Positions 1-64,000 of a stretch of DNA of 64,000 bases are shown here, one piece after another. How positions within the stretch are numbered: position 1 is the first letter of the stretch; every line of letters starts with the position of its first letter. A program made the translations under genes and the position numbers. The notes under the pieces are model-generated. The model had not been told where the DNA came from and made no database searches. It saw only the letters and a list, made by a program, of their open reading frames with translations. The DNA is from Azospirillaceae bacterium. Lineage in GTDB: Bacteria > Pseudomonadota > Alphaproteobacteria > Azospirillales > Azospirillaceae. Location of the stretch: NCBI GenBank assembly GCA_031291675.1, contig JARLIO010000005.1, positions 62,001-126,000 of the forward strand. The letters are read 5' to 3'.

Positions 1-908
1 CTGGGACCGTTGATCCGCGGTGCGACCGCCGCGTCGATCCACGCGGGCGGGACGACGCCGCGGCCCTGCCAGGCCCCCTTGTCCAGCACGAGCTGGCCGA
101 ATTTCAGCGTGTCGCGGGGCCGCAGGCGAAGCCCCGATGCCGCCACCGGATCACCGGCCTGGGGATAGCGCGCCCATTCGACCCGGGTGATGCCGAGCGG
201 TTCAAACAGGTTCTCCCGTGCCAGTTCGTCGATCGGCTTGCCGGTCGCCTGGCGGAGCGCGCAGGCGATCAGCGCCGCCGAGCCGCCGCTGTAGTTCCAC
301 ACCGCTCCCGGCGTGGTGACGACCGGCTGTTCCAGCACGAAGCGGCAGGGATCGGCCGCCTGATCCATGCGGGTTTCGCTGTTGGCCGGGTCGGCATAGG
401 GCAGGTCCTCGTTCCAGGCCAGCCCCGCCGACATGGTGAGCAGATCGCGCAGGGTGATGGCGGCCTTGTCCGGCGTCCGCAGATCGGCATAGTGCGGCAG
501 CAGCGAAAACACCGGCTGCTCGACATCGGCGATCCAGCCCTTGGCAATGCCGATCCCGAGCAGCAGGGACACGACGCTTTTGGTGATCGAGCGCAGATCA
601 TGGGGCACGTCCGGGCCGAACGTCACCGCAACGGCCGGATCGCCCCAACGCTGGTCGAAACCGCTATAATAGCGCTCGAACACCAGCTTGCCATGGCGCG
701 CCACCAGAATGGCGTGGATATCCGCCTCCTGCCACGCGGCGAAGCGCGTCTCCAATCGGCACAGCAGGGCGGGATCGATCCCGACGCTGGCCGGTGCCGT
801 CGTGGCCCAGCCATCGGGCTGGTCGCCGGGGACGCCGCAGGGCGTTTCGGCCCGGGCTGCCGTGGCCAGGAGGCAGACAAGACTGGTTGCCAAAAGAACG
901 CTTTTCAC
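1..908 (-). CDS. Secreted serine hydrolase, beta-lactamase (class C-like/COG1680) family, 3' end off the window
   Basis: The frame runs unbroken from a GTG at 908 to the left edge, giving about 302 residues of a protein that continues beyond the window. A typical Sec signal peptide opens it (MKSVLLATSLVCLLATAARA, cleavage after ARA). The beta-lactamase fold motifs follow: the SxxK nucleophile box reads SITK near residue 110, and the second-motif tyrosine sits in WNYSGG near residue 207. The third motif lies outside the window. The family includes esterases, D-aminopeptidases and penicillin-binding-like hydrolases, so the substrate cannot be read from sequence. A GGGAG ribosome site precedes the GTG. 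It lies 60 bases downstream of the AraC gene on the same strand and may be co-transcribed with it. Confidence 0.85.
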   Translation of the reverse strand, partial: MKSVLLATSLVCLLATAARAETPCGVPGDQPDGWATTAPASVGIDPALLCRLETRFAAWQEADIHAILVARHGKLVFERYYSGFDQRWGDPAVAVTFGPDVPHDLRSITKSVVSLLLGIGIAKGWIADVEQPVFSLLPHYADLRTPDKAAITLRDLLTMSAGLAWNEDLPYADPANSETRMDQAADPCRFVLEQPVVTTPGAVWNYSGGSAALIACALRQATGKPIDELARENLFEPLGITRVEWARYPQAGDPVAASGLRLRPRDTLKFGQLVLDKGAWQGRGVVPPAWIDAAVAPRINGP

Positions 909-968
909 GCGGGCTCTCCCTTTTTCTTCACAGGGGGGGGCGGCAGGTCGCCGGGGTGCGGGACGGTG

Positions 969-1820
969 TTATCGTCGCCGGACCGGTACCAGCAGATCGG
1001 TCACGCAATCCCGGCCGCGGCGCGACGACGGGTGATAGAATTCCAGGGCCGGCCGGTCGTCGCGCTCGAAACCGCTGCGCGGCAGCCAGCCGCTGAACAA
1101 CACCCGGAAGGTCGGCGCGATCAGCGCCCAGGGACCCACCAGCCGGTAGCGCGCGTAAAGGCCGCCTTCCACGGGCACGGCGCTGACCATACCACCCGGC
1201 GCGATCGGCCCGGCCGCGGCCATCCCGGCGAAATAGTGAAACCCCGCCGCCGTCCCCGGATCGTGGATGCACACCCCGACCGGGGGCCGCGGTGGGGGAA
1301 AACCCGACCCCAGCGCTTGGCTCAACCGGCGATAGGTCACGCCAATCGTGCCGACCGGTCCCTGGTGGCGCAGGCACCACAGATCCAGGGGCGCCAGTTC
1401 GACAAGCTCGACCGCGTCCGGGAGGCTCGCTTGCGGCGGAACAAGGTCGGCGCCGCAGCCGGGACGTTGCGCCAGTCCAGCCTGACGGGCGCGAAACCCG
1501 CTCGGGCTGAGCCCGGTGAAGCCGCGAAAGGCGCGGGCGAAGGCCTGGGGACTGTCGTACCCGGCGTCCAGGGCAGCGGCGGTCACCGTCTCCCCCGCGT
1601 CATTCAACTGATGCGCGGCCTGGGTCAGGCGCAAGCGCTGCACCGTCTCGGCGAGGCGCTCACCGGTCAGGGCATGGTAGATGCGGTGAAAATGGTACGG
1701 CGACAGGCACGCCACCGCGGCCAGGCTGTCCACGCTATGCGCCGCCGCCGGATTGGCGACGATGGCCTCAACGACCCGGGCAATTCTGCGATAATGGCTC
1801 TGTTCGGTGACGGGCTTCAT
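969..1820 (-). CDS. AraC-family transcriptional regulator with C-terminal GyrI-like effector domain
   Basis: A 283-residue protein. An N-terminal AraC double helix-turn-helix (about residues 8-110) carries the hallmark second-helix sequence AALDAGYDSPQAFARAFR. A C-terminal GyrI-like/SOUL-type small-molecule-binding domain (about 125-280) follows, the architecture of the Rob/SoxS-GyrI regulators that sense hydrophobic ligands. This N-terminal-HTH order is the reverse of classical AraC. It sits directly upstream of the secreted serine hydrolase on the same strand, so that hydrolase is a plausible target. The intergenic stretch upstream of it (1821-2045) shows nothing recognisable. Confidence 0.9.
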   Translation of the reverse strand: MKPVTEQSHYRRIARVVEAIVANPAAAHSVDSLAAVACLSPYHFHRIYHALTGERLAETVQRLRLTQAAHQLNDAGETVTAAALDAGYDSPQAFARAFRGFTGLSPSGFRARQAGLAQRPGCGADLVPPQASLPDAVELVELAPLDLWCLRHQGPVGTIGVTYRRLSQALGSGFPPPRPPVGVCIHDPGTAAGFHYFAGMAAAGPIAPGGMVSAVPVEGGLYARYRLVGPWALIAPTFRVLFSGWLPRSGFERDDRPALEFYHPSSRRGRDCVTDLLVPVRRR

Positions 1821-2045
1821 GATGGCGCGATTATAGCGCTGTGATCGGCGCCGCGCGGTGCCGGCTTTGCTGTTTCCGGCGAATTTCAGGAAAGGGGTCG
1901 TGTCCCCGTCCGTGGTGTCGCAGAGGGCCTCACCAGACGGCGGTGGCCATCGTGGATCTTCGTACGCGGTAACCAGCGCCCACCTTGCGGACGTTTTCAG
2001 GCGTCCTGGATAATGCTCGTCGGGAGATCGGGTGTGAGGGCAAAG

Positions 2046-3071
2046 TCACGCCGATACGCTCCAGGTTTCGTCACGTCCAAACTTCTTGGACGATTTGACG
2101 TAGCCTTCCGGGTTATCGAGCGCCCGGCACCACGTCGCCATGCGTTCCAGGCCCTGACGGAGAGGGGTTCGGGCGGTCCAGCCGAGCTCGGCGCGGGCCT
2201 TCGCCGGGTTCGCATACCAGTGTGATACGTCCCAGCGCCTGTCCGGCATCGTGAATTCCGGTTCGCCGGGCAGATTGAACATGTCCTTGCAGAGATGGGC
2301 GAACGCGCCGATCGTGGTTTTCACGCCGCTGCCAATGTTGAAGGATTCGCCGTAATGCGCCTCCGTCATGTTGAGGGCGGCGGTTATGAAGGCCTCGCAG
2401 GCATCATCAATGTAGAGAAAATCGCGCGAGATCTCAGGGTTGACAAACCGAGAGTGTTGACCTTTGAGCCCGTTCAGCATGGTCGTCGGCACGAGGCGCG
2501 AAGAGTCCTCATAGGGACCGTAAACCGAGTAGAGTCGCAGGTTCACGCCGGGAAAATGCTGCTTTTTCCCCATGTAATTGAGCAGCGCGGCCGCCGCGCC
2601 CTTGGAAACCGAGTAGTGGCTGTTGGGATGCAGGGGTGAATTTTCAGCCGGCCCGGACGCTTCGTCGCCATATTCCGAGGAAGTTCCGGCGTGGACATAG
2701 CGATGAACACCCCACTTCTGCAGTTCATCCACCAACCGCGCCGTAAGGTTCAGGTTGGTACGGTAGATCAGGTCTCCTTCGGTTTGGAAGGAGTAGGCGC
2801 CATAAGCCAAACAGTTGAACACCGTCCGGGGGCACACAGTGTCGAGGAGTGTCTTGAGGCTCTGCTCGATCAGAAGGTCGCCGGAAATCACGTTTTCCGT
2901 CGGCACCCCTTCAAGCCGCCAACTGCTGGAACGCGAACTGGTGCCGTATCCGTCACGACGGTGCTGAAGCAACAAACGCAGGAGGTTCGCCCCGATGAAG
3001 CCACTTGCGCCGAGAACCAGAATGGGCCCCTGGAGATTAAGGACCATATTGCGGATATCGCCGGCTATCAT
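2046..3071 (-). CDS. NAD(P)-dependent nucleotide-sugar epimerase/dehydratase (extended SDR family)
   Basis: The Rossmann glycine motif reads VLGASGFIGANLL. The catalytic Tyr-x-x-x-Lys is YSVSK, preceded by a serine-rich HAGTSSEYG segment typical of GDP/UDP/dTDP-sugar epimerases. The later NIGSG and W..NPAKA..LGW elements also fit the extended SDR family (usual length 300-350 residues). The frame is open up to a GTG at 3134. The ATG at 3071 puts the glycine motif about 20 residues from the N-terminus and is preferred; an ATG at 3047 is also possible. No neighbouring sugar genes specify the substrate, so the gene stands alone. It probably acts in the cytoplasm on a nucleotide-activated sugar for surface polysaccharide. 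Confidence 0.88.
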   Translation of the reverse strand: MIAGDIRNMVLNLQGPILVLGASGFIGANLLRLLLQHRRDGYGTSSRSSSWRLEGVPTENVISGDLLIEQSLKTLLDTVCPRTVFNCLAYGAYSFQTEGDLIYRTNLNLTARLVDELQKWGVHRYVHAGTSSEYGDEASGPAENSPLHPNSHYSVSKGAAAALLNYMGKKQHFPGVNLRLYSVYGPYEDSSRLVPTTMLNGLKGQHSRFVNPEISRDFLYIDDACEAFITAALNMTEAHYGESFNIGSGVKTTIGAFAHLCKDMFNLPGEPEFTMPDRRWDVSHWYANPAKARAELGWTARTPLRQGLERMATWCRALDNPEGYVKSSKKFGRDETWSVSA

Positions 3072-3502
3072 GTTCGCGCGAACCTTTTGATTTCGAAGAA
3101 CACGGTCGCCGGGTCGAGAGGCCGTTTTTGACACGGAGAAAGGCCTGCAAGCCGTATTATTCAGGTGATGACCTTTTGACAGAAAACCCGAGGATGTACA
3201 ATCGGTCCGCGTCGCCAGCAGCGGTTCCCGTTTTAAGGAATTGCCGGCAGGGCAATATCATCGCCCTCATCAAGAACATCGACAGCCTGCTGGCCCTGAA
3301 CGCCACCAGAGAGGCGCTGCGGGCAAGGGTTTTGCCGTTTGCTCCGGCACCATAACGACCCTCATGGCAACGGCGGTTTGGCGGCCACCCAGACCTGGCA
3401 ATCGTGCGGCCGGTTGCCCTTCTGCCTCGTCGTTCAGCGTGGCACCACAGCGCGCCCTCAAGCGCGCTTTTCTGCACCGGTTCTCATTTTGGCGACGAAG
3501 CG
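3072..3502. other. Intergenic stretch with no recognisable gene
   Basis: Several short open frames exist on both strands here (for example minus 3157-3477). None has a recognisable domain, a ribosome site or protein-like composition. Bases 3135-3250 are noticeably AT-richer and probably hold the promoter of the epimerase gene. The remainder leads into the hairpin-rich repeat that starts near 3503. Confidence 0.5.
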
Positions 3503-3612
3503 TTGGGCTTTCGCCCAAGCCCAACCGGGGTCATGCCCCGGACCCCCTTTGCTTTTGTTAAAAGAAAGGGGGATTCGGGGTTCACCCCGAGCGGGTGCGG
3601 GCGGCAGCCCGC
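3503..3612. repeat. Multi-hairpin intergenic repeat, long copy (five consecutive stem-loops)
   Basis: Five hairpins follow each other: TTGGGC/GCCCAA (3503-3518), CGGGG/CCCCG (3526-3540), a ~13-bp CCCCCTTT..AAAGGGGG stem with one bulge (3543-3572), CGGGGT/ACCCCG (3576-3589), and GCGGG..CCCGC (3591-3612). A shorter copy lies at 31931-31976 and keeps the outer sequences while lacking the internal hairpins. The element sits between divergently oriented genes and is not coding in any convincing way. It resembles REP/BIME-type palindromic repeats; the family is not identified. Confidence 0.75.
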
Positions 3613-3661
3613 GGCCGACAGCCAAAATGAGAAGGGCTGGCTTTTCCGGTTGCCCTTTTTG

Positions 3662-3679
3662 GATACAATATGCAATATC
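3662..3679. promoter_or_regulatory. Candidate operator upstream of the hydroxyproline-type cluster
   Basis: The AT-rich 18-mer GATACAATATGCAATATC has GATA/TATC ends and contains two direct CAATAT units. It lies 33 bases before the first ATG of the cluster that ends with a GntR regulator. FCD-type GntR proteins often bind AT-rich palindromes just upstream of such operons. The inner bases are not a good palindrome, so this is only a candidate. The AAGGA at 3699-3703, eight bases before the ATG at 3712, fixes the start of the next gene. Confidence 0.3.
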
Positions 3680-3711
3680 GGTCCGCTCACCCCCCGGCAA
3701 GGACCCTGGCC

Positions 3712-4614
3712 ATGACCTCCCCGATTTCCTGGCGCGGCGTATTTCCCGCGATCACCACCCAGTTCGACAGCAGCGGTGCCATTGATGTCCCCGCAATCGC
3801 CCGTATCGTCGGCGCCTTGATCGATGATGGCGTCAATGGCGTGATCGCCTGCGGCTCGGTCGGCGAAAACACCGCCCTGACCCCGACCGAAAAGCGCGAC
3901 GTCATCGCCGCCATCCGTCAGGCCGCCGCCGGACGGGTCCCGGTTCTGGCCGGCCTCGCCGAATTGACCACCAGCGATGCGGTCGCCTTCGCCCGCGATG
4001 CCGCGGCGCTCGGTGTCGACGGCCTGATGGTGATGCCGCCGATGGTCTATACCGCGCAGATCCACGAAATCCTGGCCTGGTTCCGCGCCATCGCCGCCGC
4101 CAGCGACGCGCCGATCATGCTCTACAACAATCCCCCGGCCTATCGCACCGACCTGACCCCGGCGCTGGTGGCCCGGATGACCGACATCGACACCATCGTC
4201 GCCGTCAAGGAATCCTCCGGCGATACCAGGCGCTTTGTCGATCTCGCCAATCAGGTCGGCGACCGCTTTGTCCTGTTCTGCGGCCTCGACGACGTCGTGC
4301 TGGAATCCTTGGCCCTGGGCGCCCAGGGCTGGGTTTCGGGCCTGTCCAACGTGTTCCCGCGCGAATGCGCCCGTCTGTTCGCCCTGGGCCAGGCCGGCCG
4401 TGCCGCCGAGGCGCTGGCGATCTATCGCTGGATCATGCCGCTGCTGCATTTTGACGCCCGCCCCGATCTGGTGCAGTGCATCAAGCTGTGCGAGGAGATT
4501 GTCGGCCGTGGCACGGCGCAGACCCGGCCGCCGCGGCTGGCTCTGGCCGATGCCGAACGGCGCATGGTCGAAACCGCGATGGCCACCGCCCTGGCCCAGC
4601 GCCCGGAGGTGTAA
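3712..4614 (+). CDS. DHDPS/N-acetylneuraminate-lyase family enzyme, probably 1-pyrroline-4-hydroxy-2-carboxylate deaminase
   Basis: A 300-residue class I aldolase-fold protein. It carries the GxxGE-type loop (CGSVGENTALT, about 48-57), the family tyrosine in MLYNNPP (Tyr138) and the Schiff-base lysine in AVKESSGD (Lys166). Dihydrodipicolinate synthase itself belongs to this family. Here the next genes are a hydroxyproline epimerase, an aldehyde dehydrogenase of the ketoglutarate-semialdehyde type and a GntR regulator. That is the layout of trans-4-hydroxyproline breakdown, in which this family member converts pyrroline-4-hydroxy-2-carboxylate to 2-oxoglutarate semialdehyde plus ammonia (LhpC role). 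The function is inferred from context. The start is set by AAGGA eight bases upstream. An upstream in-frame ATG at 3670 lacks such a site. Confidence 0.85.
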   Translation: MTSPISWRGVFPAITTQFDSSGAIDVPAIARIVGALIDDGVNGVIACGSVGENTALTPTEKRDVIAAIRQAAAGRVPVLAGLAELTTSDAVAFARDAAALGVDGLMVMPPMVYTAQIHEILAWFRAIAAASDAPIMLYNNPPAYRTDLTPALVARMTDIDTIVAVKESSGDTRRFVDLANQVGDRFVLFCGLDDVVLESLALGAQGWVSGLSNVFPRECARLFALGQAGRAAEALAIYRWIMPLLHFDARPDLVQCIKLCEEIVGRGTAQTRPPRLALADAERRMVETAMATALAQRPEV

Positions 4615-4618
4615 CGCC

Positions 4619-5644
4619 ATGCCGGTCTTCGACGAGGTTCCGCCCGGCAACTTTACCTTCAGTTGCATCGACGGCCATACCTGCGGCAATCCGGTTCGCC
4701 TGGTGTTCGGTGGCGTGCCCCAACTCGACGGGGCGACGATGTCGGCGCGGCGCCAGGATTTCCTGGCGCGGTTCGACTGGATCCGCAAGGCCCTGATGTT
4801 CGAACCGCGCGGTCACGACGTCATGTCGGGCTCGATGCTGTACCCCGCGACCCGGCCCGACTGCGACATCGGGATTCTGTTCATCGAGGTGTCGGGCTGT
4901 CTGCCGATGTGTGGTCACGGCACCATCGGCACCGTGACCCTGGCGCTGGAACATGGGCTGGTCGTGCCCCGGACCGAGGGGATCCTCAATCTCGACACGC
5001 CCGCCGGCCTGGTCAGTGCGAGTTTCGTTCGTCAGGGGCCCTGGATCGACAGCGTGCGGATCCGCAATGTCCCGTCCTACCTCGCAGCGTCCGACCTGCG
5101 CATCGAGGTCCCGGAACTGGGCGAACTGGTCGTCGATGTCGCCTATGGTGGCAACTATTACGCGATCATCGAACCCCAGCCGCATTATCGCGGTATCGAC
5201 GAACTGGGCGTTGACGGCATCCGCCGCCTGTCGCCTCTGGTGCGCAACGCGGTCCGCGCCCGACTGCAGCCCCGCCATCCCGTCGACCCGACCATCGGCG
5301 GCGTCAGCCATGTGATGTGGACCGACGCCCCGCGCGATCCCCGGGCCCATGCCCGCAATGCGGTGTTCTATGGCGATCAGGCGATCGACCGCTCGCCCTG
5401 CGGCACCGGCACCTCGGCCCGGATGGCCCAGCGCGTCGCCCACGGCGCCCTGCGTATCGGCGATGATTTCATCCATGAGAGCATCATCGGCACCCTGTTC
5501 GAAGGCCGGGTCGAGGCCGCCACCACCCTGGGCGATCATGCCGCGGTCATCCCCTCGATCAGCGGCTGGGCGCGGATGCATGGTCTGAACACCCTGTTCG
5601 TCAATAACCGGGATCCCCTGCGCGGTGGCTTTCAGCTATCGTGA
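4619..5644 (+). CDS. Proline racemase family protein, probable 4-hydroxyproline 2-epimerase
   Basis: A 341-residue member of the proline racemase family (usual length 310-340). Both catalytic cysteines are present: Cys98 in MCGHGTIG and Cys261 in DRSPCGTGTSA. Retention of both argues for a two-base epimerase or racemase rather than trans-3-hydroxyproline dehydratase, where the second cysteine is replaced by threonine. It would interconvert trans-4-hydroxy-L-proline and cis-4-hydroxy-D-proline in the cytoplasm, the first step of the pathway. GGAGG at 4605-4609 overlaps the end of the upstream gene, and the start lies four bases after that stop, so the two are translationally linked. A plain proline racemase is the alternative; the neighbours favour hydroxyproline. 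Confidence 0.9.
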   Translation: MPVFDEVPPGNFTFSCIDGHTCGNPVRLVFGGVPQLDGATMSARRQDFLARFDWIRKALMFEPRGHDVMSGSMLYPATRPDCDIGILFIEVSGCLPMCGHGTIGTVTLALEHGLVVPRTEGILNLDTPAGLVSASFVRQGPWIDSVRIRNVPSYLAASDLRIEVPELGELVVDVAYGGNYYAIIEPQPHYRGIDELGVDGIRRLSPLVRNAVRARLQPRHPVDPTIGGVSHVMWTDAPRDPRAHARNAVFYGDQAIDRSPCGTGTSARMAQRVAHGALRIGDDFIHESIIGTLFEGRVEAATTLGDHAAVIPSISGWARMHGLNTLFVNNRDPLRGGFQLS

Positions 5645-5694
5645 TCCGGAAACGCTGTCCCCCCGTGCCCTTTCCTCCCTGAAGGATTCCGCTG

Positions 5695-7128
5695 ATGTTT
5701 CCTGATGTCCTGCTGCAAATCGATGGATCCTGGACCGCCGGCACCACGGGCAAACGACTGCCCATCCTGAACCCTGCCACCGGAGAGACGCTGGCGACAG
5801 TCGCCTGCGCCGGACCGGTGGAGCTGGAACAGGCCGCCGCCGCCGCCGTGCGGGGCTTCGCCACCTGGCGCCGCGTTTCCGCCTTCGACCGCTACAAGCT
5901 GATGCGCAAGGCGGCCCAGATCCTGCGCGACCGGGCTGAAGATGTCGCCCGGACGATGACCCGCGAACAGGGCAAGCCCCTGGCCGAGGCGCGGACCGAG
6001 ACCCTGGCCGCCGCCGACATCATCGACTGGTTTGCCGAAGAGGGCCGCCGCGCCTATGGCTGGGTCATCCCGGCCCGCGCCGACAACGTGCAGCAGATCA
6101 CGGTCAAGGAACCGGTCGGCCCGGTTGCCGCCTTCACCCCGTGGAATTTTCCGATCAATCAGGCGGTGCGCAAGGTCTCGGCGGCGCTGGCCGCCGGCTG
6201 TTCGGTGGTGCTGAAGGGCCCCGAGGAGACGCCGGCGAGCTGCGCCGCGCTCGTCCAGGCCTATCTCGATGCCGGCCTGCCCCCCGGCGTGATCAATCTG
6301 GTCTTTGGCGTCCCGGCGGAAATCTCGTCCTATCTGATCGCCCACCCGGCGATCCGCAAGATCACCTTCACCGGGTCGACCGTGGTCGGCAAGCAGTTGG
6401 CCGCGCTGGCCGGCCAGCATATGAAGCGGGTGACGATGGAGCTGGGCGGCCACGCCCCGGCGATCGTGTTCGAGGATGCCGATCCCGTCCAGGCGGCACG
6501 ACTGCTGGCGACGGCGAAATTCCGCAATGCCGGACAGGTCTGCGTCTCGCCGACGCGATTCCTGGTCCATCGCAGCCAGTATGACCGCTTCCTCGAGGCC
6601 TTCCTGGCCCAGACCCGGACGGTCGTGGTCGGCGATGGCCTGACCGAGGGCGTCACCATGGGCCCGCTGGCCAATACCCGCCGGGTCGACGCGATGGAAG
6701 CCCTGGTCGCCGACGCCGTGACCAAGGGCGCGCGGGTCGAGACCGGCGGCAAGCGCATCGGCAACACCGGCAATTTCTTCGCCCCGACGGTGCTGACCGC
6801 GGTGCCCGCCGACGCCCGGATCCTCCATGAGGAGCCGTTCGGCCCGGTGGCCCCGATCATGACTTTCGACGATTATGACGGTGTCGTCGCCGAAGCCAAC
6901 CGCCTGCCCTTTGGCCTGGCCGCCTATGTCTATACAAGGTCGGCCAAGACCGCGACGGCGATCGCCCGCGACCTGGAAAGCGGGATGGTCGCGATCAACC
7001 ATCATGGCCTGGCCCTTCCCGAGACCCCGTTCGGCGGGGTCAAGGATTCCGGCTATGGCACCGAAGGTGGTGCCGAGGCGATCGAAGCCTATCTCAACAC
7101 CAAATTCATCACGCAGGCTCTGGTGTGA
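5695..7128 (+). CDS. Aldehyde dehydrogenase, probable 2-oxoglutarate semialdehyde (2,5-dioxovalerate) dehydrogenase
   Basis: A full-length 477-residue NAD(P)-dependent aldehyde dehydrogenase. It shows the PWNFP motif (Asn151), the general base Glu249 in MELGGHAP, the nucleophile Cys283 in [10 protein letters not shown], and a family C-terminus ([15 protein letters not shown]). In this setting it should oxidise 2-oxoglutarate semialdehyde to 2-oxoglutarate, the last step of hydroxyproline breakdown and the entry to the TCA cycle. Succinate-semialdehyde or glutarate-semialdehyde dehydrogenase are the close alternatives by sequence alone. An AAGGA site nine bases upstream supports the start. The gene is 50 bases from the epimerase stop and 43 bases from the GntR gene, consistent with one transcript. 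Confidence 0.88.
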
Positions 7129-7171
7129 GCAGGCCGGGCAAGCCGGCCGGCCGGGGTCGGATCGCGACGGC

Positions 7172-7870
7172 ATGGTGCTAGACCGCAAAACCGCGTCGGA
7201 CGCGGTCGCCGAGGTGTTGCGCAGCGACATCCTCGGCGGCCGCTTTGCCGAGGGCAGCCAACTGCGCCAGGAGGTGCTGGCCGCGGAACTCGGGGTCAGC
7301 CGCATCCCCCTGCGCGAGGCGTTCCGGCGCCTCGAAGCCGAGGGCCTGATCACCCTGGTGCCGCATCGCGGCGCCGTGGTGTCGGTGCTGTCGATCGACG
7401 ACATTGCCGAATTGTTCGATCTGCGTGGCCTGATCGAACCGGCGCTGATCGCCCGGGCAATTCCCCGGCTGACCCGGGCCGATTTCGACGCCGCCGACCA
7501 GGCCCTGGCCGGTTTTGCCGCCGCCTTCGCCGCGCGGGACATCAACGCCTGGGGCGTCCTCAACAAGGATTTTCATCTGGCACTGTACCGGCCGGCGGAG
7601 CGGCCGCGCAGTCTGGCGCTGGCGGCATCGTTGCTGGACCAGACCGAACGCTATACCCGGATGCAACTGGCGCTGACCGAAGGCCAGGTCCGGGCGCAGG
7701 CCGAACACGCGGCCCTGCTGCGCGCCTGCCGCCGCGGTAGCGTCGCCCGCGCCGAGGCGCTGTTGCGCTGGCATATCGGCCGCACCGCGCGGTCGCTGAT
7801 CGGTTTCATGCGCGGCCAGCCGGCGCGGACAGTGTCACCGGCTGGTCAGGATCGGGCGCTGATTCCCTGA
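7172..7870 (+). CDS. GntR-family (FadR/FCD subfamily) transcriptional regulator of the preceding catabolic genes
   Basis: A 232-residue protein. The N-terminal winged helix (about 8-70) has the GntR signature LRQEVLAAELGVSRIPLREAFRRL, and a C-terminal all-helical FCD ligand-binding domain follows (about 80-215; metal-binding histidines seen in NKDFHLALY and later HAALL and RWHIG). It is the last gene of the hydroxyproline-type cluster and is most likely its ligand-responsive repressor, as GntR/FCD proteins commonly are for amino-acid breakdown operons. The frame is open further upstream inside the dehydrogenase gene in another frame. The ATG at 7172 gives the normal family N-terminus. A terminator follows directly. 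Confidence 0.9.
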   Translation: MVLDRKTASDAVAEVLRSDILGGRFAEGSQLRQEVLAAELGVSRIPLREAFRRLEAEGLITLVPHRGAVVSVLSIDDIAELFDLRGLIEPALIARAIPRLTRADFDAADQALAGFAAAFAARDINAWGVLNKDFHLALYRPAERPRSLALAASLLDQTERYTRMQLALTEGQVRAQAEHAALLRACRRGSVARAEALLRWHIGRTARSLIGFMRGQPARTVSPAGQDRALIP

Positions 7871-7902
7871 CCCGCAAGCCTGTCTCAAAAAGCGGGTCTT
7901 TT
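7869..7902 (+). terminator. Rho-independent terminator after the GntR gene
   Basis: A perfect 7-bp stem, GACCCGC (7869-7875) with GCGGGTC (7892-7898), is followed by TTTT. The stem starts inside the stop codon of the GntR gene, so it closes the hydroxyproline-type transcript. The loop is long (16 bases) and the T tract short, which keeps confidence moderate. Confidence 0.6.
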
Positions 7903-7991
7903 CCGGGGAATCGATAGATCCGTCCGCCACCATTCGCGCGCGATGAACAATGGCGCCGGGTGTCGATAACGAAGCGACAGGTGCCGGGAGG

Positions 7992-8633
7992 TCAAGCATC
8001 GCGACGGCTCAGGGCCCTTTCCAGCAGATCGAGATGGGCCTCGAGAAATCGTTCCGGCTCGATCGGGGCGAAACCGTCGAACACCATGTGCCAGACGAGG
8101 GCCATGATGACCGGACTGACCAGCACTTCGGGCGTCGCGCAAAACGGCGACGGCAACAACTCGCCGCGTGCGAGACCGCGCTCGACAATCCGATGAAGAA
8201 TATCCCGGCCTCGGCTGACCAGGAGCCGGTGATAGAGTTCGGCGACAGCGGGAAAGCGACGGCCTTCGCTGATGATGATGCGGGCCAGCAGCTCAACGTC
8301 AGGGGTGAACAAAAGCTTATAGAGTTGCCGGATCATCGAACGGAGGAGGTCGATGGTCGAACCGTCGTTGTCGGCAACCGATTCCTGCAAAGTCTCGCAT
8401 GCGGGTCCCATGCCTGACGACAAGGCGGCCTCAAACAGCGCTTCCTTGCTGCCGAAATAGCGGTAAATCGTCCCTTTGACGATGCCCGCCCGCGTGGCGA
8501 CATCCTCGAGCCGGGTGGCGGCGAAGCCGCGTTCGGCGAATTCCGCCAGCCCGGCGGCGATGATTTCCTGCGGCCGCGCGTCCTTGCGACGCCTTCGCCT
8601 CCGGTCCACCGGACCCGATGTCGGCTCCACCAT
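7992..8633 (-). CDS. TetR-family transcriptional repressor
   Basis: A 213-residue TetR protein. The N-terminal helix-turn-helix (about 20-68) contains the family pattern ATRAGIVKGTIYRYFGSKEAL, and a helical ligand domain follows with a TetR_C-type stretch (LLARIIISEGRRFP..). An arginine-rich tail precedes the HTH. It is convergent with the GntR unit and divergent from the small-protein/M24 gene pair. A pair of similar dyad sites lies between 8936 and 9005. The likely role is repression of that pair and of itself. The inducer is unknown. The C-terminal YxFxxKEAL context makes family assignment secure. Confidence 0.92.
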   Translation of the reverse strand: MVEPTSGPVDRRRRRRKDARPQEIIAAGLAEFAERGFAATRLEDVATRAGIVKGTIYRYFGSKEALFEAALSSGMGPACETLQESVADNDGSTIDLLRSMIRQLYKLLFTPDVELLARIIISEGRRFPAVAELYHRLLVSRGRDILHRIVERGLARGELLPSPFCATPEVLVSPVIMALVWHMVFDGFAPIEPERFLEAHLDLLERALSRRDA

Positions 8634-8935
8634 GCTTCTCCTTTGTCCGTGGCCACGCCCCGCCGGGACCGGAGCGGGCGACCGGAAGTTTCAATCTGGT
8701 CCCGGCAGTCTGGCCCCGGATTTTTCCATTCGTGCCAATGACGAGTCGCTCGCGTCTCGCGACCGTCATGCTCGCGACCGCTTGCATCCAGGGCCACAGG
8801 CGCCATCGTTCGGAGCGTGCGGCTCTGGGCCCCCGCGTTCGCGAGGGCGACGGTCGCGAATTCAATGACGCCCCCCACGAGAAAGCCCCCCGTCAAACAA
8901 TGCCACGGCGTGTCGCTGCGGTTTTCGGATAACAG
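8634..8935. other. Leader region between the tetR gene and the dual operator; no gene seen
   Basis: About 300 bases separate the TetR start from the first operator. Open frames cross it on both strands but have low-complexity, Arg/Pro-rich translations and no ribosome site. It may be an untranslated leader of the tetR transcript or a decayed gene. Nothing recognisable was found. Confidence 0.45.
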
Positions 8936-9005
8936 TTAATGACCCTCGTGTCACTAACGGATTGACTTGCTCTTGGTGGTGCGCTAATGACTGATACGTC
9001 ATTAT
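8936..9005 (+). promoter_or_regulatory. Promoter with two matching dyad operators (TGAC-N6-GTCA) upstream of the small protein/M24 pair
   Basis: Operator 1 (8936-8957) is TTAATGAC-CCTCGT-GTCACTAA. Operator 2 (8984-9005) is CTAATGAC-TGATAC-GTCATTAT. Both are 22-bp dyads with identical TAATGAC..GTCA arms and six-base spacers. A -35 box TTGACT (8962-8967) sits between them. Seventeen bases later, a -10 box TAATGA (8985-8990) is buried inside operator 2. The size and symmetry suit a TetR dimer, and the divergent TetR gene at 7992-8633 is the obvious candidate. Binding would block RNA polymerase. Confidence 0.75.
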
Positions 9006-9036
9006 TTTTGTCACCATCGTGAAGCGGGGATGCGCC

Positions 9037-9333
9037 ATGTCCGTTGCAGGACGCTACCAGATCACCGTCAAGACGCCGCTCGGACCGCAGGAAGCCACGC
9101 TGACACTCGTCGTCGACGGCGCGGCGCTCTCGGGCACCATCGAAAACGTCAAGGGACGGTCCGACTTTTCCGGCGGCACGGTCGCGGGCGCCGAGATCCG
9201 TTTCTCCGCCCGGATCAGCACGCCGATCGGACGCGTCCACGCCGAGATCGCCGGCAGGGTTGACGGCGACCGCTTCGTCGGGGCGGCGAAGCTGCCGCTC
9301 GGCAAGGCCGAAATCGCAGGCGTTCGACTCTGA
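9037..9333 (+). CDS. Small beta-strand-rich conserved protein of unknown function
   Basis: A 98-residue soluble protein with no signal peptide. It consists almost entirely of alternating strands and turns (GRYQITVKTPLG, ATLTLVVDG, ALSGTIENVKG, FSGGTVAGAEIRFSARI). This is the pattern of small single-domain beta-barrel proteins often linked with oxidoreductases. The ATG at 9037 has GGGGA seven bases upstream; an in-frame ATG at 9019 lacks one. It is the first gene behind the dual-operator promoter and is followed 22 bases later by the M24 protein, so the two very likely work together. Function unknown. Confidence 0.8.
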   Translation: MSVAGRYQITVKTPLGPQEATLTLVVDGAALSGTIENVKGRSDFSGGTVAGAEIRFSARISTPIGRVHAEIAGRVDGDRFVGAAKLPLGKAEIAGVRL

Positions 9334-9355
9334 TCACCCGAACAGGAGCACACCG

Positions 9356-10600
9356 ATGACCATCAACATCCCGACCTATTCGCGCGCCGAGCGTGATCGG
9401 CGCTGGTCCCTGGCCAACGGGCTGATGGAGGAGAACGGCCTCGACGCGCTGATCGTCTATGGCGATCGCGAGGGTGCCTATCCGGCGTTCTTCGCGCCGG
9501 ATACCTGGTTCACCAATGAGCGCCCCGGTTCGATCGTCGTTTTCCCGAAAGGCGAGGAGCCAATCGTCATCGTGTTCCTGACCACGGTGATCGAGGACCA
9601 CATTCAGGCCGGTTCCACCAGCCACCGGAGTTGGATCAGGCCGGAGAACATGTATGCCGGCAAGATGGGGAGCAACGTCGTCGAGATCATCGAGGATCGC
9701 GGCCTCGATCACTGCGGCTTCGGCGTCATCGGCCTCGAACCTTACCCGCCCTATTACTTCGACGGTGTCATTCCCTACAACACCTGGAAGACCATCATCG
9801 ACGATCTGCCGAACGCGCGCTTCGAGCCGGTCGGCAATGCCTTCTTCGCCCGCACCGCCGCCAAGAGCCCCGAGGAGATCGCGGTTCTGAAATGGTCCGC
9901 GGCGATCGGCGAAAAGATGTGCGAGGCCATGCGTGCCGCCGCCCGTCCCGGCGCCGGCGAGAACGAAATCTATGCCACCGCCCTCGACACCGCGGCCCGC
10001 AATGTCGGCTATACCGCTCAGATCCTGCTCGGCTCGGGTCCTGAATTCGTCGGCTGGGGACCGCCGGCCTGGCTCTACCGGCCGGAAGCACCACGCCGGA
10101 TCGAGGCGGGCGACGTCGTGCTCTCCGAGGTGTTCGCTTCATTCGGCATGCTCGAAACCCAGCACCAGCCGGCGATCGCCGTTGGCAAGGTCCACGCCGA
10201 TTTCGAGGACGCGGCGGCGCTGGCGCGTGCCGCCTATGAGGCCGGCGTCCGGATGCTCAAGGCCGGCACGGTATTCGGCGACGTCGTCGCGGCGATGCGG
10301 GCGCCGCTGCGCGAGGCCGCCTGCTGGCAGGTGCATCCCCTCGTCCACTCGTTGACGCCCTACACCATGATCGGCGCCGGCGAGCGGATCGCCGACCTCC
10401 CGGAACTGGCCCGCTATGGCAAGGTGCTCCCGTTCCCGTCGATGGGCACCGACCGGGTCCTCGAAGAGGGGATGGTCTTCGCCCTCGAACCCAACTGCGG
10501 CATCGGCCGGAGGATGATCAATCTGGGCGGAACGGTCGTCGTCGGCGCCCAGGGCGGCATCGAGCTCAACAGCAACTCAACGCGGCTGATGCACGCCTGA
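9356..10600 (+). CDS. M24 (Xaa-Pro aminopeptidase/creatinase) family protein, apparently lacking the metal site
   Basis: A 414-residue protein with an N-terminal creatinase domain (about 1-155) and a C-terminal pita-bread domain (about 160-410). AGGAG seven bases upstream sets the start. In active metallopeptidases of this fold the metal is held by Asp, Asp, His, Glu, Glu. Here the first strand reads VVLSEVFASFGML (Glu where the first Asp is expected), the second Asp is missing, and the final Glu position falls in a MINLGG segment. Only the Glu in FALEPNCG is obvious. The pattern resembles creatinase, which cleaves C-N bonds without metal, so a non-peptidase hydrolase is likely. It is partnered with the small protein at 9037 under a TetR-type promoter. 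Confidence 0.85.
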   Translation: MTINIPTYSRAERDRRWSLANGLMEENGLDALIVYGDREGAYPAFFAPDTWFTNERPGSIVVFPKGEEPIVIVFLTTVIEDHIQAGSTSHRSWIRPENMYAGKMGSNVVEIIEDRGLDHCGFGVIGLEPYPPYYFDGVIPYNTWKTIIDDLPNARFEPVGNAFFARTAAKSPEEIAVLKWSAAIGEKMCEAMRAAARPGAGENEIYATALDTAARNVGYTAQILLGSGPEFVGWGPPAWLYRPEAPRRIEAGDVVLSEVFASFGMLETQHQPAIAVGKVHADFEDAAALARAAYEAGVRMLKAGTVFGDVVAAMRAPLREAACWQVHPLVHSLTPYTMIGAGERIADLPELARYGKVLPFPSMGTDRVLEEGMVFALEPNCGIGRRMINLGGTVVVGAQGGIELNSNSTRLMHA

Positions 10601-10668
10601 CCGATCGATGCTGGGCCCGCTTGGCATAGGCAACGCACTGGTCTTCCAACCAGGCGTTCAACTCGGCG

Positions 10669-10770
10669 AGAGCATTTTCCGACCAAGTGGGTTCCGGTTG
10701 GGCGTAGAAAATGCGACAAAACAAAGATCTAGAGCTGTTTCCGATCCAACGTGATCGGAAACAGCTCTAG
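10669..10770 (+). repeat. Palindromic intergenic repeat, copy A (102 bp)
   Basis: Two parts are joined: a ~58-bp left arm starting AGAGCATTTTCCGACC, then a perfect palindrome at 10729-10770 with 18-bp arms (CTAGAGCTGTTTCCGATC) around CAACGT. Copy B at 16118-16222 has the same two parts in reverse orientation. Copy C at 31096-31129 has the palindrome alone. The AGAGCATTTTCC..ATGCGAC pattern resembles dispersed intergenic elements known in Rhizobiales. It carries no gene, so it is a non-autonomous repeat. Its right end touches the truncated IS3 orfA. Confidence 0.85.
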
Positions 10771-11078
10771 GCTGGTGACCCGTGGCTTGGGCCGGAACAG
10801 CTGAGCGCGCCGGCTAAAAAATCATTTTCTAACGCCAATTGGCCAATCTTGGCATGCAGTTCTTTCAGATCGACAGCCGGCGCTGCCACCGTCTCCGCCG
10901 AGCCGCCGAATACGCCGGCCGCCCCCTCCAACAACCGCGATCGACAGGTCGTCATCTGATTCGGATGGACATCATACTGCTGCGCCAACTCGGCCAGCGT
11001 TTTATCGCCCTTGACGGCGGCCAAAGCCACCTTCGCCTTGAAAGCCGGTGTGTGGTTCCGCCGGGTCCGTTTCGTCAT
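10767..11078 (-). pseudogene. IS3-family transposase OrfA, 3'-truncated remnant
   Basis: The translation begins MTKRTRRNHTPAFKAKVALA and continues through the OrfA helix-turn-helix (AELAQQYDVHPNQMTTCRSRLLEGAAGVFG) and the leucine-zipper region (KELHAKIGQLALENDFLAGAL). It then ends in an unrelated tail (CSGPSHGSPA) at the boundary with repeat copy A. OrfB, which carries the DDE catalytic domain, is absent, so the element cannot transpose. The usual family tryptophan in NQ(I)T.W is replaced by cysteine. The junction suggests that deletion or repeat insertion removed the rest of the insertion sequence. Confidence 0.85.
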
Positions 11079-11725
11079 GCTCTATTTTCCTGATCCGCGG
11101 CATCCTCGCCGCCTTCAGGCAGAAAATCCAGTCATCCCGATGTCCGAATTTCCCAGGCCATCTCTGTTCCTTGCAACAGAGCCGCTCGCCGCGCCATGTG
11201 AGTAGTTTCCGAGGCTGTCGCAAACCGGCGGCACTGACTAGCCTTCAAACAGTCAACATAGGCAACTCGCGGGTCCTCAAGATGCAGGTGCCGGTTTTTC
11301 CATCGTTCATCAGGATGGTCGTCCAGGCGGTCTCGTGCCGGCAAGCACCGGCGCACTTGCCGCTTGCCACACCACGCTGGGTGGCGGCGAAGATTTGTCC
11401 AAAACCGGCCCGGCAATCGAACGTCGCGTGGATCACCACGCCCCTTGATCCGTTCTTTCACTGGAAAGGATATCACCACGAACAGGGATGGTATTAGCGG
11501 TAAGGGACAGAACATTGTCGGCGGTGCTGCCGACGCCTCTAAAGACTTGGCCTGATATCAGGAACGAGGGAAATCAGCAATTCTGGGAATTTTCAGTATT
11601 TCTTTAAGTTGCTTGCCATCATATGGGACGTGCCAGACAATGCCGAGGTTTTATGGCTGCTTTGATTGCGGGGGAGCAAGGCGGCAACGATCGGCCGGCT
11701 CGCCGAGCCGGGGTTCAGCTGCGCC
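11079..11725. other. Decayed spacer between the IS3 remnant and the exporter operon
   Basis: The first ~60 bases are probably the left end of the IS3-type element. The rest contains only short frames. Around 11480-11620 the sequence becomes AT-rich (TTTCAGTATTTCTTTAAGTTGC), which suits a promoter for the exporter genes starting at 11726. One 64-residue minus-strand frame is listed separately as a possible gene. Confidence 0.4.
11245..11439 (-). CDS. Possible small cysteine-containing protein (uncertain)
   Basis: A 64-residue frame whose translation looks protein-like (HATFDCRAGFGQIFAATQR, GKCAGACRHETAWTTILMNDG). It has four cysteines and no low-complexity shadow character, unlike the other frames in this spacer. 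There is no clear ribosome site, and it sits next to an insertion-sequence remnant, so it could also be a gene fragment. No family is recognised. Confidence 0.25.
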   Translation of the reverse strand: MVIHATFDCRAGFGQIFAATQRGVASGKCAGACRHETAWTTILMNDGKTGTCILRTRELPMLTV

Positions 11726-12877
11726 ATGCTGACGATCGCCTGGAAAATGCTGGCCGGAGATCGCGCCAAATATTTCGCCATCATCCTGTCCCTGTGCTTC
11801 ACCACGCTTCTGATCACCCAGCAAGGGGCGACTCTGGTCGCCATCTTCCGCTCGACGACGATTTTCGTCGACCAGATCAACGGCATCGACATGTGGGTGA
11901 CCGACCCCAAATCGGAATATGTCGACGACATCAAGGCGATGGACGACATCGTGGTGGCCCGGGTCCGCAGCGTGCCGGGCGTCTCGTGGGCGGTGCCGCT
12001 TTATAAAGGCAGCATCCGTGCCCGGTTGCCGGATGGACGGGCCGAGTCCGTGCAGCTGATCGGACTCGACGATTCGACCCTGATCGGCGCGCCGGGCACC
12101 ATCACAGCGGGCTCGCTGCCGGATCTGCTGGTGGCCGACAGCGTCTTCGTCGATGCCGATTCCGCCCATGGCCGGCTGGCCTATCCGGATGGAAGCGGCG
12201 GTCGCCGCGATCTTCGGGTCGGGGACACCCTCGAACTCAACGACCACCATGCCGTGGTCATGGGACTTTTCCGCGGCGAGAAGACCTTCGCCTCGACGCC
12301 CGTCCTCTACACCACTTACGATCGCGCCAAGGCCTTCGTCCCGTCGGAGCGCAAGCTGCTCTCCTATGTCCTGGTAAAACTCAAGCCGGACGCCGATATC
12401 GCCGAGGTCAAATCGGTGATCAGCCAAAACCTGAGGCTGCTCGCCCGTACCAAGACGGAATTCTCCGCCGAATCGCTGCGCTGGTACATCGTCAATACGA
12501 GCGTGATCCTGAATATGGGGCTGTCCGCGGTGCTGGCCTTTGCGATCGGCGGAGGCATTGCGGGCATGACCTTCTACAATTTCATGCTCGACAATCAGCG
12601 GCACTTCGCGGTGCTGCGCGCGATGGGAGCCTCGCCGGGCCTGCTGGTGCGGATGGTCATGCTGCAGGGCTTGGGCGTGACGCTCATCGGATACGGGCTC
12701 GGCATCGGCGGCGTTGCCGCCTTCACCCTGCTGAACACGAGCAGCGACATCACGCTCCGCCTGACCTACCCGCTGGTTGGCGCCGTCGCCGCCATCATCG
12801 TGCTGGTCGGCACCACGGCGGGGTCTCTCGGTCTGCGTCAGGTCCTGCGCCTCGATCCCGGCGTGGTGTTCAAATGA
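11726..12877 (+). CDS. ABC exporter permease, FtsX/MacB fold (DevC-like)
   Basis: A 383-residue membrane protein. One N-terminal membrane helix (about 15-37) comes first, then a large periplasmic domain (about 38-255), then three helices near the C-terminus (about 262-285, 310-340 and 350-372). This is the DevC/MacB-type layout. Such permeases do not channel substrate themselves; they drive a tripartite exporter mechanically. The start at 11726 gives a family-like N-terminus (MLTIAWKMLAGDRAKYFAII). The stop overlaps the ATPase start as ATGA, and the following genes encode the ATPase, the HlyD-type adaptor and the outer-membrane channel. Together they form one complete export operon. The substrate is unknown; DevBCA exports glycolipids in cyanobacteria. 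Confidence 0.88.
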   Translation: MLTIAWKMLAGDRAKYFAIILSLCFTTLLITQQGATLVAIFRSTTIFVDQINGIDMWVTDPKSEYVDDIKAMDDIVVARVRSVPGVSWAVPLYKGSIRARLPDGRAESVQLIGLDDSTLIGAPGTITAGSLPDLLVADSVFVDADSAHGRLAYPDGSGGRRDLRVGDTLELNDHHAVVMGLFRGEKTFASTPVLYTTYDRAKAFVPSERKLLSYVLVKLKPDADIAEVKSVISQNLRLLARTKTEFSAESLRWYIVNTSVILNMGLSAVLAFAIGGGIAGMTFYNFMLDNQRHFAVLRAMGASPGLLVRMVMLQGLGVTLIGYGLGIGGVAAFTLLNTSSDITLRLTYPLVGAVAAIIVLVGTTAGSLGLRQVLRLDPGVVFK

Positions 12878-13632
12878 CCGTCGATGCGACGGCAGGCGAT
12901 GCGACGGCAGGCGATGCGGTGGGCAAGGACGCCGTGCTCTGCCGCGGCTTGACCAAATCCTATTCGACGCCGAGCGGCAGCGTGCCGGCCCTGCGCGGCG
13001 TCGATCTCGACGTCCGCGCGCGCGAGATCCTATTCCTGGTCGGGCCGTCCGGATGCGGCAAGACGACGCTGATCTCCCTGATCGCCGGCGTGTTGCGCCG
13101 CGATTCCGGCCAATGCCTGATCTTCGGGACGGATCTCGACACGCTCGTTCCCCGTGAGGCGACGTCATTCCGGCGGGATAATATCGGCTTCGTCTTCCAG
13201 TCCTACAATCTCATCCCCTCGCTCAGCGTCCAGGACAATGTGATGATTCCGCTCCTTTTGAAGAATGTTCCTCAACCGGAGGCAGCGAAGGAGGCGGCAA
13301 AGGCGCTGGACGCGGTCGGGCTCGGCGTGCACCGCGACAAGATGCCTTCGCAGCTGTCAGGAGGCCAGCAGCAGCGGGTCGCGGTCGCGCGTGCCATCGT
13401 GCATGCCCCGCGGCTCATGGTGTGCGACGAGCCGACCAGCGCCCTCGACCACACAACGGGAAAGGACGTGATGAAGCTGCTTCGCAGTCTGGCGCGCGAC
13501 CGGGGGACGACGTTGATCGTGGTCACCCATGACCAGCGGATTTTCGATTTCGCCGACCGTATCGCGCAGATGGACGACGGCCGGATCATCGGCGTGGGGA
13601 CGGCCTCGGCTGCGCAGGGGCTCGACGCATGA
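12874..13632 (+). CDS. ABC exporter ATPase (DevA/MacB-N-like)
   Basis: A 252-residue nucleotide-binding subunit. The Walker A is GPSGCGKTT (about 58-66), the Q-loop lies in FVFQSYNLIPSL, the signature is LSGGQQQR, the Walker B is LMVCDEPTSALD and the H-loop is VVTHDQ. It belongs to the LolD/MacB/DevA class, which pairs with FtsX-like permeases. The first ~20 residues (DATAGDATAGDA) come from a tandem 15-bp repeat and form an unusual low-complexity lead-in before the normal domain start near residue 21. Its start overlaps the permease stop and its stop overlaps the adaptor start, both as ATGA. Confidence 0.9.
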   Translation: MTVDATAGDATAGDAVGKDAVLCRGLTKSYSTPSGSVPALRGVDLDVRAREILFLVGPSGCGKTTLISLIAGVLRRDSGQCLIFGTDLDTLVPREATSFRRDNIGFVFQSYNLIPSLSVQDNVMIPLLLKNVPQPEAAKEAAKALDAVGLGVHRDKMPSQLSGGQQQRVAVARAIVHAPRLMVCDEPTSALDHTTGKDVMKLLRSLARDRGTTLIVVTHDQRIFDFADRIAQMDDGRIIGVGTASAAQGLDA

Positions 13633-14603
13633 TCAACTTTCGCCAGGCAGCTCTGCCCGCCCTTGCGCTCGCCGGCCTGGGGCTCGCCATCGCGTCGGTC
13701 GTATACGCGACCGACACCTCCACCACCAGCAAGCCGCTCTCGGAGCCGGCCACAGCGCCGTTCGCGAGTTATATCGGCGGCACCGGACAGCTTGAGCCGC
13801 CCGGCAAAACCGTCTCGATCGGCGCACCCGAGAGCGGAATCGCCATCGAGGTGCCGATCAAGGTCGGCGACCAGGTTCATGCCGGTCAGACGCTGTTCCG
13901 CATCGACGACCGGATTCGCAAGGCGGAACGGGACCAACGCGCCGCCGACGTTGCGGCGGCGCAGGCGCAGATCGAGGAGGCGTCGGCCAACCTCGGCGAT
14001 TATCGCGCCCAGCTCTCTCTGGCCGAGGCCGTCACCGACCGTCGCGCGGTCAGCACCGAGGATCTGTCCAAACGGCGCTTTGCCGTGAAGCTCTACCAGG
14101 CCAAGTTGGCGACCGCCCGAGCCCAACTGCTGTCCTATCAGGCGCAGCTGAACGACGCCGAGGCGGTGCTCGCCCGATTGACCGTGGCGGCCCCTTTCGA
14201 CGCCACGATCCTGCAGGTCAATGTCAGGCTGGGAGAATTCGCCTCCGCCGCCGCCCTCAGCACGCCCCTGGTGATGCTGGGCCGCAGCGGCAAGCCGCAT
14301 GTAAGGATCCAGGTCGATCAGAACGATGCCTGGCGGTTTCACGCCGGGGCTGCGGCAAAGGCCTTCCTCCGCGGCAACAGCCAGATGGGGACCAGCCTGA
14401 GCTTTGCCTATACCGAACCCTATGTCGTCACCAAGACCTCGCTGACGGGAGACAGCACCGAGCGCGTCGACACCCGTGTGCTCGAAGTCGTCTACACGAT
14501 CGAAGACACCAGCTTCCCGGCCTATCTCGGCCAGCTCGTCGACGTGTTCATCGAGGCGCCGCCGGTCTCCACGGCGAAGACCGATCCGGCGACCTCCCGA
14601 TGA
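13629..14603 (+). CDS. HlyD-family periplasmic adaptor (DevB-like)
   Basis: A 324-residue membrane-fusion protein with an N-terminal anchor (about 8-27), a lipoyl half-motif (GAPESGIAIEVPIKVGDQVHAGQTLF), a coiled-coil hairpin (about 95-180, rich in AQIEEASANL and AQLLSYQAQL heptads), the second lipoyl half (AAPFDATILQVNVRLGEF) and a beta-barrel. It bridges the inner-membrane ABC permease and the outer-membrane factor encoded next. ATGA overlaps on both sides point to tight stoichiometric expression. Confidence 0.88.
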   Translation: MINFRQAALPALALAGLGLAIASVVYATDTSTTSKPLSEPATAPFASYIGGTGQLEPPGKTVSIGAPESGIAIEVPIKVGDQVHAGQTLFRIDDRIRKAERDQRAADVAAAQAQIEEASANLGDYRAQLSLAEAVTDRRAVSTEDLSKRRFAVKLYQAKLATARAQLLSYQAQLNDAEAVLARLTVAAPFDATILQVNVRLGEFASAAALSTPLVMLGRSGKPHVRIQVDQNDAWRFHAGAAAKAFLRGNSQMGTSLSFAYTEPYVVTKTSLTGDSTERVDTRVLEVVYTIEDTSFPAYLGQLVDVFIEAPPVSTAKTDPATSR

Positions 14604-16021
14604 AACGGCTGTCCCTGCTCCTCCTGCCGATCCTGTTCGGCTGCACCGTGGGTCCTGATTATCAGGCGCCGGCCTTGCCCGCCGCCAACGTCTGGGCCGG
14701 GCCGACCGGGAAGGAGACCGGCCCCACCGACACCACATCCTGGTGGGCGCGCTTCAACGATCCGCTGCTCGACCGGCTGATCGAGCAGGCGGCGCGGGCC
14801 AACGCCGACGTGGCGCAGGCGGCCGCCAAGCTGCGCCAAGCCCGGGCCAGCCTGGTGCAAGAGACCGCCGGCTTCTACCCCTCGGCAACCGCCTCGGCAA
14901 GTGCCAAGCGATCGCGCCAGTCGCTCGCGGCTTACGGCGGCGCCGGCAGCATCACCGGGAATTACTTCGACCCCGGCTTCGATGCGAGCTACGAGCTGGA
15001 CCTGTTCGGCGGACAGCGGCGCAGCGTCGAATCAGCGGCAGCCAGTCTCGAAGCAAGCTCGGCGGACCTGGGAGATTCTTTGCTCAGCATGCTCGGTGAG
15101 ACGGCGCGTTACTATATTCAGGTGCGCGGCTATCAGGCCCGCATCGGCATTGCCGAGGCCACGCTCGCCTCCCGCAAGGAGACCTGGCAGCTCACGCGTG
15201 CGAAAGCCGAGGGAGGAACGGGAACGGGACTCGATGCTCTGCAGGCCAAGGCGGAGATGGAGTCGGCGGCGGCCGGGATCCCGCCGCTCGAGGATGATTT
15301 GCAGGAAGCGATCGATCGACTGGCCACGCTGACCGGCGGGTCGACCGCGGATTTGCGGGACCTCCTGCGCGTGCCGCAGCCCGTTCCACAGCTCGTGGGA
15401 GCGATCGAGCCGGATCCTCCCGTCGTGGCGCTGGCGCGGCGACCCGATATCCGCGCCGCCGAACGGCGGATCGCATCGGCGACCGCGGATATCGGCGTCG
15501 CCCAAGCCGACCGTTTTCCGTCGGTCACGCTGGTGGGCTCGATTGGGCTCAATTCCAGCCGCATCCGGACCCTGGCCACCGGATCATCCCTCGTCTGGTC
15601 ATGGGGACCGGAAGTGTCGCTGCCGATCTTCGATGCCGGCAAGCGCGCCGCCAAGGTCGACGAAAAAACCGCCCTGCGTGACGAGAAGATCGCAGCTTGG
15701 CAAGCGACGGTCCGCAGCGCGGTCGAGGAAACCGAAAACGCCCTGGTGGCGCTCGACCGCGAAAAGGCCCACAATATCGGCATCACACGGACGGTCGAGG
15801 CTTATGGCGATGCGCTCAAGGTCGCGCAGGCTCAGTACCAAGCGGGGCTAACCACGTTCCTGACCGTACTGGAGGCGGACCGCTCGCTGGCTAGCGAACG
15901 TGACAGCCTGGCACAAAGCGATGCCAATCTCGCCATCGATGCTATCGCGCTCTACAAGGCGCTGGGCGGCGGATGGCAGCAGCTACAAACTGGTGCCGAC
16001 GGCGTCGCGACCGATAAATAG
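14600..16021 (+). CDS. Outer-membrane efflux lipoprotein, NodT/OprM (TolC) family
   Basis: A 473-residue protein. It begins with a lipoprotein signal (LLPILFGCTVGPDYQAP, lipidated Cys near residue 15), followed by the NodT-family GPDY.AP motif. Two internally repeated outer-membrane-factor segments follow (about 60-245 and 270-460) with long helical stretches that form the periplasmic tunnel. It is the outer exit duct of the tripartite exporter in this operon. NodT proteins usually pair with RND pumps, so pairing with a DevC/A/B-type ABC exporter is slightly unusual. The start overlaps the adaptor stop as ATGA. No terminator is obvious downstream before repeat copy B. Confidence 0.9.
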   Translation: MKRLSLLLLPILFGCTVGPDYQAPALPAANVWAGPTGKETGPTDTTSWWARFNDPLLDRLIEQAARANADVAQAAAKLRQARASLVQETAGFYPSATASASAKRSRQSLAAYGGAGSITGNYFDPGFDASYELDLFGGQRRSVESAAASLEASSADLGDSLLSMLGETARYYIQVRGYQARIGIAEATLASRKETWQLTRAKAEGGTGTGLDALQAKAEMESAAAGIPPLEDDLQEAIDRLATLTGGSTADLRDLLRVPQPVPQLVGAIEPDPPVVALARRPDIRAAERRIASATADIGVAQADRFPSVTLVGSIGLNSSRIRTLATGSSLVWSWGPEVSLPIFDAGKRAAKVDEKTALRDEKIAAWQATVRSAVEETENALVALDREKAHNIGITRTVEAYGDALKVAQAQYQAGLTTFLTVLEADRSLASERDSLAQSDANLAIDAIALYKALGGGWQQLQTGADGVATDK

Positions 16022-16117
16022 TTTTTCCCGCCGCGGGCCCGGCTCTGTTTCCGTAGCATGCATCAGAGCAGCCTGGTTTTGCCAAGCGGGCTCTTGGCGC
16101 TTTTTGCGAGGCCAGCA

Positions 16118-16222
16118 CTAGAGCAGTTTCCGATCACGTTGGATCGGAAACGATTCTAGCCCTTATGTTTTGTCGCATTTTCTACGCCCAACCGGAACCC
16201 ACTTGGTCGGAAAATGCTCTAG
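16118..16222 (-). repeat. Palindromic intergenic repeat, copy B (inverted relative to copy A)
   Basis: Here the palindrome comes first (16118-16159, CTAGAGCAGTTTCCGATC and its imperfect complement), then the ~58-bp arm reading GTTTTGTCGCATTTTC..GGAAAATGCTCTAG. The arm is nearly identical to copy A read on the other strand. With copy A it brackets the IS3 remnant and the whole tripartite exporter operon (10.67-16.22 kb) as inverted repeats. Apart from this element, the gap 16022-16337 shows nothing recognisable. Confidence 0.85.
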
Positions 16223-16337
16223 TCTTGCTCTGCAGGTCGATGCGGCTGGCATCGTCCTGATCCAGCCGGATGTCGTCGGACCCGTCACCGGCCACGGCGG
16301 CTGCCGAGCGCGTTGGCCAAGCTGGAGAAGGCCTCGC

Positions 16338-16762
16338 TCACGCCAGCACCTGGGCCGGCACACCGAGCGCTGGCCCGGCCGCGGCGAGCCGCTGGTCGAG
16401 CGTATACACCGTAGCGCCATACTCCGACGCGATGGCGAGATGCAGCGCGTCGCCGGCGCGAAGCCCCAAGGTGTGCTGATCGGCAAATTTCGCCGCCGCC
16501 CGAAACTGCCCGCCTGTTACGGGCAGCATGGTGAAGCTCTCGGCGACCAGCTTGTTGAACATGGCGAGTGCCGCCGCGCGCTGTTCCAGGCCGATTTGCC
16601 CAGTCCGCAGCTTGATTGCCATGGCCGACGACATCTCGGTGACGGTCCAGTCACTGATCAGGAGTTGCGCCGCATCCTGGTCGGCCAGCCAGGCCTGAAC
16701 ACGCGGCGTCATCGCTTCATTGGAGAGCGCCGCGACGATCAGCGACGTGTCGAGATAGCGCA

Positions 16763-16763
<1 letters not shown>
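16338..16763 (-). CDS. vapC: VapC-type toxin, PIN-domain ribonuclease
   Basis: A 141-residue PIN-domain protein with the conserved acidic residues in place: Asp5 ([10 protein letters not shown]), Glu near 43 (WTVTEMSSA), Asp near 105 ([11 protein letters not shown]) and a later Asp in TLDQRL. VapC toxins are Mg-dependent RNases that cut tRNA or rRNA when freed from antitoxin. Its start codon overlaps the antitoxin stop by one base (TGATG), the usual coupled arrangement. Full-length and apparently intact, unlike the vapC remnant at 22131. Confidence 0.92.
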
Positions 16764-17703
<940 letters not shown>

Positions 17704-17787
17704 CGAGCGCCGGCCCCGCTCTGCCAACGCCCCCGGTTCGCCAACCCTTGGCCAAGCCGCGTGCACGCCGGCGCAACCTTCCCCCGT

Positions 17788-18747
17788 TCAAGCCATGTGC
17801 CTGCTGAACCAGTCCAGCACCTGCTCGGGCTCACGCTGGAAGTAGGTGTAGCCGTCCCAGCGCCGGGTGGTGCCTTCGATCCAGAACAGCTTTTTGTCCG
17901 CGACCGCGGTATTGTCGAACATCGTCTGCACGTCCGAGGGATGCGTCAGCACGTCGTCACGCACCTGATAGAGAAATGTCGGCACGCGCACGTGCCTGGC
18001 CCATTCATGCGGATTGCGCCTGGCGAAAGAAAGGCTGGTCTTCAAGACGATGCGCCGATCCAAGTCGTCAATGCGATCCACCGGCACGCCGGCAAGAGCA
18101 AGTTCCCGCTCGACGACGGTCTTCGTGTCAATCGGCTGCGGCGCAACAAGGCACCGCACGCCCTCGAACGCCGCGGGATCCGATTTCATGGCGTAGAATG
18201 TGGAGATGGAGCCGAGGCAACGGCTGAACAGCCCGATTGTCAAATGCCGCGTGTCGCTGCGACCGCGCACATAGCGCAGCGAGCCTAACACATCGCGGGA
18301 TTCGAAGATGCCGCTGGAGATCATGCCGCCGTTGGCGGCGCCGCTGTGGCCGTGGTTCCTGAGATCATAGGCGAGCACATTGTAGCCAGCGTCATGCAGG
18401 ATCTTGTAATCCGGCACGAAGTCAACTTCGAAGCCGTTGCCGCTGGAACCCCAGATCGACCTCCAGGGCTCAAGTTGGGTGGGCTGGCCGGACCGCGTGA
18501 AGCCCATCGGGTGATTGCAGATGACAATCTTATCGGACCCGTCGGCCGGAATAAACCAGCCCTCAAGCGGAGTGCCGTCGGCGGACGGGAAGGTGACGTC
18601 CTCGTAGGCCAAGTTCCGCTCGGACGGCGCGTGCAGAATCGGCGCCCGGTAGGCCTGGCCGAACCCGTCGGCGAACCGTTGAAGGAATTGATTAATCTGC
18701 TCCTCGCTCATGACGGGCGGATGTTGGCCGGGTTTGGAGGCGGGCAT
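17788..18747 (-). CDS. Alpha/beta hydrolase, nucleophile-Cys variant
   Basis: A 319-residue alpha/beta-hydrolase-fold protein. The oxyanion strand is VICNHPMGFTRSG and the YDLRNHGHSG segment is typical of the fold. The nucleophile elbow reads LFSRCLGS, placing Cys177 where serine is usual, as in dienelactone hydrolase. The acid is likely in QVRDDVLT. The region where the catalytic histidine normally lies reads EGTTRRWDGYTYF, with no histidine. Catalysis may therefore differ or be lost. AAGGA seven bases upstream supports the start. It is divergent from a PadR regulator at 18863, which probably controls it. Confidence 0.82.
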   Translation of the reverse strand: MPASKPGQHPPVMSEEQINQFLQRFADGFGQAYRAPILHAPSERNLAYEDVTFPSADGTPLEGWFIPADGSDKIVICNHPMGFTRSGQPTQLEPWRSIWGSSGNGFEVDFVPDYKILHDAGYNVLAYDLRNHGHSGAANGGMISSGIFESRDVLGSLRYVRGRSDTRHLTIGLFSRCLGSISTFYAMKSDPAAFEGVRCLVAPQPIDTKTVVERELALAGVPVDRIDDLDRRIVLKTSLSFARRNPHEWARHVRVPTFLYQVRDDVLTHPSDVQTMFDNTAVADKKLFWIEGTTRRWDGYTYFQREPEQVLDWFSRHMA

Positions 18748-18862
18748 GGAGGCTTCCTTCGGTTGATGGCGCTATCGGCCAAGGCGCGAAAGTCTCGTGC
18801 TTTCCGACGCGCATCAGCCTAATGTCTCTTGCTAAATATGAGATTACTCGCGCGAGAGCAAT

Positions 18863-19441
18863 ATGTCATCCATCAGATTGTTCATCCTGTCGTCCTTTGC
18901 CGAGTTCGGCCCGATGCACGGCCACCATCTGCGAATGGAGGCCGAGCGGAAGCATGTGCCGCTATGGACAGACATCTCGGTCGGTGCGGTGTACGGAGCG
19001 ATGAAGCGGCTGGCTGCGGAGGGGTTGCTGCGGGAGGCGGGGCAGCAGCGCGAGGGCAACCGGCCGACGCGACAACTTTACGAGATTACCGACATGGGCT
19101 GCCGCGTGCTGTCCGAGCTTCGCCGCGAAGGGCTGACCGAGATATGGTTCCGGTACGACCCGTTCGACCTTGCGCTCACCCGGTGTGACCCGGAATCGGT
19201 CGAGGGCCTGCCCACCCTCTTGGCCGAGCGACTGGAAAAGATCCGGGCCCTGCTGGCGGAAAAACGCAAAGTCGGCGAAATAGCGCGCGCCTCCGTCGGC
19301 TTGTCCAAGCAATGGGCTTTGCGTCATGCGGAGTACAGGCTTGAGGCAGAAGTCGCATACCTGACCGACCTGATCGGAGCCGCACAGGACATCGTTTCTG
19401 AGGAACAGGCCGCAAGAAAGTCGCGGTCAGTGGAGACCTGA
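18863..19441 (+). CDS. PadR-family transcriptional regulator
   Basis: A 192-residue protein. The N-terminal PadR winged helix (about 4-80) shows MHGHHLRMEAE, the SVGAVYGAMKRLAAEGLL recognition helix and the RQLYEITDMGCRVL wing. The C-terminal half is a helical dimerisation domain (about 95-185). It is divergent from the alpha/beta hydrolase gene with 115 bases between. That gap holds the perfect 10-mer palindrome CTCGCGCGAG (18848-18857) overlapping the region just ahead of this gene, a candidate operator. PadR proteins typically repress a divergent enzyme or pump gene and release on ligand binding. Confidence 0.9.
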   Translation: MSSIRLFILSSFAEFGPMHGHHLRMEAERKHVPLWTDISVGAVYGAMKRLAAEGLLREAGQQREGNRPTRQLYEITDMGCRVLSELRREGLTEIWFRYDPFDLALTRCDPESVEGLPTLLAERLEKIRALLAEKRKVGEIARASVGLSKQWALRHAEYRLEAEVAYLTDLIGAAQDIVSEEQAARKSRSVET

Positions 19442-19442
19442 C

Positions 19443-19692
19443 CGTTCCGCTCAAACGCCCGCAGCTTCTCGTGACGTGGATGCAGCCCATCGGCAAACAG
19501 GTCCAGCAAGCGTCGCACGTGGCCCTGATCCGCCGAGGTGGCCATCACCAGGAACACTCCGACCAGACCGACGCTCACATCGTCGCGTTCGATATCGGCG
19601 CGGCTTGCGCCATCCGAAATGCCCGCTGTGACGAACTTGCTGATGCTGGCGGCCCTGCGGCGACCGGGCGCCGTTAAACAGGCGCGGCGATC
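19443..19692 (-). pseudogene. TetR-family regulator, C-terminal stub
   Basis: Immediately after the VOC gene's stop codon the same frame stays open. It reads a TetR C-terminal domain (ADIERDDVSVGLVGVFLVMATS..VRRLLDLFADGLHPR), but no helix-turn-helix and no start codon lie upstream. The frame then runs on antisense into the padR gene with no family-like ending. This is the tail of a regulator whose N-terminus was deleted, possibly when the VOC gene was brought next to it. Confidence 0.55.
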
Positions 19693-20073
19693 CTATCCGG
19701 CGGCTGTATGGTTCTCGACATATTCGACGATGAGCCCGTCCGGGTGCCGCAAGCGGGTCTTGCGCCCGGCCGGCGTCGGTTGAATCGGTTCCAACGGTGC
19801 GGCGCCGGCTTGTTTCAGCACATCGAGAAACGGCTCCAGGGCGTCCACTTTGATCGTCAGGCGCGTCGCCTCGAATGGCGCCCGCTTCTCCGGTGGTCCG
19901 GCAATGATCAGGACCGACAGGTGCGGCGACGAAACGGCCGCGAGTTCCAATCCGGTTTCGGGATATGCGAAGCGAAGGGTCTGTTCTCCGGACAGCAGCG
20001 CCTTGTAGAAGCCGATGGTGGTGTCGATCGCTTCCGCGTCGACGAACACCCGCGTGTAGGTCTCAAGAATCAT
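19693..20073 (-). CDS. VOC-superfamily (glyoxalase/bleomycin-resistance fold) protein
   Basis: A 126-residue protein with the paired beta-alpha-beta-beta-beta units of the vicinal oxygen chelate fold. Signature parts are YTRVFVDAEAIDTTIGFYKALLSG at the N-terminus and LRHPDGLIVEYVENH at the C-terminus, where the Glu is a standard metal ligand. Family members include glyoxalases, dioxygenases and antibiotic-binding proteins; the substrate is not predictable here. Same strand as, and downstream of, the LysR gene (81-base gap), which may co-express them. Confidence 0.85.
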   Translation of the reverse strand: MILETYTRVFVDAEAIDTTIGFYKALLSGEQTLRFAYPETGLELAAVSSPHLSVLIIAGPPEKRAPFEATRLTIKVDALEPFLDVLKQAGAAPLEPIQPTPAGRKTRLRHPDGLIVEYVENHTAAG

Positions 20074-20154
20074 GGGTCTCTCCCTGGTCTGCGCCGTGCC
20101 GGCACTGTCTTCTCACCTTGTTGGAACGCACGGGGCCGAAAAGGCCCGGGGCAA

Positions 20155-21126
20155 TCACGGCTGATCGATCCGGGCCCCGGCCGCAATCACCTGCTGGACG
20201 AACCAGTCGCTGCCGGCGTCCTGGTCGGCGCGCTGATGCCAGACAATATCGACGGTCCCGCTCAAAATCTGGCCCGGCGGCTCGAGCATGACCAGGGGGT
20301 TCTGCGCGATGACGTAGCGCGCCAGGCGGCGCGGGAAGGTGGCGATCATGTCACTGGCCAGCAGCAAGGGCGGCGCCACCAGAAAATGCGGCACCGACAC
20401 CGCGACGCGTCCCATCAAACCGTCGCCGCGGTCGCTCATCTCCAGCAACAGCCGCTCGATCCACACCCGGCGCAAGGCCCCGCGCTCGTCATGGAACCCG
20501 TCGACGCCCTGGCCCTCGCTGCCGGTGAGTTCGATGACGAGATGGGGGAAGCCGGCGAGGCGCTCCAGCGTCACCGGCCCCGCGGTCAAGGGATGACCGG
20601 CCCGCATGATCAGGGTCTCGCGGTCGCCAAACACCGTCCGGCGCCGCAACCGTTCGGGGATGTCTTTGAACCAGCCCAGGACGAAGTCGATCCGCCCCTC
20701 ATCGAGCTGGCGGATCACATCGATCCGGCCCGCCGGCAGCACCCGGAGATCGATTTGCGGTCCGGCCATGGCCAGGCCGGTCACCAGCGGCGGCAGCAGT
20801 ACCACACTGGCATGATCGGTTGCGGCGACACGAAAGGTCCGGATCGCCTGGGATGGATTGAACGCCGGGGCGCCGAGCGCTGCGGTAAAGGCGTCCAGGC
20901 CATTGCGGATGCGCGGCGCCAGTTGCAGCGCGCGCGTCGTGGGCGCCATGCCCTGCTCGCCCGAGACAAACAGTTCGTCATCCAGGGCCTGGCGGAGCCG
21001 GGCCAGGGCGTGGCTGACAGCCGAGGGCGTGACCCGCAGATCATGGCTGGCGGCACTGACGCTGCGGTGGCGCATCACCGCATCAAAGACGCGGAACAGA
21101 TTCAGATCGATCTTGCTTATGTCCAC
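20155..21126 (-). CDS. LysR-family transcriptional regulator
   Basis: A 323-residue LysR protein from the GTG at 21126 (an ATG at 21192 would add 22 atypical residues). The N-terminal winged helix carries the pattern DLNLFRVFDAVMRHRSVSAA..TPSAVSHALARLRQAL. A periplasmic-binding-protein-like effector domain (about 95-310) with two lobes follows. The sequence is closest in style to the NodD/PcpR-like LysR branch (LNLFRVFDAVM). AAGGA lies 12 bases before the GTG, a little far. The target is unknown; the downstream VOC gene is the nearest candidate. Confidence 0.85.
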   Translation of the reverse strand: MDISKIDLNLFRVFDAVMRHRSVSAASHDLRVTPSAVSHALARLRQALDDELFVSGEQGMAPTTRALQLAPRIRNGLDAFTAALGAPAFNPSQAIRTFRVAATDHASVVLLPPLVTGLAMAGPQIDLRVLPAGRIDVIRQLDEGRIDFVLGWFKDIPERLRRRTVFGDRETLIMRAGHPLTAGPVTLERLAGFPHLVIELTGSEGQGVDGFHDERGALRRVWIERLLLEMSDRGDGLMGRVAVSVPHFLVAPPLLLASDMIATFPRRLARYVIAQNPLVMLEPPGQILSGTVDIVWHQRADQDAGSDWFVQQVIAAGARIDQP

Positions 21127-21192
21127 GAACGAAACCCATCCTTGGCGCGAATTCCGATCACAAGATCTCGACAGTCGCCGCCGTAGAATCAA

Positions 21193-21444
21193 GGGTTGCG
21201 ACGGGGACGGTCACACGCCTGTTCGAACGTCGCCATCGAATGGCCGAACGCCGCCCTTTTTGGCTTTGTGCACCAACGCCGGAGTTATACCAGCCCGCCA
21301 TGATCTTGACTCATGGCAAGCTGGTCCCGGTCGCGACGGCGACCGCGCGCCCCGTGGCGCGGAGCCAGGCGCCCGGATGGGCGCGCCGGCGCCTGAGGCT
21401 CCGCTTTGATCGGTCACGATCAAAGCGGACTGGTATCAGGTCAT
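21193..21444. other. Spacer with a perfect 12-bp stem-loop
   Basis: No gene is seen. Bases 21400-21429 form a perfect hairpin, TCCGCTTTGATC with its complement around GGTCAC, of the sort found at insertion-sequence borders. It lies just outside the IS5 stub that begins near 21445. A 20-base stretch at 21244-21263 (GCCGAACGCCGCCCTTTTTG) matches one at 25590-25610 in the same orientation, just beyond the other stub. Confidence 0.5.
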
Positions 21445-21570
21445 TCTCCGTGGCTTCAGGCGACCTTGCGGGAGATCGGCATTCCGAGGGCGGTCATGGG
21501 GTTGAGAACTTTGCAGGCGATCGTGGCCTCGACCTTTTGGGCAGAGAGATTCCAGCCACGAAGGGAGCCT
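21445..21570 (-). mobile_element. IS5-family insertion sequence, 3'-end stub (left border of island)
   Basis: On the minus strand the frame ends SAQKVEATIACKVLNPMTALGMPISRKVA (split: KVEATIACKVLNPM then TALGMPISRKVA), the C-terminal end of an IS5-type DDE transposase. It continues to about 21445, where homology with the right-hand stub stops, presumably the element's terminal repeat. The rest of the transposase is missing. It is inverted relative to the matching stub at 25340-25594, so the two face each other across ~4.1 kb. Confidence 0.7.
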
Positions 21571-21582
21571 TGCCTTCTTTGT

Positions 21583-21616
21583 ATGATAAGCGCATTATCA
21601 TTCACATGATAAGCGC
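21583..21616 (+). promoter_or_regulatory. Interleaved ATGATAA direct/inverted repeats upstream of the RHH gene
   Basis: ATGATAAGCGC occurs at 21583-21593 and again at 21606-21616, with the inverted TTATCAT between them. The block thus reads as two overlapping dyads. It is AT-rich in a GC-rich region and lies directly before the ribbon-helix-helix gene at 21630. RHH proteins usually bind such repeated half-sites to repress their own operon, so this is a candidate autoregulatory operator. Confidence 0.5.
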
Positions 21617-21629
21617 GTATGAGGCTTCC

Positions 21630-21908
21630 ATGGAAACCGTACCAGCGACGGAGAGGGTTACAACCCTCATGACACCTACCGAGAAATCGACACTTGAAGC
21701 CAAGGCCAGGCGAGCGGGCATATCGGTCGGCGAATTCGTTCGACGTTCCGTCGAGTGTTACGATCCTGACGAAGCGGCCAATATAGCCCAACTGACAGCT
21801 CTTGCCGATCAGCTTCGCCAGAGCAATCGCGATGCCTCAGATGCGTTGGATCGCGCGCTCGCGAGTGTTGCCGTGACCCGTGCTCAATTGGCTGGGCGCG
21901 CGGCATGA
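21630..21908 (+). CDS. Ribbon-helix-helix protein (MobC/relaxosome-accessory or antitoxin-like)
   Basis: A 92-residue protein. The N-terminal part (TTLMTPTEKSTLEAKARRAGISVGEFVRRSVECY) is a ribbon-helix-helix module of the plasmid-mobilisation/antitoxin type. The rest is a helical, probably coiled-coil tail (LADQLRQSN..ALDRALASVAVTRAQL). GAGG five bases before the ATG at 21630 is preferred over the ATG at 21606, which lies inside the putative operator. Its last bases overlap the next gene's start (ATGA). It may nick-site-bind like MobC or act as a repressor; no relaxase is present in the window. Confidence 0.75.
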   Translation: METVPATERVTTLMTPTEKSTLEAKARRAGISVGEFVRRSVECYDPDEAANIAQLTALADQLRQSNRDASDALDRALASVAVTRAQLAGRAA

Positions 21909-22114
21909 GCGCGATCAAAGATATTCTCGACGGCCTCAAGACGGCGATCGAATTGAACGGCAAAGTGGTTTCCGTTGCCAAGGCGGTCGACGGACTTGCC
22001 ACTGACGTCCGGGACCTCGATCGACGCCTCGTGCGTGTTGAAACCATCATCGAGATCACCAGGCCCGACGGTGGAACTCTTCGCATAGCGCGACAGCCAC
22101 CCGAAGGATCGTAA
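21905..22114 (+). CDS. Small helical partner protein of the RHH gene, function unknown
   Basis: A 69-residue protein (MSAIKDILDGLKTAIEL..) with an amphipathic helix, a DVRDLDRRLVRVETIIEI coiled-coil segment and a short C-terminal strand. It starts inside the stop of the RHH gene (ATGA), so the two are translated together. The same kind of pair, a small RHH protein followed by a DRRLVR.ET protein, is plausible as a toxin-antitoxin-like or DNA-partition-like module. No known family is recognised with certainty. Confidence 0.65.
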   Translation: MSAIKDILDGLKTAIELNGKVVSVAKAVDGLATDVRDLDRRLVRVETIIEITRPDGGTLRIARQPPEGS

Positions 22115-22130
22115 CCACGCAAAGGGAGGG

Positions 22131-22340
22131 TCAATAACCCGTCCAGAGATTGAAGACGGCGATATCGGAGAAATCTTTGATGTTCCGGGTAACGACAGTT
22201 AGCCGGTGGACGGCCGCAGTGGTGGCGATCAGGCCATCCCGTTCCGGCCGGGGATCGGGAACACGCAATTTGGGCACTGTCGCGCAACCGCCACGTCGAC
22301 GGGCAGGATGCAGTTACCGAACGCAGCAATGACCAGACGC
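22131..22340 (-). pseudogene. Frameshifted vapC (PIN toxin) C-terminal remnant
   Basis: Reading the minus strand, one frame gives FGNCILPVDVAVARQCP. After a shift, another frame gives VPDPRPERDGLIATTAAVH and TVVTRNIKDFSDIAVFNLW, ending in TGA at 22131-22133. Joined, these are the second half of a VapC toxin, including the conserved acidic ERDGLIA and TRN.KDF motifs. The N-terminal half is not present upstream. The toxin is therefore dead. It lies in the island between the small RHH operon and the LRR-Roc-TIR gene, and the rest of the gap (22341-22458) shows nothing else. Confidence 0.7.
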
Positions 22341-22458
22341 TGTGGCATGCCCCGATCGGTCCGCACCGTCATCGTCAATCGCGTCTGCTGTTGCTGTCCT
22401 TGACCCGTTGGCGCCGGCGCCTGACCTTCTGGCGATAGGCACCGCGGCTGGCCGTTGC

Positions 22459-25164
22459 TCAATCCGGATCGGGATCGTCGTCGAAGCCATTGCGGAGAAA
22501 GTCGTCGAAGTCGCGCGCCTGCACGGTATCGGCGATCAGAGCCAGGATCGCCATCACGTGATGCGAAAACTCCTGCATCAGTCTGAACTCCCTGAGATCC
22601 CGCTCTCCCAGCAGAGATGCCCTACCGTCCCGGATCGCGGCATCCAATTTATTATGTTGCTGTTCCCAGTATGTCGCGTATCGCAGGCGATCCCCCAGCG
22701 TCCATATTCGTGCGGACGCCACGGTATAAACCCGCACGCGGCGCTGGAATTCCGCCTCATCCTGGCGGCTGTTGCGCCAGATCCCGAACAGCTCGGTCAT
22801 GCAGAAGGGTGACTTGAGATACTTGTCGCTCAGGAACACGAAGACGCGATCGCCGGTTCCGATTTCCGTCATGAATTTCGAAATCAAGTCGCCCCTGCGA
22901 AGCGCGGTCTTGTCACGGATGATCGGCTGGCCGCGCGCCTGCGCCGCATCGCAGAGTTGATCGACCTTCGTCTCCCGGTCCCGGCCTTCCGGGGTCTTGT
23001 CGTCGTTCCAGGCATAGGAAACGTAGCGGCGGCGGGCGGCGGCGGCGGGCACGTTGCCAAATCGGAGGGGTTCCGCTCCGGTGACGGCGGGCCGATCCGC
23101 CGTCGGGGTCCGGCTCCTGGCCAGGCCGATCCCACGCGCGACCTCTTCGATCAGCGCCGTCAACCGCGCCGCCAGCACGCCCTCCTGTCCGCCCTGGGTG
23201 CGCAGGCGGATCGTGCCGTGCCAGCCCGCGGTGATTTCCTGCTCGATCAGGGCGTGGCTCCGGGTTTCGGTCTCGTAGACACAGACCCCGTCCCGCCAAT
23301 ACAGGGCGCTCAGCCCGGCCTCGCCGCCGATGCGCGCGATGATGCCCCGGATCAGGCCCGGATGCAGCAGGGGGTAGGCGAACACCGTCTCGGCGCCGGC
23401 GCGAGCCACCTCCCCTTGCGCCTGCAACGCCGCTTCGACCGCGGCGCGGGGTGGCAGAAGGTCGGGGGCGATATACTCGGTCTCGATGTTCTGCGCCGGG
23501 TCGCCGGGCTTGAAGACGAAGGCGATGCCGCAGGACACCATCATGTCGAGGAACAATTTCTGCTCCGGTTCCCGGTAATCCTGCCACACCAGGGCCTCGA
23601 GCAGGGACCGGCTGAACCGGCCGTGGAGCAGCCGCAGCGGTGTCACGCATTTTTTCCGGTTGAACACGGCATAGATCGCGTCAAGCGCCCAGCCCTGGTC
23701 GAGCACGATCCGATCGTCGAACAGATTGTCGCGGTAGAACACGATCCCGGAATTGGCGAGATAGGCCAGCACGGCGCCGGGGTCGCCGACATCCTGGCCT
23801 TCGGCGCAAATCTGGCCGAAATGGCCCTGGGTCAGGGTCCGGTATTGCCGTTGTGCGGGCGGCACCGCGGCGTCGGCGTCGCGCATCGCCTCCAGCCGCC
23901 GCTGGACCCGGTGGCGTCCGGCGCCGATGGTCGCCACGCCCTGCCGCGCCCGCAGCCACGCCGTCGCCTCCCGCAGCGCCTCATCGAGCGCGGCGCGGCC
24001 GCGATCCTTCAAGGCACTGTAATGCAGGATCTTGCGGAAACCGAATTCCGTTAATGCCGGATCGGGCAGCGGCGGCACCAGCACCTCGTCCTCGGGACGG
24101 TCGCAGCGGGTCTGGACGATCAGCACCGCTGCGCCCCGGCCACCGAACTGGCGGACAAATTCGAGCCAATAGCCCAGGGGCCGATTGCGGAACACCACGC
24201 CGTCGCGTTCGGTCTCGGTCGTGTCCTCGAATTCGGGCGCCCACACCACCAGGAAGATCGCGGCGGCGCGCAGGAACAGGGCATGGGTGCCGTGATAGAT
24301 GTCCTGGCCGCCGAAATCCCACAGGTGCAGCCGGGTGCCGTTCCCCGGTCCCGGGTCGCCAGCCCGCGGAACCGCCAGGTCCGCGGCGGTCACGACGATA
24401 CCATGGGTCGAATCGGCGTCGCCGTCATAATCCTCGCCCCGCAGGCGCCGGCAGATCTGCGTCTTGCCGACCCGGCCGTTGCCGAGCACCATCAGTTTCA
24501 CATCGCAAACCGCGACGGGCCCGGCCCTCAGGTCATCAAGATGGGCGCGCAGGGAGCCGAGGCAATCGGAGAGATCATCTTGGGAAAGGACCGCGGCGGG
24601 AATGCCCGGGATATCGGTGTCGTAGAGCACAAGCCTTTCGAGGGAAGGTCGTCGTACCAACCCGTCGGGCAGATCGGTCAGCAGACATTCCGAACAATCG
24701 AGGGACCTCAAGGCGGGGAGTCCGACCAGCGGGGTGAGGTCGGTGACCGCCGTGCCGCTGCAATCGAGCTCTTGGAGGGCGAAGAGCCCCGCCAGCGGGG
24801 CGAGGTCGGTGACCTTGGTGTCGCTGCAATCGAGTGTTTGGAGGGCGAAAAGCCCCGCCAGCGGGGTGAGATCGGTAACCGCGGTGCCGCGGCAAAAGAG
24901 CGCGTGTAGCGCCGGGAGTTCGGTCAGGCGCGTCAGAGACGACTGGATGTCATTTGGGTCGATGCCGCCGTCGCACTCCCGCCACTTGCCATCGTCATCA
25001 ATGAACGATGCGCCGAGATTCAGCCGGCGCAGATGCTTCAGGCCGAACAACGCGTCCGGGAGCGTGGTCAGCCCGAGCTGGCCCAAATCCAGGACGCCGG
25101 TCGGGTGCGACGCCTCGTTCGCGATCCGTCGGCGGGCGATCGTCAGGCCGTCGGTCTCTGCCAT
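22459..25164 (-). CDS. LRR-Roc-COR-TIR protein (bacterial Roco GTPase fused to a TIR domain), candidate immune effector
   Basis: A 901-residue multidomain protein. Residues 20-195 are leucine-rich repeats. Residues 220-410 form a Roc GTPase: P-loop GNGRVGKT (228-235), switch II DFGGQDI (283-289) and a TRCD base-recognition motif (352-355, normally N/TKxD). Residues about 440-700 match the COR dimerisation region. Residues 713-830 form a TIR domain (RRYVSYAWND; FLSDKYLKSPFCMTELFGIW) that keeps the catalytic-type Glu791. A helical tail follows. TIR domains in bacteria and plants often cleave NAD, and LRRs sense ligands, so a trigger-activated suicide or immune role is inferred. AGGAG eight bases upstream fixes the start at 25164. 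It is flanked by inverted IS5 stubs. Confidence 0.9.
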   Translation of the reverse strand: MAETDGLTIARRRIANEASHPTGVLDLGQLGLTTLPDALFGLKHLRRLNLGASFIDDDGKWRECDGGIDPNDIQSSLTRLTELPALHALFCRGTAVTDLTPLAGLFALQTLDCSDTKVTDLAPLAGLFALQELDCSGTAVTDLTPLVGLPALRSLDCSECLLTDLPDGLVRRPSLERLVLYDTDIPGIPAAVLSQDDLSDCLGSLRAHLDDLRAGPVAVCDVKLMVLGNGRVGKTQICRRLRGEDYDGDADSTHGIVVTAADLAVPRAGDPGPGNGTRLHLWDFGGQDIYHGTHALFLRAAAIFLVVWAPEFEDTTETERDGVVFRNRPLGYWLEFVRQFGGRGAAVLIVQTRCDRPEDEVLVPPLPDPALTEFGFRKILHYSALKDRGRAALDEALREATAWLRARQGVATIGAGRHRVQRRLEAMRDADAAVPPAQRQYRTLTQGHFGQICAEGQDVGDPGAVLAYLANSGIVFYRDNLFDDRIVLDQGWALDAIYAVFNRKKCVTPLRLLHGRFSRSLLEALVWQDYREPEQKLFLDMMVSCGIAFVFKPGDPAQNIETEYIAPDLLPPRAAVEAALQAQGEVARAGAETVFAYPLLHPGLIRGIIARIGGEAGLSALYWRDGVCVYETETRSHALIEQEITAGWHGTIRLRTQGGQEGVLAARLTALIEEVARGIGLARSRTPTADRPAVTGAEPLRFGNVPAAAARRRYVSYAWNDDKTPEGRDRETKVDQLCDAAQARGQPIIRDKTALRRGDLISKFMTEIGTGDRVFVFLSDKYLKSPFCMTELFGIWRNSRQDEAEFQRRVRVYTVASARIWTLGDRLRYATYWEQQHNKLDAAIRDGRASLLGERDLREFRLMQEFSHHVMAILALIADTVQARDFDDFLRNGFDDDPDPD
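24685..24885 (-). repeat. Three tandem 66-bp units encoding leucine-rich repeats
   Basis: Inside the Roco-TIR gene, three consecutive 66-bp units encode 22-residue LRRs. They begin TAVTDLTPLAGLFALQ, TKVTDLAPLAGLFALQ and TAVTDLTPLVGLPALR (protein residues about 94-160). The first two are nearly identical in DNA as well as protein, which points to recent duplication within the sensor region. Earlier and later repeats are much more divergent. Confidence 0.85.
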
Positions 25165-25339
25165 CGAGGGGGCTCCTGCCGGTCCAGGAGTTCGGCGGAC
25201 AGCGCCGAACCGGGCGTGGCGAACGCTGTCGCCGATCTGCTGGTACCGCTCCCGGAAAGGGAAATCAAGGGACACCAGTGACCGCCCGGCGGGTTTGTCT
25301 CCGGGCCTCGATTCGTGTCTTGCGCGAAGGCGGTTGCCG

Positions 25340-25594
25340 GCATCGCGCCACCGCCACATCACGACGATCGCTGGCGAAGGTCGGTTGGGATGGCAGAGGG
25401 CCGTCGGCTACGGCCAGCGCTGTCTCGTCGAAACAGCGATGTTTCGTTACAAGACCGTCGTTGGGCGGACCCTTCGGGCCCGGAATCGATCCGCCCCAAA
25501 GGTCGAGGCCAGGATTGCTTGCAAGGTTCTCAACCGCATGACCGCCTTCGGAATGCCGATCTCCCGGAAGGTCGCCTGAAACCATGGAGCATGA
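25340..25594 (+). mobile_element. IS5-family insertion sequence, 3'-end stub (right border of island)
   Basis: The plus-strand frame reads RHRHITTIAGEGRLGWQRAVGYG then CLVETAMFRYKTVVGRTL (in pieces) and ends in FGMPISRKVA with TGA at 25577-25579. This is the last ~80 residues of an IS5-type DDE transposase, including the ETAM.RYK motif. The DDE core upstream is gone. Homology with the left stub ends at about 25594 (ATGACC). A small hairpin (CGAAACA/TGTTTCG, 25429-25446) lies within it. The remaining gap 25165-25339, just upstream of the Roco-TIR start, shows no gene and presumably holds that gene's promoter. Confidence 0.75.
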
Positions 25595-25631
25595 CCGAAC
25601 GCCGCCATTTTTTGGGATGGCGGCCGGCGCT

Positions 25632-26648
25632 TCAGCCCCGTTTGCCGATCGCCTGGACCTGGTAGATCAGCACCGCTCCCAGGATCAGCACGGCGCGGGC
25701 GACATATTGCCAATACTCATCGATGTTGAGCAGGGTCATGCCGTTGAGGATGACCTCCAGGAACAGGACGCCGACGAAGGTGCCCCAGATCCGTCCCTTG
25801 CCGCCCATCAGGCTGACCCCGCCGATCACGCAGGCGGAAATCACGGTGAACTCCAGCCCCGCGCCGACCGTCGGGTTGCCGGCCTGGATCTGGCTCGACA
25901 CCATGATGCCGGACATCACCGCGAAGACCGAGATCATCGCCATCACGATCATCCGGACCTTGCGCACCTTGATGCCGGACAGCCGGGCGGACTCGGCATT
26001 GCCGCCAATGGCGTAGATCGACCGGCCCAGCACCGTGTATTTCGACAGAAACCAGGTCGCCGCGAAGACGATGAGGAAGACCACCGCCTGGAACGGAATA
26101 CCGGCGATGAAGCCGCTGCCGAAAAAGAAGAACCAGTCGGGATAGGGCGTGACCGGGAAGCTGTTGGTGAGCAGATAGGCGCCGCCGCGCAACGCCGCCA
26201 TCCACGCCAGCGTGGTGATGAAGGTCGGAACGTTGAGGGTGTGGCGGATCCAGCCGGTGATGATGCCGATCACGATCGCGGTGGCGAAGCAGACGATCAC
26301 GCCGAGCAGGATCGCCACGCCGAGCGGCCAGCCGAGCTCGCCCAGGTCCTGGGTGATCACCGCGAGCAGACAGCCGAAGAACGCGACCTCCGACCCCACC
26401 GAGATGTCGATCTCGCCGGAGATGATCACGAAGGTCATGCCGAAGGCGATCACGCCGGTCATCGAGGCGTTGCGCAGGATGTTCATGGCATTGTCCCAGG
26501 AGGCGAACCCGGGAGCGCCCGCCGCCAACGCCAGGATGATGGCGAGCAGGATCAGTTCCAGCACGAAGTCTTTGAGCTTCCGCAAGGAGAAGGTCGACCG
26601 GGTCGACCGTTCGGAAAATTTACGCATCGTGTTTCCCGTCGGGGTCAT
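25632..26648 (-). CDS. Ribose-type sugar ABC transporter permease (RbsC-like), transporter 1
   Basis: A 338-residue inner-membrane protein with about nine to ten hydrophobic segments. It bears the BPD_transp_2 family signatures: GMTFVIISGEIDISVGS after the third helix, and GGNAESARLSGI and VIGGVSLMGGKGRIWGT near the C-terminus. It forms the channel for the transporter encoded with the ATPase (26645-28150) and binding protein (28186-29136). The ATG at 26648 overlaps the ATPase stop as ATGA; a second ATG at 26627 would also suit. The cargo is a sugar or sugar-like compound that cannot be named from sequence. Confidence 0.9.
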   Translation of the reverse strand: MTPTGNTMRKFSERSTRSTFSLRKLKDFVLELILLAIILALAAGAPGFASWDNAMNILRNASMTGVIAFGMTFVIISGEIDISVGSEVAFFGCLLAVITQDLGELGWPLGVAILLGVIVCFATAIVIGIITGWIRHTLNVPTFITTLAWMAALRGGAYLLTNSFPVTPYPDWFFFFGSGFIAGIPFQAVVFLIVFAATWFLSKYTVLGRSIYAIGGNAESARLSGIKVRKVRMIVMAMISVFAVMSGIMVSSQIQAGNPTVGAGLEFTVISACVIGGVSLMGGKGRIWGTFVGVLFLEVILNGMTLLNIDEYWQYVARAVLILGAVLIYQVQAIGKRG

Positions 26649-28150
26649 CGGGCGGCCTCCGCCATGCACAGGGCGTACAACTGATCGATCGTGGTATTTT
26701 CGGGGTCCCGCACCTCGTCGATGAAACGTCCGCTTTCCATGATGATGATGCGGTGACAGACTTCGAGCAGTTCCTCGAGCTCGGAGGAGACGAAGACGAC
26801 GCTCAGGCCCTTGCGGCTCAGTTCCCACATGATCTGGAAGATCTGCTGCTTGGCCTGGATATCGATGCCGCGGGTTGGCTCGTCGAAGAACATCACGGAG
26901 GGATCGGTGTTGAGCCAGCTGCCCACCACGACCTTCTGCTGATTGCCGCCCGATAGCGACTGGACTTCCATCATCGGATCGGGCGCCCGGATCTGCAGCC
27001 GTTCGATCCAACGCCGTGTCACCGGCGCCTGTCGGGCGTTGGAGATGAAGCCGCCCCGCCCCACCGCGTCGATGCCGGCCATGCACAGATTGTCCTGGAT
27101 CGACATGATCTGGATCAGGCCTTCGTCCTTGCGATTCTCCATCGTCATGCCGAGACCCAGCCGCTTCATCGTCTGGATCGAAGGCCGGGTCACCGTTTCG
27201 CCGTTGATGACGATGTGGCCGGCGTCGATCGGATCGGCGCCGAAAATGCCGCGCAGCAACTCGGAGCGTCCCGCGCCCAGCATCCCGGCGATACCGAGAA
27301 TCTCGCCGGCATGGACCTCGAAATCGATATTCTCGTATTTGTTGGCGCGGGTGAGACCGCAGACCTTGAGCCGGACCTCGTCGCGAACCGGCAGGTCGGC
27401 GGGTCGCGACTGCAACGCGGTTTCGCCGAACATCATGTGGACGACCATTTTCGGCGTCGCCTCGCTGATCGGCACGGTACCGACATGGGTGTTGTCGCGC
27501 AACACCGTGACGTAGTCGGCGATACCCCGGATCTCGCTGAGTTTGTGCGTGATGAAGATGACCACCACGCCCTGGTCCCGGGACGTCCGGACCACGTCCA
27601 TCAGGCTTTCGATCTCGTGGCGCGCCAGGGCCGAGGTCGGTTCGTCCAGGAACAGGACGCGGGGATTTTGCGCCATCGCCTTGGCGATTTCGATGACCTG
27701 GCGCTGGCCGACGCTCAGGTCGGCGACCCGGGTCGTCACCGGAATGTCAATCTTCAGCGATTCCAGGATTTCTGCCGCCTGCCGATTGGTCTTTCGCCAA
27801 TCGATCGTCCTTCCGCCCGGTCCGGTCATGACATAGCGGCCAAGCAGGATATTCTCGGCGACGGTGAAATCCAGGATCAGACTGAGCTCCTGATAGACGA
27901 CGGCGAATCCCTCCTGTGCCGCGTCGACCGGAGTCCGGAAGGAGACCGGCCGCCCGTCGAGGAGGATTTGCCCGGAGGTCGGCACCACCGCGCCGGACAG
28001 ACATTTGACGAAGGTGCTTTTTCCCGACCCGTTCTTGCCCAGCAGGGCGTAGACTTTTCCGCCGTGAAACACGGCGGAAAAGTCCCTGAGAGCGAGGATC
28101 CCGGGATAGGCTTTCGTCAAGTTCCTGATTTCAAGCTTTACCGGTCCCAT
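26645..28150 (-). CDS. Ribose-type sugar ABC transporter ATPase (RbsA-like, double NBD), transporter 1
   Basis: A 501-residue ATPase with two fused nucleotide-binding domains. The first is canonical: Walker A GKNGSGKST (about 38-46), a diverged signature LSVGQRQV, and Walker B VLFLDEPTSAL. The second has the degenerate Walker A typical of the family (GMLGAGRSE), an intact signature LSGGNQQK and VMFFDEPTRGID. Hydrolysis powers import through the downstream permease. It is 35 bases from the binding-protein gene and overlaps the permease gene by four bases. Confidence 0.93.
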   Translation of the reverse strand: MGPVKLEIRNLTKAYPGILALRDFSAVFHGGKVYALLGKNGSGKSTFVKCLSGAVVPTSGQILLDGRPVSFRTPVDAAQEGFAVVYQELSLILDFTVAENILLGRYVMTGPGGRTIDWRKTNRQAAEILESLKIDIPVTTRVADLSVGQRQVIEIAKAMAQNPRVLFLDEPTSALARHEIESLMDVVRTSRDQGVVVIFITHKLSEIRGIADYVTVLRDNTHVGTVPISEATPKMVVHMMFGETALQSRPADLPVRDEVRLKVCGLTRANKYENIDFEVHAGEILGIAGMLGAGRSELLRGIFGADPIDAGHIVINGETVTRPSIQTMKRLGLGMTMENRKDEGLIQIMSIQDNLCMAGIDAVGRGGFISNARQAPVTRRWIERLQIRAPDPMMEVQSLSGGNQQKVVVGSWLNTDPSVMFFDEPTRGIDIQAKQQIFQIMWELSRKGLSVVFVSSELEELLEVCHRIIIMESGRFIDEVRDPENTTIDQLYALCMAEAAR

Positions 28151-28185
28151 TCATCGATTCCCGCGCTATAGGATGGAACGCGACT

Positions 28186-29136
28186 TTACTTGACGGTCTT
28201 GGCGAATGCCGCCACCGCCGCCGGATCGGTGCGGGACAACGTCAGACCGGGGACGATAATCTTCTTTTCCACCGGCTCGTTCTTCAGCGCCTTGATGGCG
28301 TTTTCCATGGCCAGCGCGCCGATCTTGAACGGATCCTGCGCGGTCGAGGCCTGGAGGATATTGTCGTTCGACTGCAGGAAGCCGACGATCTGCTTGTCGA
28401 GATCGATGCCGAACACCGGGACCTTCTTGCCAGCGTTCTTGACGGCGAGAACGGTCCCGACCGTCCCGCCGGAGTTGCAGGCGTACATCAGGTCGAGGTC
28501 GGGATGGGCGGTCAGGATATCGGTAGCCTTCTTGATCGCCTCCTCGGCGACCGGGGACGAGGCCTCGGCGACCAGGGTCACGCCGGGAATGTCCTTGATC
28601 TCATTCCAGAAGCCATCCTGGCGCGCGTTGCTCTCGGGCGGAAGCTGGGCCTTGTAATTGATGATGCCGACCTTGATCTCCTTCTTGCCGGCATAATTCT
28701 TCTTGATGAATTCGGCCGCGGCCTTGCCGCTGCCACCACCCAGCAGAAGATTGTCGGATTGAACCGTCGACACCGGGAAATCGGCCGCCAGCGTGTTGTT
28801 GAAGCTGACGATCTTGATACCCTTGTCGTTTGCCGCCTTGACCGCCGGGATCGAGGCCGCCGCCGGATCGAGGTAGGTGATGACGATCGCATCGACCTTG
28901 CGGGCGGTGTAGGTGTCGACGACCTGGACTTCCTTGGAGATCTGGTTCGACGTATTGGCGGTGAGCAAATTGACGTGATTCTTGTCGGCGACGGACTTCA
29001 TGCCCATCAGCGTCGATTTCATGAACTGGTCTTCCTGGAAGACGATACCAGCGATCGTGAATTTCTTGTCCTCCGCATGCACGAGCGTCGGAATCATGCA
29101 CATTGCGGCCAGGCAACCGGCGATAATCGATTTCAT
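28186..29136 (-). CDS. Ribose-type periplasmic substrate-binding protein (RbsB-like), transporter 1
   Basis: A 316-residue secreted protein with a Sec signal peptide (MKSIIAGCLAAMCMIPTLVHA). A Peripla_BP_4 fold follows, with typical strand-loop pieces IAGIVFQEDQFMKSTLMGMKS, DAIVITYLDP, IKIVSFNNT and PVFGIDLDKQ. GGGAGG before the ATG at 29136 sets the start. It is the first gene of the transporter operon and lies 216 bases downstream of the LacI regulator on the same strand. No enzyme is encoded with it, so the sugar must be broken down by genes elsewhere. Confidence 0.93.
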   Translation of the reverse strand: MKSIIAGCLAAMCMIPTLVHAEDKKFTIAGIVFQEDQFMKSTLMGMKSVADKNHVNLLTANTSNQISKEVQVVDTYTARKVDAIVITYLDPAAASIPAVKAANDKGIKIVSFNNTLAADFPVSTVQSDNLLLGGGSGKAAAEFIKKNYAGKKEIKVGIINYKAQLPPESNARQDGFWNEIKDIPGVTLVAEASSPVAEEAIKKATDILTAHPDLDLMYACNSGGTVGTVLAVKNAGKKVPVFGIDLDKQIVGFLQSNDNILQASTAQDPFKIGALAMENAIKALKNEPVEKKIIVPGLTLSRTDPAAVAAFAKTVK

Positions 29137-29307
29137 TTGTTTTCCTCCCAGCAGTTTGAGAGGGCGGCACCTCGCGCCCCCCTCCGTTGATTTCAGACAC
29201 CCCCCGTGCCCCGGTTCAGGCCCGGGTAATCCCGCGGGCTTCCCGCCGAAAAATCGGCAAACCAATCCCTTCCCCGGCCGCGGCGACCAGGCCGCGACCG
29301 CGGGCTC

Positions 29308-29331
29308 GCAATTTGTCGTCGTTTAAATTGC
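29308..29331. promoter_or_regulatory. Inverted repeat between lacI-type gene and the Rbs-type operon 1
   Basis: GCAATTT (29308-29314) and AAATTGC (29325-29331) form a perfect 7-bp dyad with a 10-base spacer in the only AT-rich part of the intergenic gap. It lies about 170 bases before the binding-protein start. It could be the operator of the adjacent LacI-family protein, or a hairpin ending the lacI transcript. Its position supports regulation of the transporter operon. Confidence 0.45.
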
Positions 29332-29352
29332 CGTCGCATTGAAGTCGCGCGC

Positions 29353-30438
29353 TCACCCGGGACGGCATGTCGCCACCGACTGACGGTCGATCAGTTCCGC
29401 CGCCAGCGTCACCGAACCCGGGCTCTTGTCACCCCTTATCAAGTCCATCAACACTGTTGCCGCCGATTTGCCCAGCTCGAAGGTCGGGCGCCGAACCACC
29501 GAAAGCGCCGGCCGGAAAACCTTGGCCCAAGGCGCATCGTCGAAACTGATCAGCGAAACGTCGGCGCCGAGCGACAAATTCAACATATCGCAGGCGGTGA
29601 TGCAGCCCAGCGCCATCTCCTCATTGGTGGCGAGGATCGCGGTCGGGCGATCGTCGCGGGACAGGATTTTCAGCGCGGCCTCGGTCGAAATCGGCAATTC
29701 GGCCTTGCTGAACATGATCCACTCGCGGCGTATCTCGACCCCGTTTCGCTGCAATCCCGCCAATCCTCCGTTCAATCGATCGCGAACCGTGGACACGGCA
29801 TCCGCCGGCAAATCGGGCTGAAAGCCGTCGGCCGCCGTCGTCGCGACCAACAGGCCGACCCGGCGGTGCCCGCGCCGGGCGAACAACGTCGTCGCCGCCG
29901 TCGCCGTCACGAAATCATCCGTCGTGATCGAATCGATGCCGAGTTCCGCGACCCGACGATCAAGCAGAACCATCGGAATCCCTTTGCGCACAACCGCTTT
30001 CAAATGCTCGGTCTTCGTCGCAGAGGTCGGCGCGACGATGAGACCGTCCACCCGCTTTTCGAGAAGGACCTGAACGGCCTTCTTTTCCCGTCTCAGCTCG
30101 TCTCCCGTATTCAGAAGAAGAATCTGATAGCCGGCGGCTCCGGCAGTTTCGATGATCGCATGGACCAGACTGGCAAAAAACGAATTCGAGGTATCGATGA
30201 CAACGACGCCAATGGTGAGCGTCTTTCCCGAACGCATCGACCGCGCCAAATCATTGGCAATATAGCCTAATTCCTTCGCTGCCTCATGCACTTTTTTCTT
30301 CGCTTCGAGAGATACTGTACTATAACCACCAAGAACCCGCGCCGCCGTCGCGCGGGACACGTCAGCCCGCCGCGCAATATCGATCAGGCGTGCCGATTTC
30401 CTCACACCACGATCGGGGCTGTCGTCTGCGTTCTTCAT
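29353..30438 (-). CDS. LacI-family transcriptional regulator of Rbs-type transporter 1
   Basis: A 361-residue LacI protein. The N-terminal helix-turn-helix and hinge (about 18-75) read RLIDIARRADVSRATAARVLGGY..EAAKELGYIANDLARS. A periplasmic-binding-protein-like sensor domain (about 80-345) follows, the same fold as the binding protein of the operon it precedes. The start at 30438 gives a normal length; the frame is open further upstream but with non-family sequence. It likely represses the transporter operon until the sugar appears. The perfect palindrome at 30713-30730 suggests self-control. Confidence 0.92.
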   Translation of the reverse strand: MKNADDSPDRGVRKSARLIDIARRADVSRATAARVLGGYSTVSLEAKKKVHEAAKELGYIANDLARSMRSGKTLTIGVVVIDTSNSFFASLVHAIIETAGAAGYQILLLNTGDELRREKKAVQVLLEKRVDGLIVAPTSATKTEHLKAVVRKGIPMVLLDRRVAELGIDSITTDDFVTATAATTLFARRGHRRVGLLVATTAADGFQPDLPADAVSTVRDRLNGGLAGLQRNGVEIRREWIMFSKAELPISTEAALKILSRDDRPTAILATNEEMALGCITACDMLNLSLGADVSLISFDDAPWAKVFRPALSVVRRPTFELGKSAATVLMDLIRGDKSPGSVTLAAELIDRQSVATCRPG

Positions 30439-30712
30439 GTTTGGCGACCGTCTCTTCTCCCGCACGACTGAAATCGATCGGCGACTCATCGAGTTGATGC
30501 GCTTGCGCGAAGGCGAACCTCCATCAGATCCCGTCGCTTCGAATACCGTCGACCCGAATTCAGCACAAATCAACAGCCATTGCCGCGCGGCAATGGTTTC
30601 GTTCGATCGGAAACAAAGGATCCACCCGGCCGCGCCGGCCGTGATTACCGCTGTCCTCCCCCGTCGTACCGCACCCGTTCCGCCCGGGAACGATTCGGTC
30701 GCTGTTCTTGTC

Positions 30713-30778
30713 ACTGAGATCGATCTCAGTGCATTATTACTTGTGTTTAACTTAATGCTTCCCGCTACGGCGGGTCAA
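30713..30778 (-). promoter_or_regulatory. Promoter and perfect palindromic operator upstream of the LacI gene
   Basis: On the minus strand a -35 TTGACC (30778-30773) and -10 TAAGTT (30754-30749) are spaced by 18 bases. Just downstream of the expected start point lies ACTGAGATCGATCTCAGT (30713-30730), a perfect 18-bp palindrome with a central CG, the symmetry typical of LacI-family operators. A GCATTA..TAATGC dyad (30731-30758) overlaps the -10 region. The mRNA leader would be about 300 bases. No gene was found in 30439-31095: the plus-strand frame there is unconvincing. Confidence 0.6.
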
Positions 30779-31095
30779 GCAATAAGTTCCGTCACGACGA
30801 CTTCCCTGCCACCGGGGCAATCGGCTGAACGGCGCGCGATGCAACCGGGAACGTCTGAACGCCACAATGCGAGACGGCCCGGGGCCCTGGCGGGTCGGAT
30901 TCTTCCTGGTGATACGGTCGTTGGTCTTTGGGCGGCTGCCGGGCAGCGGCATGCCGGGATTTGTCGGCCCGCTTATTGCCACCCTGACGATGAGATCATC
31001 GACTCGGGTTCGTCACCAGCAGATCAAGACGATCACCCGCTGGCATTGCGACGCTCGCCCCCGAAAGAACCGCGATTTCGCCCAATAAGACCTGA

Positions 31096-31129
31096 AGCTG
31101 TTTCCGATCCAATGTGATCGGAAACAGCT
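31096..31129. repeat. Palindromic intergenic repeat, copy C (palindrome only)
   Basis: AGCTGTTTCCGATC-CAATGT-GATCGGAAACAGCT is the core of the palindrome seen in copies A and B, with perfect 14-bp arms and a nearly identical loop. The ~58-bp arm found next to the palindrome in the other copies is absent, so the palindrome can exist on its own. Confidence 0.85.
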
Positions 31130-31194
31130 CTCGTGAATGTCCTCGTGACAGAAGGCCATCCCGCAATTCGATATCAATACGCAATCCGGGGATA

Positions 31195-31503
31195 TTACTG
31201 GCCGTCGGCGTCATTTTCCGGGGCGGCGTCATCATCATCGAAGCCGAATTGACGGCGCACCTCAAGGCAGGCGTCGCTGCCCGCGGCGAATTCGGCGCAG
31301 ACCAGGGGCCGATGTTCGTAGACCTTGCAATAGACATCAACGCCAAGGGTTCCGGCCAATGCGACGCAGCGATCCCCGTCGCAGCGCATCCGCCCCTTCT
31401 CGATGAAATGGCGCGGGATGCCGGCGCCGTCACCCGGGCCCACCAGGGTCGGCCATTCCCAGGAAAAGGCGCAGCAACAGCCGCATTCCTGACAATAAGG
31501 GAT
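31195..31503 (-). CDS. YkgJ-type cysteine-cluster protein, start unresolved
   Basis: The translation carries a cysteine cluster (YCQECGCCCAFSWEW) then MRCDGDRCVAL, VDVYCKVYEHRPLVCAEF and ACLEVRRQFGF, the pattern of YkgJ-family zinc/iron-chelating proteins. It ends in an acidic tail and a TAA at 31195. No ATG, GTG or TTG occurs in frame upstream of the first cysteines. The first GTG (31443) would delete the cluster. Either a rare start codon (an ATA near 31558) or a lost 5' end is implied, so the exact start is open. It follows a small gene at 31557-31781 on the same strand. Confidence 0.6.
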   Translation of the reverse strand: MPYCQECGCCCAFSWEWPTLVGPGDGAGIPRHFIEKGRMRCDGDRCVALAGTLGVDVYCKVYEHRPLVCAEFAAGSDACLEVRRQFGFDDDDAAPENDADGQ

Positions 31504-31556
31504 GCTGGCAGGGCCGCTGGCGGAAACGATCGACGACGCCGCGGCGTCAGACGGGG

Positions 31557-31781
31557 CTATTTGCGCACCTTGCGCGCCGCGGCGGCGGCGGCGACCTGTG
31601 CGGTCCGGTCGGCGGTCTTGCGATCGCGGCGCAACGCCATCTCGGCCGTGATGGCCGGCAAGAGCGCCTGGGCCGCCAGTTGCTGGCGTGCAGTGCCCGC
31701 CTGGACCAGCCGTTTGGCATTGGCGCAGAGATTGGTCAAGGCGTCGTCCGCCATCTCCGGAACCTTTGCGAGCAGATCCAT
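31557..31781 (-). CDS. Small conserved helical protein of unknown function
   Basis: A 74-residue, wholly helical protein (MDLLAKVPEMADDALTNL..ANAKRLVQAGT..QAALLPAI-type segments) with a basic alanine-rich tail (ARKVRK). GGGGA about eight bases upstream of the ATG at 31781 supports the start; the frame is open further upstream without family-like sequence. The gene immediately precedes the Cys-cluster frame on the same strand. No known function is recognised. Confidence 0.6.
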   Translation of the reverse strand: MDLLAKVPEMADDALTNLCANAKRLVQAGTARQQLAAQALLPAITAEMALRRDRKTADRTAQVAAAAAARKVRK

Positions 31782-31930
31782 CCTGTTATTCCCCTTTTCT
31801 TGACGCGATCCCGGACAGCGCCCGCGCGTCACCGCGGCGCCGTCTTGTACCATCGGCCCGCGCAAGCGATGATTATCGTCCATTGCGCCGGGGAAAGCCA
31901 ATGGTAACACCGGATCCTGGATCGGCCCCA

Positions 31931-31976
31931 AACCCAACAGGGGCAATGCCCCGAGCGGGTGCGGGCGGCAGCCCGC
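31931..31976. repeat. Multi-hairpin intergenic repeat, short copy
   Basis: The segment AACCCAACAGGGGCAATGCCCC leads straight into CGAGCGGGTGCGGGCGG and CAGCCCGC. It matches the ends of the long copy at 3503-3612 but lacks its two middle hairpins. The short copy is what would result from deletion between the two CCCCG boxes (3536-3540 and 3585-3589) of the long form. It lies in the 360-base gap between divergent genes (31782-32141), which otherwise shows nothing. Confidence 0.8.
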
Positions 31977-32141
31977 TGGCGATCGCCAAGATCAGACTTG
32001 CAGGTCCCCGGCAACGGCCTCGGCCATCGGGGCAAACCGCGCCCCTGCCATGCGCGCCGCGCCACACAGAGTCCGGGTAAATCCCGATTGACCGGCCCGG
32101 ACATTCGCGGGACGGTGGCCCCGCCCTTCAGGAGAAGCACC

Positions 32142-32972
32142 GTGCCTTTGCATGATCCCATCTCAGTGTTGGCGCTGGACGTCGACAAGACAGTGCTCAA
32201 CAACGACCATGAGATGCCCGCTGCCGTCCAGGATGCGATCACCCGGGTCCGCAATGCCGGGGCCCTGGTGGTTTTCGCCTCGGGACGCAGTCCGGCAGCG
32301 ATGCGCACCGCGATCAGGCCTCACGACGGCCGCGAAACCATCATCGCCTATAACGGGGCCTGGGTCGGCGATATCGGGGGCCAGCCCGATGATTCGCACC
32401 TGCGTTACGGCGAGAACCGGCTCTCGGTCGCGGCCGCGCGCCAGGTGGTGACGGCGGCCCGATCGCACGGCATCGCGATCGGCTGGTATGTCGATGAAAC
32501 CGTCTATCTCGACGGCGCCACAGCGCTGTTCACCGCGGAATTGGCGATCACCGGGGAAAGCAGCCGGATCACCGACCTCGGCACGCTCAGCATCGCACCG
32601 CACAAGCTGCTGGCGATCGGCGACCCGGATCAGGACCTGACCAATCTGGCGGCGGCCCTGGCCCCCATTTCGGCGGCGCGGTTCTCCGCAAGCCATCTGT
32701 TGGAGATTTCGGCCCCCGGCGTCTCCAAGGCGAACGGGCTGGCGGCGTTCTGCCAGCATCTGGGCCTTGCCCTCAGCCATGTTGCCGCGATCGGCGACGC
32801 CGAGAACGACCTGGAGATGATCCGTGCCGCCGGGATCGGCATCGCCATGGGCAATGCGATCGCCTCGGTCAAGGAAGCGGCACGCTGGGTCACCGCGACC
32901 AATGACGAGGCCGGTGTTGCCGTCGCGATCGATCGGCTGTTCGCGGAAAACCTGATTGTGCCGATCCGCTGA
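32142..32972 (+). CDS. HAD-superfamily phosphatase, Cof subfamily (type IIB)
   Basis: A 276-residue protein with all four HAD motifs: nucleophile and acid Asp in LALDVDKTVL (normally DxDGT), Ser in VVFASGRS, Lys in GVSKANGL, and GDAENDLEMI. A large C2B cap lies between motifs two and three. Cof-type enzymes dephosphorylate sugar phosphates and cofactors. Glycine after the second Asp is replaced by lysine (DVDKT), a common tolerated change. GTG start with AGGAG seven bases upstream. It is convergent with a ROK regulator gene 13 bases away. Confidence 0.9.
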   Translation: MPLHDPISVLALDVDKTVLNNDHEMPAAVQDAITRVRNAGALVVFASGRSPAAMRTAIRPHDGRETIIAYNGAWVGDIGGQPDDSHLRYGENRLSVAAARQVVTAARSHGIAIGWYVDETVYLDGATALFTAELAITGESSRITDLGTLSIAPHKLLAIGDPDQDLTNLAAALAPISAARFSASHLLEISAPGVSKANGLAAFCQHLGLALSHVAAIGDAENDLEMIRAAGIGIAMGNAIASVKEAARWVTATNDEAGVAVAIDRLFAENLIVPIR

Positions 32973-33002
32973 GGATGCGGACCGGTCAGCGCCGGCGCAT
33001 CC
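32973..33002. terminator. Shared hairpin between convergent HAD and ROK genes
   Basis: GGATGCG (32973-32979) pairs with CGCATCC (32996-33002) directly after the HAD stop and overlapping the end of the ROK gene. It may stop transcripts from both sides. No U-tract follows, so confidence is low. Confidence 0.35.
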
Positions 33003-34197
33003 ACAGCGACGGGGTTGAGGAGAACAAGGGCAGGCTGGCCGCGCCGATGGCCCCGGAATAGATGCCGAAGCTGCCCCGTTCGACCTGCGGCACCGAGCGG
33101 GTCGGGGTCCGGACGCCCTCCAGAATCGCGCGCAGCCGGTCGATCAACTGGTCCAGCCAGGGCTGGGGCAGGTCGCTGTCCATGATCACCAGCGGCACGT
33201 CGAGCAGGGCATGCATCGACAGGATGGGTCCGGTCAATGCCGCGGCGCAGTCATCAATCCATTCCTGGGCCAGGGCGCGCTGCGCCGCCATGACCTGGGG
33301 CAGATCGGCCGGGCCGGCGACGACGACATCATGGTGGCGCAGATGGCGCAACAGCGCGTCGATCGAGGCCCGGGCCGCCAGGATGTCATAGGGACCTTCC
33401 GGCTTCGGCGCCGAGGGCAGGCATGACGGGCTGACCGGCATCACCGCGATATCGCCGCCATTGCCGGTCCGCCAGCGCCGACATTCGCCATCCAGGACCA
33501 GACCGCCGGTGATATGGGGCCCAAGGAACAGATAAAAGAAATCGTCAGCACCGTGCTGCCGGCCATAGAACAGTTCGGCAATCGCGCCCGCGGCCCCGTC
33601 GGTCTCATCGAACACCGTCATGCCGGTGGCCCGGGCCAGATCGGTGACGAACTGCGCGACGTCCCATTGCGCCGCGGTGCCGCTGTCGGCGAGCTGACGG
33701 CGCGCCGGCCAACTGCCCCGGTGAAACGGCCGGGCGACGCCGATGCCCCCGATGCGGTTGCGGGTTTCGGCGGGCGCGGCGTCGATCAGGCTGCTGATGT
33801 CCGCGGTCACCAGGGCCAGCGTGTCGCGCGGCGGCGGCAAATCGATGCAGTGCATGCGATGGTCGACGATATTGCCGCCGAGATCAACCAGGACCGTTTC
33901 AACCCGCCCGGAATCGATCCGCACCCCGATGCCAAACGCCCCGGTCTCATTGACCCGTAACAACGTCGCCGGCTGGCCCAGCTTGCCCTCGCGCCGCTTG
34001 CCAACCGCCTCGATCAGGCCGCGCCCCTCCAGCTCCCGAACATTTTCGCCAATCGCCGTCGCGGTCAGGCCGGCGATCCGCGCAAGATCCGCCTTCGAGG
34101 CCTGCCCCAGACGCCGCAATTGCTGCATCAGGAACCAAAGATTATACTGTCGGATCTGGACGGAACTCGCGCCCTGCCCCCCACGAACCTTGGTCAT
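32986..34197 (-). CDS. ROK-family transcriptional regulator (NagC/XylR-like)
   Basis: A 403-residue protein with an N-terminal winged helix (about 15-75: QIRQYNLWFLMQQL..KADLARIAGLTATAIGENVRELEGRGL) and a C-terminal ROK sugar-kinase-like domain (about 85-380). In the ROK domain the segment GGLVLDGECRRWRTGNGGDIAVMPV corresponds to the family consensus. The CxCGxxGC zinc motif expected next is not visible, which is often the case in regulatory rather than kinase ROK proteins. Three direct repeats lie immediately upstream (34212-34250). The cargo sugar is unknown. Confidence 0.9.
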   Translation of the reverse strand: MTKVRGGQGASSVQIRQYNLWFLMQQLRRLGQASKADLARIAGLTATAIGENVRELEGRGLIEAVGKRREGKLGQPATLLRVNETGAFGIGVRIDSGRVETVLVDLGGNIVDHRMHCIDLPPPRDTLALVTADISSLIDAAPAETRNRIGGIGVARPFHRGSWPARRQLADSGTAAQWDVAQFVTDLARATGMTVFDETDGAAGAIAELFYGRQHGADDFFYLFLGPHITGGLVLDGECRRWRTGNGGDIAVMPVSPSCLPSAPKPEGPYDILAARASIDALLRHLRHHDVVVAGPADLPQVMAAQRALAQEWIDDCAAALTGPILSMHALLDVPLVIMDSDLPQPWLDQLIDRLRAILEGVRTPTRSVPQVERGSFGIYSGAIGAASLPLFSSTPSLWMRRR

Positions 34198-34211
34198 GCG
34201 GTTCTATCTTC

Positions 34212-34250
34212 TTTGTATCCGGCTTTTTTGTATCCGGATGTTGTGTCCGG
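34212..34250 (-). promoter_or_regulatory. Triple direct repeat (TTTGTATCCGG) upstream of the ROK gene
   Basis: TTTGTATCCGG occurs at 34212-34222 and 34227-34237, and a variant GTTGTGTCCGG follows at 34240-34250. The block starts 15 bases before the ROK start codon, so it overlaps the leader or ribosome-site region on that strand. Such iterons are candidate operators for the ROK protein. An AT-rich TTTAATTAAG (34291-34300) farther up could be promoter. The rest of the 321-base gap to the glycosyltransferase gene at 34519 shows nothing else. Confidence 0.55.
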
Positions 34251-34518
34251 TGGCCGAACATTCCGTCTTTAAGTAATCGAGGGCAGTTTAATTAAGCGCT
34301 GTTCGCGGTCAAGCATTTTCCCCCGATTGCCCGGCCGGTGCGACGCTGTTGCCGCGCCCCCGGCCTCTTGTGACCACCAACGGTCGCGATTTCGGTGCGC
34401 AATCCCCGACAAAATGCGCTAACGTCGCCGCGTTTTACCGAAGGGCCGATCCCGGGTTGCCGCCGGTGGCTTCGGGATTGCCTTTGGGCTCCAAAGAAAT
34501 AGATGGATTGACGCCAGC

Positions 34519-35574
34519 ATGACACTCGCCAATCGGATGTCTTCATCGCCACCCGAACCCGGCATCGAACCAGCCGGCGATCGCTTCGCCGGGATCCGGA
34601 TCGCGGTCATGGTGCCTTGCTACAACGAAGAAGCCGCGATCGGCGCCGTGATCCGTGATTTCCGGGCGGCGCTGCCGACCGCGACGATCTATGTCTATGA
34701 CAACAATTCACGCGACCGGACCATCGAGATCGCGCGTGCTGCCGGTGCCGTGGTGCGCCGCGAGCCGCTGCAGGGCAAGGGCAATGTCGTCCGCCGCATG
34801 TTCGCCGATATCGATGCCGACATCTATGTCCTGGTCGATGGTGATGACACCTATGACGCCGCGGCGGCGCCGCAACTGATCGAGCGGCTGTGCCATGGCG
34901 ATGGCGAAGGGCCGTTGGACATGGTCAACGCCGCCCGGGTCACCGACATCGTGGCCGCCTATCGCCCCGGCCACCGCTTTGGCAATGCGATGCTGACCGG
35001 CATCGTCCGCCACATCTTCGGCGACCGGCTCGGCGACATGCTGTCCGGCTACCGGGTGTTCTCGCGCCGCTTCATCAAAAGCTTCCCGTCAATCTCCGAC
35101 GGGTTCGAGATCGAGACCGAATTGACGGTCCACGCCTTGGAACTGCGGATGCCGGTCGCCGAGGTTCCAACCGCCTACAAGGACCGCCCCGCCGGTTCGG
35201 TCAGCAAGCTCAACACCTATCGCGACGGCATCCGCATTCTGTGGATGATCACCCGCCTGGCCAAGGAAGAGCGCCCGTTCAGCTTCTTCGGCGTCATCGC
35301 CGCGATTCTCGCCGTCTTGTCGGTGATCCTGATCACGCCGGTGACGCTGACCTGGCTGGAAACCGGCATGGTGCCACGCCTGCCGACGGCCCTGCTGGCC
35401 ACCGCCATCATGCTGCTGAGCTTCCTCAGCCTGACCTGCGGCATGATCCTCAACACCGTGACGCGCGGACGCTGGGAAAACAAGCGCATGCGTTATCTCC
35501 AGATCGCCGCGCCGGCGCCCCTGCCTGATAGCGTCGATCCCGGGGCCGCGCCTCAGGCCGGCCAGATCCAATAA
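34519..35574 (+). CDS. Family 2 glycosyltransferase, polyprenyl-phosphate sugar transferase type (DPM1/GtrB-like)
   Basis: A 351-residue protein. The GT2 catalytic domain (about 28-240) has MVPCYNEEAAIGAVI, YDNNSRDRT and the DxD-type metal motif VDGDDTYD. Two membrane helices (about 255-280 and 290-320) follow near the C-terminus, as in enzymes that load a sugar onto undecaprenyl or dolichyl phosphate. It acts at the cytoplasmic face of the inner membrane in cell-surface glycan synthesis. The 3' end overlaps the convergent big glycosyltransferase gene by 22 bases. No strong ribosome site is seen. Confidence 0.9.
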   Translation: MTLANRMSSSPPEPGIEPAGDRFAGIRIAVMVPCYNEEAAIGAVIRDFRAALPTATIYVYDNNSRDRTIEIARAAGAVVRREPLQGKGNVVRRMFADIDADIYVLVDGDDTYDAAAAPQLIERLCHGDGEGPLDMVNAARVTDIVAAYRPGHRFGNAMLTGIVRHIFGDRLGDMLSGYRVFSRRFIKSFPSISDGFEIETELTVHALELRMPVAEVPTAYKDRPAGSVSKLNTYRDGIRILWMITRLAKEERPFSFFGVIAAILAVLSVILITPVTLTWLETGMVPRLPTALLATAIMLLSFLSLTCGMILNTVTRGRWENKRMRYLQIAAPAPLPDSVDPGAAPQAGQIQ

Positions 35575-38438
35575 TGCTGCTGACACCGGTTATCGTTGTA
35601 GAAAACATAGTCGGCGTGTAGCCCCTGATCGCGATGGTCCCCGGCGGCGCGCGCGATCAGGGCCAATGCCGCGGCCAGGGCGGTCCCTGAACCCCGGATC
35701 GGGCCGGAAATCGGGGTGAAGCCGCCCAGAAAATCCATCCGGCGATAGGCCTCCTGAAGCATCAGGGTTCCGGCCGCCAGGCGGTTGACCGGATGGTCGG
35801 GCGCCTGGCGTTGCAGCAGGCGCAGCAGCGCCACGGCCAGATCGATATCGGTGCTGGGGGTCTCGATATAGCTTTTGCGGTGATTGAGCGCGATGCCGAT
35901 CAGGCGCGCGATCTGGTCGGGGGACCGCCCGGCGGCCAGCGTCGCGATCGCCGCCTCTGACCGGGGCAGGTACCAGGCGCGCAAATCTTCGACCTCGATC
36001 GCGGCGGTGGCGGTGGTGCGCACCTCCGGGTAATTCAGATATTCACCCAGCGTCGCTTCCAGGGTCTGGACCCGCAAACCGCGGAAGGCCCGCAGTTTGA
36101 ACTCGGTATCGCTGGCGCCGCGCAAGCGGCCGTCATACCAGCCGAAACGATCATGCAGGCTGCGGCGGTACAGGCCCGGGACATGGCCGATATAGGTGGT
36201 ATCGACCAGCAGGAAATCGGCATCGACGGTCTTGCGGTCATTGGCCATATCGTCTTCGGCGAACCGACCGGTGGCGTCGGTACGGACCTGAACCGCGCTG
36301 GCCTGGACCCAATCGATCGCCGGCGCAGCGTCAAGCGCCGCGGCGAGCACGGCCAGCGCGTCGGGACGCAGGGTTTCGTCGACACCCAGGAAGCTGAGAT
36401 AGGGCGCGCGCGATGCCGCGATGCCGTGGTTCCAGGCCTGAGCGATCGATTCCCGTGCTGCGGTGCGCAGATACAGGCATTCGCGCGGCGCCGCCGCCGC
36501 GATCGCCGGCCATTCGTCACAGGGCGAGGCGCTGTCGACAAAGATCACCTCGACCGCGCCATCGCAGATCAGGGTCTGGCGGTTCAGCAGATCCAGGAAG
36601 CGCGGCATCTTTGCCGCGGCATTGTAGAGCGAGATGATCAGCGCAACCCGCGGGGTCGGGTTGCTGCGCTGATCGACCGTGCGCGTCACCACGGCCGGGG
36701 TCAGATCGCGGCAGCGCGCCCGGACCTGATCGAGGATGTCGTCACAGCGCGCCGGGGCCGCCGCGGCATCGCCATAGAGCGCCTCGGCCGCCGCGGCCTC
36801 CGGGGCCATTCCCACCTGGCGCAACGCCCGGGCGACGGCGGCGACGCGGCCGAAGCGATCGCCACCGGCCAGACGCATCACGCGCAGATCATAGGCCGCC
36901 CCGAGCAGGCCGTTGCCCTCCTGATAAGCCAGTTGCGCCAGCTGGTGAAAAATCCGGCCCCGGTCCAGGCCCAGCATCAGCGCGCCGCGCAGGATCTCAC
37001 GCCGGGCCGCGACATCGCCCGCGCCCGGCGCGGCGTAGTGCCGATAACGGTCGCGCAGCGCCGACACGGCCTCGGAAAGGTCCCGCCCCGATACCGCCGC
37101 GCGCGACAGGTCGGGTTGCGCCGCGATCGGCCGGTAGATCGTCTGGTAGGTCGCCGGGGGCCGGTCCGGCGGCAGGGGCGCGTCGTCAAAGGCGAGTATG
37201 CCCGACTCCAGCATTTGCACCAGTTGCGGCCGGGTCAAGGCGATCACGGCGCCGTGGTCAAGGATCCGCCGCGGCGGGCTGCAATAGATTTCCTCCAGAC
37301 TCTCGCCATCAATGATCGGGGGACGTGTCTGCAGATGTTCGACCAGCCGGGCGCGTTCGTCGTCATAACCGGCCAGGAACGGCCGCAGCCGCTCGGCCGC
37401 GACGACGGGATCGGTCGGATCGATCTCAAGCCAGGGCAGCCCGGGAAAACTGTCATGCAGGAACCGGGTGACCCCGGCGAAACGGCTGATCGCCGCGGGG
37501 CAGCCGCTCAACAGGCTTTCGAGCGCCACCAGATTCAGGGAATCGTAGCGCGACGGGACCACCGCGACCGTGCGCGCGGCGAAACCCGCCCGCAGCTCGG
37601 CCCCGGACCGGCTGGCGGCCAGAGTCATGTCGAGTTTGCGGTGGATCATCATTTGCGCCAACGTCAGATCGGCGCTTTGACCGGCCTGAACCGCGTAATC
37701 GCCACCGGCCAGCAGGGCAGCGCCATAGCTGGTGCGCGGCAGCCACCACAACAGCTCAAGGAACAGGTCGGGGCCTTTGATGCGTTCCTTGCGGGCGGCA
37801 AACAGCAGATCCGGCGGCGCCGCGGCCGGTACCGCCAGGCTGGGACGCAAGGCCCGCAGATGATCCAGCCGCAGCGGGTTGAGATAATGCCCGCCGACGC
37901 CTTCGCCGGCCGCCCGCGCCTCGATCAGCGTCCGGCTGATGCCATAGCGCAGATCGGCGGCCTGATAGGCCAGGCTTTCAGCCTTGGCCGTGTCGGCGAG
38001 CCAATGTTCGATTTCGGCGGGCACCGGCTCGGGCCAGTTCCATCGTGTCGTCGTCGAGAGCGGACCGTGCATCGACATCACCAGCCGATCATAGCGAACG
38101 CCGAACAGGTTCAGTGCCGCCGGCAGATACAGCGCCATATGACTGTAATCCGGAACATCGACGACATCGAAATGCTGCCCTTCAACCGCGGCCGCAATCT
38201 CCAGGAACGTCATGAATTCACGGATCGCCAGGATCGGTGTCGCCCCCGCTTCGGCCATGTGCGGCCGGCAGAACCGCCGCAGTGTCACCGGATGCAGGTT
38301 GGCCTTGAGGTCGGGCACGGGGCCGGCCTGAACGAAATGGAAATCGATCGCCGGGTTGGACGTCGCCAGCGACCGGTAAAAGGTCTCACCGCCACCAACG
38401 CCCGTCATCAGATTCTTGACAGCGAGAAGGACCTTCAT
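35553..38438 (-). CDS. Large bifunctional glycosyltransferase: GT4-like N-terminal and GT2 C-terminal domains
   Basis: A 961-residue protein. The N-terminus (MKVLLAVKNLMTGVGGGETFYRSLA) and the GT4 donor-binding motif (VVPSRYDSLNLVALESLLSG, about 320) mark a GT-B glycosyltransferase over residues 1-400. A helical linker follows (about 400-590). A GT2 (GT-A) domain starts near 597 (RVALIISLYNAAAKMPRF) and contains FVDSASPCDEW and FLGVDETLRPDAL, where the last part stands for the DxD region but lacks a clean DxD. A helical tail ends it. Two transferases in one chain suggest synthesis of a repeating surface glycan or protein glycosylation. Same locus as the GtrB-like gene. Confidence 0.85.
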   Translation of the reverse strand: MKVLLAVKNLMTGVGGGETFYRSLATSNPAIDFHFVQAGPVPDLKANLHPVTLRRFCRPHMAEAGATPILAIREFMTFLEIAAAVEGQHFDVVDVPDYSHMALYLPAALNLFGVRYDRLVMSMHGPLSTTTRWNWPEPVPAEIEHWLADTAKAESLAYQAADLRYGISRTLIEARAAGEGVGGHYLNPLRLDHLRALRPSLAVPAAAPPDLLFAARKERIKGPDLFLELLWWLPRTSYGAALLAGGDYAVQAGQSADLTLAQMMIHRKLDMTLAASRSGAELRAGFAARTVAVVPSRYDSLNLVALESLLSGCPAAISRFAGVTRFLHDSFPGLPWLEIDPTDPVVAAERLRPFLAGYDDERARLVEHLQTRPPIIDGESLEEIYCSPPRRILDHGAVIALTRPQLVQMLESGILAFDDAPLPPDRPPATYQTIYRPIAAQPDLSRAAVSGRDLSEAVSALRDRYRHYAAPGAGDVAARREILRGALMLGLDRGRIFHQLAQLAYQEGNGLLGAAYDLRVMRLAGGDRFGRVAAVARALRQVGMAPEAAAAEALYGDAAAAPARCDDILDQVRARCRDLTPAVVTRTVDQRSNPTPRVALIISLYNAAAKMPRFLDLLNRQTLICDGAVEVIFVDSASPCDEWPAIAAAAPRECLYLRTAARESIAQAWNHGIAASRAPYLSFLGVDETLRPDALAVLAAALDAAPAIDWVQASAVQVRTDATGRFAEDDMANDRKTVDADFLLVDTTYIGHVPGLYRRSLHDRFGWYDGRLRGASDTEFKLRAFRGLRVQTLEATLGEYLNYPEVRTTATAAIEVEDLRAWYLPRSEAAIATLAAGRSPDQIARLIGIALNHRKSYIETPSTDIDLAVALLRLLQRQAPDHPVNRLAAGTLMLQEAYRRMDFLGGFTPISGPIRGSGTALAAALALIARAAGDHRDQGLHADYVFYNDNRCQQHYWIWPA

Positions 38439-39007
38439 CGCATCGCACCGCTTCTGGTTTTCGCTGCGATCACCCGGTATCGATGGCGATACCGTGCGAA
38501 CAACGACCCATGATGGTGACGATAAATGAACAACTTCCTAATAACGGGATCGACTTTACGGGCATTTCCGGACACCGAGACACAATCATTGGCACTATGA
38601 AACTTGCTTTATTGATCACATTTAGACATTTCGGCGACGATATGGAATATGATGAGAGAATATTCCCGGTCTTTGGCCGGCCGGGGGGCAATTTCCCTGG
38701 CTCTTGTGGCGGAGGCTGTTGGTCGTCGCATTCGCCACCGTCATGCCCGCGTTCGCGAGGGTGCCGGCGCGACATGGTTTTTACCGCCAATAGAGGCTCT
38801 CTGCGTTTGCGTCGTGACAAATGATCGAAAAAGGTTTGGCGCCACGGCATTGACAGCATGCCGTCGCCCTGACAGCTTCACCGCCAGGGCAACCCGGTCC
38901 GCCCCGCGGGTGATTCGCCCGTTCGAATTTCCCTGTGCAACCGTGCCCCTGAAGCGGATTTCATTGAGGATCGGGTCTCCGCCGCGTCGCGACCGAAGGA
39001 AATCATC
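38439..39007. other. Divergent intergenic region, AT-rich in its first part
   Basis: No gene is recognisable. Bases 38500-38660 are distinctly AT-richer than the surroundings (for example AACAACTTCCTAATAACGGG and GATATGGAATATGATGAG) and probably hold the promoter of the large glycosyltransferase gene. AAGGA at 38996-39000 is the ribosome site of the next plus-strand gene. Short frames on both strands give no family-like sequence. Confidence 0.5.
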
Positions 39008-39418
39008 ATGTCACCCCATCCGCTCGCATCTGTGATTGAAGCTGCTGACCGGGCGATCTCCGCCGAGGACTTCGACTCCCTTCTCGATTTTTATGCCGAG
39101 GACGCGATCCTTGTCGTTCAGCCCGGCTTGAACGCAATCGGCAAGGCGGCGATCCGGCGCGCCTTCGTCGCGATCGCCGACCATTTCCACCACAGCCTCA
39201 CCGTCAAACAAGGCGACATGGTCGTCCTCGAGGGCGGCGGCGATAGCGCGCTGGTCGTCATGGAAACCCGGCTTGAGCACGCCGGCAGCGATGGCACCAA
39301 GGTCGCCGTCACGCGGCAAGCCACCTATGTGTTCCGGAAAAACCCAGCCGGGCAATGGCTATGCGTCATCGACAATTCCTATGGAACCGATCTGTTGAAG
39401 GCGCCGGGGCCGCTGTGA
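39008..39418 (+). CDS. SnoaL/DUF4440-like protein (NTF2 fold)
   Basis: A 136-residue protein of the nuclear-transport-factor-2 fold. A helical lead (VIEAADRAISAEDFDSLLDFYAEDAIL) is followed by a curved sheet ending in WLCVIDNSYG, the standard DUF4440 ending. Family members are small isomerases, ketosteroid-isomerase relatives or unknown ligand binders. AAGGA in front of the ATG supports the start. It appears to be a single-gene unit with no functional link to the neighbours. Confidence 0.8.
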   Translation: MSPHPLASVIEAADRAISAEDFDSLLDFYAEDAILVVQPGLNAIGKAAIRRAFVAIADHFHHSLTVKQGDMVVLEGGGDSALVVMETRLEHAGSDGTKVAVTRQATYVFRKNPAGQWLCVIDNSYGTDLLKAPGPL

Positions 39419-40440
39419 GGCGGACACGACGACCCGCATTCTCCAGCGTCCCGCGCCCCACGGCCGGCGCCCTGTTGGCCGGAACACAAGCAGCCATTTT
39501 GTCCTGGGACCCGTCGCCAGGCGATCATGGCCGGCCGGAAAGGCGGCGAAGGCGGTGCGATCAGGCCGGTTGGCAACCGCCCCGTCACCCGAACCCGGCG
39601 TCATCGCCTCACCGACCGCCGTGCAGGTCCGGCGTGCCACAAATCCAAATTGAAATCCGGCACAACCGTTCGGATTGTCACGCCGCGAACTGGTTTCCCG
39701 GGACACAGCCTTTGCGAAAGGGTGGCTTTCAGCCCAGGGCGATCGAAGAGAATCCCGGCCGACGGGACCCGCCGATGGCGGAGCGGCGCGATCGCCGCCG
39801 ACCCTGGCGTCACTATAGCAGCATTCTCCATCTACATAGCTGAATCTGAACTGTCGCCTCCCGCCCCGGAGTGCTATGATTTGCGGCATAGACAGGAAAG
39901 AAGATGCAAAACGCACATGGGTGGGATTGTCGCCTCACCCCCTGCAGGGAGCAAACGGTTGCCATGACGTGCAATACCCCAGGGGTCATCCTCGGCTTTG
40001 TGAGCGAAATCCGCCCTATCCGACGTCTGCGCTCTCCCGTCACACAAGACATGATGATGCAACAGTCGCGTGAGGACTATCCGCGACCTGCGTTGCAGCA
40101 ATATCATATGTCGGTTTTACGTCAATTCTGGTCGCTGTCGTGATGACGCCTTATACTATCGTGCCGATGGTCGGGATATCGACCTATGATATCTTGAGCC
40201 GGCCGGCCCGGGCGCAAAGCAGGCACATCGTCCATGGCGGAGGCCCGATCTGTGGCGCTGGTCGCGATCAACCGTGGTCCGGGGCCGTGGGCCCGAGGCC
40301 AACGGCATCACGGACAGACAGAATTTGAACAGTACCGGCCTTCGGCCCGATGATCCGGAGCGGGCGCCGGTATTGATCTCAGGGTGTTGTCAGGGGACGA
40401 ACGAACAAGAACCCGACAGGGTTGATTCCCTTGACGTTTA
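39419..40440. other. One-kilobase spacer before the YtfQ-type operon
   Basis: Frames in this stretch are short and lack family features or ribosome sites. From about 39815 to 40200 it becomes AT-richer. Candidate control elements are a -10-like TATACT at 40152-40157 and two GATATC hexamers seven bases apart (40175-40180 and 40188-40193). These lie 260-300 bases before the first gene of the sugar transporter and may mark its promoter and operator. No regulator gene sits next to this operon. Confidence 0.4.
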
Positions 40441-40454
40441 TGGAGGAAATGAAA

Positions 40455-41420
40455 GTGCACTTGAAAAAACTGATGACCACGGCCGCCCTGGCGGCCCTCG
40501 CAATCGGTGCCGCTGCTGCTGCCCAGGCGGCAGACAAGCTGACGGTCGGATTCGTCCAGATCGGCGCCGAATCGGGCTGGCGGGCCGCGGAAACCAAGGT
40601 CTCCAAGCAGGAAGCCGACAAACGCGGGATCGATTTGAAGATCTCCGATGCCCAGCAGAAGCAGGAAAATGAAATCAAGGCGATCCGGTCCTTCATCGCC
40701 CAGGGCGTCGACGCCATCTTCCTGGCCCCGGTCGTCGCCACCGGCTGGGATCCGGTGCTCAAGGAGGCCAAGGACGCCAAGATCCCGGTATTCCTGCTCG
40801 ACCGCAATATCGAGACCCAGGACAAGTCGCTCTATCTCACCGCGGTGACCTCGGACGCGGTGCTTGAGGGCCGGACCGCCGGCCAATGGCTGGCCAAGCA
40901 GACCAACGGCAAGTGCAATATTGTCGAGTTGCAGGGCACCGTTGGCGCCAGCGTCGCGCTCGACCGCCAGAAGGGCTTCGTCGAAGGCATCGCCGGCCAT
41001 CCCGACCTGAAGATCATCCGCACCCAGTCCGGTGACTTCACCCGGGCTGGCGGCAAGCAAGTCATGGAAAGCTTCCTGAAAGCCGAGAATGGCGGAAAGA
41101 ACATCTGCGCCGTCTACGCCCATAATGACGACATGGAAATCGGCGCGATCCAGGCGATCAAGGAAGCTGGCCTGAAGCCCGGCAAGGATATCCTGACCAT
41201 CTCGATCGACGGTGTTCCGGACATCTTCAAGGCGATGAGCGAGGGCGAGGCCAATGCCTCGGTCGAGCTGACACCCAACATGGCCGGCCCGGCGTTCGAC
41301 GCCCTGATCGCCTACAAGAAGAGCGGGACGGCCCCGCCGAAATGGGTCCAAACCGAAACCAAGCTGTACCTGCCTGACACCGCCACCGCCGAATACACCC
41401 GCCGCAAGGACCTGTACTAA
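40455..41420 (+). CDS. ytfQ: Sugar ABC transporter periplasmic binding protein, YtfQ-like (galactofuranose type)
   Basis: A 321-residue secreted protein. The signal peptide (LMTTAALAALAIGAAAAAQA) is followed by the family opening LTVGFVQIGAESGWRAAE and conserved pieces QKQENEIKAIRSFIAQGVD and IFLAPVVATGWDPVLKEA, highly typical of YtfQ. YtfQ binds galactofuranose. GGAGG at 40442-40446 is only two bases from the ATG at 40449 but eight from the GTG at 40455, so the GTG is preferred. It is the first gene of a complete four-gene transporter (SBP, ATPase, two permeases). Confidence 0.93.
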   Translation: MHLKKLMTTAALAALAIGAAAAAQAADKLTVGFVQIGAESGWRAAETKVSKQEADKRGIDLKISDAQQKQENEIKAIRSFIAQGVDAIFLAPVVATGWDPVLKEAKDAKIPVFLLDRNIETQDKSLYLTAVTSDAVLEGRTAGQWLAKQTNGKCNIVELQGTVGASVALDRQKGFVEGIAGHPDLKIIRTQSGDFTRAGGKQVMESFLKAENGGKNICAVYAHNDDMEIGAIQAIKEAGLKPGKDILTISIDGVPDIFKAMSEGEANASVELTPNMAGPAFDALIAYKKSGTAPPKWVQTETKLYLPDTATAEYTRRKDLY

Positions 41421-41606
41421 GGTTCTGACCTCGTTCCGGCCGGCTTTCTCTGGCCGGCCGGAATGAGGCTCCACGTTATCACGGGTTTTGTTTCCCGGTC
41501 CCGGCACGCCCGGGGCGTACCGGGACCGGGATGCAGGGCACGCGCGCGCCGTGACGCCGCCGGATCGGCCGTGGGGCCGTGCCGACGTGCCTGCAGGAGA
41601 GACGGC

Positions 41607-43184
41607 ATGGATGGACCACAGGAAAAACCCCATCTTCTCGAGATCCGCGGCCTCGTGAAGGCGTTTCCCGGGGTTTTGGCGTTGGACGGCATCAACTTCA
41701 CCCTGCGTCATGGTGAGGTCCACGCCCTGCTCGGCGAAAACGGCGCCGGCAAATCGACCCTGATCAAGGCCTTGACCGGGGTTCACCCCCCCGATGCCGG
41801 CACCTTTCTGCTCGACGGGGTGGCGATCGCGCCCCGTGACGTGGCCGACGCCCAGCGGCTGCAGATCGGCACGGTATATCAGGAAGTCAATCTGCTGCCG
41901 AACCTCACGGTGGCGCAAAATCTGTTTCTGGGTCGCGAACCGACGCGCTTCGGCCTGGTTCAGGGCGCGCAGATGCGCCAGTTATCGCGGGTGCTGCTGG
42001 CCGACTATGGCCTGGACATCGATGTCGGCCTGCCGCTGGGGCAATATTCGGTCGCGGTGCAGCAGGTCGTGGCGATCGCCCGGGCCGTCGATCTGTCGGC
42101 CAAGGTGCTGATCCTCGACGAGCCCACGGCCAGTCTCGACCTTCAGGAAGTCGCGATGCTGTTTACCGTGATGCGCGGCCTCAAGGCGCGGGGCATCGGC
42201 ATCATCTTCGTAACCCATTTTCTGGATCAGGTCTTCGCGATTTCGGATCGGATCACGGTGCTGCGCAATGGCCGTCTGGTCGGGGAGCGGGTTACCGCGA
42301 CCCTATCGCGGCGCGAGTTGGTCGGCATGATGCTGGGCCATGATCTGGCGGCCCAGCAAAAGCAGGGACCGGCCGACGCCGTCGCCGCCAAGGGACCGGC
42401 CCTGATCTCGTTCCGCAAGGTCGGCAAGCGGCGTTATCTGGAGCCTTTCGATCTCGAGATCCGGCCCGGCGAGGTTGTCGGTGTCGCCGGCCTGCTCGGG
42501 TCGGGGCGGACCGAAACCGCGAAGCTGGCCTTCGGCATCACCCGGGCCGATGCCGGCACGATCCTGGTCGAGGGCAAACCGGTCCATCTGCGCTCGCCAC
42601 GCCAGGCGGTCCGGCTCGGCTTCGGCTTTTGCCCCGAGGATCGCAAGGTCGAGGGTATTGTCGGCGCGCTGTCGGTGCGGGAGAACATCATTCTGGCGCT
42701 GCAGGCCCGGCGCGGCTGGCTCAACCGGCTGTCGCGCCGCGAACAGCAGGCAATCGCCGACCGCTTCATCAAGCTGCTCGACATCCGTACCCCGGACGCT
42801 GACCGACCGATCGAGGTGCTGTCCGGCGGCAACCAGCAAAAGGCGATCCTCGCCCGCTGGCTGGCCACCGAACCGCGCTTTCTGATCCTCGACGAACCGA
42901 CCCGGGGCATCGATGTCGGCGCCCATGACGAGATCATCCGCCTGATCAAGCGCCTGCGCTCCGAAGGTTTGGCGCTGCTGACGATCTCGTCCGAGCTGGA
43001 GGAAATCGTCAGCTATAGCGACCGCATCGTGGTGCTGCGTGATCGCCACCATGTCGGTGCGCTGACCGGTAGCGATGTTTCGGTGGAACGGATCATGTCG
43101 ACCATCGCCGCGACCGGCGCGGATGCCGGCGCCCGGGCGCCCGCCGCCCCGGATCGGCCCCTTGCGAGTCTGACACTGCCATGA
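41607..43184 (+). CDS. ytfR: Sugar ABC transporter ATPase (double NBD), YtfR-like
   Basis: A 525-residue ATPase with two domains. The first has Walker A GENGAGKST (about 42-50), a diverged signature (LGQYSVAVQQ) and Walker B VLILDEPTASLD. The second has degenerate Walker A GLLGSGRTE, a full signature LSGGNQQK and FLILDEPTRGID. AGGAG seven bases upstream sets the ATG at 41607. The protein ends in a low-complexity Ala/Pro-rich tail. It powers the two following permeases, and its stop overlaps the next start as ATGA. Confidence 0.93.
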   Translation: MDGPQEKPHLLEIRGLVKAFPGVLALDGINFTLRHGEVHALLGENGAGKSTLIKALTGVHPPDAGTFLLDGVAIAPRDVADAQRLQIGTVYQEVNLLPNLTVAQNLFLGREPTRFGLVQGAQMRQLSRVLLADYGLDIDVGLPLGQYSVAVQQVVAIARAVDLSAKVLILDEPTASLDLQEVAMLFTVMRGLKARGIGIIFVTHFLDQVFAISDRITVLRNGRLVGERVTATLSRRELVGMMLGHDLAAQQKQGPADAVAAKGPALISFRKVGKRRYLEPFDLEIRPGEVVGVAGLLGSGRTETAKLAFGITRADAGTILVEGKPVHLRSPRQAVRLGFGFCPEDRKVEGIVGALSVRENIILALQARRGWLNRLSRREQQAIADRFIKLLDIRTPDADRPIEVLSGGNQQKAILARWLATEPRFLILDEPTRGIDVGAHDEIIRLIKRLRSEGLALLTISSELEEIVSYSDRIVVLRDRHHVGALTGSDVSVERIMSTIAATGADAGARAPAAPDRPLASLTLP

Positions 43185-44203
43185 CGATGATACGAACGCT
43201 GCGGAGCTTTCACGGCGCGACCCAGGTCGCCGTCCTGCTCGCGGTTCTGCTGGCCAACTGGCTGGTCTTTCCCGGGTTCTTTGCGATCCGCCTTCAGGAC
43301 GGCCGGTTGTTCGGCAGTCTGATCGACGTGCTCAACCGCGGTTCGCCGGTCGCACTGCTGACGCTGGGCATGACCCTGGTGATTGCGACCGGCGGCATCG
43401 ACCTGTCGGTCGGCGCGGTGATGGCGATCGCCGGCGCCGTGGCCGCGACCCTGACCCGTGATGGCCAGGGTCTGCCGGTGGTGCTGGCGGTATCGCTGGC
43501 CGCGGGCCTGGCCTGCGGGCTGTGGAACGGACTGCTGGTTGCCGTGCTGCGGATCCAGCCGATCGTCGCGACGCTGATCCTGATGGTCGCCGGTCGCGGG
43601 ATCGCCCAGCTGATTACCGAGGGTCAGATCGTCACCTTCGTCAATCCACAGCTGTCGGCGCTGGGCAGCGGCGAGTTCCTGACGGTTCCGATGCCGGTGG
43701 TGATCGCGCTTGGCATGCTGGTGCTGTCGTTGCTGCTGACCCGCGCCACCGCGCTGGGGATGTTGATCGAATCGGTCGGCATCAACCGCGTGGCCTCGGC
43801 GTTCGCCGGCATCAACACCGGGGCGGTCATCGTCGCGGTCTATGTCTGGTGCGGGCTCTGTTCCGCGGTGGCCGGCGTCATCGTTGCCGCCGACATCCGT
43901 GGCGCCGACGCCAACAATGCCGGCCTGTGGCTGGAAATGGACGCGATTCTGGCCGTTGTCGTGGGTGGCACCTCGCTGCTGGGCGGTCGTTTTGGCCTGG
44001 CGCCGGCGATCGTCGGCGCCTTCATCATCCAGGGCATGAACACCGGAATTCTGCTGAGTGGTTTCAAGCCGGAATTCAACCTGATCGTCAAGGCCACCGT
44101 GATCATGATTGTTCTGCTGGTGCAGTCGCCCGCCTGGAGGACTTTTTCGCTGCCGTCGCTGCCGTCGCTGCAGCGCAAACATCCGGGGAGGACCGTGCCA
44201 TGA
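43181..44203 (+). CDS. ytfT: Sugar ABC transporter permease, YtfT-like
   Basis: A 340-residue membrane protein with about nine hydrophobic segments. The family signature GMTLVIATGGIDLSVGAVMAIAG lies near residue 65-85, and GINRVASAFAGIN and VVGGTSLLGGRFG sit in the C-terminal half. Paired with the next gene it forms a heterodimeric channel, the known organisation for YtfT/YjfF. The start overlaps the ATPase stop and the stop overlaps the next start (ATGA both times). Confidence 0.92.
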   Translation: MTMIRTLRSFHGATQVAVLLAVLLANWLVFPGFFAIRLQDGRLFGSLIDVLNRGSPVALLTLGMTLVIATGGIDLSVGAVMAIAGAVAATLTRDGQGLPVVLAVSLAAGLACGLWNGLLVAVLRIQPIVATLILMVAGRGIAQLITEGQIVTFVNPQLSALGSGEFLTVPMPVVIALGMLVLSLLLTRATALGMLIESVGINRVASAFAGINTGAVIVAVYVWCGLCSAVAGVIVAADIRGADANNAGLWLEMDAILAVVVGGTSLLGGRFGLAPAIVGAFIIQGMNTGILLSGFKPEFNLIVKATVIMIVLLVQSPAWRTFSLPSLPSLQRKHPGRTVP

Positions 44204-45231
44204 ACCAGCGTTTCCTGCCGCTGATCGCGACGATTATCGTCTTCGTCGTCGGGTACCTCTTCTGTGCCCTGCAATTCAATCATTTCGCGACGTTGCGGGT
44301 CGTGATGAATTTGCTGACCGACAATGCCTTCATCGGCATCATCGCGGTCGGCATGACCTTCGTCATCCTGTCGGGCGGCATTGATCTCTCGGTCGGTTCG
44401 ATCATCGCCTTCACCACGGTCGTGCTGGCGGTCCTGATCGGCAGCTGGCACGTCAATCCCTGGGTGGCGTTCGCCATGGTTCTGGTGCTGGGCGGCGCGT
44501 TTGGCGCCGGCATGGGCGCGATCATCCATTTCTTCCAGTTGCCGCCCTTCATTGTCACCCTGTCGGGCATGTTTCTGGTCCGCGGCCTGGCCTTTGTCAT
44601 CAGCACCGAATCGATTCCGATCAACCATCCCCTGTTTGCCCAGCTCAATGACATCGTCGTGGTCGTGCCCGGCGGCAGCCATCTGACCTTGATCGCGATG
44701 GTGATGCTGGTGGTTCTGGGGATCGGCACGGTGCTGGCCCACCTGACCCGATTTGGCACCAATGTGTTCGCCCTGGGTGGCAACCGGGTTTCGGCCCAGT
44801 TGATGGGCGTGCCGATCGCCCGGACCACGATCAGCATCTATGCGCTGTCGAGCCTGCTGGCCGCGTTATCGGGGATCGTGTTTTCGCTCTACACCGCGGC
44901 GGGCTATGCCCTGGCCGGCACCGGGGTGGAACTGGACACCATCGCCGCGGTGGTCATCGGCGGAACCCTGTTGAGCGGCGGCGCCGGCCATATGCTGGGA
45001 TCGTTCCTCGGCGTCATGATCGAGGGGCTGATCCAGACCTATATCTCGTTCGACGGGACGCTCAGCAGTTGGTGGACCAAGATCGCGATCGGCGTGCTGC
45101 TGTTCATGTTTATTGGCCTGCAACGCCTGCTGACGGTGGTGTGGGCCGCCAAGGCGAGCGCGCCCAGCCGCCCGGCCTCTGGCAAAGCCGCGCCTGCCGA
45201 TGCGGCGGGGCCCCGGCCTCAGCGGGCTTGA
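44200..45231 (+). CDS. yjfF: Sugar ABC transporter permease, YjfF-like
   Basis: A 343-residue membrane protein of the same permease family. It has GMTFVILSGGIDLSVGSIIAF near residue 50, GGNRVSAQLMGVPI, and AVVIGGTLLSGGAGHMLGS. It completes the YtfQRT-YjfF-type system. A hydrophilic Ala/Pro tail extends past the last helix. The start at 44200 overlaps the YtfT stop. A strong hairpin follows at 45248, consistent with the end of the operon. Confidence 0.92.
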   Translation: MNQRFLPLIATIIVFVVGYLFCALQFNHFATLRVVMNLLTDNAFIGIIAVGMTFVILSGGIDLSVGSIIAFTTVVLAVLIGSWHVNPWVAFAMVLVLGGAFGAGMGAIIHFFQLPPFIVTLSGMFLVRGLAFVISTESIPINHPLFAQLNDIVVVVPGGSHLTLIAMVMLVVLGIGTVLAHLTRFGTNVFALGGNRVSAQLMGVPIARTTISIYALSSLLAALSGIVFSLYTAAGYALAGTGVELDTIAAVVIGGTLLSGGAGHMLGSFLGVMIEGLIQTYISFDGTLSSWWTKIAIGVLLFMFIGLQRLLTVVWAAKASAPSRPASGKAAPADAAGPRPQRA

Positions 45232-45247
45232 CAGCGCCGTCCCGGGA

Positions 45248-45271
45248 CCGGACCGCCCTCGGGCGGTCCGG
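45248..45271 (+). terminator. Strong stem-loop after the sugar transporter operon
   Basis: CCGGACCGCC (45248-45257) pairs with GGCGGTCCGG (45262-45271) around CTCG, a perfect 10-bp GC stem 16 bases after the YjfF stop. The following CTTCGCTTTGC is only moderately T-rich, so this may be an intrinsic or Rho-assisted terminator. Confidence 0.6.
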
Positions 45272-45404
45272 CTTCGCTTTGCTCGCATAGGGATGCGGTG
45301 CAATAAAAAGCTAAGGTTGTCATCCCGGCGCACAACCGATGGCAGGTGGAATGTAAACCCGAATTTAATGGCTGTGGCTGATGCTGGTTCTTATCATGAA
45401 TCGG

Positions 45405-45454
45405 CTTCGCGTTGCGTGCCTTGCCTTCGCGTTGCGCTTTGCCTTCGCGTTGCG
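45405..45454. repeat. Tandem CTTCGCGTTGCG repeats before the RND pump genes
   Basis: The 12-mer CTTCGCGTTGCG occurs at 45405-45416, 45425-45436 and 45443-45454, with 18-20-base periodicity. The next bases (CCTCGCGATGACGC) look like a decayed fourth unit. The block is about 40 bases upstream of the adaptor start. It could be an operator array or a simple expansion. Confidence 0.6.
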
Positions 45455-45495
45455 CCTCGCGATGACGCTTCGGGACCAAATTGCACCGAGAGACC

Positions 45496-46641
45496 ATGCG
45501 ACAGGATCACGACCCCTTCTCGTCGAAATGCCATTGGCTGCGGGGGTTCCGGCGCCGGGTGCCGGCCCTTGCGCTGCTGGCCGTCGGCGTAGCACTGACG
45601 CTGCCGCACCCGGGCCGGGCCCAAACCGCGACGCCGGTAACCACAGCCAAGGCGCTGCGCCAGGACGTGCCGGTCTTCGCCGCCGGCATCGGCAACGTCC
45701 AGGCCTTCCAGTCGGTGCTGATCCGCGCCCGGGTCGACGGCTACCTGGCCCGCATCGACTTCACCGAGGGGCAGGAGGTCAAGCGCGGCGATCTCCTGGC
45801 CGAAATCGACCCCCGCCCCTATGCCGCGGCCCTGGCCCAGGCCCAGGCCAAGCGCGCCGCCGATCAGGTCCAGCTCGACAATGCCCGGCGCGATCTGGCG
45901 CGTTACAGCAGCCTCGCCGCCAGCAATTTCGCCTCCCATCAACAGGTCGATACCCAGCAGGCAACGGCGCAGCAGTTGCAGGCCACGCTGCAGGGCGACA
46001 ACGCCGCGGTCGACGCGGCGACCTTGAATCTGGATTTCTGCAAGATCACCGCGCCGATCGACGGCGTGGCGGGTCTGCGCCTGGTTGATGTCGGCAATCT
46101 GATCCAGGCCAGCGCCGCGCAGGGCATCGTCTCGATCCTGCAGGTGCGGCCAATTGCCGTTGTCTTCACCCTGCCCCAGCAGGTCCTGCCGGCGATACGT
46201 GCCGCACAGCGCAATGGGCGAGTCCCGGTGCTGGCCTTCGCGGCCGACGAAAAAAACAGACTGGGCCAGGGCGAATTGCTGACGACCGACAACACGATCG
46301 ACACCACGACCGGGACGATCACCTTGAAGGCCCGCTTCGACAATCCCGACGGCGCGCTGTGGCCCGGCCAGTTCGTCAGTGCCCATTTGCAGCTGCGGGT
46401 CGATCCCGGAGCCGTGACGGTGCCGCCGATCGCGGTGCAGCATGGACCCGACGGGCTCTATGTCTTTCAGGTCAGGCCGGATCACACGGTGGCGGTCCAG
46501 CCGATCACCGTCGGCTATCAGAACGACACGCTGGCGATTGTCACCAAAGGGTTGGCCGCCGACGACGAGGTCGTGGTCGCGGGGCAGTCGCGCCTGCAGA
46601 ATGGCACGCACGTTGCGTCACACCCGGCGGATCAGAGCTGA
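45496..46641 (+). CDS. RND efflux periplasmic adaptor (membrane fusion protein, MdtA-like)
   Basis: A 381-residue adaptor. It has an N-terminal membrane/signal segment (ALALLAVGVALTLPHPGRA), the first lipoyl half (GYLARIDFTEGQEVKRGDLLAEIDPRPY), a helical hairpin (LAQAQAKRAADQVQLDNARRDL), the second lipoyl half (KITAPIDGVAGLRLVDVGNL) and a beta-barrel with TTGTITLKARFDNPDG. It joins the inner-membrane pump encoded next to an outer-membrane channel. No outer-membrane factor is encoded here, so a TolC-type protein from elsewhere must serve. The ATG at 45496 gives the usual length. Confidence 0.9.
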   Translation: MRQDHDPFSSKCHWLRGFRRRVPALALLAVGVALTLPHPGRAQTATPVTTAKALRQDVPVFAAGIGNVQAFQSVLIRARVDGYLARIDFTEGQEVKRGDLLAEIDPRPYAAALAQAQAKRAADQVQLDNARRDLARYSSLAASNFASHQQVDTQQATAQQLQATLQGDNAAVDAATLNLDFCKITAPIDGVAGLRLVDVGNLIQASAAQGIVSILQVRPIAVVFTLPQQVLPAIRAAQRNGRVPVLAFAADEKNRLGQGELLTTDNTIDTTTGTITLKARFDNPDGALWPGQFVSAHLQLRVDPGAVTVPPIAVQHGPDGLYVFQVRPDHTVAVQPITVGYQNDTLAIVTKGLAADDEVVVAGQSRLQNGTHVASHPADQS

Positions 46642-46774
46642 GATCCGCGCAACCCCCTGAACCACGGTCCGGAACCGGGGGTCGGCGGGAATATTGAAAT
46701 GACGGCGGTGCCGCCAACGTTGTCAAAAGTGGTTGGTCAATGCGTGCTCGCGACAGGATGGTCAGGACGGATTC

Positions 46775-49700
46775 ATGAGTATTTCCACACCGTTCATTCG
46801 TCGGCCCATCGGCACCACCCTGCTGATGGCGGCGATCTTTCTCGCCGGATTGACGGCCTATCCGTTCCTGCCCCAGGCGCCGCTGCCGACCGTCGATTTT
46901 CCGACGATCTCCGTGACCGCCAATTTCCCCGGCGCCAGCCCCGAGACCATGGCCTCGACCGTTGCGCAGCCACTGGAACGCCAGTTCGCGCAGATCAATG
47001 GTGTCAGCCAGATCACCTCGGTCAATGTGCTGGCCAGCTCGCAAGTTACGGTCCAGTTCGACCTGGACCGCAATATCGACGCCGCGGCGGTCGATATTCT
47101 CGAAGCCATCAACGCCGCCCAGGGCTCGTTGCCCAAAGCGATGCCGTCGCCGCCGACCTTTCGCAAGGTCAATCCCGCCGACGCGCCCATCCTGATCCTG
47201 TCGGTTCAATCCGACACGATGCCGATGACCGCGGTCGACGATATCGCCGAGACCATCCTGGCCCAGCAGATTTCGCAGATCGCCGGCGTGTCCCAGGTCG
47301 GGATCGGCGGCCAGCAGAAACCGGCAATCCGCATCACCATCGATCCGGCGCGACTGGCCGCGACCGGCCTGACGCTGGAAGATGTCCGCACGGTGATCAA
47401 CAGCGCGACCGTCAACAGCCCCAAGGGCACGATGCAGGGGCAGAACGATGCCCTGACGGTCTATGCCAATGACCAGATCACCGATGCCAACGAATTCGGC
47501 AATGTCATCGTGGCCTACCGCAACGGCGCGCCGATTCGCATCAAGGATATCGGCCATGCCGAAATCGGCCCCCAGACGCATTTCCAGGCAGCCTGGCAGG
47601 ACACGTCGCACGGCATCCTGCTGGCGGTCTTCAAGCAGCCGGGGTCGAACATGGTTGCGACCGTGGCGCGGGTCAAGGAAAGGCTGCCGCGGCTGGAGGC
47701 CAGTATCCCCGCGAGCGTGCATCTCAATGTGATCCAGGACCGAACGCCCTCGGTGTTGGCCTCGATCGCCGACGTGCAGTTCACCCTGACGCTGTCGATT
47801 GCCCTGGTTGTGATGGTGATCTTCCTGTTCCTGCGCAGCCTGTGGGCCACCGTGATCCCGAGCATCACCGTGCCGCTGGCGCTGGTGACGACCTTGGGCG
47901 CGATGTATCTGCTCAACTACAGCCTCGACAATCTCTCGCTGATGGGGCTGACGATCGCGGTCGGTTTCGTCGTCGATGACGCGATCGTCATGCTGGAAAA
48001 CATCCATCGCCATGTCGAAGACGGCATGACGCCAATGGAGGCCGCGCTCAAGGGCGCTGGCGAAATTGGTTTCACCATCGTGTCGATCAGCCTGTCGCTG
48101 ATCGCGGTGTTCATCCCGCTGTTGTTGATGGGTGGCATTGTCGGCCGGCTGTTTCGCGAATTCGCGGTGACCGTGTCGGTGACAATCCTGATCTCGGCCT
48201 TCGTCTCGCTGACCCTGACCCCGATGATGTGCTCGCTGTTCCTGCGGCATGATACCGGGCAGCATAATTTCCTGTACCGGCTGGTCGAGCGCGGCTTCGA
48301 TGCCATTGTCGGGTTTTACGCCCGAACCCTCGACATCGTGCTGCGCTTCCAGTTGATCACCCTGATCGTGTTTCTGGGAACGATGGTGATGTCCGGGGTG
48401 CTGTTCGTCCAGATCCCCAAGGGCTTCTTTCCGGTGCAGGATGTCGGCCGGATCCAGGGCCTGATCGAGGGCGGCCAGAATGTTTCGTTCGCGGCGATGT
48501 CCCGGCTGATCGACAATCTCGGCGCCGTGATTCATGCCGATCCTGACGTCACGTCCTATAATGTCATGCTGGGCAGCAGCGGCCAGACCGGAAACAATGC
48601 CAAGCTTTACATCAATCTGAAGCCATGGAGCGAGCGGACATCGACGGTGACGCAGGTGATCGCCCGGTTGCAGAAGAAGGCGGAGCCGATCGAGGGGGTT
48701 CGCCTCTATATGCAGCCGCAGCAGGACATCGTGATCGGGGGCCGGGCCGCGCGCACGATGTACCAGTATACTTTGCAGGATTCGGATGGGGATGAGCTCA
48801 ACAGCTGGTCGCCCCGGATCCTCGACGCGCTGCGCAAGCTGCCGCAATTGACCGGTGTCGCCACCGATCAGCAGATGTCGGGGCGCACCGCGACACTGGT
48901 CATCGACCGGGATACCGCGGCGCGCTTTGGCATCCAGGCCCAGCAGATCGACGACACGCTGTATGATGCCTTTGGCGAACGCGAGGTCGCCCAGTATTTC
49001 ACCCAGGTCAACAGCTACTATGTCGTGCTGGAGGTGCCGCCTTCGATGGCGGCCGACCCGGCAACGCTGGAAAAGCTGTATGTCCGCTCCAGCGCAGGAC
49101 GGGCGGTGCCATTGTCGACCTTCGTCAAATGGGACACGGCACCGGTGCGGCCGCTGGCGATCAATCACCAGAGCCAGTTCCCGGCGGTGACCTTGTCCTT
49201 CAACCTGGCCCCCGGGGTCGCCCTGGGCGATGCCGTGGTTGCGATCAACAAGGTCACCAGCGACCTCAAGGTCCCCGAGACGATCCTGGGCACGTTCCAG
49301 GGAACGGCCCAGGCGTTCCAGGATTCGCTGGCCAGCGAGCCCTACCTGATCGCCGCGGCGCTGTTGACGGTCTATGTGATCCTGGGGATCCTGTACGAAA
49401 GCTTCATCCTGCCCCTGACCATTCTGTCGACCCTGCCCTCGGCCGGCGTCGGGGCCCTGCTGATGCTGATGATGTTCCATTACGACCTGTCGGTGATCGC
49501 GCTGATCGGCGTGATCCTGCTGATTGGTATCGTTAAGAAGAACGGCATCATGATGGTCGACTTCGCCATTGGCGCGGAACGCCGCGAGGGGGCGACGCCG
49601 CTGGCGGCGATCCGCCAGGCCTGCCTGCTGCGGTTCCGGCCGATCCTGATGACGACGATGGCGGCGCTGCTGAGCGGCCTGCCGCTGATGCTGGGCAACG

Positions 49701-49891
49701 GCGCCGGCTCGGAATTCCGCAAACCGCTGGGTTACGCGATGGTCGGTGGCCTGATCTTCAGCCAGGTGCTGACCCTGTACACGACACCGGTGGTTTACCT
49801 CTATCTGGGCCGGCTGCAGCATCTGCTGGCGCCCAAACGCCGCGCCCGGATGCCGGCCCTGGCGGTGCGGATGGGCAACGCCGCGGATTGA
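46775..49891 (+). CDS. RND-family efflux pump (MdtB/MdtC-like inner-membrane transporter)
   Basis: A 1038-residue RND transporter. Twelve membrane helices are arranged as two halves of one plus five, with two large periplasmic loops (about 35-330 and 550-870). N-terminal STPFIRRPIGTTLLM, and the TM4 region GLTIAVGFVVDDAIVMLENI with the essential aspartate pair (VVDDAIV), are diagnostic. The C-terminal half has GVILLIGIVKKNGIMMVDFA. It exports drugs or bile-salt-like amphiphiles using the proton gradient. AGGA eight bases before the ATG supports the start. The adaptor gene lies 133 bases upstream, so co-transcription is likely. Confidence 0.93.
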   Translation: MSISTPFIRRPIGTTLLMAAIFLAGLTAYPFLPQAPLPTVDFPTISVTANFPGASPETMASTVAQPLERQFAQINGVSQITSVNVLASSQVTVQFDLDRNIDAAAVDILEAINAAQGSLPKAMPSPPTFRKVNPADAPILILSVQSDTMPMTAVDDIAETILAQQISQIAGVSQVGIGGQQKPAIRITIDPARLAATGLTLEDVRTVINSATVNSPKGTMQGQNDALTVYANDQITDANEFGNVIVAYRNGAPIRIKDIGHAEIGPQTHFQAAWQDTSHGILLAVFKQPGSNMVATVARVKERLPRLEASIPASVHLNVIQDRTPSVLASIADVQFTLTLSIALVVMVIFLFLRSLWATVIPSITVPLALVTTLGAMYLLNYSLDNLSLMGLTIAVGFVVDDAIVMLENIHRHVEDGMTPMEAALKGAGEIGFTIVSISLSLIAVFIPLLLMGGIVGRLFREFAVTVSVTILISAFVSLTLTPMMCSLFLRHDTGQHNFLYRLVERGFDAIVGFYARTLDIVLRFQLITLIVFLGTMVMSGVLFVQIPKGFFPVQDVGRIQGLIEGGQNVSFAAMSRLIDNLGAVIHADPDVTSYNVMLGSSGQTGNNAKLYINLKPWSERTSTVTQVIARLQKKAEPIEGVRLYMQPQQDIVIGGRAARTMYQYTLQDSDGDELNSWSPRILDALRKLPQLTGVATDQQMSGRTATLVIDRDTAARFGIQAQQIDDTLYDAFGEREVAQYFTQVNSYYVVLEVPPSMAADPATLEKLYVRSSAGRAVPLSTFVKWDTAPVRPLAINHQSQFPAVTLSFNLAPGVALGDAVVAINKVTSDLKVPETILGTFQGTAQAFQDSLASEPYLIAAALLTVYVILGILYESFILPLTILSTLPSAGVGALLMLMMFHYDLSVIALIGVILLIGIVKKNGIMMVDFAIGAERREGATPLAAIRQACLLRFRPILMTTMAALLSGLPLMLGNGAGSEFRKPLGYAMVGGLIFSQVLTLYTTPVVYLYLGRLQHLLAPKRRARMPALAVRMGNAAD

Positions 49892-50021
49892 CGCCCGGCA
49901 ACGGGTCCGCCTTGCGCGCAACGGCGGCCCGGGTGCCAAAAGCCGCCGGCAAAAGGCGGGGCCCGATGCCACGGACTCTGCTATGATACGGCAGTGTCGG
50001 GCATGGTGGGCGTGATGGACG

Positions 50022-50699
50022 ATGGCGCGGTTGCTGCTGATCGAGGATGATGACCCGACGGCGGCCGAGATTGATGCTGAATTGACGCTGCGCGGCTTCC
50101 TGGTCGCCCGTGCCGCTGACGGGCCGACGGGCCTTTGCCGGGCGCGCGAGGAGCCGTGGGACGTTCTCGTCGTCGATCGCATGCTGCCCGGGCTTGATGG
50201 GCTGTCGGTGGTCGAGCGCCTGCGCAACGAGGGGATCCGGATTCCGACCCTGATCCTGAGCGCCCTGGGCGGCATCGACGACAAGGTCCGCGGCCTGCGC
50301 TCCGGCGGTGACGATTATCTGACCAAACCCTTCGCCCTGGCCGAGTTGTCGGCGCGGCTTGAGGCGCTGTTGCGCCGGCCGACCGAAAGCCGGGAGACCA
50401 TTTTGCATGTCGGGCCCCTGGAACTCGATCTGGTCGAGCACCGGGCCTGGCGCGGCACCCGGGCGCTGGAGCTGGTGCCGCGGGAATATGAGTTGCTGGG
50501 CTACATGATGCGGCGCGAAGGCCAGGTGGTGACGCGGGCCATGCTGCTGGAGGATGTCTGGCACTACCGCTTTGTGCCCAAGACCAATCTGGTCGATGTT
50601 CATATGGGGCGGTTGCGGCGCAAGGTCGATTCGCCGGGTGAGCCGCCATTGTTCACGAGTGTCCATGGCGTGGGATTCATCCTCCGTGCGACGACCTGA
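50022..50699 (+). CDS. Two-component response regulator, OmpR/PhoB family
   Basis: A 225-residue protein. The receiver domain has the acidic pair in LLIEDDDPT, phospho-acceptor Asp52 in VVDRMLPGLDG, the conserved Ser in ILSALGG and Lys101 in YLTKPFALAEL. The C-terminal winged helix (about 130-222) has LVPREYELLGYMMRREGQVVTR and VDVHMGRLRRKVD. It overlaps the kinase gene by 14 bases. Lying 130 bases after the RND pump, it probably controls that pump. Confidence 0.92.
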   Translation: MARLLLIEDDDPTAAEIDAELTLRGFLVARAADGPTGLCRAREEPWDVLVVDRMLPGLDGLSVVERLRNEGIRIPTLILSALGGIDDKVRGLRSGGDDYLTKPFALAELSARLEALLRRPTESRETILHVGPLELDLVEHRAWRGTRALELVPREYELLGYMMRREGQVVTRAMLLEDVWHYRFVPKTNLVDVHMGRLRRKVDSPGEPPLFTSVHGVGFILRATT

Positions 50700-52194
50700 C
50701 TTTATCAATACCACCGGATTCCGCTGGGGCGTAACCGTGGCCACGGTGGCCACGCTGGGCATCGCGCTGCTGTTCGTGTTCATCTACTGGCAATGTGCCG
50801 TGGTGATGATTGCCCCGATCGATGCGCTGATCAGTGCCGAGGCGGATTCGATCACCAGCGCCCCGGAACCGCTGCTGGAGGCGCTGGCCGAGCATGTCGC
50901 GCATGACCGGCGCCATCTCAAAGTGATGGGCCTGTTTGATGCCGCGGGCCAGCCGATCGCCGGCAATCTGGTCGCCCAGCCCCGGCCCTTTATCGCCGAC
51001 GGCCGCCTGCAGAGTATCGTCGCCTTCCGTCGCGGCGAGGAGGCCGGGGCGCCGCAATATGCCCGGGCCCTGGGGCGCCCGCTCGCCGATGGCACGATCC
51101 TGGTCGTGGGCCACAATATCGACGAATTCCTGGCGATGCGCGCCAGCGTCCGACGCGGCCTGCTGCTGGCATTGGCGCCGGCGATCCTGCTGAGCCTGGG
51201 CAGCGGTGCATTTCTGGGGTTGCGGGCGCAACAGCGGCTGACGCTGCTGCGCACCACGGCGGTACGGATCGCGGCAGGGCAACTCGGTGAGCGCCTGCCG
51301 GTCCGGGCGCGCGGCGACGATCTCGACGCGCTGGCCCAGATCGTCAACCGGATGCTCGACGAGTTCGAACGTCTGGTCGAGGACATCAAGGGCGTTGGCG
51401 AAGACATCGCCCATGATCTGCGCACCCCCTTGACCTGGGCCCGGGCCCGGCTGGAGCGCGGTCGCGCCCATGCCACCAGCCTGGAGGCGATGAACGACGT
51501 CGTCGACCAGGCCCTGGGCGGCATCGACCAGGCGCTCAATGTCGCCGCGGCGCTGCTGCGGATCGCCGAGGTCGAGCATGGCCAGCGCCACGCCGCCTTC
51601 GGGCCGGTCGATCTCAGCGACATTGTCGGCGATGTTGGCGAGGTCTATCGGCCCCTGGCCGAAGACCGCGGCATCGACTTCGCCTGGCGCCTGTGCGGCA
51701 GCGACGCGGCGCCGTTGATGGTCCAGGGCGATCGCGACCTGCTGATCGAGGCGCTGGCCAATCTCGTCGACAATGCCGTCAAATTCGCGCCGCCCGGCGG
51801 CCATGTGGTGATCGAGCTGGGCAACACCGGCGCCGGGCCGCTGCTGCGGGTTTGCGACGACGGTCCCGGCATTTCCCCAGGGGATCGCGACCATGTGTTC
51901 CGCCGCTTCTTCCGCTCGGACAAGAGCCGCCACACCCAAGGCACCGGACTGGGGCTCAGCCTGGTCGCGGCGGTGGCCCGGCTGCATCAGTTCGGCCTGA
52001 CGATCGGCGACAATGAGGCGCTGGCCGCGCATCACGCCGGCGACGGCACCGAGCACCGAACGCCGGCCCGCGGCCCCGGTTGCGTCGTCGAGCTGACCTG
52101 TTGGCCCCAGGCCCAGGCCCGGATCAGCGTCGCCCCGTCGCCCCGGGATCCCGCCCCAAATCCCGTCCTGGCGATCACAGCCCCGGCTGATTGA
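50686..52194 (+). CDS. Sensor histidine kinase of the two-component system
   Basis: A 502-residue membrane kinase. The first helix (about 12-38) is followed by a periplasmic sensor (about 39-155), a second helix (about 158-185) and a HAMP linker. The H-box is EDIAHDLRTPLTWARARL, the N-box NLVDNAVKFAPP, with G1 CDDGPGI and G2 GTGLGLSLVAAVARLH. It phosphorylates the partner regulator. The GTG at 50686 inside the regulator's end is the likely start; an ATG at 50665 is possible. The C-terminus is extended by a low-complexity tail and overlaps the convergent gene 52175-53398 by 20 bases. Confidence 0.9.
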   Translation: MRRPDFINTTGFRWGVTVATVATLGIALLFVFIYWQCAVVMIAPIDALISAEADSITSAPEPLLEALAEHVAHDRRHLKVMGLFDAAGQPIAGNLVAQPRPFIADGRLQSIVAFRRGEEAGAPQYARALGRPLADGTILVVGHNIDEFLAMRASVRRGLLLALAPAILLSLGSGAFLGLRAQQRLTLLRTTAVRIAAGQLGERLPVRARGDDLDALAQIVNRMLDEFERLVEDIKGVGEDIAHDLRTPLTWARARLERGRAHATSLEAMNDVVDQALGGIDQALNVAAALLRIAEVEHGQRHAAFGPVDLSDIVGDVGEVYRPLAEDRGIDFAWRLCGSDAAPLMVQGDRDLLIEALANLVDNAVKFAPPGGHVVIELGNTGAGPLLRVCDDGPGISPGDRDHVFRRFFRSDKSRHTQGTGLGLSLVAAVARLHQFGLTIGDNEALAAHHAGDGTEHRTPARGPGCVVELTCWPQAQARISVAPSPRDPAPNPVLAITAPAD

Positions 52195-53398
52195 CCGGTG
52201 GCGCGGCGGCGGCGCGCGCGGCGCCTTCAATCGCGTGGCGCACCCAGTCGAGGCGCGCCTGCGGCACGAGGCCGTAGTTATAAAAATTGACGCCGTCGGC
52301 GCCACCGGCAACCGCGGCCTGGACCCGGGCGGCGACGGCGTCGCGGTCCTTCATCTCCGGATAGCCGAGGCGCAGGCCGGCGCCAAGATAGCGATCCGGG
52401 CCCAACGCCTTGCGGCTGGCGATCATCAGCGCACCGACCGTCTCCGGTTCCATGTTGTAGGCGCACAACACCGCGCCGTCGCACACCGTCCCGATCGCCG
52501 CGATGTCGCAGCCGTCGCGCCAGCCATCCTTCAGGTCGATGACATGGATCCGGCTGGCCGGATCGGCACGGTCCCGGATGTCGCGGACCAGGCTGGTGAC
52601 GGGCTCGAAGCGCCACAGGACATAATCCTGGACTTCGGGCCAGGGGCTGAACAAAGCGGGGCCGCCCGCCGGAAAATCGGGCCAGCGCGGTTGTGGCACC
52701 TCACGCTCCAGCGCCTCGGTCAGCCAGCGCCGCACCATCAGCCGGGCGCGCCCGCCATCGACGCCCGCCGCCGCGGCGCGGGCGAGGCAGGCCGGGCAGA
52801 AACACAGCGACAGCAGGAAATCGTCCTCGGCCGTCAGGCCGACGGCATCCTTTTCATGGTGGGCCTCATGGGCGAAACCCATGAAACCGGGGCTTTCCAG
52901 CTCGACGCTGTCCGGTTTGTAGCGGTGCGTCACATCCTCGACCATCGTGGTGACATAAGCCCGAACATCGGGGTGGGACGGGCAGAGATTATAGGGGTTG
53001 GGGTCGCCGAAGGCGTTGCGGGTGACAACCGCCGGGTGTTGCAGGCCAAGGCGGGTATTGTGCAGGCAGACCGTCCAGCACGACACCGCGAGGCCGCCGG
53101 CGTCGCGCTGGCGGATCAGGCTGGCGAGCACATCACCGCCTTCGCTGATCACATCGGCCAGCTTGGGCTGGATCTTCAGGTCCTGCCACCGCGCCGCGGT
53201 CGGCAGAAAATAGATCGTACCGTCCTCGGGAAAGAACACCTTGCGCTGCGGGCTGCGCGGTTGCAGGAAATGGCCGGCATGATAGGACGTCGCCATGCTG
53301 ATGCCATTGACGCCGGCCCGGGTCTGCAACTCCCGCAGCACGGCCGGGCAGCCCAGGTCCTGCAGATCCCAGGGATAGGTCCACATCGAATAGCGCAT
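52175..53398 (-). CDS. Conserved protein of unknown function in a D-aminoacylase operon
   Basis: A 407-residue cytoplasmic protein, probably TIM-barrel-like judging by regularly spaced strands (MATSYHAGHFL, AVSCWTVCLHN, VELESPGFMGFAHEAHHE, IHVIDLKDGW, AVLCAYNMEP, GADGVNFYNYGLV). A CFCPACLARA Cys motif suggests a metal or structural site. Histidines and acids in ELESPGFMGFAHEAHH could be catalytic. No named family is recognised. It overlaps the D-aminoacylase gene by one base (TAATG) and is the last gene of the transporter operon, so it should act on the same imported compound, possibly a sugar-linked one. Confidence 0.7.
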   Translation of the reverse strand: MRYSMWTYPWDLQDLGCPAVLRELQTRAGVNGISMATSYHAGHFLQPRSPQRKVFFPEDGTIYFLPTAARWQDLKIQPKLADVISEGGDVLASLIRQRDAGGLAVSCWTVCLHNTRLGLQHPAVVTRNAFGDPNPYNLCPSHPDVRAYVTTMVEDVTHRYKPDSVELESPGFMGFAHEAHHEKDAVGLTAEDDFLLSLCFCPACLARAAAAGVDGGRARLMVRRWLTEALEREVPQPRWPDFPAGGPALFSPWPEVQDYVLWRFEPVTSLVRDIRDRADPASRIHVIDLKDGWRDGCDIAAIGTVCDGAVLCAYNMEPETVGALMIASRKALGPDRYLGAGLRLGYPEMKDRDAVAARVQAAVAGGADGVNFYNYGLVPQARLDWVRHAIEGAARAAAAPPVNQPGL

Positions 53399-55002
53399 TA
53401 CGGATCTCCAAGGGGAAGAACGCGTCCGGGACGGCGATCGGTGACCTGGCCGTCACGGACCACGGCCTCGCCATTGACCCAGACATGGCTGACACCGCGG
53501 GCCAGGCGTGTCGGCGCGTCGAACGTCGCCTCATCGATGATCGTCGGGGCGAACAGGACCAGATCGGCGGCCAGCCCGACCCGGATCACGCCGCGGTCGA
53601 CAAGGCCAAAGCGCTGCGCGCTGGCCGAGGTCAGGCGCCGCACCGCGTCCTCGATCGGAAACCAGCCTTCGTCACGAACCAGGCGGCCGACGAATCGCGG
53701 GAAGCTGCCATAGCCGCGCGGGTGCGGCCGCGTCCCGGGGCGCGGCAATCCGTCAGAACCGCCAATATGCAGGCGATGACAGCAGGCGGCGCGGACATCG
53801 GCCACATCGAGTTGGAACAGCACGACCCCGGTCTGGCCGGCATCCTGCTCGACCAGCAACACCAGCAGATCGAACGCCGTGATGCCGAGCGATGCCGCGG
53901 CGGCGTCAAAGCGGCGGCCTTCGAGATGTTTCAGCCCGGCGGCTCCAATCGCCGAAAGCTGGACACTGTCCCAACCAATCAGAGAAATCTTCGAGGACTG
54001 ATGCGGGTCGCCGCTGCCCTCCTCGATCCAGCGCCGGATCGCCTCGCGTTGCGCCGGATCGCGCAGGCGGTCGCACAGCGCGTCATAGCCGCCGTCAAGC
54101 GCCGCGGGCGGCAGCAACTGCAACAGATAGCTGCTGCCGGCCAGATAGGGATACATGTCAAAGGTGACGTCGAGCCCGTCGCCGCGTGCCGCCTCGAGAC
54201 GGCTCAGCACCGTTGGCACCCGCCCCCAATAGGGCCGCCCCGCCGATTGCAGATGCGACAGCAGCCCCGCCGCGCCCGACTCCGCCAGAATCGCCAGAAA
54301 CTCATCGACCGCGGTCAACAGGCCGCCCTCATAGCTGCGCAAATGGGCGGTCAGCAGCTTGCCGTGATCGCGGACGGTCCGGGCCAGCGCCACCAGCTCA
54401 TCGGTATCGGCAAAGGCGCTCGGCGGATAGACCAGGCCGAGCGACAGGCCCGCCGCGCCCTGCCGAAGCTGGACCGCCAGCAGATCGCACATCGCGCGGC
54501 GCTCCGCGGTCGTCGCGGCACGGCCCTGATACCCCATCACCGCGAGGCGTAGCGGCCCATGGCCGACCAGCGACACCAGATTGAGCGCGGCGCCCTGCCC
54601 CTGCAACGCGGCGCGGTACCCCGCGAAATCGCTGAAAATCTCGGTCGGCGCGGTTTCGCCCAACAACGCACCGAAATGCTGGCGCAACAGATCACCCGAG
54701 CCGCCGCGGGTCGGATACAGCGAAAAGCTGCAATTGCCGACCACGACGGTGGTGACGCCCTGCAACAGCTTTTCGATCCGGGCTGGTTCGCGCAGCGTGA
54801 TCAGGTCGTCGTGGCAATGGGCATCAATAAAGCCCGGGGCCAGGAACCGGTCACCGGCCGGCACCAGCGTCGCCCCGCTTGGATCGAGACCGGGCTCAAT
54901 CGCGGCGATCCGCCCGTCGCGGATCCGCACATCGGCCCGGTACCAGGGCGCCCCGGTGCCATCGATGATCCGGGCATCCTGAACCAGCACGTCGCCGCTC
55001 AT
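53398..55002 (-). CDS. D-aminoacylase / N-acyl-D-amino-acid deacylase (amidohydrolase superfamily)
   Basis: A 534-residue zinc amidohydrolase. An N-terminal urease-type beta domain (DVLVQDARIIDGTGAPWY) precedes the barrel. Metal-site motifs are DAHCHDD (about 60), the NCSFS cysteine of D-aminoacylases (about 92), a LTAHLRSY histidine, and GSDG near residue 414 for the final aspartate. A returning beta domain (GVSHVWVNGEAVVRDGQ) ends it. The enzyme removes the acyl group from N-acyl-D-amino acids. Its operon partners are a ribose-type ABC transporter and, upstream, a D-threonine-aldolase-like enzyme. This is an unusual pairing with a sugar-type importer. Confidence 0.88.
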   Translation of the reverse strand: MSGDVLVQDARIIDGTGAPWYRADVRIRDGRIAAIEPGLDPSGATLVPAGDRFLAPGFIDAHCHDDLITLREPARIEKLLQGVTTVVVGNCSFSLYPTRGGSGDLLRQHFGALLGETAPTEIFSDFAGYRAALQGQGAALNLVSLVGHGPLRLAVMGYQGRAATTAERRAMCDLLAVQLRQGAAGLSLGLVYPPSAFADTDELVALARTVRDHGKLLTAHLRSYEGGLLTAVDEFLAILAESGAAGLLSHLQSAGRPYWGRVPTVLSRLEAARGDGLDVTFDMYPYLAGSSYLLQLLPPAALDGGYDALCDRLRDPAQREAIRRWIEEGSGDPHQSSKISLIGWDSVQLSAIGAAGLKHLEGRRFDAAAASLGITAFDLLVLLVEQDAGQTGVVLFQLDVADVRAACCHRLHIGGSDGLPRPGTRPHPRGYGSFPRFVGRLVRDEGWFPIEDAVRRLTSASAQRFGLVDRGVIRVGLAADLVLFAPTIIDEATFDAPTRLARGVSHVWVNGEAVVRDGQVTDRRPGRVLPLGDP

Positions 55003-55060
55003 CGGGATTTCCTTCCGTTTTCGACAAGGCCGCTCCAGACCGGGAGACCCGGGCGCGCGG

Positions 55061-56044
55061 TCACCGGCGCGCCCGCTCGCGGCCCGACAACAACAGCAGG
55101 CCGAGGATCAAGCCGCCAAACAGGATGTTGCGCCAACCCGGTGAGGCATTGACCACGGTGATCAGCGCGGTGACGGTCACCAGCAGAATGGCGCCCGGGA
55201 TCGTTCCGGCATAGCTGCCGCGGCCGCCCAGCACCGAGGTCCCGCCCAGCACCACCGCGGCGATCGAGGCCAGCAGATAGGGATCACCGATACCGACATA
55301 GCCCTGGCCGTTCATGCCCAGCACCACGATCCCGGCGAGGCCCGCGGTGAAGCCGCTGACGGCATAGATCAGCATCGTCGTGCCGGGCACGCTGACCCCG
55401 GACAGCAGGGTCGCCAACGGGTTGGCGCCCAACGCGAAAATCCGGGCGCCGAGCGGGGTGGCATGCAGCAGGGCCAGCGTCGCGCCCGAGACCACCAGCC
55501 AGAGCAGAATTCCAGCGGGAATGCCGCCCAGCCGGCCACTGCCCAGCCACTCGACGACCGGATTGTGCGCCGAAACCGCGGTGCCGCCGGCCACCAGGAT
55601 CAGCGCCCCCTGCAGAAATGTCGCCATCGCCAGCGTCATGATCATCGGATGGACGCGCAGCGCGCTGACGCCAACGCCATTGACCAAACCGATCGCCGTG
55701 GCCACGGCCAGCGTGGCCAGCAACCCGACCAATCCGGTCGCATCACCCGCGCCCGACAACAAGGGCAGGCTGATCGCGCTGACGGTGACGATGGCGCCGA
55801 CCGACAGATCGATGCCCCCGGCGATCACCACCAGGGTCTGCCCCGCCGCGACCAGGCCGATCACGGCGGCAAGCTCCAGCAGATAGCGCAGATGCCCGAA
55901 GCTGGCGAAACCACGGCTGCTCAGACCGGCAACGATCCAGACCAGGATGACGATCACCAGCATCTGCAAGGCCCGGTTCTGCAAAACCGTCCGCAACCGC
56001 CCCGGCACCGCGGCACTGGTTTTCCCGGCGTTCATGGCGTTCAT
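55061..56044 (-). CDS. Ribose-type ABC transporter permease (RbsC-like), second subunit, transporter 3
   Basis: A 327-residue membrane protein with the family signatures GQTLVVIAGGIDLSVGAIVTV near residue 75 and VVLGGTSVLGGRGSYAGT near 265. A short hydrophilic N-terminus precedes about nine helices. It overlaps the other permease gene as ATGA and likely forms a heterodimer with it. The D-aminoacylase gene follows 58 bases later. Confidence 0.9.
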   Translation of the reverse strand: MNAMNAGKTSAAVPGRLRTVLQNRALQMLVIVILVWIVAGLSSRGFASFGHLRYLLELAAVIGLVAAGQTLVVIAGGIDLSVGAIVTVSAISLPLLSGAGDATGLVGLLATLAVATAIGLVNGVGVSALRVHPMIMTLAMATFLQGALILVAGGTAVSAHNPVVEWLGSGRLGGIPAGILLWLVVSGATLALLHATPLGARIFALGANPLATLLSGVSVPGTTMLIYAVSGFTAGLAGIVVLGMNGQGYVGIGDPYLLASIAAVVLGGTSVLGGRGSYAGTIPGAILLVTVTALITVVNASPGWRNILFGGLILGLLLLSGRERARR

Positions 56045-57015
56045 GACCGCCTCCCGCGGATCCGCAGCTGGGGCAGCGCCACGGCCGCGATAATGATCAG
56101 GCCCTGGGCGACATATTGCGCGACCGGCGGCAGGCCCAGAAAAAACATGACATTGATCATCAGGCTGAGCAGCAGGCTGCCGGCGAGGGCGCCCCGCATC
56201 GTACCGCTTCCGCCCAGAAAACCGACGCCCCCCAGCACCGCGGCGGCGATCGAATTAAGGGTGAAGCTGTCCCCGATCACGGGATCGCCGGAACCGGTCT
56301 GCGCCGCGACGAACAACCCGGCCGCGGTCGACAGCAACCCGCTCAGCGCATAGGCCGCGATCCGTACCCGATCGACCGCGATGCCGGCATTGTGGGCCGC
56401 GACCGGGTTTTCCCCGGCGGCGTAAAGGCTGAGGCCGAGCGGCGTCGCCAGATAGAGCTTCCACAAGCCGACAATGACGACCAGAATCCCAAACGCGATC
56501 GGCTGATCCCCCGCCAGCAGGTCCGAGAACCCGTCCGGGATCGCACCACCCGGCCGCGGCAGGATCAGCAGGGCGGTCCCGCCGATCAGGAACGACGCCG
56601 CCAGGGTCACGACGATCGCCGGCAGGCGCAGCCGGACCACGATCAACCCGGTTGCCGCGCCGATGGCGAGACCGGCGGCGAGCACCAGCGCGAGCCCGCC
56701 GCCAACGCCGGCCGGTCCCGACATCGTCACTGCGGCGATCACGGCGCCCAGACTGACCATGGCGCCCAGCGAAAGGCTGATTCCGCCCGCCAGCATCACC
56801 AGGGCCTGAGCCATGCCGGCCAGCGCCAACGGAAACCAGTTCTGGGTCAGGCGGGCGAAGCCGTCGCGGCTCAGCAGCCCGGGAAACAGGACGGCATCGA
56901 TGACCAGAAACGCCAGAACCACGGCATAAAGACCATAAAGGCCGCGATTGCGCCGGGCCTGGACCGGTCCGTAGAGCGGCGGCACGCCGCGCGGCAAGGG
57001 TTCGGCGGCGGTCAT
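56041..57015 (-). CDS. Ribose-type ABC transporter permease (RbsC-like), first subunit, transporter 3
   Basis: A 324-residue membrane protein. The family loop reads AQALVMLAGGISLSLGAMVSL, with serine where aspartate is usual in IDLSVG, a mild deviation. GVGFLGGSGTMRGALAGSLL is present toward the C-terminus. The ATG at 57015 overlaps the ATPase stop (ATGA), and the stop overlaps the next permease start in the same way. With the second permease it forms the channel of the N-acyl-D-amino-acid-associated transporter. Confidence 0.9.
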   Translation of the reverse strand: MTAAEPLPRGVPPLYGPVQARRNRGLYGLYAVVLAFLVIDAVLFPGLLSRDGFARLTQNWFPLALAGMAQALVMLAGGISLSLGAMVSLGAVIAAVTMSGPAGVGGGLALVLAAGLAIGAATGLIVVRLRLPAIVVTLAASFLIGGTALLILPRPGGAIPDGFSDLLAGDQPIAFGILVVIVGLWKLYLATPLGLSLYAAGENPVAAHNAGIAVDRVRIAAYALSGLLSTAAGLFVAAQTGSGDPVIGDSFTLNSIAAAVLGGVGFLGGSGTMRGALAGSLLLSLMINVMFFLGLPPVAQYVAQGLIIIAAVALPQLRIRGRRS

Positions 57016-58553
57016 GGCGCCCCTCCGGTTCCCGCGGGGGCCGTCGCAGCCCCCATCGCCGCGGCGACGATCGCCGCCTCGCTGAGATCGCGGCGCTCGA
57101 TCCGGGCGACGATCCGCCCTTCGCGCAGGATCGCGACACGGTCGCACAGATTGACCAGTTCCGGGGTGTCGGAGCTGAGCAGGATCACCGCCTGGCCGGC
57201 ATCCGCCAGTTGCCGCAGCATCCGATAAATCTCACGCTTGGTTTCAACGTCGACGCCGCGGGTCGGGTCGTTGAGCAGCAGGATCCGGGGATCATGCGGC
57301 AGCCATTTGGCCAGCGCCACTTTCTGCTGGTTGCCGCCGGACAGCGCCTGGGCCGGACGCATCAGGTCGCCCTTGATGCCAAGCCGTGCCGCCAGCACAG
57401 CGGTGGCGCCCTGTTCCTGGCGCCGCCGGCGCAGGCTCAACCCATGCTGGCGCGCAAACGCCGGCAGCATCAGATTGGTCGCGATCGAATGGATCAGATG
57501 CAGGCCCTCGCGCCGCCGGTCCGCCGGCACATAGGCGATGCCGAGGCGGTTGGCCCGGGTCACCCGGCCCGGCAGGCTTGTGGCGCCATTGACCCGCACC
57601 GCGGTTGCGGTCGCGGGGATCGCGCCGTACAGGCCGAGCAGCACATCCTCCTGCCCGTGCCCGACCAGCCCGCCCAGGCCCAGCACCTCGCCGGGCTGCA
57701 CGGTCAAGGCGATGTCGCGGGTCATCCCGGCGGCAAAGCCGGTGACCGACAGCACCGGCGGCGCCGCGGGCGGCGCGGTCCAGGTCGGGAACAGGTCGCC
57801 GGGATCGCGCCCCACCATCAGGCGAACCAGACCGGCGGCGTCGATCCCGGCCAGCGGCCGGTCGGCGGTGACGACGCCATCCTTCAGCACCGTGACATGG
57901 TCGCACAGCGCCATGATTTCGTTGAGACGATGCGAAATATAGAGGATCGCGACACCCTGCGCGCGCAGCCGGCCCAGCAGATCGGTCAGGATCCCCGTTT
58001 CGCGGGCTGACAGCGACGAGGTCGGTTCGTCCAGGATCAGAATCCGCGGATTGCGGAACAGCGCCTTGGCGATTTCGACCATCTGGCGCCGGCCCAGCGA
58101 CAGGGCCCCGACCGGCAACGACAAGGGCTCGTCAAGCCCGACAAGGCCACAGACCTCGCGGGCGCGCCCGGCCAGGGTGCGATAGTCGATCAGGCCGAAG
58201 CGGCGCGGAAAGGCGCCCAGGCCAATATTCTCGCCGATCGACAGCGTGGTCGTCAGGCTGAGTTCCTGCTGGACGACGGCGATCCCGGCCTTGCGGGCGT
58301 CGGACGGGGTCAAATGCCCCCGCGGCGCGCCATTGACGACGATCCGGCCGGAATCGGGCCGAAGCCCGCCCGACAGGATGTTGATCAAGGTCGATTTCCC
58401 GGCACCATTCTCACCCAGCAGGGCGTGAATGCGCCCGGGCCGCAAGGCGATCGAAACACCGCGCAACACCGGGTTGCCGAAAAACCCCCGGGTAATGTCC
58501 TGCGCGGCGATCAGCGGCGCCACCGCGACGGGATCGACGTCGTCCGATGTCAT
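57012..58553 (-). CDS. Ribose-type ABC transporter ATPase (RbsA-like, double NBD), transporter 3
   Basis: A 513-residue ATPase with two domains. Domain one has GENGAGKST (about 44-52), a diverged signature LSLGRRQM and ILILDEPTSSL. Domain two has GLVGHGQED in place of Walker A, LSGGNQQK and ILLLNDPTRGVD. The last has Asn-Asp where Asp-Glu is expected at the Walker B end, so the second site is likely inactive, as is common in this family. Start and stop overlap the neighbouring genes by four bases. Confidence 0.92.
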   Translation of the reverse strand: MTSDDVDPVAVAPLIAAQDITRGFFGNPVLRGVSIALRPGRIHALLGENGAGKSTLINILSGGLRPDSGRIVVNGAPRGHLTPSDARKAGIAVVQQELSLTTTLSIGENIGLGAFPRRFGLIDYRTLAGRAREVCGLVGLDEPLSLPVGALSLGRRQMVEIAKALFRNPRILILDEPTSSLSARETGILTDLLGRLRAQGVAILYISHRLNEIMALCDHVTVLKDGVVTADRPLAGIDAAGLVRLMVGRDPGDLFPTWTAPPAAPPVLSVTGFAAGMTRDIALTVQPGEVLGLGGLVGHGQEDVLLGLYGAIPATATAVRVNGATSLPGRVTRANRLGIAYVPADRRREGLHLIHSIATNLMLPAFARQHGLSLRRRRQEQGATAVLAARLGIKGDLMRPAQALSGGNQQKVALAKWLPHDPRILLLNDPTRGVDVETKREIYRMLRQLADAGQAVILLSSDTPELVNLCDRVAILREGRIVARIERRDLSEAAIVAAAMGAATAPAGTGGAP

Positions 58554-59602
58554 TTCGCAGCCAACAGCGTATCGAACAGCGTCTGGTCGTAGGGCGAATA
58601 GATGAAGCCATCCGCCGGGAACGCGTCGGCATGCGCCAGATATTGATCGAGATTGCTGTTGTCGATCACCGGCAGCGGCACTTTGACGAAAGCGGGCACG
58701 TCCTTGCCTTGAAGGGCCGTGAGCGCGGCATCAAGCGCCAGCGCCCCGAGCCAGTTCGGCTGCATCGTGGCCCAACCCTTCATGCCGTCCTTTTTCCACA
58801 GCTCGAGGAATTGACGGGCATTCTCGCCGGTGGTCGGGACGACCGGATGGCCCTGTTTTTCAAAGGCCAGCACCGCGCCGGTCGCCAACGGCCCGGCCAG
58901 GGCCAGAACGCCATCGATCTGGGCGTTGTTGAACAGCAGATTGGTCACCGCCTCCTGCGCCGGGGCGACATTGTAGGCGGTATTGCTTTCGGCCAGGATC
59001 TTGACATCGGGATGAGCCTGCAAAACCGGCTCGGCGCCCTTGCGCCGGTCATCGCTGACCGAGACCCCGGCCGGCCCGTTCAGGATGATGATGTTGCCCT
59101 TGCCACCGATCGCGTCGATCAGCCATTGCGCCGCGCCGGCACCCCAGGCGGCGGAATCGGTGTTGATCCGCGTGGTCAATTGATCGGTATCGACCAGGCT
59201 GTCGAAATTGACCACGGCGATGCCCTTGGCGCAGGCGCTGGCAATGACCCGGTTGAGCGCGGTCGACGACCCGGCCTCGATCAGGATCGCATCGACATTG
59301 GCGTCGATCATCGACTGGATCTGCTGGATCTGGGTGCTGGCGTTACCCTGGGCGTCGGTGACCACCAGTTTTGACACCAGGCCGCGCTTCTTGTCGGCGT
59401 CGAACTCGGCCTGGATCGTGGCCTGGGTCTGCTTCATCCAGGTCGGCACCGAATAGATATTGGCCCAGCCGATGGTGAAGGGGGCCTTGCGGTCGCCCTT
59501 GATGCATTTGGCGGCGGCCAGGGCCGGGGCGGTCGCACCAAGGGCCAGTGCCAGGCCCAGGCAAACGGGAACGGCGGCGGCGCGCAATGATGATCGGATC
59601 AT
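58550..59602 (-). CDS. Ribose-type periplasmic substrate-binding protein (RbsB-like), transporter 3
   Basis: A 350-residue secreted protein with signal peptide LGLALALGATAPALAAAK and the Peripla_BP_4 fold (FTIGWANIYSVPTWMKQT, DAILIEAGSSTALN, GIAVVNFDSLVDTDQL). Its sequence is typical of the group that binds sugars and related polar molecules, but the operon contains a D-aminoacylase, so the ligand may be an N-acylated or amino-sugar-like compound. GGAG ten bases upstream of the ATG at 59602. Its promoter region holds the paired ATGTCC operator sites at 59721-59774. Confidence 0.9.
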   Translation of the reverse strand: MIRSSLRAAAVPVCLGLALALGATAPALAAAKCIKGDRKAPFTIGWANIYSVPTWMKQTQATIQAEFDADKKRGLVSKLVVTDAQGNASTQIQQIQSMIDANVDAILIEAGSSTALNRVIASACAKGIAVVNFDSLVDTDQLTTRINTDSAAWGAGAAQWLIDAIGGKGNIIILNGPAGVSVSDDRRKGAEPVLQAHPDVKILAESNTAYNVAPAQEAVTNLLFNNAQIDGVLALAGPLATGAVLAFEKQGHPVVPTTGENARQFLELWKKDGMKGWATMQPNWLGALALDAALTALQGKDVPAFVKVPLPVIDNSNLDQYLAHADAFPADGFIYSPYDQTLFDTLLAAK

Positions 59603-59720
59603 AAGCCTGTCTCTCCGGGTTGGGGGATGGTGCCAGGGGGAAATGATGACAGTCGGCGTGCGATCAATCCGGCCCTGCCGCGCGCACCCGGTGATGGCAC
59701 CGGCTCTGCGGGGCGGAAAG

Positions 59721-59774
59721 GCTTTCGATGTCCAAAATACCGGACATAAGCTCTGTATATCGGACATCGAAAGC
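59721..59774 (-). promoter_or_regulatory. Nested operators (ATGTCC/GGACAT) before the transporter-3 operon
   Basis: A 13-bp perfect inverted repeat, GCTTTCGATGTCC (59721-59733) and GGACATCGAAAGC (59762-59774), frames the region. Inside lies a second dyad ATGTCC-AAAATACC-GGACAT (59728-59747), and the right arm adds a third half-site. The same ATGTCC-nnnATA pattern occurs upstream of the amino-acid transporter at 61029. Being about 120 bases before the binding-protein gene, it is the likely operator for the operon; AT-rich TATATC/TATTTT within it may be the -10. Confidence 0.65.
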
Positions 59775-59844
59775 GTAGAGAAGGCTTAGGCATTGTGCAA
59801 GCGTAAAAACGGCCTACTATTTGGGCATTGCGCGGCGAAAATGA

Positions 59845-60900
59845 TCAGCGCACTTGTCCGCGCGCCGCCACCGGGGCGACACCCTCGACCTGGGCGCCAC
59901 GCACCAGCGTGACCGTGTCAACCATGTTGGAGACGACGCAGGCATGGTTGGGCACGATCCGGACCCGGTCCCCGACCGCGAGGCCGATGTCGCCGTCGCT
60001 GACCAGGCGGCCATGCTCCTCCGACAACTGGTCGATGCGCAGGTCGGGGCGGTCCAGGACATGGCCGTGGCCGGTCAGGCCCAGAAGGTCGGAGGTCAGA
60101 ACCTTGGTGCCGGCGTCGATGATGGCCCGATTGGCATCGGGCACCGAGACCACGGTGGCCAGCACGGTCAGGGCGCAATCGGCCCATTGGCAGACGCCGC
60201 GGGCGACCAGGGAGCGATCATTGTAGATATAGGTGCCACTGCGATATTCGTTGACGATGGGGGCGTCATGGGCGTGCCACATGTCGGGGGCGCCACCGCT
60301 GGTGATGATTTCGACGGGCAACCCGGCGGCGGCGCACAGGGTCTTGGCCCGGCTCATCCAGTCCTGCACGCCGGCAACGCCGCCGGCAGGCGGATAGGTC
60401 ATCAGGCCGCCGAAACGCAGGCCGGGCGCGGCCGCGATCACCGCGGCCAGGTCGCGGGCCGCCTCGGGCGTGGCCACGCCACAGCGATGGGCCCCGGTGT
60501 CGCATTCGACCAGAACCGTCAGCGGCGACGACGCGTCGGCGAACTGCCGCGACAGACCCTCGACCACGGTGCGGCTGTCGGCGACGACCGACAGCGCCAC
60601 CCGGTCGGCCAGCGCCCGCAACCGCGCCAGCTTGGCCGCGCCAACGATGTTGTAGGTCAACAGGACGCTGGCGATGTCGCGGCCGGCGACCATCGCCTCA
60701 GCCTCCGAGACCTTCTGGCAGGTGATGCCGACCGCGCCGGCCGCGACCTGGCGGCGCGCCAAGAACGGCAGCTTGTGGGTCTTGATGTGCGGACGGCAGG
60801 CGATGCCGTGCGCGTCACAATAATGTTGGAAGCGGTCGATATTGGCCTCGGCAATCGCGAGATCGACGAGGACCGCGGGGGTATCGATGTCAGGGAACAT
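59845..60900 (-). CDS. PLP-dependent D-threonine aldolase/D-serine dehydratase-like enzyme (DSD1 family)
   Basis: A 351-residue fold-type III PLP enzyme, N-terminal alanine-racemase-like barrel then beta domain. The PLP lysine is in RPHIKTHKLP (about residue 40). A C-terminal NHACVVSNM with histidine and cysteine matches the metal site of D-threonine aldolase and D-serine dehydratase. It acts on D-amino acids such as D-threonine or D-serine, cleaving or dehydrating them. GGAG seven bases before the ATG at 60900. It neighbours a D-aminoacylase operon and a divergent amino-acid transporter, which suggests a D-amino-acid utilisation locus. Confidence 0.88.
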   Translation of the reverse strand: MFPDIDTPAVLVDLAIAEANIDRFQHYCDAHGIACRPHIKTHKLPFLARRQVAAGAVGITCQKVSEAEAMVAGRDIASVLLTYNIVGAAKLARLRALADRVALSVVADSRTVVEGLSRQFADASSPLTVLVECDTGAHRCGVATPEAARDLAAVIAAAPGLRFGGLMTYPPAGGVAGVQDWMSRAKTLCAAAGLPVEIITSGGAPDMWHAHDAPIVNEYRSGTYIYNDRSLVARGVCQWADCALTVLATVVSVPDANRAIIDAGTKVLTSDLLGLTGHGHVLDRPDLRIDQLSEEHGRLVSDGDIGLAVGDRVRIVPNHACVVSNMVDTVTLVRGAQVEGVAPVAARGQVR

Positions 60901-61028
60901 GGCACTTCTCCGGTAACGCCGGCGGGGGGATCGGGTTCGCCAAGAATACCGCGAAACCGTGATCGCATCGCGGCTTGACAGCGGTCTGGCGTGCCGATCA
61001 TAGTAGCGCAATCTGCTCCTTTGTAAAC

Positions 61029-61048
61029 ATGTCCGGGATAGCAGACAA
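61029..61048 (+). promoter_or_regulatory. Operator-like ATGTCC site before the amino-acid transporter
   Basis: ATGTCC-GGGATAGC-AGACAA lies 17-36 bases before the ATG at 61065. It follows the spacing of the dyad at 59728-59747 (ATGTCC-AAAATACC-GGACAT) with the conserved ATA in the spacer and one weakened arm. TTTGTAAACAT just before it is AT-rich and may be part of the promoter. It is a candidate shared operator for both transporter units. Confidence 0.5.
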
Positions 61049-61064
61049 ATACGGAGACCCCTCG

Positions 61065-61937
61065 ATGACAGCCCCGTCGTTCTTGTCCCCCCGCCTGCGG
61101 ATGGCGCTCACGATCGCCGCCGCCCTTGGTTCCCTGGTCGCGACCAGCGTCGGCGCCACGGCCCAGGAAACTAAAAGCAAACTTGATGCCGTTCTCGCCC
61201 GCGGCACGCTGATCGTTGGAACCGGCAGCACCAATCCGCCGTGGCATTTCAAAGGCGCCAACGACGAGTTGCAGGGCTTTGACATTGATATCGCCCGGAT
61301 CGTCGCCAAAGGTTTGTTCGACGATGCCGGCAAGGTCCAGTTTGTCCAGCAGTCCTCGGACGCCCGCATTCCCAACCTCACGACCGACAAGGTCGACATG
61401 ACCTGTCAGTTCATGACGGTGACGGCCAGCCGGGCCCAGCAGGTCGCCTTCACGATCCCCTATTACCGCGAGGGTGTCGGCCTGTTGTTGCCGATCAAGG
61501 GAAAATACAAGAATTACGCCGATCTGAAGGCCGCCGGCGATGCGATCACCGTCGCCGTGCTGCAAAATGTCTATGCCGAAGAGATGGTCCATGCGGCACT
61601 GCCCCAGGCCAAGGTCGACCAGTATGACAGCGTCGATCTGATGTACCAGGCGGTCAATTCCGGGCGGGCCGAGGCGGCAGCGACCGATCAGTCCTCGATC
61701 AACTGGCTGATCGTGCAGACCCCCGGGCGCTATGTCTCGGCGGGCTATTCCTGGGATCCGCAGACTTATGCCTGTGCGGTGAAGCGGGGTGACCAGGAAT
61801 GGCTCAACTTTGTCAATACCGCCCTGCATGAGGCCATGACCGGGGTCGAATTCGACACCTATGCGGCATCGTTCAAGAAATGGTTCGGCGTTGAGCTGGC
61901 GCCGCCGGCCACGGGATTCCCGGTCGAATTCAAGTAG
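61065..61937 (+). CDS. Polar amino-acid ABC transporter periplasmic binding protein (SBP_bac_3)
   Basis: A 290-residue secreted protein with signal peptide ALTIAAALGSLVATSVGATA and the SBP_bac_3 pattern (LDAVLARGTLIVGTGSTNPPWHF, LQGFDIDIARIVAKGL, DMTCQFMTVTASRAQQVAFTIPYY, TVAVLQNV). It captures a polar or D-amino acid for the two permeases and ATPase encoded next. GGAG upstream of the ATG at 61065. It is divergent from the D-threonine-aldolase-like gene. Confidence 0.92.
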   Translation: MTAPSFLSPRLRMALTIAAALGSLVATSVGATAQETKSKLDAVLARGTLIVGTGSTNPPWHFKGANDELQGFDIDIARIVAKGLFDDAGKVQFVQQSSDARIPNLTTDKVDMTCQFMTVTASRAQQVAFTIPYYREGVGLLLPIKGKYKNYADLKAAGDAITVAVLQNVYAEEMVHAALPQAKVDQYDSVDLMYQAVNSGRAEAAATDQSSINWLIVQTPGRYVSAGYSWDPQTYACAVKRGDQEWLNFVNTALHEAMTGVEFDTYAASFKKWFGVELAPPATGFPVEFK

Positions 61938-61968
61938 AATCAACCGAAAGGGCCCGGGAGTCGCCGTC

Positions 61969-62631
61969 ATGACCTATCATTTTGATTTCGCCGTTGTCTG
62001 GCGTCATGAGAATTTGTTGCTGTCCGGTCTTGGGCTGGGCCTGGTGTTGGCCCTGGTGTCGATCCTGATCGGCTGCATCATCGGGTTGGCGGCGGCTTTC
62101 GGTGTTCTGTCCCGGCATCGCATCTTCCGGATCATCGCCACGGTCTATGTCACGACGATCCGGAACACCCCGATCCTCGTCCTGATTTTACTGACCTATT
62201 TCGCGCTGCCCGAGCTCGGGCTGCGCCTGGGCAAGATCCAGTCCTTCATCATCACGCTGTCGGTCTATGCCGGCGCCTATCTGACCGAGGTGTTCCGCGC
62301 CGGCCTGGTCGCGATCCCGCGCGGTCTGCGCGAAGCCGGTCTGGCGATCGGCCTGACCGAGGGCCAGATCCGCCGCTCGGTCATCATTCCGGTGATGATC
62401 CGCAACGTCCTGCCGTCGCTGGGCAATAATTTTATTTCCCTGTTCAAGGATACCTCGCTGGCCGCCGCGATCGCGGTCCCCGAGCTGACATTTTACGCCC
62501 GCAAGATCAATGTCGAGAGTTTCCGTGTCATCGAAACCTGGATGGTGGCCAGTCTGATGTATGTCGTCGCCTGCCTGATCATTTCCACGGCTCTGCGCTT
62601 TGTCGAGCGCCGGCTCGCGATCATTCGTTGA
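61969..62631 (+). CDS. Polar amino-acid ABC transporter permease (HisM/HisQ-like), first subunit
   Basis: A 220-residue membrane protein with about five helices and the family EAA loop (VFRAGLVAIPRGLREAGLAIGLTEGQ, about 105-132) that contacts the ATPase. The opening LLSGLGLGLVLALVSILIGCIIGLAAAFG is a typical first helix pair. GGGAG eight bases upstream of the ATG. It lies 31 bases after the binding protein and 12 bases before the second permease. Confidence 0.92.
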   Translation: MTYHFDFAVVWRHENLLLSGLGLGLVLALVSILIGCIIGLAAAFGVLSRHRIFRIIATVYVTTIRNTPILVLILLTYFALPELGLRLGKIQSFIITLSVYAGAYLTEVFRAGLVAIPRGLREAGLAIGLTEGQIRRSVIIPVMIRNVLPSLGNNFISLFKDTSLAAAIAVPELTFYARKINVESFRVIETWMVASLMYVVACLIISTALRFVERRLAIIR

Positions 62632-62643
62632 CGGGAGGCGGCG

Positions 62644-63303
62644 ATGACGGATTACCCCTTTCTGATGGAACTTTGGGCGGCGCGCGGGGCGATCCTGAAC
62701 GGCCTCGGCCTGACCGTCGCTGTTTCGCTGCTGGCGATCGTGCTGGGTTCGATCCTCGGCCTGTTCGTCGGCATCGGCCTGACCTATGGCGGCGGGATGG
62801 TGCGCTTCGCCCTGCGCTGTTACACCGAATTGATCCGTGGCACCCCGGTCTTCGTGCTGATCCTGGCCTGTTTTTATATCCTGCCGGTGACCGGCATCCA
62901 GACCACGGCGTTTCAGGCCGGGCTGATCGGCCTGCTGCTGTTCTGCGGCTCGCATGTCGGGGAGATCGTGCGCGGTGCCTTGCAGGCGATTCCGCGCGGC
63001 CAGAGCGAGGCCGGCAAAGCCATCGGGCTGAGCTTCAGCCAGAACTTCGTCTATGTGCTGATGCCTCAGGCCCTGCGTCAGATCCTGCCGACCTGGGTCA
63101 ATGCGGCAACCGAGATCGTCAAGGCGTCGACATTGCTTTCGGTGATCGGCGTCACCGAATTGCTGTTGGCAACGCAACAGGTGATTTCCCGCACCTTTAT
63201 TGGCATGCCGTTCTATCTCTTCGCCGGCGCCATCTATTTCGCGATTAATTTCGCGATCGAGCAGCTCGGTCGCTACGCCGAGAGAAAGGTTTCACTGCCA
63301 TGA
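62644..63303 (+). CDS. Polar amino-acid ABC transporter permease (HisM/HisQ-like), second subunit
   Basis: A 219-residue membrane protein of the same family. It has the EAA loop [26 protein letters not shown] and a first helix [23 protein letters not shown]. The stretch [18 protein letters not shown] is the conserved R-G-T-P loop. It forms a heterodimer with the preceding subunit. Its stop overlaps the ATPase start as ATGA. Confidence 0.92.
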
Positions 63304-64000
63304 CCCACCCGGAGGCAAGCGTGGCGACGACGGCCGCAGCGCCCGCGCTGTTGCGGATCCAGGACCTGCACAAGGCGTTTCAGACCGTCGAAGTGCTCAA
63401 GGGCGTCGACGTCACCCTGGCCCGTGGCGATGTCGTCACCATCATCGGGTCGAGCGGCTCGGGCAAGACCACGTTGTTGCGCTGCGTCAACCTGCTGGAG
63501 GAATTCCAGCGGGGCCGGATCGAGATCGACGGCCAGGCGATCGGCTATCGCGAGCAGGGCGGCCGACGCGTCCCCTGCACGGGCGCCGAGGTCGCGCGCC
63601 ATCGCGCTTTGACCGGGATGGCGTTTCAGCAGTTCAACCTGTTCCCGCACCTGACGGCCCTACGCAATGTCACGCTGGGCCTGATCAAGGTCAGGAAGCT
63701 GGCCCGCGACGAGGCCGTCGCGATCGCCGAAAAATGGCTGGACCGCGTCGGCATGCTGGAACGGCGCAACCACTATCCCGGCCAGCTTTCCGGGGGTCAG
63801 CAGCAGCGCGTCGCCATTGCCCGGGCCGTCGCGATGACGCCGCGCCTGATGCTGTTTGACGAAGTCACCTCGGCGCTGGATCCCGAACTGGTCAACGAGG
63901 TGCTGAGCGTGGTCCAGGGACTGGCGCAGGACGGCATGACCATGCTGCTGGTGACCCATGAAATGCGCTTCGCCTATGAAGTATCGGACCGCATCATTTT
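63300..64000 (+). CDS. Polar amino-acid ABC transporter ATPase (HisP/GlnQ-like), 3' end off the window
   Basis: The frame from the ATG at 63300 runs to the right edge (about 233 residues visible; family length about 250). Walker A is GSSGSGKTT (about 50-58), the Q-loop [11 protein letters not shown], the signature LSGGQQQR, Walker [14 protein letters not shown] with Val for the usual Pro (typical of this group), and the H-loop THEM. It overlaps the second permease gene. Only the last ~20 residues are missing. Confidence 0.92.

Follow-up and report, generated by a model that had tools for sequence, protein, structure and literature searches.

Local repressors that act at palindromic operators are well known. 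Within the IclR family of regulators, KdgR and PcaR/PcaU/PobR have other targets than those considered here. The closest described systems are summarized below.

In the beta-hydroxyaspartate cycle of Paracoccus denitrificans, the IclR-family protein BhcR regulates a local cluster that includes a PLP enzyme of the D-threonine aldolase family (BhcC). BhcR is reported to be an activator, and a putative palindrome lies upstream of the -35 region (PMC11323563). The oxidised-chitin (ong) cluster of Pseudoalteromonas prydzensis encodes a D-aminoacylase-like deacetylase, a fold-type III PLP-dependent deaminase and RidA, all of them part of the pathway, in one repressed cluster. Its regulator, OngR, belongs to the MurR/RpiR family, and its importer is an SSS symporter (PMC9537276, PMC12017989). 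The N-acetyl-D-hexosamine oxidase from Ralstonia solanacearum (EC 1.1.3.29) oxidises C1 of GlcNAc to the lactone; the report leaves the role of the enzyme in the organism open (PMC9299179). For regulons of the IclR family as such, the part of PMC5343134 that could be consulted treats one, that of HmgR.

The locus described here was found in a stretch of 64,000 nucleotides, which is referred to as the window, and extends a short distance beyond its end. BhcR and BhcC are the best NCBIfam matches of its IclR-family protein and its D-threonine-aldolase-like protein, but the equivalog cut-offs are not reached (71.5 vs 350 bits and 198.5 vs 690 bits, respectively). KdgR and PcaR/PcaU/PobR match the regulator with similar strength (69.8 and 70.2 bits), again below their cut-offs (275 and 284.75). 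Unlike the BhcR system, this one links two importers, and its doubled operator lies downstream of the -10 box. In contrast to the ong cluster, the regulator belongs to the IclR family, the importers are ABC transporters, and the deacylase lacks a Lys that is conserved in OngB. The explanation that we favor, and consider quite probable as a whole from sequence comparison, is that shared operators place both importers under one IclR-family regulator, likely a repressor. The proposed regulon would serve the catabolism of oxidised amino sugars or else of D-amino acids. It is undescribed as far as a partial literature library shows: no description of the regulator or of the operator was found among the titles and abstracts listed.

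Genes and operators of the window

A ribose-type (CUT2) importer is encoded on the minus strand by genes for a solute-binding protein (58550-59602; Pfam PF13407; 64-73% identity to its relatives), an ATPase (57012-58553) and two permeases (56041-57015 and 55061-56044, both PF02653). The same operon also holds genes for a D-aminoacylase-like amidohydrolase (DAA; 53398-55002), which has SHLQ in place of SHHK, and for a GHL10-like uncharacterised protein of 407 aa (GHL; 52175-53398), which scores 27.6 bits against PF02638, under the cut-off of 27.9. Homologues of the GHL10-like protein (51-63% identity) are encoded beside regulon genes in Rhizobium, Aminobacter, Ciceribacter and genome G336. The polar-amino-acid operon is on the plus strand. 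It starts with a gene for a solute-binding protein (SBP3; 61065-61937; PF00497), followed by two amino-acid ABC permeases (61969-62631 and 62644-63303, both PF00528) and an ATPase (63300-64000) that continues past the end of the window. Beyond it, on the same contig, are the genes for RidA and then for the IclR-family regulator. A gene for a D-threonine-aldolase / D-serine-dehydratase-like PLP enzyme (D-TA; 59845-60900, minus strand; PF14031 and PF01168; PDB 7dib, 4v15, 6qkb) stands between the two transporter units, divergent from the polar-amino-acid operon. A sequence-only reading of the window had proposed a motif shared by two divergent transporter units. Gene calls and domains agree that the motif precedes the ribose-type and the polar-amino-acid operon, respectively, but the D-TA gene lies between them, and the divergence at the second site is that of D-TA and the polar-amino-acid operon. 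Elsewhere in the window (43181-45231), two consecutive genes read as ribose-type ABC permeases by eye from their translations and probably belong to a further sugar importer.

The first operator of the ribose-type operon, ATGTCCAAAATACCGGACAT (59728-59747), is a 20-bp palindrome with exact arms (ATGTCC-N8-GGACAT). The operator of the polar-amino-acid operon, ATGTCCGGGATAGCAGACAA (61029-61048; ATGTCC-N8-AGACAA), is situated in the divergent region between the D-TA gene and that operon. Both sequences are present letter for letter where they had been placed, and the shared palindrome was correctly recognized. A tandem copy 20 bp away, the half-degenerate AAGCTCTGTATATCGGACAT (59748-59767), had been missed, however, so that the motif represents a single half of a double operator. 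An inverted repeat (59721-59774) surrounds both copies, its 20-nt arms (59721-59740 and 59755-59774) being 90% complementary. Upstream of the polar-amino-acid site, at a distance of 20 bp, a second copy is present in degenerate form (61009-61028), with CAATC kept; several relatives have CAATCCGGTATT..GGAC at this place. No strand is assigned to any of these sites.

A matrix was built from 17 sites in promoters of other species, with the window left out. Applied to the window, it ranks 59728-59747 first (score 29.2), 61029-61048 second (17.8) and 59748-59767 third (12.1). With a matrix of main sites only, the degenerate copy at 61009-61028 scores -4.2. When the window was dinucleotide-shuffled 300 times, the best score reached at least 29.2 in none and at least 17.8 in two of the shuffles, and the second-best score never reached 17.8. 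The genome scan that had been suggested for the exact pattern ATGTCC-N8-GGACAT was carried out and returned one copy in 5.87 Mb, which is also the only one in the window. With up to three mismatches, there are 40 matches in the window versus 24.9 +/- 4.4 in shuffles; taken alone, this count is weak evidence, the pattern being too loose to decide. Among the 42 genome positions within three mismatches, 61029-61048 is only fourth by the 20-bp matrix, and a 40-bp operator model did not recover it in the window's genome at E <= 10, so that the case for the polar-amino-acid site rests on its place. The comparison with other species provides the strong evidence; judged from it, the motif is real and almost certainly functions as an operator.

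Reach of the regulon and candidate substrates

Three types of locus were distinguished. In type I (Chelatococcus, Sinorhizobium, Shinella), a D-TA gene stands beside a gene series in the order SBP3-permease-permease-ATPase-RidA-IclR; some other loci have no adjacent D-TA gene. In type II (Rhizobium; Bauldia, L047), the IclR gene is divergent from a ribose-type operon. The window combines the two units, with one regulator. In type III, the IclR gene and the operators are divergent from the operon of an oligopeptide-type importer (SBP5), which includes a DAA orthologue (57-62% identity to the DAA of the window) and D-TA. Carriers of type III are Azospirillum brasilense (L126) and genomes G011, G355 and G432; RidA was seen in all of these except G011. 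In Rhizobium, the type II operon codes instead for an L-fucono-lactonase-like amidohydrolase (106 bits vs a cut-off of 400) and a DoeB-like deacetylase (also under its NCBIfam cut-off), along with RidA and an enzyme resembling D-serine dehydratase, and the GHL gene has its own tandem operator. Locus L071 has no site before the IclR gene; its site is downstream, before a RidA-GHL pair, and an operator also precedes the RidA-GHL pair of the G336 locus. At L007, beyond the end of the window (2650-4617), a 2,4-didehydro-3-deoxy-L-rhamnonate-hydrolase-like protein (424.5 bits vs a cut-off of 500) is encoded 3' of the IclR gene, and an aldose 1-epimerase is encoded on the opposite strand, also 3' of that gene; together, they are possibly involved in sugar-acid metabolism.

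By its gene content, the regulon appears to comprise not only importers but also RidA, a deacylase-like enzyme and a PLP enzyme that resembles D-TA, which corrects the initial picture of transporter units alone. A deacetylase-like enzyme, a fold-III PLP enzyme and RidA are found beside one regulator at the window's locus with L007, and at L098, L099 and L126; the ong pathway has the same combination of enzymes (PMC9537276).

For a scan of genomes G355 and G432 with the operator model (limit E <= 1), 150 of 220 first-look candidates were scored in G355 and 150 of 224 in G432. Among the candidates scored, each genome has three distinct model loci, and all six are in the regulon set. In G355, these are the IclR/SBP5/DAA/RidA/D-TA locus, the gene for a flavoprotein resembling N-acetylhexosamine (HexNAc) oxidases and a lactonase gene. 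In G432, they are the IclR/SBP5/DAA/RidA/D-TA locus, a lactonase gene and an SBP3 operon, the binding protein of which is 65% identical to SBP3 of the window. The lactonase gene of G432 adjoins a flavoprotein gene (86% identical to that of G355), which has a tandem operator pair as well when the 20-bp matrix is used. The G355 flavoprotein has a TAT signal above the NCBIfam cut-off, and its closest solved relative (348 bits) is PDB 7zzk, which bears the name of the N-acetyl-D-hexosamine oxidase. Flavoprotein and lactonase genes, each with a tandem operator pair, are located at L097 (6652-10140) and L123 (4540-7919), in two genomes of one genus. The oxidase-like protein has no match at E <= 1e-5 in the window's own genome, so that this organism might depend on acids made by others. 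Among 72,556 plasmid records, 9 have homologues (actinobacteria and one cyanobacterium), and no further regulon was found there.

Of 311 first-look candidates in the window's genome, 150 were scored with the 40-bp model; among these, only the ribose-type pair has a low E-value (0.0016). The next model locus, C2:8280 (E 0.87), was rejected; it falls within the coding sequence of a solute-binding protein. Further high-scoring single sites of the 20-bp matrix are on contigs C43, C57, C86, C88 and C27. Across 385 genomes of the class, its own included, model matches at E <= 0.05 occur in 16, compared with about 19 expected by chance (385 x 0.05). Single matches therefore mean little, and only loci with neighbor evidence were used. 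L100 in G122 was set aside: its two similar palindromes (8595-8639) are 25 bp apart, not 20, there are no regulon genes in 18 kb, and it perhaps belongs to another regulator. L101 in G404, a single site with no regulon genes, was also set aside. Five model loci in G011, G003, G418 and G336 fit no explained regulon role, and G346 has no model match at E <= 1. In Ciceribacter thiooxidans (L125), the DAA and GHL genes are side by side (12001-14784), with no operator in 25.6 kb; one strong model match is present elsewhere on this plasmid, at 367440.

Oxidised amino sugars are the likeliest substrates because the operator also stands before the HexNAc-oxidase-like and lactonase genes in two relatives. 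N-acyl aldonic amino sugars (oxidised N-acetylhexosamines) would first be taken up, and the imported acid would then be deacetylated and deaminated to a 2-keto-3-deoxy acid. RidA would clear the reactive imine, and the 2-keto-3-deoxy acid or its precursor would act as inducer. We consider the prospects of this assignment, including its two reactions and the inducer, to be about even.

With operator and regulator unchanged, the regulon may instead serve D-amino acids or their N-acyl derivatives, such as those from peptidoglycan or peptides, which is a serious although somewhat doubtful possibility. The enzymes do resemble D-aminoacylase and D-threonine aldolase or D-serine dehydratase, the best PDB match of DAA is N-acyl-D-glutamate deacylase (3gip), which comes before PpOngB, and importers of the polar-amino-acid and oligopeptide type would be fitting. 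Moreover, OngC is reported to deaminate D-serine and D-threonine too (PMC9537276). D-amino acids would, however, leave unexplained why HexNAc-oxidase-like and lactonase genes are under the operator in G355 and G432, and likewise the sugar-type CUT2 importer and the Rhizobium amidohydrolase that resembles L-fucono-lactonase (at 106 bits, with a cut-off of 400).

The active site of DAA speaks against D-amino acids, and it also counts against the favored explanation. Its metal ligands Cys (GNC), His (AHLRS) and His (SHLQ) align with those of 1m7j and 3gip, where Cys, His and His are likewise found. Lys254 of PpOngB holds the alpha-carboxylate and is reported to be strictly conserved (PMC12017989). 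From its place two residues after His252, Lys254 would be the K of SHHK. The protein from the window and all three orthologues examined (L073, L098, L099) have Gln at this position. Since Gln replaces the carboxylate-binding Lys of D-aminoacylases and OngB, the substrate of DAA may differ from theirs, and DAA probably forms a distinct subfamily with these orthologues, to which it is 57-62% identical.

Returning to oxidised amino sugars, it is tempting to extend the proposal to a complete pathway for oxidised N-acetylhexosamines, yet undescribed in alphaproteobacteria, although we advance this scheme with some reserve. An exported flavin oxidase and a lactonase would generate N-acetylhexosaminic acid outside the cytoplasm, and one of three interchangeable ABC importers (polar-amino-acid, ribose-type or oligopeptide class) would take it up. 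The new D-aminoacylase-like subfamily would deacetylate it, and the D-TA-like enzyme with RidA would deaminate the product to the 2-keto-3-deoxy acid. A single IclR repressor would control all parts through the doubled 20-bp operator. The L052 operon is presumably Smb21135-Smb21138 of Sinorhizobium meliloti. This transporter has been tentatively tied to D-galactosamine (PMC4961836).

Sign of regulation and candidate regulator

A weak promoter-like element (TTGCAC-N17-TACGCT, 3/6 per hexamer; 59772-59800, minus strand) may be located directly upstream of the operator pair of the ribose-type operon. The corresponding promoters of four of seven relatives have TTGCGA-N16-TAAGAT at the same distance from the pair. 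The polar-amino-acid operon has a sigma-70-like promoter (TTGACA-N18-CATAGT; 60975-61004, plus strand), and TTGAC is found 50-55 bases upstream of the main operator in 15/15 SBP3 promoters, including that of the window. The operators thus occupy the stretch immediately 3' of the -10 box, where the transcript would start. For this reason, repression that is relieved by a ligand is likely. The sign cannot be deduced from the family, because BhcR, the best-scoring named relative, is reported to activate the bhc genes in vivo, and both modes are cited for the IclR family (PMC11323563). By analogy, the regulator may be an activator or have a dual function, but we consider this unlikely: the putative BhcR site is upstream of the bhcA -35 region, according to the same text, whereas the operators of the window type are downstream of the -35 and -10 boxes, as is evident from the constant place of TTGAC in the SBP3 promoters.

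The candidate for the repressor is encoded at G000:C9:126724-127518; the window ends at C9:126000, which places the gene 724 bases past its edge. The protein is assigned to the IclR family by both domains, HTH_IclR (PF09339, 45 bits, cut-off 22) and IclR_C (PF01614, 66.1 bits, cut-off 24). We predict from comparison with relatives that the two motifs are operators of this one local regulator, and we hold this to be very probable. The sequence-only reading had suspected that one unseen regulator ties both operons together, and the comparison supports this suspicion. An IclR orthologue is present in 20 of the 22 relatives' loci examined; 18 of these 22 had been found by searching for the regulator itself, and among the four found via the ribose-type binding protein, IclR is adjacent in two. 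The protein would recognise the 20-bp palindrome ATGTCC-nnTATAnn-GGACAT, which normally occurs twice, exactly 20 bp apart. The doubled operator would be bound as by a pair of dimers; the 20-bp spacing is observed, and from it we infer a tetramer.

It is improbable that the operators belong to another, distant regulator and that the IclR gene is a mere neighbor. L054 and L056 carry the operator without an IclR gene in the 21 kb fetched, as would be expected for a distant regulator. However, the plasmid of L056 bears an IclR orthologue at a second operator locus. This circular plasmid of 1,501,701 bases from Sinorhizobium sp. CCBAU 05631 has only two loci that match the 40-bp model at E <= 0.5. 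One is the ribose-type operon L056 itself (E = 2e-5), a training locus. The other, an operon of type I that includes the IclR gene (E = 1.4e-8), was itself absent from the training loci, although relatives of it were among them. By the shorter arc of the circle, 0.57 Mb separates the two operons, which, as they are the sole operator loci found, speaks for action in trans. A distant regulator is also hard to reconcile with the agreement between operator and recognition helix in all 28 homologues considered, none of which had been used for training and 26 of which come from a single genus. In these 26 (41-46% identity, helix PRST-YE-VN), which belong to a genus of the window's own family, the motif is best-scoring beside the gene in every case, while it is absent beside the gene in both homologues with a different recognition helix. 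In a tree of 30 chosen IclR proteins, the protein of the window groups with those of types I and II (92/97), apart from type III, and has no resolved placement within the type I/II group.

To gather the loci of relatives, the regulator was used as query against plasmids and genomes alike, and the ribose-type binding protein against plasmids; many of the loci are closely related, so that the counts do not represent independent events. The 20-bp palindrome of the window, in most cases with a second copy exactly 20 bp away, is found at polar-amino-acid promoters of Sinorhizobium, Chelatococcus and Shinella, and it is also found at ribose-type promoters of Rhizobium, Aminobacter and Bauldia. Relatives that have the same operons but lack the motif would have spoken against the suspected common regulator. 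The consensus derived from the window beats shuffles (fraction <= 0.05) in 7/7 ribose-type and 11/14 SBP3 promoters of relatives, and in the other three (L061, L069, L070), which fail the shuffle test, the SBP3 promoter still has the highest matrix score anywhere in the locus (16.8-18 kb). A narrower consensus (TGTCCG-NTATN-CGGACA) performed poorly on the relatives' upstream regions and was discarded. When the main-site matrix was applied to 25 sites (2 from the window, 23 from relatives), its top non-overlapping match lay at an upstream distance of exactly 20 bp in 24, L069 being the exception; L024 even has three operator copies, 20 bp apart.

Because the training sites had first been picked by their likeness to the window consensus, a blind palindrome search was added as a check. 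It covered all 6-mer palindromes with 0-20 spacer bases in 19 upstream regions of relatives, with the window left out. The best eight palindromes, each present in 10-13 of 19 regions, all represent, in different registers, the motif or its doubling at 20 bp, among them CCAATA-N0 (13/19), TGTCCA-N6 (12/19) and ATGTCC-N8 (11/19). One other palindrome, ATCGAC-N15, also occurs in 10/19 regions. On shuffled regions, the best palindrome reached 4-5 of 19 in 10 runs. Chance likeness of two short inverted repeats, which the 40 loose matches in the window might suggest, is therefore rejected as next to impossible, given the first and second matrix ranks of the two sites, the doubling in 24/25 sites, the 300 shuffles and this blind search.

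Biological meaning

In several alphaproteobacterial genera, including plant symbionts, one operator links importers of three ABC classes with a deacylase-like enzyme that has an altered active site, a PLP enzyme, RidA, an oxidase-like flavoprotein and a lactonase. Most of these proteins carry generic annotations, and such vague annotations are here turned into one testable pathway. If the proposal is true, N-acetylhexosamine oxidases would gain a physiological role.
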